Source: Obelidium mucronatum
Taxonomy: Eukaryota > Chytridiomycota > Chytridiomycetes > Chytridiales > Chytriomycetaceae
Reading direction: 5' to 3'
Assembly: GCA_025765595.1 (NCBI GenBank)
Contig: JAIVFH010000021.1
Span: forward strand, 186,001-250,000
Length of the DNA stretch: 64,000 bases
This document shows, one piece after another, positions 1-64,000 of the stretch; the stretch's first letter is position 1; each line of letters begins with the position of its first letter. The notes under the pieces are model-generated. The model searched no databases. It saw nothing but the letters and a program-made list of their open reading frames with translations, and was not told the DNA's origin. Both the position numbers and the translations under genes were made by a program.

Positions 1-2
1 CA

Positions 3-1075
3 GGAAAACTTAGCCAAATAAGAACCAAACCTGACGAAACCCTCCGCATAGCAACCTACAACTGCAGGGGACTCAATGACCCCACAATGATACAAATCAG
101 CCAATTAGTAAAAAATCACAACATTGACATACTGCTAGTACAAGAAACAAAGTGCACCGAAAAACAGGCACAAAAACTAATGAGTGCATATAATAGCGAA
201 TTCAAAGGATTGTCATACTGGACGAACGCAACAGGAACTACACATAAATCTGCGGGTGTGGGGATTCTAATCACGGAGAAATGGAATAGACACTACACAA
301 AATGCGAAAAAATTAGCTCAAGTCTCATGTCAATAACACTTTCGTTTAAGAAAGGTACAATCAGAATTGTCAACACATACTGGCCGTCTGACGACAACGC
401 GGAGAACACAAAGGACACAATGGTAGCACTCAACAGATGGCAGACCAGAGACAAGGAAAGTAACAGCCATATGGGTACAATAGTGTCTGGTGACCTTAAC
501 GAGGCAGAAACCACAAAAGACTGGACATCAGAAAAAGCCAATGGCAGACCGACCAAAAAGAACAGCCTCATCAGATGGCTAAGGGAATCAAACTTTGAGG
601 ACGCATATAGAATAATAAACGAAGAAGAAAGAAGATATACATACTTCAAAATGGAAACTGGGAGAATAATCCAAGCGAGCCGATTGGATGGAATCTGGCT
701 CGAACACAACTTGGCCAGATTAACATCCCAGTGCGAATGTCTGACAGAAATGCTAGACTATAGATACTCTGACCACACTCCTGTCCTCGCTGACATAGAA
801 ATAAAACATATACTCCAAACCTCAAATAAGCCCAAGAAGGAAGCTAGAACTGTGGTTGATACAGAAAAAGCAACAGAGGAGCAGTGGATCAAATTCCAAC
901 AAACCCTCGACATAGCCATAACAAAAAACAACCTTATTGCTGACCTAATGGAAATCACAAACAAATGGCAACTCAGAAAAGGGAACACAGAAAGAATCCA
1001 GGCGCACACCAAAATAGCAGACAGCATAAAATGCAAAGAGCCATCTGAAACTGAAAACCTATATGACCCCAAGTG
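3..1075 (+). pseudogene. LINE endonuclease domain (exonuclease-endonuclease-phosphatase fold)
   Basis: The frame is open from the window edge and carries the ordered motifs of LINE AP-type endonucleases: ATYNCRGLND near 47-76, LLVQETKC with the catalytic Glu near 132-155, GDLNE near 493-507, SRLDGIW near 679-699 and SDHTP near 768-782. This domain nicks target DNA to prime reverse transcription. All the catalytic motifs I can see are kept. The frame is then lost: the sequence matching the downstream linker continues in another frame from about 1063, while this one runs on as nonsense to 1256. The listed end is therefore the estimated frame break. Confidence 0.85.
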
Positions 1076-2665
1076 GGAAACAAGAAGTCATGGAAACAAT
1101 CAACAAAGTGGCCCAAACACACATGGACCTTATGAGCGAAATTGCACTAAAAACACTACCAACCAGGACTTGTGGCAAAGAACCAAAGAGGAGGCAAATG
1201 CACAACCAATGGATAGGCCTATTCAACAACCTAGAAACTTGCATCAAACAGGTTAAAAAATCGGAGGACAGCACAAAGGGAATTACCAGACAAAACAAGA
1301 AAAGACTGCAAAAGGCACTAGAAAAGACGGAACATGAATGGGCAAGACCACGGCCTGACAGCCAAAAAGACAACCTCCAAGAAGCAATGAGAGGAGAAAC
1401 AATACAATGGTTAGTTGAACAGCAAAATGAGGTTAGGAAGAAGATGGAAAGCGCAACAGCGCAAGCCATCACCCAAATGATTGAAGGAAACGTGGCAGCA
1501 AGGAACAATAGAATGAACAAAAACACAAAGAGATTCCTTAACAGTGTCCTTGACAGATTCCACAAAATAGACCTTGATAGAATTAAAGTCACTGACCAAG
1601 ACGGCAACAGCTATATTGAATTCGACAGTGAGGAAGTCAAAGTAGAAGTGGCGAAACAAATGAGGGAATGGTTCCACAGAAGACCAGATAAAGAATTCAA
1701 AGAGAACTCAATATTCCTCGATGCGTACAAACCATTGGAAAGTGTAAATGAGAGCATCTACGAGCCTATGAAAGCAACGGTCACAGAAGACGAAGTTGCC
1801 ACAGCACTGGAACAGCTTGGGACCAAAAAAGCCCCAGGAACCAGTGGAATAACCAAAGAATTAATCTCCAAGGGAGGAAGAGAAAGCTGGAAACTCGTAG
1901 TAAAAATGATTCAAACAAGTGAAGAATACATGGACTCCCCAACCAGTTGGCTGCAAGGAATCATAAACCCAATCCCAAAGAACCAAGACTGGGGTGCTGA
2001 TATATACTCAACAAGACCTATTGCACTCTTAGAAACACTATACAAACTCCAGGAAATGGTTAAAAAGAACAGACTCATCCCTATCCTTGAAAGAAACAAC
2101 GTGTTGAAAGGGAGAAACTGCTCAGTCCTCCCCGGAGAATCAACGGACCCTGTCATACACTGTGTAAAGGCAATCATAGACCACTGCATCGAAACCAAGA
2201 AAGAATGCTACATACTCCTGAACGACATCAAAAAGGCGTTTGACTCAGTAAGCCCAAGGGCAGTTATGAGAAGCCACAGAAGAATTAAGATCCCATATTG
2301 CTACTCAGCATGGAAATTCAATACACAACAAAGACTCACAGCAAAAATAAGAACTGCAGGTTGGGGAAACTGAACAAATACAAATTGGAACAATGATTCA
2401 ACAGGGCTCAGTCCTCGCGCCTATTGAATGGAGAATATTCTGGGACACAATCCTATGTGTGATTGACCAAGAGACCAAAGGCATAACACTAGAAGCAAAG
2501 ATTAAAACCAAATTCAATGGGAAAAGGTGGGAAACAGAGACACTATCAGAAGACATAGCTGCTCTGGCATACGTAGATGACACCAGCACTGCCGCTGGCA
2601 ATTGGGAGGAACTTGAGAAAACAAGCAGCCTCTGCTATATGAATTCCAAGAAGGAAATACTATAA
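1063..2665 (+). pseudogene. LINE reverse transcriptase, split by frame breaks
   Basis: Fragment 1063-2373 holds the linker and the RT fingers/palm, with KKAPGTSGI near 1828 and NDIKKAFDSVSPR near 2221, which contains the first catalytic Asp. Fragment 2393-2665 continues with QQGSVLAP and the active-site box AYVDDTSTA near 2566. The two frames are separated by a stop at 2371-2373. Downstream, 2700-4100 still shows thumb/connection-like coding in pieces (for example 2856-3311 and 3386-3733) but in changing frames. The polymerase is therefore inactive as it stands unless the breaks are assembly errors. Confidence 0.85.
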
Positions 2666-4109
2666 AATCTAACACCAAAAAAGTCAAAGTGATTGCCATC
2701 AACCCCACAAACCCCAAATCAACCCTGAAGTGGGGCGACCACAGCGAAGTGGAAGTCTTGGAAAAAGAACAAAGTGAGAGAATACTCGGAAACTACTTCT
2801 CAGCCGACAACTCAAATGCGAGAGCGATAGAAGAGATACGGCCCAAATCCAAACCATGGTAAATATCCTGAAGGACAAAAGAATCACTGACAAAAGTGCG
2901 ATCATGATCATAAACACTGTGCTATTCCAACAAATAAGATACAAATGGCAGACAGTACCAGTGTCCTCCTCGGAAGTGGAAAAATGGTTCACCCCAATCC
3001 TAAGACTAGTAAAGCAAAAAGCAAAACAGCCAATTAGCCTGCCAACCTCCCAACTAAAACATTCACAAATATATAATCTAATTGACTGGAACGACCAGTT
3101 CATGGTCGACAGTGTCAGCAACCTAATGATACATGTGAACTCTGATGACCTGATTGGAAGAATAACCAAAATACGACTAGCAAACCTACAAGAAGAACTT
3201 GCACTGCCGCATTGCCCACTTGAAACACCCTTCCCAGCCAAAGTAGGAAAAGGGACACACTACCTTGCCTCCATACTCAACAGAATGTTCCAATACAACA
3301 TTAGCGCATAAAGCAATTCAGACACCTGAACCAGGAAGGAGCAGAGAGACCGGCCTTTGGGAAGGTAGAGGGAGGGAGAACCTCAATGTATCATGCCATA
3401 GACAACTGGGCAATATACAACGAAATCAAACCATACCTCAAGAAATGGAATATCCTATTTGTAGAACAAATCCTATGTAGGAACAGCGAAAGAATACTTA
3501 GCCAGCAAGAAATGGCCATCAGATATCCAGGCTTCAAAGCAGGAAAAGAGAAATGGTTCAGTACCATCACACAATTACTTCAAAAAACTGTGGCGACAGG
3601 TGACTCCACAAGACTGATGAAGATAGCCAGAGAAACCCCAAACCCATTTGCTACCGAAAAATCGACGGCGAACTTACTAAGCCAAGCAAAGAAACAGGAT
3701 ATAGTATCATGGACAGATGAGAAGCGGATGTAAAGAACATGGACAAATAACAAAGTACAAACTCGAAAATGGGAGAGTGGAGTACACATTGAAACACCTG
3801 AGGGTTATGCCCCTTGAGACACTGCCAAAGTATACAGACCCTCAGCAACTGGGATGGGGGAAAAGCACAAGTCGGCTCATGCTGGGAAAAAAGCTGCCCA
3901 GGATGGCAAGGGGACTCCTGCATAATTGAATGGAATGGAGAAATCCAAGGAGAGAAAGCAAAAGCCAAAGGGACCCACCCTGTAATTGTTGTAGACAAAA
4001 ATGAACAAGAGACAGACATGGACGCTGACATATGGGAAATAGACAAGGCTCCACAAGAAGAAACAACATCAGATCCACACAGTGTAGATAGTCCTAAGCA
4101 CAAAGAAAA

Positions 4110-6352
4110 GCCTACCATGGAGAACAGGAGCTTACGGGAACAGCGCACAAGACGGCGCAAACCGTGCCAAGAAATTCTTCAGTTGCAATGACACACAAAC
4201 ACTTGAGGCAATTGGGACCAGGATTGACAATGGCCCAACCAACACACACGACATCATCTACACTGACGGATCTCTGAAAACCATTAACGGAAACCCCAGC
4301 ATAGCAGGGGCTGTGTTCGTCAGAGAAGGAATCAGCAATGGAAGACAAGTGAACTTTAAGCTAGAGGGGAATGCCCACTCAACAAATCCTGAACATATGG
4401 CAATGAATGCAGCACTTGTGGGATGTGGGAATGGCACAAGTACCATAAACATTGATAACATGGCGGTAATCACAACCTACAACAGACTCAAAGAACTCAA
4501 CTTTAATATCCACCCCAGAGAATTGAACAAGAAAGCAAACATTATGTCCACTGCAATCACATGCGAAATAATGAGAGAGAGAGGAAGGGAAGGAATAACA
4601 CAAATCCCAGAAGTTAAACATGTGAAGGGCCACAGTGGCGAAGTAGGAAATGAGCAAGCTGACAAAGATGCCAACAAAGGCCACATGGCCCCACTGCTGA
4701 CACAAAACATGCATGCCCAGTCATGTGTACAATTCATCCTTAAAGCCAATGGGAATATAATTGAAGGCGCCTATAGAAACAACCTCAAAGAAATTACCAA
4801 GGTTGCTGCACACCTGGAATGGATTGACCAGCCAAAACACAAACACATCAAAGAAGTCCAAGACTTAGTTGACTTGGGACTCACCTTCACTGTAATCCAA
4901 TGTGGGCACAAGACAACCTCACTGTTCACCAGCGAAAAACTTAGCCACTATCGGAAATACCTGATAAATGCGACACACAGACAGCTCCCAACCCAAAAAG
5001 AGATGAGACGAAGACACCAAGACCTATACCCAGATGGGTGCTGTAGGGTATGCCTTACAGATGAAGAGGAAACCAATGAACATCTATGGAACTGCCCAGT
5101 AATGCAGGAGATCAGAGAAGAAATCATGACCAACTTCATTGAAACACTGAGTATGAAAATTGAGGAAGAATGCCAGAAAGAAAACAAAGGGAAACAACAG
5201 CAACCCAACAGCCCTGAGGAAGTATGGTCAAGGTTACCAACCAAAAGCAACCTGGAAGGGAAAATGGAAAAAGAGGATAACCTTACCCAGGAAGAAATCA
5301 GACAAAAGCTAGAAAAATGGTTTAGAAACTGGATGGGACGACCATTAACACAGCAAACAGAGGAAGAGGAAGACACAATTAACATGAAGACAGATAAATT
5401 CACGTTTGAACAGATTGCAGGATATGGCCTAATACCGGAAGTAACACACGAATGTATCAAAAGATGTGGAGTCCAGAAGGCTGAAAGCATAAGGAGAATT
5501 ATAATACAAACCTGGAAAGACCTAAGATACGAAGTAAAGGAAAAAATATGGAAGTACCGCAACGAAAGGACAATTGAATTCGAACTTACATGTGGAATCA
5601 CCGAAAAAGCCAAGGCAAGGAAGAAGGAGAAAGGCTCCACTAAAGAGGGGCCTAGGAACAAAACCACAGAAAACAATGGAACAAGGACAACCAAAAACAC
5701 AAAGATAAAAAATGAATCAATATGCCAACTATGTGAAGGAGAAATAAACCCAACCGGGAACCACGAATGCTCAGGAAGAATGGGGAGAGTCAAAAAGGCG
5801 ATCAAAACTTTAATTGAAGACCGAAAAGGAATTAGGAAAATACAACCTGGCTGGACGTCAACATCGAGTAGATATATGAACGCATACACCAAAAACGAGG
5901 AATTCGAATACAAACCCAGGAAGAACCAGGAACCCGGGAAAAAAGCCCAAAAACGGAGCACACCAGAAATTGAAAAAGAAGTAACTCAGGATGGGAAAAG
6001 GAAGGAAGAGAGACCAACAAAGAGGAAACTAGAAGAACTGCAAGACTTTGAAGATAGAGCGTTCAAGGAACTAAGAAAAGGCAAAATGACACTGGACCAA
6101 ATAAGCCAAGAGATAGCGGAAGAGAGGCAAAGACTGGGAATACCTGACGAGCTCGAGGAAGAGGTACCGTCACGCCCAAGCCACAGGAAGCCAACCACAA
6201 GAACAAGTCCAACGCGAGGAGAACCCCAAGGAACAAACAACTGCCAAAGGGGAGAGGGAACGGGGGAGGGAACGGGGGAGGAGGGGAGGCTGGATGGGGG
6301 CTCTCTTTTTCCCCACAGGGGTTTTTTAATGAGGCCCCCGGAGGGTCTCTAG
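4110..6352 (+). pseudogene. LINE RNase H plus zinc-finger C-terminal region
   Basis: This frame is open through the element's end, with a first in-frame ATG at 4313. The RNase H domain begins upstream of that ATG with IYTDGSL near 4256, followed by NIDNMAV near 4450 and KHVKGHSGEVGNEQADKDA near 4615, giving the expected acidic and His residues. A C-x2-C...H...C finger of the zf-RVT type (CRVCLTDEEETNEHLWNC) lies near 5041-5098. A second Cys/His cluster (CQLCEGEINPTGNHEC) is near 5722-5770, followed by a Lys/Glu-rich tail. The stretch is intact here but cut off from the RT upstream. The C-terminal 449 residues recur almost unchanged in the copy inside Dicer. Confidence 0.85.
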
Positions 6353-6581
6353 ATGTGGAAGCTCCTGGTGAGCTGGGGGATGGGAGGGGGGAGACGTTAT
6401 GGGTGGAAGCAGACGGGAGGTCTGCAAAGGGGTTTGGGGTGCTAGCCGTGCCTACAAGCCAGAATGTGGAGTTGGGTCTTATCATACTGCTTCAGGAATG
6501 GGGGAGGAATGGTAGTTCGGCAAGGTGTTTATTACAAAATACATCCACATCAAACAAAAAAAAAAAAGCAGAGACGGGGGC

Positions 6582-6929
6582 ATGCTGACCCTAACAGATC
6601 ATGCCTACCACATTGGGACAGTTATATCAAGAATCAGCAAGCTCTTTCTCAATAATCATGGTGACTACACTGATGGTGAGGCCAAGCAGAAGCTGTTTGT
6701 CATATTTCGCACAAGTGTTGGGACCATAAAGGCGTTTTATGCTGTCAGCCATCACATATATGTGCAAAATAGACACGAATGGCAATGTGCTGTTCAGGGG
6801 GTGTGCGTAGCAATGGTTGCACAAAAGAAGGCTGAGAAGAAAGCAGCAAATGAGGCTGTAAAGCAGCAAGAGACAGAGCCAAGGGAGCATGCACGTTCTA
6901 ATATTCCATGTGACCATGTCTCTTACTAA
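6582..6929 (+). CDS. Unrecognised 115-aa ORF in the inverted-repeat arm
   Basis: Begins MLTLTDHAYHIG and ends with a Lys/Glu/Ala-rich tail (AQKKAEKKAANEAVKQQE). I do not recognise the family. The mirror copy is at 13736-14083 on the minus strand. It lies directly beside the LINE poly-A. The lack of a full-length partner frame nearby suggests a fragment of a longer, possibly transposon-borne gene rather than a standing gene. Confidence 0.3.
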   Translation: MLTLTDHAYHIGTVISRISKLFLNNHGDYTDGEAKQKLFVIFRTSVGTIKAFYAVSHHIYVQNRHEWQCAVQGVCVAMVAQKKAEKKAANEAVKQQETEPREHARSNIPCDHVSY

Positions 6930-8442
6930 ACGGACTACGATGCAACAGTTTCACATCTCTGGCTCTTGACCTGGTTGCACCGTATTTTGCAAGGACTCAG
7001 AGGGTGGGCAGATGAGTGGTCAGAACTTATCCAGCATCTTATATTTGCTCACCACTGCCAAAACCAGGGGTGAAACGTGGGATATAGCAATGGTCACACA
7101 AAAGAAGGCTGAGAAGGAAGCAGTAAAAGTGGCTTTAAAGCAGTAAGAGACAGAGCCAAGGGAACATGTATGTGATAAGGAAGGAATTGAGTGTGAAGGC
7201 AGAGTTTGTGAAGGCTGAGCGTTTGGAAGCAGAGTGTGTGGAAGCGTGATTGGCGGCAGACCAACAAGAACTAGAGTTGACTCTCCAACTTCATCAAAAG
7301 TGATAAACTGGAATCGCAATACTCGAATGACATAGCAATCACAGGAGACTGTTCCACTTGGGCTGCCTTGGTTGCCCACAAGTCCTGCTGGCACAGTCAT
7401 GTCTTTCTTGAGGGTAGAATATGCCGCTGCAGCTGTAGAGCTCCTGGGTACCAGTGCCAACCAAGCATTACTACCTGGGGTTGTGTCAACAAAACATGAA
7501 AAGTGGATCTGACACTCTGATTGAGCTTTTGCATTGTTGCATAATGGGTATTATAAAATATGCAACTGTGGAAACTGTAAAAGGGCTGGGAGTGGAGCTT
7601 AAACAAATGTTTAAGTCAAACTTTGAAGGTGTCATGCAAAGTTTTATCCTTAAAAAGCTGTGAGGACACCCAATGATTTGACTTGATGATTATTTGCACC
7701 TCCCCCTTTTAAAGATTGAGCCAAATATTTGGTGCACTACGTCAAGTTGTGGAATGGGAAGGTTTTTTCCGAATTTGTTCAGTTTGCTCCGTTTGTGCTT
7801 GCAAACCTTGTTAATTGTGCAGTTCACATCAACTTTGTACTGCTCTCATTTTGATAAGAATTCTGCGGCCAGTGTCAATGCTGTCTTGGATCAATTTATT
7901 CTTGCAGCAGCAAAGACAAAGCACTTTGAAGGCCTGGTTTGCCCAAAACTTCATTTTTGTGACATGCCCCATAATTTATTGAACGATATGGACCATTACA
8001 AAATGTAGCAAGTAAAAATTTTGAAGGAAACAACAAAGTAGTTCATAATGCCGTCATTCACTCAAATTTTCACTATACTTCAAAAGATATGGAATGACTT
8101 TTGCAACAGATCTTTGCCTTTGTTATCTTAGTGACAGAAGGTACTATTGATTGAAAGATTTGTACCATCAAAATCCACACTTGATAGGTCCAGTTGTCAA
8201 AGCCAAGCATTAAAAAAAAATAAAAGTTCAAGATCTTATTATTGCAAAAGTTGATGGGGTCTCTTGTATTTTCTGCGTGACAACAGTAAATCTTGAAAAT
8301 GTCAAAACCACTTAAGGTCCCCAGATATCCAAGGTTTTTTTTCCGGCTGGTTTCAAAAAAAGTGAACAATCTTCTGCTAGAGGTTTTAAGCGGTTTTTGG
8401 TTGGTTTTCACTGTTCGAACAATAAAATAAAAAGACAGAAAA

Positions 8443-8538
8443 ATGCCACCCAAACAACCCACCACTACACCAAAAACAAAGACTGCAGATGCTACTGCAG
8501 TCAATGCCGACAAAGAGCGCAAGGCATCTCTCTCATAG
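8443..8538 (+). pseudogene. Start of a Thr/Lys-rich protein, stopped at codon 32 (mirror at 12127-12222)
   Basis: ATG followed by MPPKQPTTTPKTKTADAT, a stop at 8536-8538, then an in-frame continuation TEVEAMLLCVKTDW that resembles the start of a DNA-binding or transposon accessory protein. It runs head to head into the transposase remnant at 8606-8821. The pair looks like the collapsed inner part of a two-ORF DNA transposon. Family assignment is inference only. Confidence 0.3.
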
Positions 8539-8605
8539 ACAGAAGTTGAAGCCATGCTGCTCTGTGTCAAAACAGATTGGAAAGACAGAGCATCAGTTCA
8601 AGGAA

Positions 8606-8821
8606 TTACCTATTTTCAAGATCAGTCAATCTCTCAAGCTCAATAAACTCCAATACTTCTTCCCCATCCAACGGGTCATTTTGTGATTGGCAAATATTGT
8701 GCAAAATACAGCACATCATCACAACATCTGGAACAGCTTGAAGGTCCAACCCCACACTCCCACCAAGAATTTGAAATTGCGTTTTGCGACGACCAAAGGC
8801 AACGCGGGTCTTGCAATTGTT
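8606..8821 (-). pseudogene. PIF/Harbinger-like transposase C-terminal remnant, left arm
   Basis: The minus-strand frame reads CKTRVAFGRRKTQFQILGG and then VVMMCCILHNICQSQNDP, ending in an acidic tail and TAA. An FGR-K-FxIL segment followed by a C-LHN motif is typical of the end of DDE_Tnp_4 (PIF/Harbinger) transposases. Only the last 70 or so residues are present and the catalytic region is missing. The mirror copy is at 11844-12059. Confidence 0.5.
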
Positions 8822-9696
8822 GAATTATTGGAGGGGAGCTCTTGGTCACTTAGCCTTCAGTGTAATCCTGGGTGCGTTTGGATCTGAGTAAATACTAGTA
8901 AGTTTTCAATTGCGTCACGTTGTGTATTAATTGCGTTGCATGAGTGTAGCGGTTGTGATTAACAGGCTTGGTGTAATCAGCAGTTGGTACGTTTGCGCTG
9001 TGTTGGTTGCAGTTCAATTGTGCGGGTAAGAACAAGGTACAATTCCCCTCAAGTGACACTGAATAGTGTGGCAAAGGAGCCTGTTCAAAGAGTGAGACTT
9101 CCCCTGAATCGAGTAGCAGAGTTGTAATAGTATAGAAGTCTTGAGATTATGAGAAAGTTCTTCTTTTATTATAAATAACACTACACAAGTATATATTTGG
9201 TTAACAGACTTTTGCAAACAGGGTGAACGTGTTGGTTTGTATTGAGTCTCGGTCCACAATCCCAGTTTGGCAATAGCTTTTTCATGTTTGATTGCTTGTA
9301 GCGGTTTTGTCATTATATCAGATTTGTTTGATTCAGATTTGCACCACTGGAATTTAGTTTCGTCATGCTCGTGTCTGTCCTTTAACACCATGTATTGTAA
9401 GTCCAAGTGTCTGGTTTTGTGTCTTCCTGAGCCTTCCATAACGTTTGTGGCAGATTGGAGGTTATCACAGTAGTGGTCGATTGGTTTTGATTGCTCGTAG
9501 CCAAGGCATTTGAGTATGCTGTTTAGGCAGATGAATAAGTTTGAACCGGTAACAGCCACGGTTGTTTCTGCTGCGACTGTAGAGTCAGCTACTGTCTTTA
9601 AAATATACTTTTACCATTTGATTTTTATATAGTTACAATTATTGAAAAGGATATTGTGGGTTTGCAAAAAAAAAACTGTTTAACTTTTTTGTTAAA

Positions 9697-9775
9697 AAGT
9701 CAGGTCCGGGGTTCAAACGGAGATCGCAGGAGTCCAATTCAAATGTATTGACCACTAGACTATGTTGCTCTTTTA
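9697..9775 (-). pseudogene. Possible tRNA remnant
   Basis: The minus strand carries an A-box-like TAGTCTAGTGG, a weak B-box-like GTTTGAACCCC, and a T5 run just downstream that would stop RNA polymerase III. The arms do not fold into a full cloverleaf by eye, so this is at best a decayed tRNA or tRNA-derived element. Confidence 0.25.
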
Positions 9776-10439
9776 TCGGAAGGGTTAAAAACATTTAATT
9801 AACAAATACGCCAACAGATATCGGTTTCACTTATTTGCATCCCGAAAAGTAAAATTGAGAAAGCAGCATAGCGCGATGTAGTCTCAGAAATATCTATTTG
9901 CTTGGGAGTTTAAAAAGAATCATTATACAATATACATGATCAAACAACAAGAAATAACAGGTTCTTGAAATTGAAGCTCAAAGCTGTTGAATGAAATAAA
10001 TATCAGCTCATGTAAACGGATGAATTGTGGTCTTAAAATGGTACCTGCAATGTATTGACTGCTTTGCGGCAGCCGCCGAAGTGCAATTTGAAATTGGACA
10101 CAGTTTTGAGCCCCTTTCCTGGTTCATATCTCTAGAGGACGGGTAGGGCGTGCACTCCCGGACCCAGAACTGTTGAGATGATTCACCTTGGGGCTCAGGC
10201 TGGCATGGATCTCATCAGTTCTTGATAACTGCTTATCTGATCATTTTTTGACCAAAACACCAAAATAAAAGGGAAAAAGAAAATGCAAAAGAAAAATGTA
10301 ACCTTTTTAATCCAGCTTTTGTTTGCATTTTGTGGGAGTATCCTGCCATCTTTTTGGCCCATGGCGACATGTTTGGAATTGTAACGTTTTTTGTTTTTTT
10401 TGTTTGAGTCAGAAATGCCAACCGAACCAAGAACCACCT

Positions 10440-10975
10440 ATAGCACTGTGTCCACAGGAAGCACTACGCCCACCATCCACTGCTACCAGGAGAATCTATG
10501 TGCTAAGGGCTTTCCAATGGATGTGAGTTTGCTCAATTCGGAGCGTGTTGGGTTTTAACGTATTTTAACCTCTTTCCGCAACAAGTTCAACCCAATTGAC
10601 AACACTACATCCACCATCCGCCTCTTTCAGGAGTATCTACGCGCTAAGCGCTTTCCAGCACAAGTGAGTTTGTTCAAATTGGAGCGTGTTCAGTTTTAAA
10701 GCTATTCTTTCCACCAGGCCGCACAAACTTGACAACACCAAATGCACCAACCACCCCTGCTAGGAGCATCTGCGCGCTAAGCGCTTTCCACCGCGGGTGG
10801 GTTTGTTTATTTTTGAGCGTGTTTAGTTTATTATGTGTTCTAAACTCTCTTGCACACACTTGACAGCACTACACCCACCATCGGCCGCTTCCAGGAGCAT
10901 CTGCGCACTAAGCGCTTTCCAGCGCTGGTGAGTTTGTCTATTTTGGAGCGTGTTTAGTTTTAAATTAGACTTAGA
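10440..10975 (+). repeat. Four tandem copies of an exon-like unit, period about 131-141 bp
   Basis: The CAGGAG-type core recurs at 10487, 10628, 10761 (as TAGGAG) and 10892. Each unit has a coding-like stretch (for example TTSTIRLFQEYLRAKRFPA) followed by a splice-donor-like GTGAGTTTG and then an AT-rich tail containing GAGCGTGTT-AGTTT. Reading frames are kept through each short coding part but not between units. This looks like an exon with its donor amplified in tandem. The peptide is unrecognised; an integrase-like N-terminal helix is a guess. Confidence 0.6.
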
Positions 10976-11029
10976 ATCTCACATACTCACCATATCCAAC
11001 ATCTTTCACTCCTTAAAAACAGGCAATAT

Positions 11030-11524
11030 TGCTGACGGAACAGTATCAGCATCTTCAAAACTACAAAAGACAGTAGCTGACTCTACAGTCGCAGCAGAAA
11101 CAACCGTGGCTGTTACCGGTTCAAACTTATTCATCTGCCTAAACAGCATACTCAAATGCCTTGGCTACGAGCAATCAAAACCAATCGACCACTACTGTGA
11201 TAACCTCCAATCTGCCACAAACGTTATGGAAGGCTCAGGAAGACACAAAACCAGACACTTGGACTTACAATACATGGTGTTAAAGGACAGACACGAGCAT
11301 GACGAAACTAAATTCCAGTGGTGCAAATCTGAATCAAACAAATCTGATATAATGACAAAACCGCTACAAGCAATCAAACATGAAAAAGCTATTGCCAAAC
11401 TGGGATTGTGGACCGAGACTCAATACAAACCAACACGTTCACCCTGTTTGCAAAAGTCTGTTAACCAAATATATACTTGTGTAGTGTTATTTATAATAAA
11501 AGAAGAACTTTCTCATAATCTCAA
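11030..11524 (+). mobile_element. Copia pol 3' end plus complete short LTR (mirror at 9141-9599)
   Basis: Translates as the C-terminal RNase H part of a copia polyprotein (ADGTVSASSKLQKTVADST, then CDNLQSA, MEGSGRHKTRHLDLQYM and SNKSDIMTKPLQAIKHEKA). It closely matches the end of the element at 39239-43900. It keeps about 40 residues of RNase H, including CDNLQSA, that the 39-kb element has lost. It is followed by a 3' LTR of about 65 bp ending in the same TCTCAAG. Only the part from 11066 on is repeated in the left arm. Confidence 0.85.
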
Positions 11525-14097
11525 GACTTCTATACTATTACAACTCTGCTACTCGATTCAGGGGAAGTCTCACTCTTTGAACAGGCTCCTTTGCCACACT
11601 ATTCAGTGTCACTTGAGGGGAATTGTACCTTGTTCTTACCCGCACAATTGAACTGCAACCAACACAGCGCAAACGTACCAACTGCTGATTACACCAAGCC
11701 TGTTAATCACAACCGCTACACTCATGCAACGCAATTAATACACAACGTGACGCAATTGAAAACTTACTAGTATTTACTCAGATCCAAACGCACCCAGGAT
11801 TACACTGAAGGCTAAGTGACCAAGAGCTCCCCTCCAATAATTCAACAATTGCAAGACCCGCGTTGCCTTTGGTCGTCGCAAAACGCAATTTCAAATTCTT
11901 GGTGGGAGTGTGGGGTTGGACCTTCAAGCTGTTCCAGATGTTGTGATGATGTGCTGTATTTTGCACAATATTTGCCAATCACAAAATGACCCGTTGGATG
12001 GGGAAGAAGTATTGGAGTTTATTGAGCTTGAGAGATTGACTGATCTTGAAAATAGGTAATTCCTTGAACTGATGCTCTGTCTTTCCAATCTGTTTTGACA
12101 CAGAGCAGCATGGCTTCAACTTCTGTCTATGAGAGAGATGCCTTGCGCTCTTTGTCGGCATTGACTGCAGTAGCATCTGCAGTCTTTGTTTTTGGTGTAG
12201 TGGTGGGTTGTTTGGGTGGCATTTTTCTGTCTTTTTATTTTATTGTTCGAACAGTGAAAACCAACCAAAAACCGCTTAAAACCTCTAGCAGAAGATTGTT
12301 CACTTTTTTCGAAACCAGCCGGAAAAAAAACCTTGGATATCTGGGGACCTTAAGTGGTTTTGACATTTTCAAGATTTACTGTTGTCACGCAGAAAATACA
12401 AGAGACCCCATCAACTTTTGCAATAATAAGATCTTGAACTTTTATTTTTTTTTAATGCTTGGCTTTGACAACTGGACCTATCAAGTGTGGATTTTGATGG
12501 TACAAATCTTTCAATCAATAGTACCTTCTGTCACTAAGATAACAAAGGCAAAGATCTGTTGCAAAAGTCATTCCATATCTTTTGAAGTATAGTGAAAATT
12601 TGAGTGAATGACGGCATTATGAACTACTTTGTTGTTTCCTTCAAAATTTTTACTTGCTACATTTTGTAATGGTCCATATCGTTCAATAAATTATGGGGCA
12701 TGTCACAAAAATGAAGTTTTGGGCAAACCAGGCCTTCAAAGTGCTTTGTCTTTGCTGCTGCAAGAATAAATTGATCCAAGACAGCATTGACACTGGCCGC
12801 AGAATTCTTATCAAAATGAGAGCAGTACAAAGTTGATGTGAACTGCACAATTAACAAGGTTTGCAAGCACAAACGGAGCAAACTGAACAAATTCGGAAAA
12901 AACCTTCCCATTCCACAACTTGACGTAGTGCACCAAATATTTGGCTCAATCTTTAAAAGGGGGAGGTGCAAATAATCATCAAGTCAAATCATTGGGTGTC
13001 CTCACAGCTTTTTAAGGATAAAACTTTGCATGACACCTTCAAAGTTTGACTTAAACATTTGTTTAAGCTCCACTCCCAGCCCTTTTACAGTTTCCACAGT
13101 TGCATATTTTATAATACCCATTATGCAACAATGCAAAAGCTCAATCAGAGTGTCAGATCCACTTTTCATGTTTTGTTGACACAACCCCAGGTAGTAATGC
13201 TTGGTTGGCACTGGTACCCAGGAGCTCTACAGCTGCAGCGGCATATTCTACCCTCAAGAAAGACATGACTGTGCCAGCAGGACTTGTGGGCAACCAAGGC
13301 AGCCCAAGTGGAACAGTCTCCTGTGATTGCTATGTCATTCGAGTATTGCGATTCCAGTTTATCACTTTTGATGAAGTTGGAGAGTCAACTCTAGTTCTTG
13401 TTGGTCTGCCGCCAATCACGCTTCCACACACTCTGCTTCCAAACGCTCAGCCTTCACAAACTCTGCCTTCACACTCAATTCCTTCCTTATCACATACATG
13501 TTCCCTTGGCTCTGTCTCTTACTGCTTTAAAGCCACTTTTACTGCTTCCTTCTCAGCCTTCTTTTGTGTGACCATTGCTATATCCCACGTTTCACCCCTG
13601 GTTTTGGCAGTGGTGAGCAAATATAAGATGCTGGATAAGTTCTGACCACTCATCTGCCCACCCTCTGAGTCCTTGCAAAATACGGTGCAACCAGGTCAAG
13701 AGCCAGAGATGTGAAACTGTTGCATCGTAGTCCGTTTAGTAAGAGACATGGTCACATGGAATATTAGAACGTGCATGCTCCCTTGGCTCTGTCTCTTGCT
13801 GCTTTACAGCCTCATTTGCTGCTTTCTTCTCAGCCTTCTTTTGTGCAACCATTGCTACGCACACCCCCTGAACAGCACATTGCCATTCGTGTCTATTTTG
13901 CACATATATGTGATGGCTGACAGCATAAAACGCCTTTATGGTCCCAACACTTGTGCGAAATATGACAAACAGCTTCTGCTTGGCCTCACCATCAGTGTAG
14001 TCACCATGATTATTGAGAAAGAGCTTGCTGATTCTTGATATAACTGTCCCAATGTGGTAGGCATGATCTGTTAGGGTCAGCATGCCCCCGTCTCTGC
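11066..14097 (-). repeat. Right arm of the 3,032-bp inverted repeat
   Basis: Reverse complement of 6568-9599. Its inner end continues smoothly into copia pol sequence at 11030-11065 that the left arm lacks. The right arm is therefore probably the original and the left arm the copied, truncated one. The outer end at 14097 is followed by unique DNA and, 60 bp further, by a tRNA-Arg gene. A transcript crossing both arms would fold into a 3-kb double-stranded hairpin. Confidence 0.95.
11844..12059 (+). pseudogene. PIF/Harbinger-like transposase C-terminal remnant, right arm
   Basis: Mirror of 8606-8821 on the plus strand, ending TAA at 12057-12059. The same FGR-K-FxIL and C-LHN motifs are visible and no upstream catalytic part is found. 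Confidence 0.5.
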
Positions 14098-14157
14098 ACT
14101 GTAGCAGGGAAGTTTGCGGTTGCCCTTCATAATGAAGCAAGTGTTAGTACTGGTAAG

Positions 14158-14229
14158 GCCCGGGTAGCGCAGCGGCAGCGCATTTGCCTTCTAAGCAAGT
14201 GGTCGTGGGTTCGATCCCCACCTTGGGTG
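14158..14229 (+). tRNA. tRNA-Arg (anticodon TCT)
   Basis: Cloverleaf by eye: acceptor GCCCGGG/CTTGGGT with GU pairs, D stem GCGC/GCGC, anticodon stem TTTGC/GCAAG around loop CTTCTAA, and T arm GTGGG-TTCGATC-CCCAC. No intron; CCA is not encoded. It starts 60 bp beyond the right end of the inverted repeat, and a T-rich tract follows. Confidence 0.92.
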
Positions 14230-14319
14230 CTTTTATCTTATTAGTATAAGACTTTCAGACCACAGAAACCCTAACATGCCTTAGACCCTCCAAGTTTCCA
14301 AAACACAATCAAAGACTCT

Positions 14320-14392
14320 TGCCGCCTGCGTGGATCGAACACGCTACCTTAAGATCTTCAGTCTTACGCTCTCCCAGATGAGCTAAGGCGGC
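14320..14392 (-). tRNA. tRNA-Phe (anticodon GAA)
   Basis: On the minus strand: acceptor GCCGCCT/AGGCGGC, D arm GCTC...GAGC, anticodon stem TAAGA/TCTTA around loop CTGAAGA, and T arm GCGTG-TTCGATC-CACGC. No intron. It is convergent with the tRNA-Arg 90 bp away. Confidence 0.92.
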
Positions 14393-14734
14393 TCTGAGCC
14401 TCTCAGTTGGTAACGGTATACCCATCGATTAAACCGGTATACCTATTGATTAAACCCTAATGAAACCATGTGTGTATACTGACTTGAGGCTGTTGGGAGC
14501 CCTCAGCTCTTGTCGGGCCAAGATAAATGATTTGGGCCATCAGAGAAAATTGTTTTGTGCATACAAATCAAACATAAGCTTTATGAGCTCTTTGGAACAC
14601 TTCCCATCTTGAGCAACTGCCCTTAAACACATTTGAAGTTGCTAAGGGCCTTAAATTGCATACTATTGAAAGCTTGCCAGTATGCATGTTTGGAAGATGC
14701 AACACATCCATTTGGTCTAGAATTTTGACTGTGT

Positions 14735-15321
14735 TGTAACATGGCCACACAGGATTCCTACCTCCCCCCTTCCTTCAGGTAGGTAGCGGTGGTTCCAGGG
14801 TTACAGACCAACCCACCGCATTTTCAACACTCTCCCCCAATCTCCAATCTCTCACTCCCACATGTTGCTGCGTGTGAAAGTTCAGTAGTTCACAGTTCAG
14901 CGGCCTGATGGCGCATGATACTGACTATGCAACTTGGACTCTAACATTTTCCAAATGTTAACAGCAACAAATAAAGAAGAACAAATAGGAATAAAGGAAT
15001 AACATAAATAAGGAGAACAACAACACATGCACATGTCCCCACTTCTTATGTCACTTGCCTCACTCCTGCCATCCACCTTTGTCTCGCAACTCGCCAATGT
15101 TTGACTCAGACCATGCCACTCCCGCGCCATGGGTCACCCAGAAAATACTTATTGTTATATTGCGTCCTAACCCTAACCCTAATCACAACCCACCAAAGTA
15201 AGTAAAACCCAATTCCTCCAAATAATAATTAACATATAAATAATTTAATAAGTAAAAGGGAAATAAAGATAAGAGTAAAAGTAATACCCTTAGTGAAATG
15301 GAATTCTGGTTTCCCACTTCA
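14735..15321 (-). repeat. Solo-LTR-like dispersed repeat, copy 1 (about 587 bp)
   Basis: Shares its whole length, with small indels, with 55380-55919. The ends are TGTAACA...CACTTCA on the plus strand (TG...CA), as in LTRs. It contains several AATAAA-like motifs. No clear target duplication is left at this copy. A telomere-like CCTAACCCTAACCCTAA run at 15166-15183 lies inside it. It sits between the tRNA-Phe and tRNA-Leu genes. Confidence 0.6.
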
Positions 15322-15813
15322 GTGCAATTGAACCAGGCTTTTGGTGAATCTTATCTGATGCAGTTCTAGTGACCTTAGGGAGAAATTGGACTTCTAAAAA
15401 CTTAATCCTGTATTTCAGTGAACAGTTGATTTGTGCCATTTCTTTGCTAGTCTGTTGAGACACTGAAATTACCTCCACTTGTGCCACCTGCCAGGTTCCT
15501 CCCCAAAAAAGCATATACCTTTTATTGACTGGCAATTCAATTCACCAGCACTCAGGCAGCACATTTTCCTCAGAAGGGATAACACAAATCCTGTGGGAGT
15601 GTTGCGCCTGTGATAGGGACCTAGAGTCTGGGTGTTTGTTGTTCCTAAACTCTCTTTTGTGGTTCTGATTATGCAGAACTTGCGCAATACAGACCATTTT
15701 GGTCAAATGTGATGCGCCCTGCCATTTCCTGTACATCAAAGTATTATGCATAGGGTTAAGTAACAAACAGCCTCTATGATACAATGAGCAGCTGTGGAGT
15801 TGGAGACCATCAA

Positions 15814-15895
15814 GGGCAGATGGCCGAGCGGTCCAAGGCGTCACGTTAAGGCCGTGATCTATTTGTAGGCGTGGGTTCGAATCCCACTCTGCTCA
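15814..15895 (+). tRNA. tRNA-Leu (anticodon AAG)
   Basis: 82 nt with a long variable arm (CTA/TAG stem). Acceptor GGGCAGA/TCTGCTC, anticodon stem TCACG/CGTGA around loop TTAAGGC, and T arm GTGGG-TTCGAAT-CCCAC. The long variable arm and anticodon identify leucine. No intron. Confidence 0.92.
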
Positions 15896-16995
15896 TATAC
15901 TGCTTTTATGTAACAAGTAAGGAGGAAATAATGTTGGAATATTTGGGTTTTTCTTTATGACCTCACATTGCCGAAAAATCTTATTACAAGTTTTGCATCC
16001 TGGTCCTGGCGGCAAGTTCCTTCATGTTCTTCATGTTGAGAGTATGGATATGGTGAAAAAGGGGTTCCTGGTGAGAATAGTCATTATGAGTGGAATGAAA
16101 CCCTAACTGAACCTTTGAGGGTTAGGGTTAGGGTTATGGGTTTCAGATGCACAGACTAATGTGCCAACCACCACAAGAAAATTCACTTGCGCCGTATAGT
16201 GTTGCTTCCTGTGAATGTCTGAGCCTCATACTATGTGTGCAAGCCTTGTCGCAAAGTCAACTTTCCTGCCATAATGTCAAATTGGGTTTCTTCCCTGCTT
16301 ATTCTGCGCCGTCTTGAGCTTCATTGTTGCCACAAACTTCCCATTCCTTCTGTCAACACCAAGCGGCTGCTCTTTTGCAGCTGCAAGAGATTGCAACAGT
16401 TCAGTGAACAATCAGTCGGAGATTGATGATGAAGCTATTCAACTGATTCTTGGAAGGATCTTGCCACTGCCAATTTGATGGACTCTGACAGTGGAGAGAG
16501 GGGAGGCTTCCATCCAGAAGCAGAATTCAAATAAAGTTTGGGACACTTACATGCTAGAGCCAGTGCCAAATAAAGTGGCCTTGAACCAAAAGGGGAGAAC
16601 GGTGGCCCACCATTAAGCAATTGGAAGAAGCTTGATGGAGTAACAGATCTTGCTCTGCCACAAACATTAATGAATATCAAAATGCCATATGTTAAAGATC
16701 AATTGCTTTTCTTCAATCAGTGGGTTTGGCTGGGAAAGAGCCCAATTCAATCAAAATAGTAATGATGTTTAAGATCAATTGCTTTGGCTTCAATCAGCAG
16801 GCTTGGATGGAAAAGAGATTTTATTTGTGGATGTATGATAAATATTATTGTGGGTTCTAAAGCAAGAAATGCAAACCTGGATTTTATTTGTGTGCGTCAA
16901 TAATGAATATTATTGAGGGTTCTAAGGCAAGAAATCCAACCTAAGAATGCTACTTGGGGCTGCTCTTTTTTTTATTGGCATTAAAAACCCAACGT
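15896..16995. other. No recognisable gene
   Basis: About 1.1 kb between tRNA-Leu and the 3' end of Dicer. It holds a short telomere-like GGGTTAGGGTTAGGGTTA at 16119-16136 and a direct repeat around 16800-16950 (the phrase TTATTTGTG and neighbours occurs twice). Frames in 16400-16680 look like decayed coding but I cannot assign them. Confidence 0.5.
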
Positions 16996-19900
16996 TTACA
17001 AAACCAAAGAATACCCTGCCTGCATAAAATGAGATTTCCAAGGTTGTACCAAAACCCTTTGAATCAAGTGCTCAGTGACTTGAGCATCACAGCCAGAATC
17101 CAAAAAAATAGCCCCAATGATGGACTCTAAAATATCTCCAGCCACCTTTGGTGCAGAAGGTAAACTATGCCAAAATAAGGGTTTCTGTGTATCTGTTGCT
17201 TTTCTTTGTTTGAAGATGCTTATTTGATTCCCAAATTCTGCAAGTGAGTGAGCCAGGCCAGGTGTTGCATGAAGAAGAAGCTTGTGAAGACCTAGCTTGA
17301 AAGTAACAATTGCTAGAAATTGATTGTTTACAAGCTCTGATTTGAGGCTGGAGAGTTTGCCAGGCTTATGTAGTTCAGGAAGACAGAAGAGCATCTTGGC
17401 AATTAAATAACCAAGTACAGAATCCCCTAGTAGAACAGATTAACGACTTCAGCTTTTGTACTATTTGAAGTGAATCAAATACCCAAAAACTCTAGCCTCT
17501 GGAAACAGTAAGGAATGCCATAAATGTGAATGGCAGACACATGTGCCAATGCTTCCAAAGCCAAATTGTTGTCTTGGAATCGATAACCCAGTTTCTTAAA
17601 CAACTGGTCTCCAAGAAGCTGATGATTTTGGTTGGAATTCTGATTGATCGTACTGGAACCCAACATATTGGCTTTCAATCGAATTGACTCAATTCGGAAA
17701 GAATAAGCCGTCAAAGACTCTTCAAACTCATCCCCAAAAAATACTCGGACAGCCTTCCCCCCACCTACGACCCCTGTTGAGACAACACATGCGCCAACAA
17801 TTGATTCCACAAGATCAGCCGCACTTTTATCTGAAACATGTTGAGTTTGTGGGGTGCCTGTGGGCAGCAACCAAGTTTTCCTTGAAATTGGCTCACAAAG
17901 CAACACATTAGGTAGCTTATTGTGAATGCTCATTTTCAAAAGATTCTTATTCCGTTCAAGCAGAACCCGAGACCTTGATAACCAGCCCTCGTCTCTGGAT
18001 GGATTCAGTGTAAACAAATGCAGGGATAGGTACATTTTGAGGAATGAATCACCCAGAAACTCGAGACGCTCATAATCTTGCTGGCATTGTGCTCCAGCTG
18101 AAGTAAGTGCAGTTTGGAATAGGGCAGGTGTTGAGTAGTCCAGAAGTTTCAAAGACTGTTGAATCTCGATGGTGCAGAGTTGATGGTACAATGTTTGAAT
18201 AAGAATCGGCATGAAACAAGCAGTTTCCGTGAAGAGACTGAACGGGATTGGGTAGGGAGTACAGAATTGAGGGATCAGATAAACGATATCTTGCCGAGAC
18301 GTTGTTTCAGAACGACCACTTTGGTGCATATGGGGAATCAAAGAAGCAAGTAAAACAGGTTGATTTTCGAGAATGGTATCCTGGACATTCAATCGCTGTT
18401 GGTAGTAAGCCGCTAAGGAAGAAAACCCCTCAAACTGGACCGAATATGGTGAAACATGGTGCAGAACGGCATGCACTTGAAACTTGCGACCGTAAAATGC
18501 CCAATCTTCAACAATTAGCTCCTGATCTAGTTCTTGGAATAAAACAGCGAAATTCACTAACGCCTCTGCACTTGGCTCATGCTGTTTGAGTTCTTGGTCG
18601 TCATTTTGTGTCTGCTTGAGTTCGCCGAACTTGGTCAAAGATACTGCAGCAAGCATATCCCAATCAACCAATTCATCAGCCTTGGCGGAGTCACCCAAAT
18701 TTAGAAGCGCACTTTCTCCGTCAACAAGAGGAACCACAGAAAGCAAATAATCATTTCTTCCACCACTTGTTGGAGGCGTTCTTCGAAGCAAACCATTAAA
18801 GAATATCGCATTGGTGAACCTTTGAATCAATTCCTCCCGAGCCCCATTCACTTGAATGGCCGTTGAGCATGGTATAAATCGTACAGATTGCGGTTGTTTA
18901 TCAATCAACAAGATGTGGGTATCATCAACGATTTGATTTGGAAGCTTGAAAGGAAGAACCACGGCCATATCCAAAACGCGACTATTCTCAGATAATTGAA
19001 ATAGAACCAGATATCGTTGATCAATCTTGTTTGTGGCAGTTTCGACTTGTAAAAATGCTTGGGGTATATACACGTTGTAGGGAGCTACACAATAAGCATC
19101 TACTTGAGATTCTACCCCAGTGATGGAAGTTATATTGACATCTTCGGACGGAGCTTTTGACTGAAGCTTGACATCAAAACGCACAGGTCTCAGAAAATCA
19201 TCAAAACTGCCATCCGTGTATAGTCTCTTGACACCTTCCATTGCGGCGCTTCGTTTTGCCCCCATCTTTGAGCGGTGAGGCTTTCCTGAAATAAAATGAC
19301 AGCTCGCGGGAGCGTTGACAGGCAGCTGCAGAACTGAAACCCAGCCCATTTCACATAAACCCGCCGAGTTCGGTACAAGAGCTGGCCCGGTGTGAAATAC
19401 TGGCATCGAATCAGCAAATGAATCCTGTGGAAGCAGGCTGCAGTACTGATGAATTGCAGAAACGGCCGCCAAAGATGACATTTTTGCTCCCGAAGGAATC
19501 TCAAATATATCATCTTTTGTTAAGTTGATGGCATGTTCGAGTACAGAATCTGGTTCGACATCAGAGGCGGCTTCTTCTCTGTTCACAAGAAACTCGTTCA
19601 TTTGGACTTCATCTCCCTCCAGTGTTTTGAGGGACTCGATTGTTCGGGTATCGTCTTCTTGAACAAGCAATACATAACTGCTGTTTTTGTGACGCGCCCG
19701 ACCCCGAGATTGGATATTGGAAATAACCGTTTTGACATTATCAAAACGAACCACCAAATTGCATGGCTGTATATCAATTCCTTCTTCTGCAACCTAGCCA
19801 AAACAACGAGTCAAAATAAATATGCAACCCAGCAACAGAGAGTGGCACCTTCGTCGCGATTAATAAATTGATCTTTCCGGGTTGAAAGTCAGCCAAGATC

Positions 19901-21149
19901 CTTTTTTGAGTGTTGATTTCCGTGGGGCGATTGGTGACTATCGAATTAGCTGCTGCTGCGGAGAAGACATTCTTTCTGGTGGAGCCGCCAGCAGCACCGC
20001 TGTGACCTGTCAAGCATTTTGAACGGACAAACTCCAATCCTTCACAACGTGGAATCAGCGCATTGAGGAGCCTCGCAGTCAGTCTCTTTTCTACAAAGAC
20101 AATTCCGCAAAATGACTCTGCAGATGCTGAATATGGTTGCAAAACTCTAACAAGCGACATGAATTTTCCTGCGAAAGGGATGAGACAGAATCGAGTGTTT
20201 CGAAAAATATCCACGAACCGCTGATGGTATCCAACAAATTCTTTGACAGTGGTGAACTGCAATTAAATTCAAAGCCCTTTATGTCTTGGTTGGTCAAGGG
20301 GGTAGTATCACTGATTTCGCCGTCTTCCATTTCCACATTCTCATCACTGGCGCACAATTGTTCGAAAACTATTTTGGCTGCAGATTTCGTGAATTCATGG
20401 AATAGATGGCTTTTAGCCATGGCTGAAAGCAAAGACTTCATTAAATTAAAAAATAATCCCCCCATGCACTTTCGGCAACTTACTTTCTGCATCAACAGTG
20501 TAAAACTCCCTCTTGGGATTATCGCCCAAAAAATCAGCTCCGCAAGCAACATCGTCAACATAAATCGAATCATCTGATAAATCTTTAAAAGTTGATTCAA
20601 TGGCCTCCGATTCTCTTTCGGCCAACTTCCTCAAATGATGGTCCCTCCTCTCCCGAATGACGGCGAGAGATTTGTCCAGAGAAAAAATAGCATCCCTCAA
20701 AAACACATCACACACCCATGCGCCAAAATCTTCTTGTACTCCTCGTGCGTCGCTGTGTAATTTTCTAAGTTGGGGTATATCTGCGATTCCTTGTTCTTCG
20801 AGCTTCGTGAGGATATTCGAGGAAGCTGACAATGGGTTTGGGGTGTATGTGACGATGGTCTTGGTGGGACTTATCACATAATGTTGAAGGTCACTGTGGG
20901 AGTCGGCGGTTATCGCCTTTGAACAAAGATTCGTTTCGAGTTGGCTGGAGTAACGATTATAAGAAGACAAGAAAGAAAAATAATCCCCGATTATACTTGA
21001 TGGAGAGCTGAATATTACTTGAAGCGTTTCGATTTGATATTGGCGAAGCTGTCATTCCGAAGACACGCGGTTTTTCAGCGTCAACAGTAGGAACGTAATG
21101 AAGTGCCATGATTTGGTTATAAGTATTGTTTTTCCGAGCGTTATGGCAT

Positions 21150-21170
21150 TCGTCAAACACAATGAGATTT
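21150..21170 (+). repeat. Target-site duplication of LINE copy B, left
   Basis: Contains CGTCAAACACAATGAGATTT, preceded by T. The identical 21 bases stand at 22753-22773. On the coding strand they encode the Dicer residues just before and into the DECH box. Confidence 0.96.
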
Positions 21171-22752
21171 TTTTTTTTTTTGTTTGATGTGGATGTATTT
21201 TGTAATAAACACCTTGCCGAACTACCATTCCTCCCCCATTCCTGAAGCAGTATGATAAGACCCGACTCCACATTCTGGCTTGTGGGCACGGCTAGCACCC
21301 CAAACCCCTTTGCAGACCTCCCGTCTGCTTCCACCCATAACGTCTCCCCCCTCCCATCCCCCAGCTCACCAGGAGCTTCCACATTTAGAGACCCTCCGGG
21401 GGCCTCATTAAAAAACCCCTGTGGGGAAAAAGAGAGCCCCCATCCAGCCTCCCCTCCTCCCCCGTTCCCTCCCCCGTTCCCTCTCCCCTTTGGCAGTTGT
21501 TTGTTCCTTGGGGTTCTCCTCGCGTTGGACTTGTTCTTGTGGTTGGCTTCCTGTGGCTTGGGCGTGACGGTACCTCTTCCTCGAGCTCGTCAGGTATTCC
21601 CAGTCTTTGCCTCTCTTCCGCTATCTTTTGGCTTATTTGGTCCAGTGTCATTTTGCCTTTTCTTAGTTCCTTGAACGCTCTGTCTTCAAAGTCTTGCAGT
21701 TCTTCTAGTTTCCTCTTTGTTGGTCTCTCTTCCTTCCTTTTCCCATCCTGGGTTACTTCTTTTTCAATTTCTGGTGTGCTCCGTTTTTGGGCTTTTTTCC
21801 CGGGTTCCTGGTTCTTCCTGGGTTTGTATTTGAATTCCTCGTTTTTGGTGTATGCGTTCATATATCTACTCGATGTTGACGTCCAGCCAGGTTGTATTTT
21901 CCTAATTCCTTTTCGGTCTTCAATTAACGTTTTGATCGCCTTTTTGACTCTCCCCATTCTTCCTGAGCATTCGTGGTTCCCAGTTGGGTTTATTTCTCCT
22001 TCACATAGTTGGCATATTGATTCATTTTTTATCTTTGTGTTTTTGGTTGTCCTTGTTCCATTGTTTTCTGTGGTTTTGTTCCTAGGCCCCTCTTTAGTGG
22101 AGCCTTTCTCCTTTCTCCTTGCCTTGGCTTTTTCGGTGATTCCACATGTAAGTTCGAATTCGATTGTCCTTTCGTTGCGGTACTTCCATATTTTTTCCTT
22201 TACTTCGTATCTTAGGTCTTTCCAGGTTTGTATTATAATTCTCCTTATACTTTCAGCCTTCTGGACTCCACATCTTTTGATACATTCGTGTGTTACTTCC
22301 GGTATTAGGCCATATCCTGCAACCTGTTCAAACGTGAATTTATCTGTCTTCATGTTAATTGTGTCTTCCTCTTCCTCTGTTTGCTGTGTTACTGGTCGTC
22401 CCATCCAGTTTCTAAACCATTTTTCTAGCTTTTGTCTGATTTCTTCCTGGGTAAGGTTATCCTCTTTTTCCATTTTCCCTTCCAGGTTGCTTTTGGTTGG
22501 TAGCCTTGACCATACTTCCTCAGGGCTGTTGGGTTGCTGTTGTTTCCCTTTGTTTTCTTTCTGGCATTCTTCCTCAATTTTCATACTCAGTGTTTCAATG
22601 AAGTTGGTCATGATTTCTTCTCTGATCTCCTGCATTACTGGGCAGTTCCATAGATGTTCATTGGTTTCCTCCTCATCCGTAAGGCATACCCTACAGCACC
22701 CATCTGGGTATAGGTCTTGGTGTCTTCGTCTCATCTCTTTCTGGGTTGGGAG
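21171..22752 (-). mobile_element. 5'-truncated LINE, copy B, inside Dicer exon 5
   Basis: Same family as copy A, beginning at the point equal to about 4987 of that copy. It carries an uninterrupted 449-codon frame (22734-21385) with the CRVCLTDEEETNEHLWNC finger and the second Cys/His cluster, the same G-rich 3' part, and a 3' poly-A that reads as poly-T from 21171. Only about half a dozen residues differ from copy A by eye. A 21-bp target duplication flanks it (21150-21170 and 22753-22773). 5' truncation, poly-A tail and long duplication are the signature of target-primed reverse transcription. Confidence 0.96.
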
Positions 22753-22773
22753 TCGTCAAACACAATGAGATTT
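22753..22773 (+). repeat. Target-site duplication of LINE copy B, right
   Basis: Identical to 21150-21170. Removing the LINE and one copy restores an open Dicer exon through the DECH motif. Confidence 0.96.
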
Positions 22774-23361
22774 ATCTAAACGAATGTAAATATCTGGGTC
22801 AGGAGTCATGTGTTGAAACAAACCTCCTTCATTGTCAATATCCCTCGCCGCAGAATCATTTCGAAAATCGCTGGAGTCATAACCATGCATCCGCATGCTT
22901 TAATTTCGTTGCTCCATTTTTGAATGGACCACTGGAAGAAAGGCATAAACAGTTCGTGTTTTTGGTTTCATCGTCTTACGTTATCAACCTTTAGATCCCC
23001 GTGGTACAATCTGACTGCGAAATCGCAATTTTGACTCAAATAGTTTGCTTGCTGGGTTGCCAGGGGAACTTGTGGAGCCATAAACACCGAGACTCGTTTC
23101 TGAATTCAAGTTGAGACAGAGATCGAATGCCACAAGTCCATCGCACCTGGCCTTTCAAGTAGTCCCGCTCATAGTAATATTTGATCAGCAACAGGGCTAT
23201 CAGCGTCTTTCCTGTCCCCGTAGGAAGGGCCACAAGAGTATTTTGCGTCTAAAGACAACCCAAATAATCAGAGCCAAAGAGAGCAGCCACAGCGGAGTTA
23301 CTTTGGCAGCCTCAAAGACAAATCGTTGATATTCGCGAGGTTTGCACTCTTCAGATGCCAT

Positions 23362-23415
23362 GCAGTTTTGCTCTGTTTTAGTTGTCCAACAATTTGTTTT
23401 CAAAAATAGAACACG
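23362..23415. promoter_or_regulatory. 54-bp divergent promoter interval, Dicer/THP3-like
   Basis: Only 54 bp separate the Dicer ATG (minus, 23361) from the THP3-like ATG (plus, 23416). If both starts are right, transcription of each gene must begin in or across this interval. The THP3-like first exon is short and spliced with a clear GTAAAA donor, which supports that start. Confidence 0.6.
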
Positions 23416-25925
23416 ATGAGTTACCCCACCCCAGCGTCGGCCAGTTGGTAAAAAGAAAAGAGCGACTTTGCCTCGAATGGTTTTCAAACAACGTCCAGGT
23501 TTCCCGCTGGCGCCAATGTCCGCACGGCAATCTCGACAGCCGCAATTCCGCCTGGCGCTCCCACGGACATCAACAGTCCCGAGTACGCTGTGTGGTACCA
23601 GTGGTACATGAGCCAGTATCTGCAGCAGCAGCAGATGGCGATGCCAGCGGCGCAACAGCAACAACTACAACAACTACAGCCACAACCTCAACAATCAGAG
23701 CAGCCGCAATCGTACGTGTAGCGTGTGTGCACGTTCATTGAATTGTCTTTAAAGTGCATCCACGTAATAAGAAAACTGCAAATGGCGATGGCTGAGCTGG
23801 CAATGAAGTCGAAAGCCGGTGCAACACTCTCGCCTCAAAAGACTCAACAAAACCAGGAAATGCTAGCAAAAGCGTCGCAGTTCAAACCTCATTCAAAAAG
23901 TATTGCTGAATTTGTAACGCTCTATTGTAGGTGTTAATTAACATATCTATCAGAACCAGCCTATATTCCTGTGAAGACAGGGCTTTCCGATGCAGCCGCA
24001 GCTGCAGCAAATCTGATAAAGCCCTCGTATGCCTCGGTTACAGCTGCGTCAACATCTAGTACGACGGCTGCACCAGCCGGCCCGAATCCTTTAACGAAAC
24101 TGAAGCTAAAGTATTTCATCCGAATAACATGCAAAGCCTCATCTTATTAACACGCGCTGCAACCACTCTGAAAGAAACTTTGTCGATAGAGTTTTCAACG
24201 CCGCCGGGCCTGCCAGGAAACCGGAAGCAGAGCGATACTTGGGGCCATTGATTCAATCGATTCAAAGCAAAGGAGCCATGGACACGACTGATTGGGATAA
24301 AATGAGCATACCAGCCTTGTGCGTATGAAAAACTTTATATGTATCCTGAAAGGTTTATTAATCCCTCCATCACACCAGTCTATTAACAGACCCGGGCACA
24401 GAATCATCCTCTCCCGCCACGACGACGGCCTCTAAAAAGCGTAAAAAGTTTTCCCTCGACCTCCTTGAAGATCGTGGAAATGTTCCCATCTCTCCGACAA
24501 ACACCACATTACTGAAATCCAAACATCCGAAACTCACACCCGCAGATAACCCCCCTTCCATTTCCACAGCATCGTCCCCTGCCCTAGATTCTCTACCGCA
24601 ATATCTCCGAACAGAAGAAATTGCTCGACGCGAGGAACGGGCCCGTAGGTTCCAAGATGTGGACGGTGCAGCATCAAAACAAAAGCAACGCGACAATGCA
24701 AAAGCGGCGCGTGAACGAGCGCTTCAGGCAGCCGCTTTTGCGCGAGGAGAAGAGAATCCAGACGTTATTGATTGGGACGAATATACGATTATTGGAGTGT
24801 GTGAACGACTGGAAAAGAGTTATTTGCGTTTGACTTCAGTTGGGTTTCAATTGCAATCTCTCCTCTTCTGCGTCTTGTGTGCTTTTTTTTATGAATGTCC
24901 TTCATTGTGAAATAGGCACCGGACCCTGCAACCGTTCGTCCTTTGCATATTCTTCGACAAACACTAGACTTATTAGGTCGAAAATGGAAACAAGATCAAA
25001 ATTACACGTATATTTGCGATCAATTCAAGAGTCTGCGGCAAGATTTGACTGTCCAACGTATCAAGAATGATTTTACAGTCAAAGTGTATGAATCACATGC
25101 TAGAATTGCTCTAGAAAAGGTTTGCTTTGTTGTTATTAATTTTTATACCATCGCTGCTTTAACTGTTAATAAAAAATAAGGGCGACGTTGGAGAGTATAA
25201 TCAATGCCAAGCACAACTCAAGGAGCTATATCGACACGGGCTACAAGGTTGTAAAGATGAGTTTTTGGGATACAGAATTCTTTACATGGTCTACACAATG
25301 AATCGAACAGGTATGTGTTTTGTACTGAAAATTAGGATATTAATGAAGAAATTAAACATTAGAGCAAGTAAGAATCTTGAGCGAACTGACACCAACCGAA
25401 ACCTCCGCTCCTTCTGTACAACATGCCCTGGGCGTTCGAATGGCAGTCAGCACAGGAGACTATCATACACTATTTAAGCTATACAACGCATCTCCTTGTA
25501 TGTCAATATACCTCATGGATCTGTTTATTGAGCGGGAAAGAATCAAAGCGCTCAAGACGATATCGCGGGCGTTCCGGCCGAGTTTAAAAGTTTCTTATTT
25601 GGCCAAGGAGCTTGGGTTTATAGTTGGGGGCGAAAACGCGACTTTGATGGATGAAGGAGTAGATTCCAAAAACGTCAAGGTTGGAGTGGAGGATTGCTTT
25701 TCTTGGTTAAAGGGGATGGGTACACCGTTTGTTGAAGGACCTGAAGAAGATGTAGAAGTCCTTATTGGTAAAGGAAAGAAGGCGAAGACTGTGGTTAAGA
25801 AGGTAAGAAAGGAAGTTGGCGTAATGGAGGCGGCAGTTGATTTGAAGGCCGCTGCTGTCTTCTTTGTTGGCAAAATGAATGAAGTCCTCGGAAAAGGCGT
25901 CGATATTAAAGGACAAATACATTGA
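23416..25925 (+). CDS. THP3: THP3/LENG8-like protein of the SAC3/GANP family
   Basis: Multi-exon gene. Exon 1 encodes [11 protein letters not shown] and joins across a GTAAAA...CCAG intron to a Gln-rich segment starting [20 protein letters not shown] low-complexity middle follows with a Lys-rich [14 protein letters not shown]. The conserved block begins [20 protein letters not shown] near 24765, then [20 protein letters not shown] across an intron, then [17 protein letters not shown] (25194 on), and ends in a helical PCI-like C-terminus closing at IKGQIH. The order matches fungal Thp3 and animal LENG8, nuclear proteins linked to mRNA processing and export. At least seven short GT-AG introns. 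No frame break seen. Confidence 0.85.
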
Positions 25926-26007
25926 TATTGAGTATTTTTTTGAAGGGTTCCATGTGGATCATGATTTTGAACAAATAAATAATAGTTTTGAGTCAACATA
26001 ATAACGC

Positions 26008-27260
26008 TTAGAATACATCTTGCTTTTCAACCTTGTAATATTCATCCCCGCCCAAGACACCATTCTCGTGAATCTTCAACTCGCTCTGCGAAAACACCTC
26101 AAAGACAACGGGGCATGCCAATTTCATCATAACCGCCAGCATTGTTTTGTTTGACAAGCCAGTGTATTGCGTTCGCTTATTCCAGTAATGCACACCCACC
26201 GCTTCGTCTGCAAATTGCGCAGCCACGTTGCATTGATCAGTGAAACGGTCGAAAAGACTTCCTCGGTTTTCATATTGAATAGGAAACATTCGCGACATTG
26301 GTGCAACCGAAAGGCCCTCACACGCCAAATGCGGAGACTGAGATTAACAGTTTTTTTCGTACGCTCGTGTGACCATATCCGGACCATTGTAGCCCCTAAA
26401 GCAATCGACATCAGCTGCAAAGACCAAACAATTACTCCACTCACCAAGTATATCCTTGAAAGGTGTTAACAAACTCCTCCATTACAGCCCACATGAACGC
26501 ATCTCTTCTTTCTACACTAAAGAAGGCATTATTCATTCTGTTTGGATCTTGCATGACGATACTTCGCCCCATCGCTCCAACAGGGTTCAAGCTCAAAATA
26601 TCCAAATCCAAGTAGACCCCGCCTCTTTTATAAAGAATTCCGAGTCGGAATGCGTTCCCAAGATTTTGGTCCACCCATTTCGACTCTTTCCATCGTTGTT
26701 CGAGCCACCATTGTTCCAGCGGTGTCTGGAGCATTGCTCTTTCCCAGTCCAGTGGAATGATTGCAATTCTGTTTCGCATATGAGAAGGTAGAGCGGATTT
26801 CCACTTTGAAATGGCGGTTTGAAAGGCTAAGGGGTTTTTGGCATGGATTCGGATTGTGTGGTGGGGGTTCTGCCGAGCTGCTGATTCGATGGAGCAAAGA
26901 TATTTTGGATTTTCTAATTGCTGGTTGTAATGAAGGAAAAGGATTTCGGAGGGTATCTTGGTTGTTGGTGTGATATGAGTTGGGCTTGTTGCGTTGAGGA
27001 AGTGGGTTCCCTGGATGCACAGCCCTGTCAATGTAGTGATTGCAGCTCCTTTGATTCTGTACTATACTTTCATTCGCTTGAAGTGATGATCGAAGCTCAA
27101 TTGCTGTCTTGATGAGGGTTTGATCAGGTTTGGGAACAGACTGCATTCGGACAGGCCGAAGGAGGTTCAGCGAAACCAGAAACGTCAAGCATACGATAGT
27201 CGCAACTACGTGAATGGCTTTGACGCGGGGAGGAAGAATCATGATTGAAAGTCTTGGCAC
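26008..27260 (-). pseudogene. GT32/Gb3-synthase-like glycosyltransferase, paralog 1 (broken)
   Basis: Minus-strand type II membrane protein: a hydrophobic anchor (HVVATIVCLTFLVSLNLL), then the core LHYNQQLENPKYLCSIESA, WVDQNLGNAFRLGILYKRG and the DXD site GGVYLDLDILSLNPVG. An intron near 26395-26444 leads to a C-terminal domain with GLSVAPMSRMFPIQYENRG. The family moves sugar from a nucleotide donor in the Golgi using a metal-binding DXD. Two lesions are visible: a +1 shift near 27018 between the stem and the core, and an in-frame TAA after YEKNC near 26350. Paralogs 2 and 4 have no matching stop, so this copy looks dead. Confidence 0.8.
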
Positions 27261-27285
27261 AGTTCTATTTTAAGATCAGTTTCAT

Positions 27286-28624
27286 TCAAAACCTCATTCC
27301 CTTTTCCACTTCTTTGTAAGCTTTCCCCCCAAGCAGCCCATTTACTCCTATTCCAAGCTGTTGGTCGGAAAATGCGCGAAATACACCTGGGCAAGCGTTC
27401 TTCAATACAACCGCCGTCAGGGTTTCGTTGGAAATCACCGTCTTTGGGGTACGTTTGTTCCACCAGTGAAGCCCAACAGCCGTCTCTGAAATAGTACGCA
27501 ATAAATCACAATGATTTGTCCAGTCTTCAAACAGCCAAGCCCTCTCTCCGTACTTGATGGGAAAGAAACTTGCCGTTGGGGCAACATTTAACCCATCGCA
27601 CACTCCGGATAATTCAGTTGATCCGCAAGTTTTGTTATAAAATCTTGTGATCATCTCAGGACCGTTCCAACCCCTGCGAATATATGTTAAAGAAACCACT
27701 GTGGACTCAAAGTGTAATACCAGCGATATCCATTGAAAGCATCAACGAACTCTTGCATAACAGCCCAAATAAATTTATCCTCCTTGGGGAAACTAAAATA
27801 CGCGTTATTGAATCGCTTCGAATCCTGCTTCGCCAGACTCCTCCCGATTCCGGCCAATGGATTCACACTAACAATATCCATATCCAAATAGACACCACCA
27901 TATTTCCAAATAAGGCCCAGTCTCCATGCGTTTCCAAGGTTCTGGTTAACCCATTTTGATTTCTTGTATCTTTCTTCCCGAAACCAAGGCTCCAAAGGCG
28001 TGTTCGTCATCATTGACAGCCAGTCCAGCTTTCTTATCACTATGCGGGTTGAAACACTTGTATCAATGGTGCTGCGCCAATTTTTTATAGCTGCTTCGAA
28101 TGTAACAGTATCGACAACGTGGATGATAATAGTATGAAAAATATTCTGAATAGCTGCAGATTCCACAGAGCACAAGTATTTGTTGATTTCGAGGGTTGGG
28201 TTGTAGTGAAGGAAATGAATCTGTAGAGGTATATCATTGCGTTTTTGACTGATGGAATACATTGAGTTTTGAGATAACGGACAAGTCTTTGGGGTGCGTC
28301 ATGTGCTCAATGAATTGGGCGCATCCATCTAAAACTGGTTTCGCCGGTTGCGGGGCTGGCAGAATATTGGGTGACAAGTACGACCAAATCTGACTCTTCA
28401 AAACTTCTATTCCCGATATAAGGCGTCGAAGCAATAATTACAATAATGAATAATAATAGAAGGATTATTTCGAGGAGTTTTCGCTTGACAGTGATTGATT
28501 TTCGGTTTCCTCCTTGGCAAATCAGATTTGACCATAAGTTCGAGGTTCGCCTTTGTGGGAGCCGGGCATTCTCTTGCTTTAAAGCTCCAAACGGTGCAAG
28601 CTGAGTTGTTTGACCTGAAAGCAT
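27286..28624 (-). pseudogene. GT32/Gb3-synthase-like glycosyltransferase, paralog 2 (5' part disordered)
   Basis: Anchor LLEIILLLLFIIVIIAS, core FLHYNPTLEINKYLCSVESA, WVNQNLGNAWRLGLIWKYG and DXD site GGVYLDMDIVSVNPLAG. The same intron position as paralog 1 (after GYRW) leads to a C-terminal exon with NGPEMITRFYNKTCGSTELS and VGLHWWNKRTP. The catalytic core and C-terminus are open. Between the anchor and the core the frame changes twice (near 28370 and near 28260, the second beside an A5 run). Either small introns are missed or there are indels; the catalytic part would still be translatable from an internal start at 28262, but without the anchor. Confidence 0.75.
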
Positions 28625-29363
28625 TTTAAATCACCAATAATTTGACCAGGGGCCAATCACTAAAACTAGCAAGCAAAGCGACTCGCCCAAAGCTATGACG
28701 AAATTTTCTAAGAGATCAGTAGTTAATGCGTCTTGTTGCAGCCTTGCGGATTCTTGAATTAGTCGGGTGCTTCCGTTCTTGGAAGGTTGGACTCGGACAA
28801 TGTCCAGACAGCCATTCTCGCCTATACGCTATTCCTCGATTCTGTGAAAGATAAGCGTGTCAATTTTTTTTCCTCATACATTATACAGGGAGTTTGTGAT
28901 TCGGTGGCTGACATGCACTCAAACAGTCACTGAACCAAACTTCGACCTGAAAGCGTTTTTATAATCAATTTGAATTTTTGTACACGAGTTTTTTGATTCG
29001 AACTGACCTCGAAGAGTCGAAGGATTGAACTATTGAACTATTCCCATTCCTCAAACAGAACTGTCGCGTCCCGCACCGCACTGAAGTTCACTGTAACCCG
29101 AACGTTTATAACGCTTCGAAAATTTTTGTCCAACCGAACCTATTCCACTATTATGTAATTCATCAATAATATTCAAATCACTTGATTATCACGTATTGAA
29201 TAATTCCTCATCATTATCCATTAAATTTAATACATTTTACAGCCAGAAATGGGATAAATTAACTCTTTCTGCGGCCCGAGGAGATCTTTTTTGTGAAAAG
29301 AGAGTGTGCAGGCTGTTTCGGAATATTCGGAACGAGAGGTTGTGTGGTTCAAAATTTTATTTT
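28625..29363. other. Intergenic, nothing recognised
   Basis: About 740 bp between paralogs 2 and 3. AT-rich, with no convincing reading frame or repeat. It probably holds the promoter of paralog 2. Confidence 0.5.
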
Positions 29364-30737
29364 TCAGCGTTGCATGGAATCATCCGTTCGCATTCCAAGT
29401 TGTGAATGCGTAAACGTTCGGACCAAAGCGGGGCAGTGAGATATCATAGTGATTCGCATGATGGAAGTCTTTCGCAAATCTTGAATATTCTTGAGCCGTT
29501 TGTCCCAATAGTGTATTCCGACAGACCTTTTAGAAACAGTTAATATATTGAGCCTATTGGAGAAATCTAATCATACTCGTCTGCAATCTTGCCCATTTTT
29601 TCGCACGTTTCGTCCCAATATGTCTGATCAATAGCACTTGTGTAATTAAACGGGAAAAACCTCATGGGATCCGCCAGTTCAATATTCCTGCATTCCCTTA
29701 ATTTGCATTTTCGTAATGTTCTCGTTACGGCAGCCGGTCCGTTGTGTCCCCTTTTGAGATGATGAATGGTATGTAAGGGTGACCCATTCCTCACCATTTA
29801 TCTCCGCGGAATCCGCGAACAAACTCCTTCATTACTTCCCAAATGAATAAATCTCCGGCTTCTACACTGAAGAATGCGTTGTTTGTGTTCTTTTTATCTT
29901 GACGCGCAACAGTCCGTCCCAAACCGGCCAATGGATTCACACTTATAATATCTAAGTCCATATAAACCCCTCCGTGTCTAAAACATCCCGGTTTGTTGTG
30001 GGCATTTACATTCTCATATTGTCCAACACTCACTTCCACAAAAGACCAAGTCGAAAAGCATTTCCAAGATTCTGTTCGGGCCATTTACTGGTAGCCCATT
30101 TTCGATTTTTATACCATTCAAAGAGGGGTGTTTCAATCATGGCTTCTTCCCAAACCAATTCTTTAACGACAACTCGATCAGTTAATCCAGCATTCTTTCT
30201 CCAAATGTCAATTTTTTCATCGAAAACGGGCTTATTTCGGGCATATATAGTTATCAAGTGATCCCTATTTTGTCGTGCTGCTGATTCTACGGAACATAGG
30301 CGGCGTGGTTGTTCAAGATAGTCGTTATAGTGCAAGAAAAATATCTGCTTAGGAATAACTGAAGGCGGAAAATCGTCGAAAGCATATTTATAGTTGGCCG
30401 ATAAGTAATATGTTCCTGGGGATGCGGCTCGATCAAGAAAGTGTTGACAAGACGGATTTGTTGTTGTGATCTATGTATTTGTTTTGAGGCTCATCAGCGC
30501 AGACGACGTACATAGTAAATACTGATCGGAAAATACTTCAATATTAATACTTGAATTCAGTATTTGCTTGGGAATTTCCAATGATTCGTCTGCCGGCAAG
30601 TCTGTTGGTTTGCTCTGATCTCCTGTCGCCTCGTCCATTCCAAACAAGCGAAACCCGAAATAAATGCTAGCGAGGCTGAAAACCAAGAGGCTTGTAATTG
30701 ATGCTTTCGTGGGCCGCAGTACCCCAAGTTTTCGCAT
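29364..30737 (-). CDS. GT32/Gb3-synthase-like glycosyltransferase, paralog 3
   Basis: Starts MRKLGVLRPTKASITSLLVF with an N-terminal anchor. A Cys-containing stem (SCQHFLDRAASPGTYYL) leads to the core FLHYNDYLEQPRRLCSVESA and WPEQNLGNAFRLGLLWK. An intron falls exactly before the DXD site GGVYMDLDIISVNPLAG, unlike paralogs 1, 2 and 4. Further introns follow GDKW and ADE. The end is SVGIHYWDKR...QLGMRTDDSMQR, with the stop at 29364. All joins keep frame with GT-AG ends, so this copy may be functional. Its C-terminus is divergent and short compared with paralogs 2 and 4. Confidence 0.75.
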
Positions 30738-31071
30738 TTATTTATCGAGAAGAAGTTTCGCGTTCTCTCGTGTCTCACGTTTCAAGATATTATTCCGGTG
30801 CATCGAATTGTGCACTTCCATTAGTCTACAGAGCCTTCTGACTCAAGCACTGCAGGGCAATGGACTCGCCAGAAGAGTTTTTGTGAAGCGGTTCGAACTT
30901 CGAAAATGATAAATGCTGCGTATTTCTGGTCCAAACGCCGCAGCGATGAATTTCAATGCAGTGCATTTATTTGGTGAAATAAGCGTCTTGAACTATTCCA
31001 GATGGCGAGGTTTAAAAAAATTGTGTGCATGCAAATAATATTAAAGTAAAAAAAGAACTGTTCACAAGACA
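30738..31071. other. Intergenic, nothing recognised
   Basis: 334 bp between the start of paralog 3 and the end of paralog 4. No coding signal seen. Confidence 0.5.
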
Positions 31072-32408
31072 TTAAAAGCCGTCATTTGCCTCCCATCCCA
31101 TCCAAGTGTTTTTCACGCCTTTTTGGGAGCTTTTGGCAAAGAAACCAAGACCTTCCGATGTAAACGTCTCAACAACGGCGGGACAATGATTCTTCATAAT
31201 AAACTCCAAAACAGTTTCCGTCTTGATGTCTTGAGCTTTCATTCCCTTGTTCCACCAGTGCATTCCCACAGATCTAAAATAAGATTGTGAGTTGGTGCTT
31301 TCTGGACGAAAATCAAAATACTCAACTCTTTTGCTAGGGATTTCAATAAGCTGCAGCTTTTTTTCCAGGGCTGTATGACCTTCTTTCGAGACCCATACGA
31401 AACAGGGAAAAATCTACTAGGTGGAGCGATGCCAAAGTTGCACTCCTCCGCGGGCAAGAGTTTGGTTCCATTTATCTTGGGAGGTTTGCAGTACTTGTTG
31501 TACGTTCTAAGCTTTTTGGTTAGAGATTTACAAACGGCGAATTGGAATATGTACCTCTCCACCATTCTTGGACCGTTCCGCCCCCACACAGTACCGTTGA
31601 ACCCAGCCACAAACTCTTCCATCTACTTTTGAATTTAGCGACTTATAGCGCGAAAGTACTTCGAAATCTGCCGTACCATATCGAAGACAAACTTGTCGCG
31701 AACCCCAAAACTAAAAAACGCGTTATTCATGACCTTTGGCCCAACTTGCATAGCGACAGATCTCCCCATCCCACTTAATGGATTCAAAGAAATAATATCA
31801 GAGTCCAAGTATACTCCGCCGTATTTGTATAGAACTGCCAGTCTAAAGGCGTTTCCCAAGTTCTGGTCAACCCAAGTACTTTTCTTGTACGTCTCGTCTT
31901 CCCACCACGACTGTAAAGGCGTATTATGAAACATTTCAGCCCATTCAAGAGGGACAATGTGAAGCCGGTCGCCCAAGGAATCCTTGGCTCTGGCGCGCCA
32001 TACAATTGTCGCTTCCATGAAATCAGTCACATTGCGCGCGTAAAGTATAATAGAATGATTCCTATTCTGTCGCGCTGCAGATTCCAGCCCGCAAAGATAG
32101 CGCGGGTTTTTAAAGTACTGGTTGTAGTGCAAGAAACTGATTCTTTCCGGGATGCTTCGTTGGGCCTTTGATAATTTCTCCGAATCCAGTATAAGTCCTT
32201 TTGGACCGAGGAATCGGGTTCCTGGGGCCATTGCTTGTTGCTGAAAGTACTGACATCCGCCAGGAAGCTTCAAATCAATGGCTGATGACTCCTCCTGAGA
32301 CTGTTCTTCTCTGACCAGGATAGAGTAGTTGACAACATGCAAAGATATTATCAGCGCTAGAATGAGGGCAATGGTGGGAATGGTACAGTTTCGTTGTGGA
32401 AGCTTCAT
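31072..32408 (-). CDS. GT32/Gb3-synthase-like glycosyltransferase, paralog 4
   Basis: I chose ATG at 32408 (MKLPQRNCTIPTIALILALI) because the anchor follows at once; an upstream in-frame ATG at 32507 is possible. The stem (GGCQYFQQQAMAPGTRFL) and core (LHYNQYFKNPRYLCGLESA, WVDQNLGNAFRLAVLYKYG, GGVYLDSDIISLNPLSG) are open. A phase-0 intron between FVFDM and MEEFV is not seen in the other copies. The last exon encodes SVGMHWWNKGMKAQD...ANDGF. It looks intact. Paralogs 1-4 are head to tail and evidently arose by local duplication. Confidence 0.8.
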
Positions 32409-32607
32409 TTCTTGAGCTTGGATATTTAAATGATAAGTGAGCAGATAAACCACATGATCAGGCGAAGCTCTCTTGCTTTGACATAAATTGATGTTATCGT
32501 CCCGCAATTAGTTCTGGTGAATAATCTGGAGACATGAACCCGCCCCAAAAGTCCCGCTGCCCGCCACAACTTCAAAATGTACCCCTCTGTATCTGATTGA
32601 CTAAAAA

Positions 32608-33899
32608 ATGACTCCCGAATCCAACAAGATGCAAAAATCAACGGTTCTTCTTCCGCGATACGAACAGAGTCCGCTCTTGAATGGACAAGAGGCCATCTGC
32701 TACGCAACGTTCTTCACGGGAACTCCACCAACCGCGTTTCTGCGCGAAAGAACAGAGCAGATTGTTGCTCTGAATCCCGTTCTCCGTGGCCGCTTGAAGC
32801 GGACTGTCAGAGGAATTGCCGTTGAGATTCCAGCCGCAGCTGGCAGCATCCACATCAATGACCATTTTGTAGTTCAAGAAACGCTTGTCACGACCGAAAC
32901 AAACCCATTGGGTCCAGCCCTTCCTGTGCTTGTTCCTTCGAATCGCTTTGCTGTTAATGGCAAAACACCTCTTTTTGTGGTTGCTGTTTTGCGCAACCAG
33001 TTAGTGAATCAATTTTGTGTCGTTATCGCCGTCAGGTAACTGTTTGGCCATCCAAAATATTTTTTTGTTTCATTAATCAGATAATTAAGTCATCTCATTG
33101 CTGATGGCGCCACATTCTACAACCTTCTGGGAATGCTGGACAAACGCTCTCACCCTTATGCCCTGACATTCAACCTTGAGCTGGATAACAGCAACAAGCT
33201 TGGAATCCGACGCGGCGAAAGTGATTCCCAACCTGAATCAGATGTATTTCCAAATCCTGCCACACTTCAGTTATCCGTTAAGATTCGCCACATCTCTGAT
33301 CACCACGCGTGCGGTAGCTTTACCGTCATTCTTCTTTGGAAGAAATGGCCACTGGCGCTGGAAACGCTTACAACCTTTCCAAATCTTGGATCGACAAGGA
33401 AAAACAATCTGCGATGGCGGATAAACCCTCTCCCGACGCGTTTGTGTCAACAAACGACTGTCTGGTATCATGGTTTCTTAAAACAACGAAAGTGGAATAT
33501 GCAGCAATGTATTTGAACTTGCGGGGCAAAGTACCTCAACTATCCGCTAACCACGCCGGTAACTATATGCGACCAGTTGTATTTCAACGCGGCGAGTTTG
33601 AGTCGCCATGGCAAATCCGGGAAGCCATCAGTGGTGATTTTTACGGAAGCAGTGTTATGAAATCTGGACAACAGTACCGAGCTCCGAAGCTCAAGTCTCA
33701 GCTGGGTATTGTTTCAAACGTCTGTGGTCTGTTTAAGCAGCTGGAGCTACCCGGGGACTGTCAGTTTCTGGAACATCACTACACGCTCAGAAATCACGCG
33801 ATTGGAGTTGGTTCCCCATATTGCACGGCTTACACTTCAAAGCCAGGGCAAGTTTGCATTCTTACAAACATTGCATTTGATGAAACCACATTTTTATAA
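32608..33899 (+). pseudogene. HxxxDG acyltransferase (CAT-like/alcohol acetyltransferase type), frame-broken
   Basis: Exon 1 encodes MTPESNKMQKSTVLLPRYEQ with a typical early segment EQIVALNPVLRGRLKR. A GT-AG intron (about 33036-33090) splits the active-site motif SHLIADG, the HxxxDG of CoA-dependent acyltransferases. The protein then appears to change frame twice: near 33180, into ESDAAKVIPNLNQMYFQIL, and near 33335, into EEMATGAGNAYNLSKSW. A long open C-terminus follows to the stop at 33899. No intron explains the shifts. It is either a recent pseudogene or two assembly indels. It is divergent from GT paralog 4. The substrate cannot be told. Confidence 0.65.
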
Positions 33900-33993
33900 T
33901 TATTAGTTCAGAGTGTAGTTAGTTCAGCTTGTGCAATATATCCTTTAAGTAGTTTGTGTGACTTCATTTGAATCATTTAATCAGTTCATAGAA

Positions 33994-35421
33994 TTATCTG
34001 GTCACATTAACAACATTGAAGGAGAAATGCTGCCGCTTGTCGATTGACCTTAAAACATACACTAAGCGCTTAGATAGTAACATGAACTTTGAACTCACAT
34101 TATGCAATCTCTTTGTGACCTCTCGAGTTGCATCCATCGGATCATTTTGCTCTCGCGGGTTTTGAATCGTCGGCACTGGAACTTTATCGATGTCCGCTTC
34201 TCCAACTCTTTTCATCACTGCATTTCTCCATTCTCCTAGTGAGTTTAATTGGGCTTCCATTCCTTTGGCCTGCTTCTTTGAAGTCCAGAGCTGTTTTTCG
34301 GTTTCTTCTTGCAACGCCAGCACTGCCTTAAGTAAGTCTGTGATTTGCGATATCTGCATGAGAATACGTCCATCCAAATTTGTCATACTCGAGGGTAATT
34401 TTCCTTCCGACAGTTTCGACAAGGAGCACACTGACAAGCGGAGATGAGACACTGAAGAGTTCCGCCGTCGGCGACCATCTGACGGAGTATTAAGGGATTC
34501 TGTGGATTTATGGCTGCCATGCTATCCGTTGATGCCATGGAAGCAATTGACGTGTTGGAGGCAACAAGGCGATTATGGCTCATACTGGAAGTGATGATTC
34601 CTGCCTGCTGCAATGCATTTGCATAGAGAGTAGACAGCGAGCTTGATTGTCCCAGTTTGTTGCTTCCAATCTTTTTTCCCTTGGTTGATTTACTGAATCT
34701 GGGCACAAAGGTGCCAATATTCCCTGTTACTTTTCTTTCCAACTTTTCTTTAAGATCCAGTAGACTCCCTTCATCTTCTTCGGCATCTTCATGTGGTTGA
34801 TTGGGCTCGCAATCGCTTTCGTTATTCTCAGAATCGTTGTCATCCAGCTTTTCTAATATTTTCCCTTCTTCAATCAACCAGTCCAGGAGTTTCGCAGTTT
34901 CTCCTTCGATGGAAATCATTTGAAGCTTCATTTGTTCCCGGTCTTTGAGAGCGGTGATTGCTTTTGTAGATGCAGATTGGTGATCCTTTTTTATTTCCTG
35001 GAATACTTCACTCATTAGGCTCTATTGGCCGAGGCTATGCTCATATACTTGTCTTACCTCAATATACGCTTTTAGTTGCTCGCGTTCTCGTGTCCATTGT
35101 TCTCTTTCAGTTTCAAGTAAATCTCTGCCGGCATGAAGCTCCGCCACTTGTCGTTCCAAAGCACGCCGCTCCTTGAAGATTTAAAAAAGGATGCGATTAG
35201 CGAATAAAAAATGTCTTCTATAGTTCTTCTGTGTGGGACTTTACCCTGGCACTCTTTTCTAGAGCCTCTACAGCCGCTGTCAATGTCTGTTCATGCTGGA
35301 TCTCCATTGCGGACATTTCTTCAAATAGGGATTGATTTTCAGCCAAGAGCTCATCTCGAGTGGGTTGGTACTGTTGCGTAGGAAGCTGACTGATTGAACG
35401 CTCTTTCGATGGAAGTTCCAT
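33994..35421 (-). CDS. Coiled-coil protein, function unknown
   Basis: From ATG 35421: MELPSKERSISQLP, then heptad-rich helices in at least three exons (ELLAENQSLFEEMSAMEI; ERRALERQVAELHAGRDLLE; SEVFQEIKKDHQSASTKAI). An acidic stretch (DDNDSENNESD) and a Ser-rich linker come next, and a final coiled coil (MTNLDGRILMQISQITDLL...). Introns near 35172-35246, 35015-35052 and 34389-34452 join frames cleanly with GT-AG ends. The arrangement recalls afadin/alpha-actinin-binding (ADIP-like) or centrosomal coiled-coil proteins, but I cannot name it. It sits next to Arp1 on the same strand. Confidence 0.65.
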
Positions 35422-35504
35422 GTTTACAGAGTATTCTGAAAATAGCTAAAAATAGCATAAAATAATCAGACTTTTATTTCGAGTGCTGCCAGAGTAAGGG
35501 TCGT

Positions 35505-37154
<1,650 letters not shown>

Positions 37155-37196
37155 TTCAAGAATAATAAAAAGGTGCATAAGATGCCTTTTATTGTT

Positions 37197-38672
37197 CTAC
37201 ATCATCCCCATAGTCATAAGGGCATTCCCCAATAATATTGTGTTTACTGCAGACAAGACGGACTTTATCTGCTTTGTGTCTGTCGCCCACGTAAAATACA
37301 GGTAAATCTGTTTATCTTGGTACTTGTTGAGCTCTGTGACTCGATTCGCGAAATATTGTGTACCGTATTCGAACGTGTTGGCGGCCGTGAACGTTGGAAA
37401 GTACTTTGCAAGGGATACGGTTTCCAGTTTTTGTTTGAACAAATCGATTTTGTTCATGAAGACGATCAAGGATGTATTTTTGAACATGGGGTGGTTACAG
37501 ATGGAAGCGAATAAGTTCAAGGCTTCGACCACTGTTGTGACAAGAATAAGGGGCAAGGGAATGCCACATAACGTACTTACTTCTGTTCGTGGTTGTATCT
37601 TCTTGACAAACTTGGTCAAAGGAGCTGATGGCAATCAAGAATATAATCGCTTTCACGTCTTGAAAATACGGTGCCCACTTCTTCCTTTCGCTACGCTGCC
37701 CTCCAACATCAAAAACACGAAACACTGTTGTCGGACTGACGTTGAAGGTCGTTTCAGTTATGGTGGTAGTCATTACACGCGCCTGAAGAATGTCATTCTC
37801 TGTGGGTGTATACTTCGGGTCTGAACATCGATCGAGGTTACTCATAAAACTGGGAGAACAAAGTTATCGACGCATTCTTAAAAACGAATTTCCTAAATAG
37901 TAAAACACTTACTACGCGCAGCAGTCAATCAGCTGGTATTCATTCGACCATTGAAAGCAATATTGAACTCCGCTATCATTCCACAAACTTCGTATAGCCT
38001 CTATATCATCTTTGGACAGCGTAACCGAATTATGAAGTTCTTGAATTTTGGAGACAAAATCTGGTTTTCGTTTGCCTGAACGAACAAACGCGATATATTC
38101 GGCCTCGGCTAGATTGCATATTGAGTCGTTTGGAGTTGCGACAATTCCTTCCACAGGAGGTCCAACGCTTTCCTCTTGATCTCTCTCTTGAATTTGCGAC
38201 GTGGTTGATCCATGTTGGTGATGATAGCTTAGAACGAGACTTTGGTCATGATCGCTGGGCCTTTGAAGACTAACATTTATGGCATGACTGCTGAGTTTCA
38301 CTCCACCTGGATGGAAGCCGTAAGGAATTTTAAGTTGTTCCATTGCTTCAACAAGCGTCTGTGAACTTGCAATCAAGTTTCTAACAACTGTGATGCGGAA
38401 AGTAGAAATTTCTTCATCGGTAAACTTGACGCCATTGATCATCTTCATCTGCTTAAGCACTGTCGATTTCCCACTTTCTCCGGCGCCTTTTGGATTCATA
38501 TTAATATAAGTTGGTTAACATCAATTTTCAAAACTTCACCCAGAAGTAGAAGCTTGATCGTCATTTTGAGCTGCTTTGCAAGCTGCTGTTCCTCTTCCCG
38601 AATCTTTTGGTCGATTAGCTTGCTCGCTGCAAGTTGTACGCGTTCCTCAGCAGTCAAGGAGCCTCCACACAT
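37197..38672 (-). CDS. Heterotrimeric G-protein alpha subunit with an insert
   Basis: From ATG 38672 (MCGGSLTAEERVQLAA); an in-frame ATG at 38717 would add 15 residues. P-loop GAGESGKSTVLKQMKMI spans the first intron. Then come DILQARVMTTTI (switch I, with the Arg and Thr), DVGGQRSERKKW (switch II), IVFMNKIDLFKQK (the NKxD guanine motif), FTWATDTKQI in place of the usual TCAT box, and the C-terminus ALMTMGMM. A Ser/Gln/Glu-rich insert of about 50 residues sits in the helical domain (about 38145-38300). Introns join in frame. A Gly at position 2 is missing from the MCGG start, so myristoylation is not expected there. It relays a receptor signal to an effector; which one is unknown. Confidence 0.9.
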
Positions 38673-39238
38673 TTTAGCGGAAATCTCTTGTTTCTCCTTC
38701 AAATCAGTCGGAGGCAAAACTCTCGCTTTTATGTTACTTTTTAGCTTTTTTTTACTGATGACATTTTAAAATCAATCAATCGGCATTTTATATATGATCA
38801 ACAGAGTTGGATTTGATGTTGAGGCTAAACAAGTACTCCAACAAGAATTGACGCCATCAAACCAAGAAAGACACGAAGGAGAGGAAGAAGGAGAAGACGG
38901 AGAAATCAGTGAACTCGAAGCTGAATGGGGGTCAATCTTAATTGCCAACCTTCCTTGCCAACTTCACAAGGTGTCAAATATTCTGGCCGACCCATCCACT
39001 GGACGATATTGCTCTTGGGACTCTCAAAGAGACGCTTGGGTTCCTATGGAGGAGTCAACGGGGTCACAACAGACCATCCACCTCTTGTTCGTCTACAAGT
39101 GATTGAGTCGTCTGTCAAAGCCATCAGTCCAAACAGCATCGTTTCAATAAGCACTATAAATTCAGAAACCGGGAGACTCTCGTTTCAGATTGGCAGAGAT
39201 GAGGGCCACCTGCTGTTACGTGAGCTTGCGGTTTCTCG

Positions 39239-42200
39239 CTTGAGATTATGAGAAAGTTCTTATTTTCAACTACTACACAATATAATAAAGGTTAACGGAT
39301 TTTTGCGAAGAGGGTGAACGTGTTGTTTTGCATGGAGTCTCGGTCGACAATTCCCAGTTCAGCGATCGCTTTTTCATGTTTGATTGCACGGAGCGGCTTT
39401 GTCATTATATCTGATTTGTTTGATTCAGATTCACACCACTGGAATTTGATTTCATCGCGATCGTGTCTGTCTTTTAAAACCATGTATTGCAGGTCCAAGT
39501 GTCGAGTTTTATGTCTTCCGGAGCCTTCGATGACGTTTGTGACAGATTCTGCCACAGTAGAGTCCGCAACTGTCTTTTGCAGTTTAGATGTAGCTGAGAC
39601 AGTACCATCGGCAAGGCTAGCAACGACTCCGGTACGTGATTTTCTAGTGTTATTATCAGCCGCTAGATCGGCGTCAGTATATCCGATAATTTCGATGATT
39701 CCGTTGGTTGACTTTTTGAAGCGTTGAACTTTGGCTCTGGTTCGGTTCAAGTAACCCAATAAGTGTTGCATGGCTTTCCAGTGTATTTGTCTTGGTGACT
39801 TTACATGTTGGCCGAGTTTACTCAGGGCAAATAGTATATCGACCCTAGTTTTGTGTAGGGAGAGAAGCGTTCCAAACGCTTCTTGGTATGGTATCCCCTG
39901 CATGGTAATGTCGGGCGTTGGTCCAGACGGTTTGTCGAATTCCTTCATGTCCAGTGAGGTGTTCCATGGGGTTTTGTTTGTAATAAGCTGGTTGGTTTGG
40001 AATGGCAGGCAGGAGTCGACAATGTATGATTCTTGATCCATGTCGAAACAGCCCGGGCTATACGTTTTTCGGCAGCCGATTATGGTCCCTACTATATCTT
40101 TAACTGTGATTGGCAAACGTATGTGTAACCATTGTAGGAACTTATCGGATTCTGTTCGGCATCCTGGGTCTTCAGCAATTTCGCCATCATCCGCATACCA
40201 CTGCATGAAAATAATTTTTTCGTGTAGCACTTCCGTGAGTTGTTTTATCCAAATAGATGGGCTCGAAGGACACTGTTGGAAGCCGTATTCTCTGAAGAGG
40301 TTGTCGCGGTGATTTGCAAACAAGAAGGAACCGTCTCTTTGACCGTTGATAACTTTTTTCCATTGTAAGTAGTGAGTATCAGATGAAACACCGGGTGTTA
40401 GTGGGAATCCGTTCGGTATGTATGTAAAGACTGGTCTCTCTGGGTTGTTTGGGGTTTGGAGGAATGCGCCGTTAACGTCTACTTTACGTGAATTCATACC
40501 TCTCTGTGTGACATGGATAGAGAAAATCTTATTTGATTCAATGTCTGGAGTAGTAACGTAGACTTGTCCAACGTCAGATAGTTTTTGTGAGCTTCCGTCC
40601 GCGATAGCTCTAACGTATGGTTCGTAAATTCCAGTGTCTTCATTTTGTTTTTCGGTGAGTCCGTAGAATAGCGGTATGACAGGGGTAGTGGCTTGTGATT
40701 TTTTTACAAACTCGTACGCTTTTGCATCATCTAATTTTTTGTGGTGTTTAGCAAAAGCGTCTTTCCATTCCTTAACTTGGAGGGCATCGCGAACAGAGAT
40801 ATTGGCGTTCCGTGAAACCAAGGCTGTAAAATTTTTTCCTGTAGCTGCGTCATACAGTTGTGTTTGGACAGTGTTTCTGCCCGAACGTCGTGGCTCAGGG
40901 GTAGGAGTTATTTCGGGTAGTAAGGGTGTTGTGGGGCGTGTATTATTTGTAGAAGAGGTAGTAGAGCCTTCCGGCGTGAAGTATTCGGAGTTGTTTGATG
41001 GGCTTGCCGGTTGTGTGGTTTGAATGGGGACTGGTCTTGGTATTAGTTCTTCTGGGTTGCTATTGGCAATTTCGAGTTCTTCGACTGTGCATTCCACGGG
41101 AATTGCAATGAGGTCGTCTTCGGAATGGTCTGTGTAGTGTTCGGACCATCGGATTACCGGAACCGTTTCCATTTGTTTTCCTTGTATTTGTTGGTGATTG
41201 AACGCCGTTTCGACAAAATATGCGTCTCTAGAATAAATGATAGAATTTGGGTCAGTAACATCCCGGATGAATTTCCAACCCATTCGTTGCACTGGATGTC
41301 CGTCATAATTTCCGTAACCAATGAAGTGTGTGCGTATAGCTCTTGGGCCTGTTTTCCAGTATACTCCAGGTTTGTCCAGGTTTTTGTCCGTAATTTTGAC
41401 GTGTTTTGGCAGTATTCGTGGGTACGCGATACAATTTAGGGTCCTCCAATGTTTTACAAGCGGTTTACGTCCTGTGAGTAGTTCGAACGGTGTTTTTGTT
41501 TCTTTCCCGTGGATGGTGCAGTTGTCCACATGTGCATGGTAAAGAGCGTTGTTGAGCCAGAAGTTCATCGGAACACCTGTTTGGATAATGTTAGCTCTAA
41601 CTCTTTCCATCATGACCTTAAAGTATCCGTTTAAGTGTCCATCCTGGTTATGCGCGTCTGTCATCGTGATTTGTAGCGTTTTTGATAGTTCGTTGCAGGC
41701 TGATCGCATAAGTTTACTTTCTGCTTCCCCGGATGGATCCATTCTGATGTTGAGTACTTTTTCCGTAGAATGTGATTCCAGGTACTTAATGGCATATTTC
41801 AGAGTTGCGGTAACATCGGTTGCTCGGTGTTGAAATAAACCGTAGCATAGTTTGAAGTTGATAGATGGGACCATTATGCCCAACATGCACGTGTGTCCAT
41901 CAAGAGATGGATTACTTTTTTCCGGAAAGAAGACATCAATGATGATAGTGTCGAGCATACGGCTCTCCACCCAACCCGATTTGTTATATGGTAGGCGTGG
42001 CATTTTTGCTATTACGCATGTTTCGCAGAAGAATTCTTTGTCCTTGTTTCCTGTAAGCGTAAGACCGTTGACAGCAGGGATTGTTTTCAGAATTTGGTCG
42101 ATTCCTGCATGCATGAATCGTTCGTGCCAAGTTCGGAGTGTGGTTTTCGGAAACGAGGTTCCCAGGAGAGCCTTAATTTTGGGGTCATTATCCAATTGAG

Positions 42201-43900
42201 CATTTGCTTCCGGTGAATCGAGAATCATTTGAAAAAGTCCATCGACACCTTTTGCTTTTGCGGCGACTTCCAATTTCCCATTGACCATCTTTCCAATATA
42301 TGCAGTCATTGATTCATGGTCAAAGTATACATTAAACTTTTCGACCAATAGTTTCCAGATTGATACAAGATTTTCCGTAGAATTAGGAATATGTTCGACT
42401 TCCTTAAGTATCAAGTTCGAGTTTTTTACATTTAGGTTTCCTTGAATACCACTGCCAGTAAGTACAGAGTCGGGAGCAATTCCTTGAATTTTTGAGGGCA
42501 AGCATGAGGATTTGTCGGCTAGTAACTTTGCGTTGTGTGTCAAGTGTTTTTCTGATCCTGAGTCAAGGAAAGCTATTTGAGTTCGGTGAGTAGGGTTATT
42601 TTCGACAAGGAAGGAGTAGTATCGAGTAGCTTTAATGTAAGCACGACGAATAATCAAACTAGACCCCAATACCGCCTTCACTTCCAAACCAGCCGTTGTT
42701 GCTTCCGGAGATTCAAACCCAATGAAAGCAATTGGCTTTCCTTCCTTTGTCTTGGCGAAATGGACATGTCTTGCATCTTTGAAGTGAGCTTGGATAGCTG
42801 CTGCGGTAGTGCCGTCCGCGAAGCCGGTAACAAACAATCTGAGTGGGTCAAAGTCGGGTTTCGGCCAGGCTGTGCCAGAGGGACCAGAGCGAGCTGCAAG
42901 GGCCTTCGACAGAGATGCGATTTGTAGTTGGAGACTGGCAATAGTTGGTTCTTCATTGTTTTCTTTGGCAACAAAGGCGCGAGCAGGACCAGTACCGAAC
43001 ATTTCCTTGTGAGCAGTACGACCGCGAGAGCTCATTTCATCGTTGGCAACAATTTGCATAACTTCCATGAAGCTAAGAGGGTCTTTCTTGGCTTTTGCTG
43101 AAATCAAGGCTGACATAGAGCGTGCAAGATCGTCGTCTGTGAGTCCTGTGAAGAAGCATTCGATATTATTAGCTTCGAATTCGGCACAGAGATCCGGGTT
43201 GGTGACGTCAGGGTAACCCAACTCGGCAAGGATAAGAACTTGGGTTTGGATGTCTTGGAGTAAGCTAAGAGGGTGTTTGTTGTGTTTGAGTCTAAGGGAT
43301 TGGAGGGTGTTTTTTGCAGCTTTAATATTTGATTTGTGGGAGACCAGGCAGTGTTTTTGGAGGGCCTGGATACCCTTGAAGATGTTTCGGTTGATGCCGG
43401 CTGCCGAGAGGAAGACAGTGAACAAGGTTTCGTCAGTAAAGTCTTGGATTACTCCAAGGACTCTGTTTTTAGCAGTTCTGTAGTTGGAGACGATACTGTT
43501 GAATTTCATTTCTTGTTCGAACGTAGGGACTTTGACAGTTCGGACACCAGCGACAAGTTCGGTACCGTAGACTTTAGCAGGAGAAACGTGAGTCGCGTCG
43601 ACAATTAAGAATTTGGTCAGGTCATTCAACGGGGACGAGTCTGGGTTATTTGGAGTGTTCTCGTAGATAGCAGAACCGGCGGGCAAACCAATATTGCCTA
43701 AGGTCTTTTTAATTTCTTGGTACCATTTGATGAAGTAAGTTGAGTAGTTGTTTTTGTTAAGTTTAGCTGTTTCTTTCGGTTGGCCGTACGTGGCGAGCAT
43801 TTTTAGTTGTGTAGTAGTTGGTTGGTGCTGATAACACTTGAGATTATGAGAAAGTTCTTATTTTATTATCAACTACTACACAATATAATAAAGGTTAACG
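39239..43900 (-). mobile_element. Complete copia-type LTR retrotransposon with ~60-bp LTRs
   Basis: 4,662 bp, read leftwards. Terminal direct repeats are 43837-43900 (64 bp, 5') and 39239-39297 (59 bp, 3'), differing mainly by a 5-bp indel. The ends are CGTTAACC...TCTCAAG, not TG...CA. A 5-bp target duplication TCTCG flanks it (39234-39238 and 43901-43905). A primer-site-like TGTTATCAGCACC follows the 5' repeat directly, and a similar TTTATCAGCACC follows the 5' LTR of the second copia. One long gag-pol frame fills the inside. The stop codon of pol lies inside the 3' repeat. Confidence 0.92.
39292..43800 (-). CDS. Copia Gag-Pol polyprotein (1502 aa) with an RRM-like domain in Gag
   Basis: Gag (residues about 1-280) is followed by an RRM-like domain at about 319-388 (RLFVTGFADGTTAAAI as RNP2 region, KPIAFIGFESPEATTA as RNP1 region), where copia Gags usually have a CCHC zinc knuckle; I see none. 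Aspartic protease: FLDSGSEKH at about 411. Pre-integrase finger: H...FFCETCV. Integrase: IIIDVFFP, then RMDPSGE, then QDGHLNGYF, where Asn stands at the place of the third catalytic acid. RT: VDVNGAFLQT and QWYADDGEI. The RNase H part lacks about 40 residues present in the copy at 11030-11524, including CDNLQSA. The frame is open throughout, but this copy is probably not autonomous. Confidence 0.88.
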   Translation of the reverse strand: MLATYGQPKETAKLNKNNYSTYFIKWYQEIKKTLGNIGLPAGSAIYENTPNNPDSSPLNDLTKFLIVDATHVSPAKVYGTELVAGVRTVKVPTFEQEMKFNSIVSNYRTAKNRVLGVIQDFTDETLFTVFLSAAGINRNIFKGIQALQKHCLVSHKSNIKAAKNTLQSLRLKHNKHPLSLLQDIQTQVLILAELGYPDVTNPDLCAEFEANNIECFFTGLTDDDLARSMSALISAKAKKDPLSFMEVMQIVANDEMSSRGRTAHKEMFGTGPARAFVAKENNEEPTIASLQLQIASLSKALAARSGPSGTAWPKPDFDPLRLFVTGFADGTTAAAIQAHFKDARHVHFAKTKEGKPIAFIGFESPEATTAGLEVKAVLGSSLIIRRAYIKATRYYSFLVENNPTHRTQIAFLDSGSEKHLTHNAKLLADKSSCLPSKIQGIAPDSVLTGSGIQGNLNVKNSNLILKEVEHIPNSTENLVSIWKLLVEKFNVYFDHESMTAYIGKMVNGKLEVAAKAKGVDGLFQMILDSPEANAQLDNDPKIKALLGTSFPKTTLRTWHERFMHAGIDQILKTIPAVNGLTLTGNKDKEFFCETCVIAKMPRLPYNKSGWVESRMLDTIIIDVFFPEKSNPSLDGHTCMLGIMVPSINFKLCYGLFQHRATDVTATLKYAIKYLESHSTEKVLNIRMDPSGEAESKLMRSACNELSKTLQITMTDAHNQDGHLNGYFKVMMERVRANIIQTGVPMNFWLNNALYHAHVDNCTIHGKETKTPFELLTGRKPLVKHWRTLNCIAYPRILPKHVKITDKNLDKPGVYWKTGPRAIRTHFIGYGNYDGHPVQRMGWKFIRDVTDPNSIIYSRDAYFVETAFNHQQIQGKQMETVPVIRWSEHYTDHSEDDLIAIPVECTVEELEIANSNPEELIPRPVPIQTTQPASPSNNSEYFTPEGSTTSSTNNTRPTTPLLPEITPTPEPRRSGRNTVQTQLYDAATGKNFTALVSRNANISVRDALQVKEWKDAFAKHHKKLDDAKAYEFVKKSQATTPVIPLFYGLTEKQNEDTGIYEPYVRAIADGSSQKLSDVGQVYVTTPDIESNKIFSIHVTQRGMNSRKVDVNGAFLQTPNNPERPVFTYIPNGFPLTPGVSSDTHYLQWKKVINGQRDGSFLFANHRDNLFREYGFQQCPSSPSIWIKQLTEVLHEKIIFMQWYADDGEIAEDPGCRTESDKFLQWLHIRLPITVKDIVGTIIGCRKTYSPGCFDMDQESYIVDSCLPFQTNQLITNKTPWNTSLDMKEFDKPSGPTPDITMQGIPYQEAFGTLLSLHKTRVDILFALSKLGQHVKSPRQIHWKAMQHLLGYLNRTRAKVQRFKKSTNGIIEIIGYTDADLAADNNTRKSRTGVVASLADGTVSATSKLQKTVADSTVAESVTNVIEGSGRHKTRHLDLQYMVLKDRHDRDEIKFQWCESESNKSDIMTKPLRAIKHEKAIAELGIVDRDSMQNNTFTLFAKIR

Positions 43901-44776
43901 TCTCGAATACATGCCCTTATATTTGCACAACTAGTATTGAGTCCCAGAGAAGAAGAAGGCTGGATTTATGCTGTGTACATATGTGATTTGGGGTCGACTC
44001 TGGGGACATTTGTGAATGGTGTTCGGATATCAAACTCCAAAGAAAAGGGCAAGTTGCTCCGCTTGAACCATGGAAATATTCTCTCGATAGGCACAACTCA
44101 GTTTCAAGTACATATTCATAAAGAGTGGCCGTGTGCGGCTTGTTCAATTAATCGGGATAACTTGGTTGGAACGTTTGATTCTATTCTGATGCGTTCCCAA
44201 TCTGCCACCAAAGTTGCCCCAACTCCATCCGAATCTGTTTCGTCCTTCAAGTCGGAGCTTAAAAATCTTAAGCGTGCATTTTTGGGGTCGTCTGGGAGCA
44301 ACGCTTCAAAAGAGAGTGTGAATCACTATTCCAACAGAAGTGCCCAACGCCGGAAGCTCCACGGTACCACCGATTTGCCTATAGTACTCCAGGGCGACAG
44401 CTCTCTATTACCTGCATCATCAAGTTCTCTTAAACAGCAACAGCTACATGTGCAACAGCATTTATATCGCCAACGTTTCTCCGAAGAAACCAAACCCAGC
44501 AGCTCATTATCACAATCACAATCAAATTCCGATTCACGTGTCGGTGGAGTGGGCGAGTCTATGCTCGAGAAGCTTGGTTGGAAACAAGGAACTGGACTTG
44601 GAAAGCACCCAACCACAGGCTTACGGGATCCAGTCGCTATTTCTAAAAAGAACGGAAAAGAAGGAATTGGATTCGAATGATCAGAAACAAAATTGACATA
44701 CGCACTGAAAGGATTAAAAATAAACAATAATTTTTGGAAAAAGAGTGATGGTGTAAATCTCACAGAGGATGCTCAA

Positions 44777-45685
44777 ATGTGGACGACTACGACCGTGTTT
44801 GTTCTTGCGATGGCAATAATCTCAGCTTGTCAGACTTTTTATGCTGCAGTTTCAGAGATTCTTCGGAGGCGGAACGCGAAAAAGGCCGTCAAGTGGCAGA
44901 GCCCCTCGATTCGATTCACAACGTTTATTACCTGCGGATGTATCGGCCTGATCATAACTTACACGTGCCTCTTTTTAAAACTGCAAGTAATTAACAGTAA
45001 ATCAAATCTCGCATATGCTGAAAGTGTTGGTGCAACTATTGGAATGTCAATCGCTCAAGTCTGTTATGTTCAATTCATCTGGCTCAGGGCCAAATCTATT
45101 TTATCGCCTGTATTAAGCGAAAAGTTTATCTTATTTTTACAATATCTCGTCTATTTCAGTCCTCTCCTCTTGAGTCTGCAAGTATTCCCCAAAATTGCTG
45201 AGTGGGTTGCAAGAGGGCATAAAATCGAAGCAATTATCGTCAAAATTACTACCGCTTTAGTAATTGCTATTGCATCGCTACTTATGACTCTTGATTTTGC
45301 GCTTGTGTATGTGTTTGTTGTGCAGCAGAATTCTGATGGTTTGTCTAGAGAAACGAAAGTTATCGCAAAGTACGGAATTGCATCAACCACTCTAGCAACT
45401 CTTGGAATCGCGACTATTGCCGGAAATTTTGTGCAAACTTCATATTACTACTTGATTCGGGCCCTGGCATACGCGACTTTGAACATGATATTCTTGACAT
45501 TCACTCTGATGATGAGGGAACTGCGTGCGCAAGACCAAGCAAGGAATGAGAAGAATGAGCGAGCAGCAAATCTACTTCATGGAAGCGATGAGAAGGCTCT
45601 TCGAAAGGGATCCATCAACACAACAATGGGACGAACTCCAGGGAACTTAAATACCATTCTTGAAGTTTCAGTTGCAGCTCTGTGA
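44777..45685 (+). CDS. Orphan seven-transmembrane protein
   Basis: I prefer ATG 44777 (MWTTTTVFVLAMAIISACQT) over 44693, because the first membrane helix starts there and 44693 is nearly on top of the upstream gene. Hydrophobic segments number seven by eye, near residues 2-25, 45-70, 80-102, 117-138, 150-180, 197-218 and 224-246, with a charged C-terminal tail. The seven-helix count fits a GPCR-like receptor, but I recognise no family signature. No intron needed. Downstream of the AGGF1-like gene on the same strand. Confidence 0.6.
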   Translation: MWTTTTVFVLAMAIISACQTFYAAVSEILRRRNAKKAVKWQSPSIRFTTFITCGCIGLIITYTCLFLKLQVINSKSNLAYAESVGATIGMSIAQVCYVQFIWLRAKSILSPVLSEKFILFLQYLVYFSPLLLSLQVFPKIAEWVARGHKIEAIIVKITTALVIAIASLLMTLDFALVYVFVVQQNSDGLSRETKVIAKYGIASTTLATLGIATIAGNFVQTSYYYLIRALAYATLNMIFLTFTLMMRELRAQDQARNEKNERAANLLHGSDEKALRKGSINTTMGRTPGNLNTILEVSVAAL

Positions 45686-45786
45686 TACAAATAAAAATAA
45701 ACAAATATACATACTTTATTGAATTCAAGAATAAAGTAATAATAGGAAATAGAGAGAATTAAATAGTTCACATTAATTTGCAATAA

Positions 45787-48491
45787 ATGGACGAAGGAGA
45801 TCTGCCACCAACGTCCACCTTCACATTTGTCCCAACATCGGTATCGATTCCCGAACCATCAGGCGGGGAAGCAGAAGTGGTTTTGACCAGCTGGTTGGTG
45901 CTCCATTCGGCTTTCAACAACCATTGTCAAATCAATCTTCTTGAACGATACTAGGGCCATCTTAATTCTCGTCACTCTGTTGATATCCACTCTTTTTGTA
46001 TCTTATTTACTGGAACGGAGGCGGATCCGTCAGATTTTTGTGCATGAAACCATTGTTGCGTTGGGAATGGGTGCCGCAGTTGGACTCGTTGTTCGATATA
46101 TTGGCGATCAAACTGGCGGTGAAAGTTTGAGAGAAATGGTGTCGTTTGACCACAGGTATGTGGGGAGGGATTGAGACTGATTGTGAAGTCTTCACTTATG
46201 GCTTCTTCAGATATTTCTTCAACTTGATTCTGCCTCCCATTATTTTGAACTCTGGATATGACCTGAAACGCGTTCGTGTCTCTTTATTATTTTCATTTCA
46301 GTGCTTTCGATTCGATCGTCTTAAAAAACGCATGCATGTTTTTGCAGAAAAGTTTCTTTCGGAATTTTGGCACAATCCTCACATTTGCATTCGCTGGAAC
46401 TCTAATTGCTTCTTTGGTGATGGGAGTTCTGATATATATTGTGGTTTTACTTCATCTGACACCCGTCCGTCTTACATTCCTTGATTGTATGATGTTTGGA
46501 TCAATCCTAAGTTCAACGGATCCCGTCACCATTATTGCCATCTTCAATCAACTGAAAGTCGATCCTGATTTATTTGCGATCGTGTTTGGGGAGAGTTTGA
46601 TGAATGATGCTGTTGCGATTGTTCTGTTCACGTTCGTTGAAATTGAAGTCAACTTGATATCCCTCTTACTCACGGGCCCAAATCCTTCTTTATATTAGCA
46701 CGCTCTCAAAATTTCACGGACAAGAAGCTACTGTCACCTCCTTGCTTGCTGGAACAGTTTCTTTTATCACTGTCTTTTCTGGCTCTTTACTGATTGGGTC
46801 CATCATTGCTTTGATCACATCCTTGACACTCAAACACACCCATCTGCATAAACATCCCGCCTTGGAATCTTGCATCATCACTTTATTAGCATACAGCAGC
46901 TACCTGCTCAGTAACTCGATCCACCTCAGTGGAATAGTCAGTCTCCTATTCTGCGCCATTACATTGAAACACTATGCCTACGACAATATGAGTTTACGTA
47001 CTAGAAGAACGACAAAATACATGTTCCGCGTGTTGAGTCAATTGGCGGAGAACTTTGTGTTTATTTACCTGGGCGTAACGCTGTTCGCGAATCGAGAACA
47101 GGTTTTTAGTTTGACGTTGACGTTCTTCACTTTGGTACGGCAGAAAAAATATTTTTTTGATGGTCTACAGTATTTTTTTTAACTTTTTTTTTTCTGTCAT
47201 CATCTAGATTATTGTTCTTTTTTCTCGTTACGCATCAATCCGACCACTAGCCTCCCTGTTGAATTCATTAAACCCTTCCAAACCTCTGATCCCGCAAAAT
47301 TACCAGACGATTCTCTGGTGGGCTGGTCTCCGCGGTGCCATTGCTTTCGCCTTGAGTTTCGAAATGACAAGCCCAAGTGCAGCAGCAATGCGGACAACGA
47401 CACTTGTAGTCTGTGTCATGAGTGTGGTTGGACTCGGTGGAACAGTCGGAATGGCTTTGGAAGTGAGTAAAGTGAAGCTTGGAGTTGTGGATAATGATGG
47501 TGATGAAAGTAGCGAGGATGAAGAAGATTGGGTGAGTTTTTATTTTTTATTTTTTATTTTTTATTTTTTATTTTTATTTTTATTTTTTATTTTTTATTTT
47601 TTATTTTTTATTTTTTATTTTTTATTTTTTATTTTTTATTTTTTATTTTTTATTTTTTATTTTTTATTTTTTATTTTTTATTTTTTATTTTTTATTTTTA
47701 TTTCATCATCTTCTTCTTCATCTGTACACTATATTAATCTTCCAATGTTTCAGGACGATGAAATTGCATTTCATGGAAGCGAAGGAGCATATAGCAGGAG
47801 TAACAACACTCGCCGAGGTCGAAAAGACATTCACCAGTCGAGTAATCATTCAATGACAACCCGCTCCATGAGTGAAGATGCAGCTTCTCGCAACAGTGGT
47901 TTCAACACAAGTTCAGCATTTGAATTACGACACCAAAGCAGCATCCAAAAACAACAACACCAACAGCAGCAGCATCAGAACCATCACCAACAGCATAGAA
48001 GGAATATATCCCCAATTCATAGTGAGGATGAAGAAACAACTATCGGCAGCACAAGTGAACCGACAGAATCGCACTGGTTCATTGACTTTGACAACAAGTG
48101 GATGAAGCCCCTCTTTACAAGACGAAGAGTTGGTACACACAATACACGCGGCATTCAACCCTTCAATTTTTATTACAATGATGAAGAAACAGTGGAAATG
48201 GGGCTATTGCAAACCAACAACAGGAGGCGGGAACGCGAGCAGAGCAAAAAAGGAAAGACGGGCGCTGGAAAAGGTGTTGAGGAGAATGGTGGTGGGACTG
48301 GTTTGTTATCACCGAATTCAGATGCATCTGCGACACGTGCAACATCTGTTGGGAAGAGAAGTTCTAAATCCAGAGTCTCGACTCCAACACATGATTCCAG
48401 CAGTAATGGGTGGAGAAACGTATCTGGAGTTGCTGGGTTTGGTGCTGTCCCATCTTTAGACGAGAGGAAGAAAGGCAATTCCTTGGAGTAG
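45787..48491 (+). CDS. NHX1: Na+/H+ exchanger, endosomal NHE/NHX type
   Basis: Start MDEGDLPPTSTFTF; a 62-nt intron leads to ILVTLLISTLFVSYLLERRR and the helices of CPA1 antiporters. Signatures: FFNLILPPIILNSGYDLKR, ILSSTDPVTIIAIF, GESLMNDAVAIVLF (the acidic-Asn transport site) and ILWWAGLRGAIAFALSF (the conserved Arg region). The protein exchanges Na+ or K+ for H+ across endosomal, vacuolar or plasma membranes. The tail after 47755 is Gln/His- and Ser-rich. Introns (for example 45894-45955, 46637-46699 and 47532-47753) join in frame. The last of these is filled with an ATTTTTT repeat. Confidence 0.88.
47533..47702 (+). repeat. (ATTTTTT)n microsatellite inside an exchanger intron
   Basis: A run of a 7-bp unit (TTTTTTA) over about 170 bp with few interruptions, between a donor GTGAGTTTT at 47532 and an acceptor TTTCAG at about 47753. 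Because 3 x 7 = 21, it reads as an open frame of Phe/Ile/Tyr/Leu, but that peptide is not real coding. Confidence 0.9.
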
Positions 48492-48582
48492 ATAGTATAA
48501 ATGCTACATTGCAACGGTTGATATATTCTTGAGAGATAAATAAATAGATTCTCTATAATGCAAATGTTTCATCGCAGGGAGA

Positions 48583-48905
48583 TCAAGAAGACGAATTTCC
48601 ATATCGTTTACACAAGGCGAAATCACCGCATATAAATCGGATGACTGCATCCAACATCCGTCGAATGCCAAGCAACTTTTCGTGCTCTTCGGCAATCTCT
48701 TCCAGCTTGCGATATGACCGCATTATCACTCCGAATATCCATCAATTCAGGGTTTTCCCAATTCCAACAGCAACATCTCCATCAGCTCACGTTCACTCTC
48801 ATTCAGTCCGCCGTCAACTTTTAAATCATGAAGATGATAAGCAAGACCGCCCTCCTTCTGGAATCGGAGCAAAATCGCTGCAAGTTACAACTGAAATTCA
48901 AAAAT
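48583..48905 (-). CDS. Small unrecognised gene or remnant
   Basis: The minus strand shows two coding-like blocks: AILLRFQKEGGLAYHLHDLK...SERELMEMLLLELGK, then in another frame MRSYRKLEEIAEEHEKLLGIRRMLDAVIRFICGD ending at 48583. The amphipathic helices look like real protein, but no splice signal joins the two frames, so there may be an indel. I cannot name it. It is convergent with the exchanger gene, 90 bp from its stop. Confidence 0.4.
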
Positions 48906-49048
48906 CAAATTAACTCTCGCGAAGATTGTATCTATTCAGATCTGCCTTCTCCTAGTTGAGTGACTCCACAAGCGAAAAGGAAGGGTTTGAAAACTTCTTT
49001 ATTCGTAAAAAATATGATAATAAATAGTTACAAAAACGAAAACAAGAC

Positions 49049-50143
49049 ATGGACTTTGTGTTTTGCGATCCTGTTGATGCCACTATTTTAGTCACATACA
49101 CCATGGCTCTACAAAAGCTAGCCGAGTTCTACAACATTTCGGACATTGTCGGTGCATTGAATGAAGTCGCCTCTGTGAGAAAATCACAAAGACCCACCTG
49201 GTCAGAGTTTGGCAACAAGAACAAGTTTGGATTCTTGAACGGCATACTCACTCTCTCGCCGGATCAGAATATGAGGGACGACTATGCTTCAAAGATTTAT
49301 TGGACGTTGAGGACTCCAAGTCTCCCTGAACCCAACTCAGACCAAGAAAGGCGGTGTCTGAACCTCTTGTACAACCGTTTCATCCATCCCTTCAAGCAAT
49401 ACAGTAAAGGAAGTTCAAATTCAACACCTCATGAATCGCCTCCATCAACCCCACCCGGTGCATCGTCGCTAGCTTTGGATTCAAATGCTGTGAATCCATG
49501 TCAAAGCAACTTCAAAGCTGCACTCATGAAAAGAGACAAAGTTTGTCTGTTTTGTTGGGTAAACGATCCACTGGATGCAGCTCATCTGATTGCTCAGAAA
49601 GGAGGAGCATCAATTGCGCCTCTTGTGGAAGATCTTCTCTTCCGGGCGAGCCTCGATAACATCTACAGAGTCCAAAACGGAATTTTCCTCTGTAAAAATT
49701 GCCATACCCCATTCGATGGTCTCCGACGCTACATTGAAGTCGTAGATGGAGGCCTTGTTGCTAAGGTTGTCAACTTGACCAACGATTCTCAGAATGAAGA
49801 ATGGCGGAAAGCGGTTCGTGACCTTCGGATTGGCCGTGCAGGGCGTGAGGAAGATTGGCCGGGGCGGCAAGCTGTTGATGCTGCTGGAGATATGTACATC
49901 TACTTTGACCAGAATGATGCCAACATACTTCCCAATCAAACCGCCCTGATCTTCCATAAAGCAGCATGCTTGATTTGGAAAATGGCTGGGGCTGCCAATG
50001 ACAGCTCTAATGAATTTCTGGACGACGGTGATGATGGGAGTGTTGACGGTCTTTTAGCGAAGGTTAGCAACAGATTGCGGGGTTTGGATGGAAATAATGA
50101 CCGTTCAAGCTTAACATTGGGTGGACTGGAAGACTTCGAATAG
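49049..50143 (+). CDS. HNH_2-type endonuclease domain protein
   Basis: 364 aa, no intron. An N-terminal half of unknown function (MDFVFCDPVDATILVTYTMA...) and a Pro/Ser linker lead to the HNH domain: FKAALMKRDKVCLFCWVNDP, DAAHLIAQKGG, then NGIFLCKNCHTPFDG. The Cys pairs and the AHLIA His are those of the HNH_2 family. Such stand-alone proteins are often multiplied in fungi and their role is unknown. No intron or repeat suggests it is part of a self-splicing element. Acidic C-terminus. Confidence 0.8.
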   Translation: MDFVFCDPVDATILVTYTMALQKLAEFYNISDIVGALNEVASVRKSQRPTWSEFGNKNKFGFLNGILTLSPDQNMRDDYASKIYWTLRTPSLPEPNSDQERRCLNLLYNRFIHPFKQYSKGSSNSTPHESPPSTPPGASSLALDSNAVNPCQSNFKAALMKRDKVCLFCWVNDPLDAAHLIAQKGGASIAPLVEDLLFRASLDNIYRVQNGIFLCKNCHTPFDGLRRYIEVVDGGLVAKVVNLTNDSQNEEWRKAVRDLRIGRAGREEDWPGRQAVDAAGDMYIYFDQNDANILPNQTALIFHKAACLIWKMAGAANDSSNEFLDDGDDGSVDGLLAKVSNRLRGLDGNNDRSSLTLGGLEDFE

Positions 50144-50865
50144 GTCAGATGAATATCAACTGTCATTTTTAGTTTCGTTTTTCGTTTGCGTTTTCTTGGC
50201 TCTTGAGTGCTGTGTGGTGTTTTCGAAACATATATTGGTTATGTGCCCTCCTTCCCATTGTTATGACAACTGCTGACAACTCCATTGTCCTTGAATCATA
50301 TCTTGACGATATGAATACAAGATCCGATTCATTGGAACTAGCATAAGTCTGTTCACAAAGTAGTTAGTATGCAAACGGAATAAAGAATGTCTCCTTTTTA
50401 AGCAGACGGATAGTGAAGAGTGCTTTGCTCAATTGCTGCAACAAAGCAGTGACTGGATTATGTTGGAGTGTGTGGATTACTTAAAATGTCTGTGGATTAC
50501 TTAAAATGTCGAATCTGATCTTGAGACGCGACAAGGGCTTATTTAGAGTGACTCAAACACAACTTGAAGTCATCAAAAGTTAAAAAATTGCAATTGAATA
50601 TCGCTACCGTCGGCGGTGGGAAACAGAATGAAAGAAGGTGTAAAATTCAAAAAGAATTTGACAGATTCCTTTTATTCTCTGCTTTTTCGTAAAGATCAAT
50701 TAAACAGACTTGTAAGTACCAGTGAATTGGTCCTTGTATTGACGAGCCTGTTGTGTGTGTGTGTAGAGTATGTTTTAGTAGTTGTTGCAATGAATGGACA
50801 CATGTAGATTGTTGCAATGAATGGACACATGTAGATTATTGAAATGAATGGATACATGTAGATGG
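50144..50865. other. Intergenic with small tandem duplications
   Basis: No gene seen. A unit containing GTGTGGATTACTTAAAATG-like sequence is doubled near 50470-50508. A unit containing AATGAATGGACACATGTAG occurs three times near 50789-50865, directly before the hairpin array. Confidence 0.6.
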
Positions 50866-50867
50866 AA

Positions 50868-52545
50868 TCACCGCCTACGGCGGTATGGTATGGTATGCTA
50901 TCATACAGTGTGAGAATGAAAAGGAAATCGCCGCCTACGGCGGTATGGTATCAAATCACAGAGTAGAGAAAGGAAAGGAAATCACCGCCTACGGCGGTGT
51001 GGGACTGCCGAAGGCAGTAAACAGTTTTATACGAAAGAAATCACCGCCTACGGCGGTACAGTATGCAATCAAAGAGTAGAAAAAGAAAAGAATATCACCG
51101 CCTACGGCGGTACGGTACACAATCAAAGAGTAGAGAAAGGAAAGAATATCACCGCCTACGGCGGTATGGTATGGTATGAAATCGTGGAGTAGAAAAAGAA
51201 AACGAAATCACCGCCTATCGCGGTATGCAATGGTATCGTATGGTATCGTACAGCATGAGAAAGAAAAGAATATCACCGCCTACGGCGGTACAGTATGCAA
51301 TCAAAGAGTAGAAAAAGAAAAGAATATCACCGCCTACGGCGGTACGGTACATAATCAAAGAGTAGAGAAAGGAAAGAATATCAACGCCTACGGCGGTATG
51401 GTATGTCACCGCCTATGGCGGTATGCAATTGTATGGTATGGTATCGTACAACACGACAAAGAAAGGGAAATCACCGCCTACGGCGGTGTAGAATGAAAAG
51501 GAAATCACCGCCTACGGCGGTATGGTATCAAATCACAGAGTAGAGAAAGGAAAGGAAATCACCGCCTACGGCGGTGTGGGACTGCCGACGGCAGTTAACA
51601 GTTTTATACGAAAGAAATCACCGCCTACGGCGGTGTGACGAAAAGAAACATCGCCTACGGCGATGCTATTCGCCTACGGCGGTGCAATTCGCCTTCGGCA
51701 CCGCCTTCGGTGGTGATATGCCGCCTTCGGCGGCCACCAAAAAAAAAAAAAAAAAAAAAACGCCTACGGCGAGAAGAAAAATCGCCTTCGGCGATGCGAT
51801 TCGCCTTCGGCGGAAAGAAACATCGCCTGCGGCGATGCGATACAACGAAAAAAAGACACATACAGTAAGTATGGTATGGTATGAAATCGTGGAGTAGAAA
51901 AAGAAAACGAAATCACCGCCTATCGCGGTATGCAATGGTATCGTATGGTATCGTACAGCATGAGAAAGAAAAGAATATCACCGCCTACGGCGGTGTAGGA
52001 CTGCCGAAGGCAGTGAAATCTTTTCTACGAAAGAACCCACCGCCTTCGGTGTGACGCGCCTACGGCAATGTGACGAAAAGAAACATCGCCTTCGGCGATT
52101 GACCGGTGATATGCTATCATACAGTGTGAGAATGAAAAGGAAATCACCGCCTACGGCGGTATGGTATCAAATCAAAGAGTAGAGAAAGGAAAGGAAATCA
52201 CCGCCTACGGCGGTGTGGGACTGCCGAGGCAGTAAACAGTTTTATACGAAAGAAATCACCGCCTACGGCGGTGTGACGAAAAGAAACATCGCCTACGGCG
52301 ATGCTATTTGCCTACGGCGGTGCAATTTGCCTTCGGCACCGCCTTCGGTGGTGATATGCCGCCTTCGGCGGCCACCAAAAAAAAAAAAAAAAAAAAAAAA
52401 AAACGCCTTCGGCGAGAAGAAAAATCGCCTTCGGCGATGCGATTCGCCTTCGGCGATGGGAACGCCTTCGGCGATGCGAACCGCCTTCGGCGATGCGAAC
52501 CGCCTTTGGCGGAAACAACATCGCCTTCGGCGATACAAAAAAAAA
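50868..52545. repeat. Array of about forty short perfect hairpins
   Basis: The core is CACCGCCTACGGCGGT or its variants CGCCTTCGGCG and ATCGCCTTCGGCGAT: a GC stem of 4-7 bp around a 3-nt loop (TAC or TTC). From 50868 to 51640 the cores recur every 54-62 bp, separated by AT-rich spacers such as AGAGTAGAGAAAGGAAAG. Around 51640-51860 and 52280-52545 they are packed with almost no spacer. Large block duplications are visible: 51500-51745 repeats as 52140-52375, each followed by a poly-A run. Compensating changes keep the palindrome when the stem changes (ACCGCC/GGCGGT and ATCGCC/GGCGAT). No protein gene fits. Confidence 0.9.
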
Positions 52546-52549
52546 AACA

Positions 52550-53385
52550 TACAGTAACCCCAGAGTCCCCCAAATCATTCGGATCAGCGCCCAATTCCAA
52601 ATGAAGACCATTAAAAGGATAATCACGTTCAGCCTGCCACAAATGATGTTCGGGAGACCAAAAATCAATAGACTGATAGACAGCAAAAAAAGTAGCCAAA
52701 ACGACGGCAATAGCCTTAATATAAGGCCCTTGTGCATGACCAGGACCATGAGACCATTGATTCATTTGCAGTTCCTGGTCGGCGACAATATCACCATAGT
52801 TTCTGCGGCCTTGCTTGTCCCAGTACTTGAAGGGGTCTTTGAGTTCGGTGAATTGGTGGGTGATGCGTGGGTAAGCGCCGATGGGGGCATCGAGGGGGTC
52901 TTCAAAGTACGCGAGGGAGGGGTCAGGGCCTGGGGGCGACTTGATTTTGGGGTTCCTTTTCACGGGGTGTTAGGCCACCAAAGACAAGACCAAAGAAAAA
53001 CAACTCACTGCGCCGCCAGCAGGCCGCTCTGGTCAAACTCGGGCCACTTCATCGGGCCGAGCAGCTTTTCGCCCAGGCCGACGTACGGCTTCGCAGGCGG
53101 CGTGCGCAGCGGGTGGGCGAGGACCTCGGCGGCGTCGAACGTGTCCACGTGCGTCAGCGGCTTCGGCGGCAGCTGGCGGTTCGTCCACAGCTCGGCCGCA
53201 GACTCGAGCGGCAGCTCCGGGGCCGCCCGCGGCGAGCGCGCGAACGGGTCGTACGGCCTAGCAGTTTCGTTAGGCGTTTGCTTAGCGAGTGTGGTCTTTC
53301 CTTACTTGTTGCTGGCGTTCGACGCGGCGCGCGAGTAGTGCGGCGCAAGGCGCGGGATCGCTCTGCTGCGAAGGAGAGAGTGCAT
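52550..53385 (-). CDS. NDUFB8: NDUFB8-like subunit of mitochondrial complex I
   Basis: From ATG 53385: MHSLLRSRAIPRLAPHYSRA, an Arg-rich mitochondrial presequence. A 49-nt intron is followed by a GC-rich exon (PYDPFARSPRAAPELPLESA...GPMKWPEFDQSGLLAA). An intron near 52972-53009 leads to AYPRITHQFTELKDPFKYWD, QGRRNYGDIV, a membrane helix (IKAIAVVLATFFAVYQSIDF) and RDYPFNGLHLELGADPND. The YWD...RRNYG block, single helix and YPFNxLxLExGxDP end are those of NDUFB8, an inner-membrane accessory subunit of NADH:ubiquinone oxidoreductase. The last codons run into the hairpin array, so the true C-terminus (perhaps a further exon) is unclear. Confidence 0.75.
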
Positions 53386-53428
53386 TTCTTTCCTTTTTTG
53401 TTGACTGTCCTTTATTATTGAAAAAAAG
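53386..53428. promoter_or_regulatory. 43-bp divergent promoter interval
   Basis: Separates the NDUFB8-like ATG (minus) from the ATG of the small membrane protein (plus). AT-rich with T- and A-runs. The second such ultra-short head-to-head arrangement in the window. Confidence 0.5.
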
Positions 53429-54313
53429 ATGCCATTCGATCCCACTGTTTACCTTTCGCTGGACGCTGTCGGCAGAGAAGCGTATGCTGCTTCGATTCAA
53501 CTTGACTTTGAAAAGGCAAAGACGGAAAACCTCAAGCTACAGATCCACCTGGGTAAACTCAACGAACACACTCCCACACCCTGAAGACTCTACCGCCCCT
53601 CCCTGTTGAATTCCAACAAAATATATACTTAAACGACTCCTCATTCTTTAACCCCCCCTCTCTTTTGGTTGTTTTCTCCCTTCCTTAACAAAGAATCTAT
53701 CCAGCCACCCAACGCCAGCAAAGAGCGCAAGCAGAGTCTCGACTCGGAACAGTCAAACTTCACAGCAGATGTAATGGAGAAGGCCAAGAACGGAGATCCA
53801 GGAGCTCTCGCCGTGTTACCTTTGCGGTGCCTGTGGTTTCAGGTGTGTGTCAAACCAAAAACCCCCCAACGACTCAACCACAAAAAAAAATGTTAAATAT
53901 TTAAATAAAATAAAAAACAATAGGGAAAGCCGAGCTCAAATAGAGACAGAGTGTACCGTGTGGGTGTGAGTGCGACAGGTGTGGGTCTTGGGTTGTCTAC
54001 AGTGTCTGTTTTGGCTTATCACCAAAGTCCAGAAAAAGTTTTACGTTTTTTCTCTGTTTCACAGAGATGGATTGGATGGTTGGGGTTGGGCTTGGTTTTG
54101 ACTCCGTTGGTTTTGGGGGTCTCCATGCTTTCGTTGGGATTCTTTGTGGATGTTGGTTGTGTTGGGTATGACTGTTGTGTTTCTGGTTGGAATAATGGTG
54201 ATGCCAAAAAGAAGGGTGCCACTTCCACCACCACTACTACCACCAAAAGCGTTTCACTGGATGTTTGTTGCTGGCCACTTGTTTCGTTGACAAGTAATTC
54301 CACATTTGCATAA
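53429..54313 (+). CDS. Small membrane protein, unknown
   Basis: Three exons. MPFDPTVYLSLDAVGREAYA...LQIHL joins across a GTAAAC...AAAG intron to ESIQPPNASKERKQSLDSEQ...ALAVLPLRCLWFQ. A GTGTGT...TAG intron then leads to GKPSSNRDRVYRVGVSATGV, two hydrophobic stretches (VGLGLSTVSVLAY; WLGLGLVLTPLVLGVSMLSL) and a Thr-rich, Cys-containing tail ending at 54313. About 230 aa with 2-3 membrane segments. No family recognised. It may share a promoter with the NDUFB8-like gene. Confidence 0.55.
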
Positions 54314-54689
54314 AAGTTTTTCTCTTTATATACCCACATGATTATGTTATTGCACAATAAAAAGAAAAAAAGAGAGAGAGAGAGATTATATTAGACATGA
54401 TTATGCTGTTTATTTTTTGCAATGATCATTGTTTTAAATTGATGATTGTTGGATATTTACCGTATCTATTGCTTGTCATATTTTTTAAGATCACAATACA
54501 AGTAAACAATAAAGATTCAATGGTTTAAAGGGAAAACTGCCTCCTTAAATATGAATTCCAACATCAAAACAATATCATCTTGGAAAGTCTGACCACTGCC
54601 ACCCAACCTATTTCCAAACTCCACCAGATTAAATTTCCCTGATTATCGACCCCCTAATTTGTATTTCCAACGCGATGAACAACTCTTTA
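54314..54689. other. AT-rich, possible end of a TA-type element
   Basis: From 54392 the sequence TTAGACATG...TGATGATTGTTGGATAT resembles the left end of the TA-flanked element at 57139. No matching right end is seen, so this is at best a fragment. No gene. Confidence 0.35.
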
Positions 54690-55379
54690 AAACCCCCATC
54701 GAAAACTTTCTCAGTTCTTTGTTCCTATATTCAAACAGTTTCCCGTTCCCGCTAAGTGACTAACATCGACAACCCCCGCAAAAAAATGATCTCGAATAAA
54801 TTCAACACAGCCAACTTCATGCTTGATGTGTTCCAAGGCCTTGTCACTGTTTGCAATCTTAAAGGCTGAACGACTTGGTTTTGACTCCAAGTTCTTTCAA
54901 TAACTCCAGTAACTACAATCCTTCACAGAGACCATAGAAGATTGATGCAATCTCCGCCATAGCATTTGACGTTACTAAGTCCTGCTTTGATTTCCAACTC
55001 ACAAAGTTACCGCGGAGAAATACCAAGTAGCTCCAGACAGACTTGCCAGATTCCAAGTCCCCAGTCCAGTCTGAATCAACCCACACCTCAAGATCATAAT
55101 GCCCACGGTTATTGTAATTAAGACTGTACGTTGGCGTTGATGCTAAATAGCGCACCACTTCAATTCCTGCATTCCAATTTGACGCATTTGCATTTGAGTT
55201 GGGTTTACCCAAAGCTCCCATATAGAAGCTAAGTTCTGGTTGAGACCACACCATTGGGTACATCAATTTCCCCACCAGAATTTGATAGTTGTTTTCCATT
55301 GGTAAGTCATCCTCAGCCACCTTTTCCAACCTCAGTCCTGCCGGAAATGGTGTCTTTCTCTCCTTTCCACCCGTCAATT
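54690..55379 (-). pseudogene. Decayed copia pol fragment (RT end and RNase H)
   Basis: The minus strand reads KLTGGKERKTPFPAGLRLEK, GKLMYPMVWSQPELSFYMGA, LEVWVDSDWTGDLESGKSV and KSKQDLVTSNAMAEIASIFY, close to the pol of the element at 59053-63816 but with stops and losses. It continues upstream at 55920-56065, the two parts being separated by the inserted solo-LTR-like repeat. Confidence 0.85.
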
Positions 55380-55919
55380 TGTAACACAGCCACGCGGGAT
55401 TCCTCATTTCTCCCTTCCTCCTTTCCTTCAGGCAGGTAGCCGTGGTTCCAGGGTTACAGACCAACCCACCGCATTTTCAACACTCTCTCCCAATCTCCAA
55501 TCTCTTGCTCCCACGTGTTTTTCCGTGTGAAAGTTAAGCTGTTCACAGCTCAGCGGCCCAATGGCCTGTGATACTGACTGTGGAAATATCAGGTAACTTG
55601 GACGATAGCGTGTTCCAAGGGTTAACAACAACAAATAAAGAAGAACAAATAGAAATAAAGGAATAACATAAATAAAGAGAACAATGACACCTGCAAACGT
55701 CCCCGCTCCTTACGTCACTCGCCTCACTCCCACAATCCACCCTTCGTCTCCCAACTTGCCGCTGTTTGACTTTGACCAGGCCGCACCACTTCCGCGCCGT
55801 GGGTCATCCAGAAAATACTTATCCTTATTACAGCTAGACGGAATTATAATAACGTTTTCCGTTATCCGCGACACAGTTGAGCTGCACCATCAGAATTTGA
55901 ATTCCGGTTTCCCACTTCA
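55380..55919 (-). mobile_element. Solo-LTR-like repeat, copy 2, nested in copia pol
   Basis: Same family as 14735-15321, with TG...CA ends. Removing it joins IIGDYQ to LTGGKERKTPFP of the copia pol fragment. The flanks ATTTG/AATTG (read on the minus strand) look like a mutated 5-bp target duplication. This marks it as an insertion younger than the copia fragment. Confidence 0.65.
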
Positions 55920-56065
55920 CAAATTGGTAATCCCCAATGATCTTCTCAAACCACTTGTGTTTGGTCAATGACCAACCACTGTTCCTCCGAATTTCTTGTG
56001 ATGGTTGTCCCCACATACTTTGCAACATCACACAAGTCTTTCACACTTGTGGTTTTTTAAGTTGT
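55920..56065 (-). pseudogene. Decayed copia pol fragment, upstream part
   Basis: The minus strand reads VKDLCDVAKYVGTTITRNSE and WLVIDQTQVV, matching SVARYVGTTIKRNVEEGWLL of the intact copia near 62570. It is cut from its continuation by the nested repeat. Confidence 0.75.
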
Positions 56066-56164
56066 GGTAGTTCACATAGTTGTGGTTGCTAAGGTTGGGG
56101 ATGGTGAAAATTACAAGGGTAACGCAACGCAGAGCCAAACAGCGAGAAGAGACACAAGAGCGAG

Positions 56165-56902
56165 CTGGATAAGAGCATGTTTTTCACTAGTTTACAAAGT
56201 TTTATTGTGTTCTGGTAAAGTGAGAATTCAATTGTCTCACAACGTGGTAAGTGAATTGGGCGCCGGTGGATACAGCAAACATTTGAGCAAAGATGGAAAT
56301 GATTCCTGGGGGGATATAGTCTTTCTGTTTTGTTTGTTGTTGGGATATGTAAGGAATAAGTGCTATAACAATTCGCTTTTAAAATTGTAAAACTTAGCAG
56401 AAACCGTAATATTGAGTTGATGTGGTCCCACATTGGAAGAATTCCAAGACTTTGCAACACCTGTAACTTGACGAAGCTCAGTTCTCGGGTGACTACTTCC
56501 ACCAGTCGTGATGCCCGTATTTGTGGTATTAAAAACGACTCCAGTTTTATTAGAGTTCACAAAAAAATTGGAGCTGCTGAAAGTCTGCAAGCCAGGATTT
56601 CAGCTTGATCCAAAAGTGGTTCCGTTGGGTGTACTCGCAACAGGTAGTTGGAGGTATCAGTCATCCTTCAAATTCAAGAACTGGGCTGGGTACTTTGGGT
56701 CTGGACTGTAGATTGTTGTGGTTGTTGTTGTAGTAGTCGTTTTGGAGGTCGTCGTGGTTTTGGTAGTTGCTGTTTTTGACGTTGTTGTGGTCCAGGTTGT
56801 AGTTGTTTTTGTAGTGGCTGTTTTAGTCGGAGATGCGAGGGGCAACACAATGCAGAGTTGAGCTGAGAGCAACAACGCAAGAACAATATTTGGGGATATC
56901 AT
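56165..56902 (-). pseudogene. Secreted PL7-like lyase, paralog A (dead)
   Basis: From ATG 56902: signal peptide MISPNIVLALLLSAQLCIVL, a Thr/Lys-rich linker (TTTTSKTATTKTTTT), then the domain start GLQTFSSSNFFVN, FNTTNTGI, SSHPRTELRQVTG and VGPHQLNITVSAKF. An intron ending CCCCAG leads to GIISIFAQMFAVSTGAQFTY. The RTELR and QLNIT motifs suggest an alginate-lyase-like polysaccharide lyase (PL7 or a related jelly-roll family). Two in-frame TGA codons stand before the domain (after LNLKDD and after TFGSS), and the 3' end is lost near 56165. Paralog B lies 1.2 kb away. Confidence 0.7.
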
Positions 56903-57138
56903 CACTAGTTTTCTGGTTGTATGAGTGATTGATCTGCCTGTTTTTATAGCGGGAATCCAACAAACAATGGGGATAGGAATATAAAGGAAAAATAAATGAA
57001 AAACGTTGCCAGAAAACAATTGGGACAATATACACAATAGGAAATACGTAAACAATGAACTTGACTAGTGGATTGTGTGTCTTGTGCCACTGATATATGT
57101 AATCAAATTGCTTAATATTTTTGTTTGGGCTATCATTA

Positions 57139-58152
57139 GACATGTGCCGTTTTTTTTTATTTAGCAATTATCATCGATGTTCAACTATCGATGATTGTTG
57201 GATATAGGTTTACAGTAATTATTGCTGAAACACGGTATTCTCATCGATATTTATAGAGTTTTATAGCAATAAATAACAAATTATCATAATTCACTTTATT
57301 TGACAATAACCACACAATAAATTGTGACAAAGCAATAACTCCCGAACAAAAAAAAAAGAACAAAGAAACGCTGCCCTCAACCACCCGACCAGTCCCTATT
57401 GTTCTAGTAAGCATCAAATCCCCACTTTGATCATCCTCATCCTCATTATTCTGGTCTCATCCTCTTCACCCTCCTCCTCATCAAGTATGTCTTCCTCTTC
57501 TTCCTCAACAACCACATTCACCTTTGATTTCTTGGTTGTTTTCTTGGTTATCGCCGCCTTTGCTGATTTTTTTTTTGTTGGCAGCAACCTTTGCGAGGTC
57601 TGTTTTTGACAGCTTCATGGCCTCCATGTCATCATGCAAAAGTCCCACCCCAGACACAGCAGTATTATTCTGACGCAACAACTTTTCACAAGGGATTCTT
57701 CATACCTTCAGAAACCAGCAGCGATACCTGTAGAGAACTGAGGAAATTGAGCGACAGAAATATAAATAAAGTTTTATTTTAATTATTTAACTATTCTGTT
57801 GTCAGGATTCGCCTGCGCTAATCCAACGTTGTGTTCTAAATAAAGTAAAAGAGCGTGTTTATTGTTTACGAAACACGGGGTCGAAAGTTTCTCTGAAACA
57901 TCGCAAGTAGACCGATGAACCCCTCCCTTTCCGGGACAATCTAAGTCACGAATGCCGCTAATGGATTCCAACATCTGTTGCTAGGAGTTTAATTTTTATG
58001 ACAGTTTATTTTTATGTTATTTATTTATTTTATTTAGCAATAAAATATGCCTCGATGCAATGAGCGCTAAATGGCAATAAAACACGCTAAAAAATTAGTT
58101 TATTATAGCTTATTATCGATATATCGATTGCCGGTAAAAACCGGCACATGTC
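57139..58152. mobile_element. TA-flanked element with terminal inverted repeats
   Basis: Begins GACATGTGCCG at 57139 and ends CGGCACATGTC at 58152, an 11-bp perfect inverted repeat, flanked on both sides by TA (57137-57138 and 58153-58154). Both ends run into T- or A-rich and ATCGAT-rich sequence. No transposase is recognised. A minus-strand frame at about 57415-57630 encodes a Lys-rich then Glu-rich peptide (KKTTKKSKVNVVVEEEEED), possibly a captured host fragment. TA targets fit a non-autonomous Tc1/mariner-type element. It lies 14 bp beyond the stop of lyase paralog B. Confidence 0.6.
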
Positions 58153-59301
58153 TATTGTAACAATACTTCAACAAACAGTAATGGAGTTAAAAGTTGCTTG
58201 ACAATATTCATCATCTGGCTGCACCCCCTTCAAAATTGTGCAATAAGAACCGGCCTTAAAAACGTAATCTCCATATTGAACCGTGGGAATTGTATGGAAG
58301 TATGGGTTACTCGTAGACCCCATCACTGCATTCGTCTTCAATGGCTTCCCCAAGTTCAAGTAGGTGGATGTAACCATATTCTTGGAAATGCTGATGCAAA
58401 GAGAGAATGGCGTACCGAGCTTATAATTGTCATCGTAGGTGTAGCAGCCAGTTTTGGTGCAAAGCGGAAGGCCCGAAACGCTGTTGGTTTGTCTTGTTAC
58501 TCGGTAGGTGAATTGGGCACCGACGGATACTGCAAAAAGTTGAGCGAAAATGGACGTGATTCCTGTGGGGAGATAATCTTACTGTTGTGGTGGTTACAAA
58601 TTAATTCCACAAAAATTTCGTTTTAAAACTTATGGAAATGGTAATGTTCAGTTGATGAGGTCCAACATCCGAAGAATTCCCGGAATAGTAAGTCTTTCCA
58701 TTTCCAGTCATTTGACAAAGTTCGGTTCTCAGGTGGGTACTTCCAGCAGCCCCATGTTGGTGCATGTTGGTGGTATTAAAAACAACTCTGGTCTTTGCAG
58801 CATTGACAAAAAAGTTAGAGCTGTTGAAGGTTTGCAAACCCGGATTAAAGCTTGATCCGAAAGTTGCGGTGTCGGGAGCAGATGCAAGGTCTGGCGTGTA
58901 AATGGCCGTGGTTGTAGTAGTAGTCGTAGTTTTTGAGGTGGTTTTGGTTTTGGATGTCGTAGTTGTTGTGGTGCGTGTCATTGTTAATTTTGTTGTTGGT
59001 GAAGCGAGGGCAAAGCAACACAGACTTCAAGGGCAAGAAGAGCCATGTTTAATGTTGGATTTTGGATAGTTTTTGGATGGTTGTTGGAATTGGTTGAAAC
59101 TAAATTCGCGTTTCAGAATGGTTCAACGTTGTGATTAGATTTTTGGGCCTGGAATTCGTATTTAAGGAGTGGTTTTCCCCTTTGTTTTTCTTCATTGAAT
59201 TCTGTGTTATTTATTTGGTTTGACACATACAAACAAATAGAATATCCACCGACACGTTTATCAGCACCAAGTTCTACGATTACGATTGCAATCCTTAGAC
59301 T

Positions 59302-62300
59302 ATGGGCGACGATTTCTACAAGGCAATTCAGTCCTTTGAATCAAGAAGTGCCGATTGGCCGCATTTCTATTTAAAGTTTTCAACTGTCCTCGAAGCGAAA
59401 GATATATTGCATGTCTTGGACAAGCCACCGACGGAAGCCAAGGATGCAACTGCTCTTGCGATTGCGTTAAAACAATGGAAGCAAGACGATGCCAAGGCTA
59501 GGGCGTATTTGGTCGGCAAATTGGGTCGTGACGCTCTCAACCTCGTCAAGCACTGCAAGACTGTAGCGGATATGATTGCGGTCTTTAAAACTCAGTATGA
59601 ATCTGATTCAGCGTCTTTGTCGTTGTCAAGACTGGATCGATTACTGGATGTGTCCTATAAAACTGGATCGGAGGTGTCAACTTACATCGGTACTATGAAT
59701 GGGATATTCACTGAGATTGCTCACAAAGGAGGCTTGGATATCGATAAATTGCATGCTACTCTGTTGTTGCGAGGCTTACCTGACGATAATGATTGGCGTG
59801 GTTTCAAGACTGCCATCAGAGCGCAGGAAGAGTCGAATCTATCCAAGGATAAAATTGCTCGCTTGGTAACCGAGCATGCAAATGAATTGAGACGCAAGTC
59901 GGGTGGTGGTGAAGGTGGGACATTGAAAGGTGCCAAAGGCCAGACGGCTTTTGTGGCAGGAGATGATGAAAGTTTCCGATGTGGAAATTCTGGTCATCGT
60001 TGGAAAGATTGTAGAAGTAAGCCGAAACTTGGTTGGAAGGATCGGTCAGCGGGTGGAAAGGGGAAGGCAATGACAGCCCAACCTGTGAAGAAGGAAAAAT
60101 TGTCGAAAAAGGCAGTTAGCTTTTCATTCATGGCGAATGATAAGTTGGTATCGGATGTTGGATCTGGTTTATGGATAGACAATCTGGGGGCGACAAAAAC
60201 TTACTGTTTTGATCGTCAGGTCTTCAAATCTTATGAAGATTATGTTGGAAATGTTAAAGTGGGTAACAATGAGGAGTTAAGAATTAACGGTGTGGGTATG
60301 GTGGAGTTTAAGTCAGTGTTGACAGATGGTTCTGTGACTACTGTTACCTTGGAAAGGGTTTACCACGTACCGGACATGGCAGCAAACCTCGTTTTGACAT
60401 CAAGTTTGGATGCGAAAGGTGTTACAACGGAGTCGTCAAAGGGAATTTGCCGCTTTATGTTGAATGGCGTGGAATTCATGCATTCTGTAAAGAATCGCGA
60501 TGGGCTCTGGATTCTTGCTATTGAACCTAAAAGTGTGTCTTCACACATTGGGTTAGTAGCGGCTGATCTGAAATTATGGCATCAGCGGTTGGGGCATTTG
60601 GGTCTCGACAATATGAAGCGTTTGCAAGGAATGGTAAACGGACTTACCTTGTCTAAAAAGGATTTGGACGAAGGATTGGGCTTCTGCACGGCTTGTGTGG
60701 AAGGAAAACATCAGCGACGCAGTTTTAAAGCATCAACCAATGAGCGTGCAAAAAACCCGATGGATTTAATCCATATTGATTGGGTAATTGTCAATGTACC
60801 TGGGTTGGATGGCGAAACGTTGGCATTGGTAATGACGGATGATTGTACTGGAATGCGGTTTTCATTTCCGGTAAATCAACGCTCTGGTCTTCAATTGGTC
60901 ATTTTCAAGGCTTGGCAACCATGGGCGGAACGTCAATTGGGTCACAAGTTAAAGTGTATTCGGTCTGATAATGGGAAAGAATTCAAGGAGGGCGAATTTG
61001 CGCGCTACTTGGAGAATTTGGGTGTGGAACAACAGTTTATTGTTCCATACGAACACAAACAAAATGGAGTTGCCGAAGGTTCAATTCGGATCCTGTTCGA
61101 AAAGGCACGCACGGCGCTACTGGACACCAAGAAACTACCATTGAAGTATTGGGGTAAAGCATTGACGTGTATGACTTACGTGGCAAATAGGTCGCCGTAT
61201 GTGGACTTAAAAGTTACCCCGATTGAGGGGTTTACTGGAGTTAAACCGGATTTCGAAAAAATGCCATTGTGGGTGTTTGGAGCTGCTTGTTGGGCGAAAG
61301 TGTCAAAGGAGCTGGTTAGGGGTAAAAAGAAGTTAAACTCGCGCTCGAGAGCATGTTTATTTCTTAATTACGTTCAAGGCGGTCATGCCTATGAGGTGGT
61401 GGATGTTGAGACAAAAGAGGTTTTTGTTACCACAAACCTGAAGTTTGATGAACGCGGTGATTCTTTTGAGGGAAAATTTCCGGAAGAATTGGATGACATG
61501 TGCGATTTGTTGAGTGGAAGTGATGGAGATGAAGATTATAAGCTAGCTCGTGTGGACGAGGGGGTGATAGGAGTTGGTGAAGTAGATGAGGATGATGTAC
61601 CTGATGAAGCAACGGATTATGCTTCTGAATATGGAACGGCGCCATCGCCAGCATCATCAACTACAACGTCAATGTTTGGAACTCCTACCTCAGCTACAGC
61701 GTCTTCAGGTCCGTCTACACCAACTCAGTCACGTCCACGTTGATCTATCTTGAAAAAGAACTACAATGAGGATTCAGAAGATGAGTATGGTCATTTTGCT
61801 TACGCTATAACAGTCCCTAGAAACTATCAGGATTTACTGCGGCTGAGTCCTGAAGAACAGCGGATGTGGCGTTTATCAATGGAAAAAGAATACGATGCAC
61901 TTACCGAGGATCATGACACATGGGACTTGACAGCCGATAAGCCGAAAGATAAGAAGGCGTTGCCATCGACTTGGGCTTTTGCAAAGAAAGAGGGTCCAAC
62001 GGTTCTACCAGAGGAAGCTCGCAAGTCTCGCTTGTGTGTGCAAGGAGATTTGCAAACATATGGGGTTGATTACCTCAAAACGTTCGCACCGGTTGCGAAG
62101 TTGGCGGCCATTCGGGTCGTTTTTGTATTGGCGGTTGCGTGGAAAATGGAAATTCACCAATCTGATGTTAAAGGTGCATTTGTCAATGCGGACTTGGAAG
62201 GTGAAGAAGTCTGGATGAAGCAACCACCAGGTTTTGAAAAGTTTGGGCCTAATGGGGAAACATTGTATTGTTACCTGAAGAAGGCACTGTATGGTTTGCG

Positions 62301-63430
62301 TCAAGCGGGAAACTGTTGGTGAAAAATGTTGAAAGCATTTATGGAAAGTATTGGGTACTTAGCACTTATCGCGGAGAAGTGTATTTTCGTGAAAGTTAGC
62401 ACGGGCGGAGAAGTGTATTTTTGTGAAAGTTAGTACGGTTTCTGGGAAACCAATTATTATCATTGTATGGGTCGATGATATACTGGCGTTATTCTGCAAA
62501 TTGGATCAAGATGAATTTGATCGATTCTGGAAGGCGTTTACGACCAAGTTTACGGTTAAGGACTTGGGGAGTGTAGCACGGTACGTTGGAACAACTATCA
62601 AAAGGAATGTTGAGGAAGGGTGGTTATTGATTGATCAGACTTCGTCCGTTTTGGAGATTGTAGGAGAGTATCGATTGCTAAATGGGAAGGAGCGGAAGAC
62701 TCCGTTTCCAACTGGTGTGCGACTGGAGAAGTTTGCCGAAGGAGACGTTGAGACGGAACACAACTACCGTAGTCTTGTTGGGAAACTGATGTATCCGATG
62801 GTATGGTCGCGACCGGAGTTGAGTTTTTACCTTGGAGCTTTGGGTAAACACAACTCGAAGGCGAGCCCGGCACACTGGAATGCTGGACTGGAAGTTGTTT
62901 GTTATTTGTCAGCAACTTCAAATTACGGTCTTCACTACAAAGACAATGGTCACCTGAATCTGGAAGTTTGGGTGGATTCTGATTGGGCTGGAGATTTGCA
63001 GACGGGTAAATCGGTCTGGAGCTACCAAGTATTCTTGGGAGGCAATTTTGTGAGTTGGAAAAGCAAGCAGGACTCCATTACCTCAACGTCGACAGCAATG
63101 GCGGAAATCACGGCAATCTTTTATGGTCTTGGTGAAGGACTCTGGCTGATGGAATTGTTGAAGGAACTTGGAATCGACATCAAATCCTTCAAAATCTACA
63201 GCGATAATATGCCTGCAGTTAAGATCGCGAATAGCGATAAGGCATTGGAACGGATTAAGCATGAAGTGGTTCACGTGGAATTTATTCGCGATCATGTTCG
63301 ATCCGGAATTGTTGAAGTTGGTCACGTCGCGGGGATTGAGAATTGTTCGGATATTGGAACAAAGAATTTACCGTATCCATCGTTCGCGAAACACAGGGAG
63401 TTCATGGGCGTACGACCTGTTAGTGGCTAG
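59302..63430 (+). pseudogene. Copia Gag-Pol with nonsense codons and a small duplication
   Basis: Gag from MGDDFYKAIQSFESRSADWP; zinc knuckle altered to FRCGNSGHRWKDC (Ser in place of the second Cys). Protease-like segment: WIDNLGATKTY where DSGA-type residues would be expected. Integrase: WHQRLGHLG, FCTACVEGKH, IHIDWV, IRSDNGKEF and KQNGVAEGS, with all three acids present. RT: SDVKGAFVNADLEGEEVW and IIIIVWVDDILAL. RNase H: VWVDSDWAG, STAMAEITAIFYG and YSDNMPAVKIA. Breaks: TGA at 61741, TGA at 62320, and a tandem duplication of about 34 bp near 62370-62440 that shifts the frame before VDD. Confidence 0.88.
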
Positions 63431-63490
63431 AGAAGTTCAGTGAAGTGTTTGGGGCTGTTCATCGCAAGTTAAATTACGAATTAGGGGGTG

Positions 63491-63816
63491 TGTTGGATTT
63501 TGGATAGTTTTTGGATGGTTGTTGGAATTGGTTGAAACTGAATTCGCGTTTCAGAATGGTTCAACGTTGTGATTAGATTTTTGGGCCTGAAATTCGTATT
63601 TAAGGAGTGGTTTTCCCCTTTGTTTTTCTTCATTGAATTCTGTGTTATTTATTTGGTTTGACACATACAAACAAATAGGTAAAATATATTATGATTGAAT
63701 TCTGTGTTATTTATTTGGTTTGACACATACAAACAAATAGGTAAAATATATTATGATTGAATTCTGTGTTATTTATTTGGTTTGACACATACAAACAAAT
63801 AGAATATCCACCGACA
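63491..63816 (+). repeat. 3' LTR of the second copia, with a triplicated 62-bp unit
   Basis: Starts like the 5' LTR, but the segment containing ATTGAATTCTGTGTTATTTA occurs three times, joined by GGTAAAATATATTATG, against once in the 5' LTR (59053-59254). Confidence 0.95.
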
Positions 63817-63830
63817 TTTAAGGAGAGCAT

Positions 63831-64000
63831 TTTTTATTATGGGTATACAAGAGCGATGGATCAACAGGTTCTTATCGTCTAAAATCCATCAAGGAACAAT
63901 AGGGAAAAGAATACAAAGGGAGACCGATGAAAACTCCTTCAGAAATTATAACAACAATGCGCACAATAAGAAACAATGAATCTCACTGATGGCGACGATT
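63831..64000. other. Upstream region of lyase paralog B
   Basis: By position this is the original 5' flank of the split lyase gene. No other feature seen before the window ends. Confidence 0.4.

Follow-up and report, generated by a model that had tools for sequence, protein, structure and literature searches.

The window analysed here is a 64,000-nucleotide stretch of DNA from Obelidium mucronatum, a chytrid of the family Chytriomycetaceae, and corresponds to positions 186001-250000 of contig C21 in an assembly of 48.3 Mb and 694 contigs. A Dicer gene interrupted by a LINE, hereafter Dicer-A, occupies 16996..23361 on the minus strand, with its start ATG at 23361 and its stop at 16996. The gene was recognised from its open frames, splice sites and Pfam domains, and from a 100% match between the Dicer frame at 17475-19793 and P0001, a hypothetical protein of O. 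mucronatum. The exon model was built from open frames, splice sites and the copy of the gene on contig C139, with the exons after exon 5 placed by hand. Exons 1-4 (22824..23361, minus strand) carry the nucleotide-binding helicase motif PTGTGKT in the window sequence; their lengths were taken via the collinear C139 copy, and the introns between them measure 53, 47 and 48 bp. Exon 5 (20997..22775, minus strand), which reads INLIVFDECHNARKNN at the target, is split by the LINE, and exons 6-10 (16996..20944, minus strand) encode the remaining helicase, the Dicer_dimer domain and both RNase III domains, the borders of exons 5-10 having been read by hand. Scanning eight frames of the gene against Pfam gave ResIII, Dicer_dimer and two RNase III domains above cut-offs, so that the frames of the interrupted gene hold the DExD/H helicase, Dicer_dimer and paired RNase III domains that define a Dicer. 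No match to PAZ (PF02170) was found at E values up to 1 in these eight frames, nor in P0001-P0004, and Dicer-A could still contain a degenerate PAZ domain. The public annotation of P0001, in which Helicase_C, Dicer_dimer and one RNase III domain were detected, is wrong at both ends. The model begins past the LINE, downstream of DECH (MALHYV...), and extends into the intron at 17426-17482, where it terminates with most of the second RNase III domain missing.

The LINE insert (21171..22752, minus strand) is 1,582 bp long, is truncated at its 5' end and lies in the sense orientation of the gene. Its counterpart at window positions 4985-6566, where a long LINE copy has its 3' end, is 98.8% identical to it, with 19 mismatches and no gaps. 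On either side of the insert lies one copy of a 21-bp target duplication, at 22753..22773 (minus strand; upstream in the sense of the gene) and at 21150..21170 (minus strand; downstream), and the two are identical at 21 of 21 bp. The element ends in a poly-A tail of 11 A in the sense direction (21171..21181, minus strand). These measurements bear out the initial sequence-only reading, which had described a 1.58-kb, 5'-truncated, poly-A LINE with a perfect 21-bp duplication in the DECH exon. That reading had also placed the insertion between the Asp-Glu and Cys-His codons; the DECH motif (helicase motif II) is indeed hit, but the exact break interrupts the Glu codon, and the downstream duplication copy retains DECH complete. 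The LINE frame that it had called intact is a single stop-free frame of 456 codons (21385..22755, minus strand) that corresponds to no more than the C-terminal portion of the LINE protein. The predicted nick site would leave a TTT end able to pair with the poly-A, consistent with target-primed reverse transcription.

The nearest relative of the insert is the long LINE copy at 1..6567 (plus strand), which was identified by sequence match and domains, is clipped by the left edge of the window, has broken frames and carries a poly-A. Its frames encode endonuclease (PF03372), reverse transcriptase (PF00078) and RNase H domains, an order that we take to be typical of Tad1/I-type elements, whereas the insert is too truncated to encode endonuclease or reverse transcriptase. 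Three protein relatives of the last frame of the long copy were found, two from O. mucronatum and one from Rhizoclosmatium globosum. The genome contains at least 68 matches to the insert (40 of 121 candidates were scored). Among the matches listed, a single further long copy comes close to identity (98.8%), the remaining long copies (about 1.4 kb or more) reach at most 91%, and shorter pieces reach up to 95%; the heavy load of young elements suggested earlier is thus not seen for this LINE. When 30 loci were scanned, all 19 rows (representing 17 distinct places) that extend to the 3' end of the family carried an A tail. No target duplications were detected at four other LINE loci with the 5' border in view, where the borders are alignment edges.

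Contig C139 aligns to window 16355-21170 at 96.8% and to 22747-26744 at 97.0%, and has a single copy of the 21-bp target and no LINE insert. A 31-base probe spanning the left flank and the larger part of the target, searched with up to two mismatches allowed, was found on C21 and C139 only, in both cases exactly. Since C139 carries the same locus with an empty site, the insertion is polymorphic within the assembly, and a chance origin of the insertion pattern is ruled out. An uninterrupted form of the site, for which a check had been proposed, is present in the assembly itself. C139 becomes collinear with the window again at 43901-48457 (96-97%). Between its two anchors it lacks 4.9 kb relative to the window, a length close to that of a Copia-like frame at 39292-43857, and this element may therefore also be missing on C139; a direct repeat of more than 80 bp around the element was sought and none was found. 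From this collinearity we infer that C139 is the other haplotype of the Dicer-A locus. With window 24400-38000 as query, neither the window's own contig nor C139 appeared in the list, although C139 aligns up to window 26744; we treat this as a limit of that search.

In the 760 bp adjoining the site, C139 differs from the window by five one-base insertions and one one-base deletion, and four of the five insertions lie in exons according to the hand-read borders. The adjoining 3.4 kb show no length differences, and eight occur in 4 kb on the opposite side of the site. As assembled, the C139 Dicer-A model stops after 160 residues. The neighbouring SAC3/GANP-type gene (23452-25925) also shows a one-base length difference between the window and C139 near its start, and there it is only the C139 form that is in frame. 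For this reason, and because the two copies of another Dicer-type locus, on C10 and C265, break frame at different places, we lean to sequencing error rather than real decay as the source of the C139 frame breaks.

A further copy of the 3' part of Dicer-A lies on C309 (L009, C309:25000-29657). It matches window 15907-19701 at 95.5% and is about equidistant from the window and C139, and the contig ends within the gene, before the insertion site. In the 2,798 columns that all three 3'-part copies share, they differ pairwise by 95, 103 and 92 substitutions and carry 52, 41 and 49 private changes. By these counts, the window, C139 and C309 form a three-haplotype star, a pattern that a simple diploid does not account for; triploidy, a mixed culture and local duplication are candidate readings of the C309 copy. 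The RNA polymerase family gave 10 matches on four contigs. For the chaperonins (41 matches), two contig sets look pair-like by reading (C1/C302 and C22/C391) and the other genes look single. This pattern suggests that second haplotypes are only partly represented in the assembly.

To compare constraint among the three copies, dN/dS was calculated over 885 codons of the C-terminal part of Dicer-A, with 13 complex codons and all gapped codons dropped. Haplotype-specific changes (synonymous/non-synonymous) numbered 19/14 in the window, 17/16 in C139 and 20/15 in C309, giving dN/dS values of 0.22 for the hit haplotype in the window, 0.28 for C139 and 0.22 for C309. Constraint is not relaxed on the hit haplotype, which means either that the insertion occurred recently or that the part downstream of it is still working. 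The divergence of the LINE from its nearest copy (1.2%) is smaller than that between the haplotypes (3.4%, window versus C139). Both results agree with the earlier proposal of a recent insertion.

RNase III domains gave 13 matches on eight contigs (C18, C46, C210, C21, C309, C139, C10 and C265). The sequence-only reading had advised looking for a second Dicer, and one was found on C18, where P0075 is annotated as a protein of 1,654 aa with DEAD, ResIII, Helicase_C, Dicer_dimer and RNase III domains. The C18 Dicer has GSGKT and DECH motifs, and its long frame contains two RNase III stretches and a PAZ match that is sub-threshold only. Its DNA occurs once in the assembly, and it is distant from Dicer-A (27% identity over 277 residues). 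A third Dicer-type locus is represented by the frame-broken copies on C10 and C265. In a tree of 11 rows, the C18 Dicer groups with Siphonaria, Chytriomyces, Physocladia and Spizellomyces proteins, and Dicer-A groups with the C265 Dicer, Rhizoclosmatium proteins and another Physocladia protein, with no resolved order inside this second group. RdRP gave eight matches on four contigs and Piwi 20 matches on nine contigs; some of these contain stops, which may be introns. An RNAi-deficient state, in which intact Dicer, Argonaute or RdRP would all be gone, does not describe this assembly, where the C18 Dicer is annotated as complete.

Collectively, these results make it likely that a LINE entered one Dicer-A haplotype by target-primed reverse transcription, with probable loss of function of that allele, and that RNAi was probably retained elsewhere. 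The insertion would have occurred after this haplotype split from the others. Exons 1-4 encode 130 residues (counted on C139, from which the window does not differ in length there), and exon 5, read from upstream, gives INLIVFDDSQPRKR and then a stop. Transcripts from the normal start should therefore read 130 Dicer residues plus 14, yielding a 144-residue stub. Such a stub would lack RNase III and most of the helicase, so the allele is probably a loss-of-function allele. The suggestion that this allele has lost full-length Dicer is accordingly upheld in a conditional form, in that the LINE should prevent its production. RNAi capacity would probably be kept by the complete C18 Dicer, and perhaps also by the C10/C265 locus and by uninterrupted copies of Dicer-A. 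Three observations stand against this explanation: the C139 copy is frame-broken as assembled, the 3' half occurs in three copies about equally far from one another, a pattern at odds with a simple diploid, and no target duplications were detected at the four other LINE loci mentioned above, whose borders are alignment edges. The insertion is real and recent, affects a single haplotype of one Dicer gene among several, and is ordinary in kind. The target duplication, poly-A, 5' truncation and empty site elsewhere in the assembly are features it has in common with any 5'-truncated LINE, as are the endonuclease and reverse transcriptase, which are encoded by its family and found in its long relative. 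As an insertion it is no different, and it is notable only for its Dicer target. With one strain carrying a Dicer gene both with and without a transposon, the hit and the empty haplotype can readily be compared.

It is also conceivable, though unlikely, that Dicer-A is now dying, one haplotype by the LINE and the C139 haplotype by its frame breaks, with a distant Dicer sustaining RNAi. If true, this would be a natural case of the death of an RNAi paralogue with a transposon among the killers, and the silencing targets of the paralogue would be directly testable.

We regard it as improbable that the LINE allele still yields a product beyond the stub. A downstream start could yield a protein that has Dicer_dimer and both RNase III domains but a defective helicase; alternatively, splicing of exon 4 to the LINE 3' region could produce a Dicer that is almost complete and carries LINE-encoded residues ahead of DECH. 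From the LINE 3' region into the DECH exon, 140 codons are free of stops, four in-phase acceptor-like sites lie in this stretch, and constraint downstream of the LINE is not relaxed. However, the normal acceptor upstream of the LINE is intact, the intron required would exceed 1.2 kb compared with 47-53 bp for the introns measured, and the recency of the insertion by itself explains the constraint. The start of P0001 downstream of the LINE would also favour such a product, but P0001 reads into the last intron and ends inside it and hence looks like an automatic model, and its start was rejected as evidence. A C-terminal product with PAZ and both RNase III domains had been envisaged earlier; the Dicer_dimer and both RNase III domains are indeed encoded, and such a product is possible, but PAZ is undetected at E values up to 1 in the eight frames scanned.

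The broader claim of the sequence-only reading, that the strain has lost full-length Dicer through the LINE and that this loss explains a load of young transposons, appears very improbable. The insertion itself is real, the neighbourhood holds a LINE copy of almost the same sequence as well as a Copia-type element whose 188-bp repeats are 98.9% identical, and the frame breaks in C139 could be read in the same direction. Against this, the C18 Dicer is annotated full-length, the C10/C265 Dicer locus is present, no burst of the LINE subfamily is seen among the matches listed, and Dicer-A has been under purifying selection until recently. We therefore rejected strain-wide loss on the basis of the empty site on C139, frame-broken as that copy is, and the complete C18 Dicer; where haplotypes have not been purged from an assembly, a gene broken on one contig must not be taken for loss of a pathway. 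That the LINE in Dicer-A is an assembly mis-join is scarcely credible and was likewise rejected, for although haplotype contigs differ by one-base lengths and haplotigs are unpurged, a mis-join would not duplicate 21 bp of the empty-site sequence perfectly and precisely where the LINE begins and ends, together with a proper A tail.

Other fungi provide points of comparison. Cryptococcus neoformans has two partially redundant Dicers, Dcr1 and Dcr2 (PMC6643885, as far as the portion consulted describes them), and O. mucronatum likewise has more than one Dicer gene, so that one hit need not end RNAi. Unlike in C. neoformans, redundancy in O. mucronatum is something we infer, between proteins as distant as Dicer-A and the C18 Dicer. 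According to the accessible part of PMC12810828, RNAi-deficient Cryptococcus isolates mobilise transposable elements, and RNAi loss causes the mobilisation. The common theme is that transposon activity is considered alongside RNAi-gene loss, whereas O. mucronatum keeps a complete second Dicer and shows no LINE burst among the matches listed. Dicer and Argonaute are reported in all chytrids investigated, with RdRP absent from several Rhizophydiales (PMC9926174, in the sections available). O. mucronatum resembles those RNAi sets in its Dicer and Piwi matches and differs from these Rhizophydiales in having RdRP matches. RNAi has been lost in several fungal groups (PMC7763443, in the text available). 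The parts consulted of PMC9926174, PMC6643885, PMC12810828 and PMC7763443 do not mention the Dicer-A locus, and Obelidium is absent from that of PMC9926174. Among the papers listed by a literature search, none described, by title and start of abstract, a fungal Dicer gene carrying a transposon, which is not proof of absence, and a search on O. mucronatum gave other subjects only, as judged from the listings.

Several further features lie in the window. A DXD-motif glycosyltransferase gene (PF04488) is located at 31635-32507, and the nearby frame at 26628-27269 had no Pfam match. An inverted repeat (6568-9599 and 11066-14097) begins directly behind the poly-A tail in which the long LINE copy ends; its arms of 3,032 bp differ by one mismatch and enclose a 1,466-bp spacer. 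Four frames from this repeat had no Pfam match, and it may represent either a mobile element or a fold-back introduced during assembly. The 188-bp repeats that flank the Copia-type element lie at 59053-59240 and 63491-63678. The region at 14080-17230, which holds three tRNA genes and the 3' end of Dicer-A, recurs in inverted orientation with 100% identity at C21:178854-182005, and C139 contains a similar inverted pair (6832-9959 and 13574-16702), each member of which is 94% identical to window 14080-17230.
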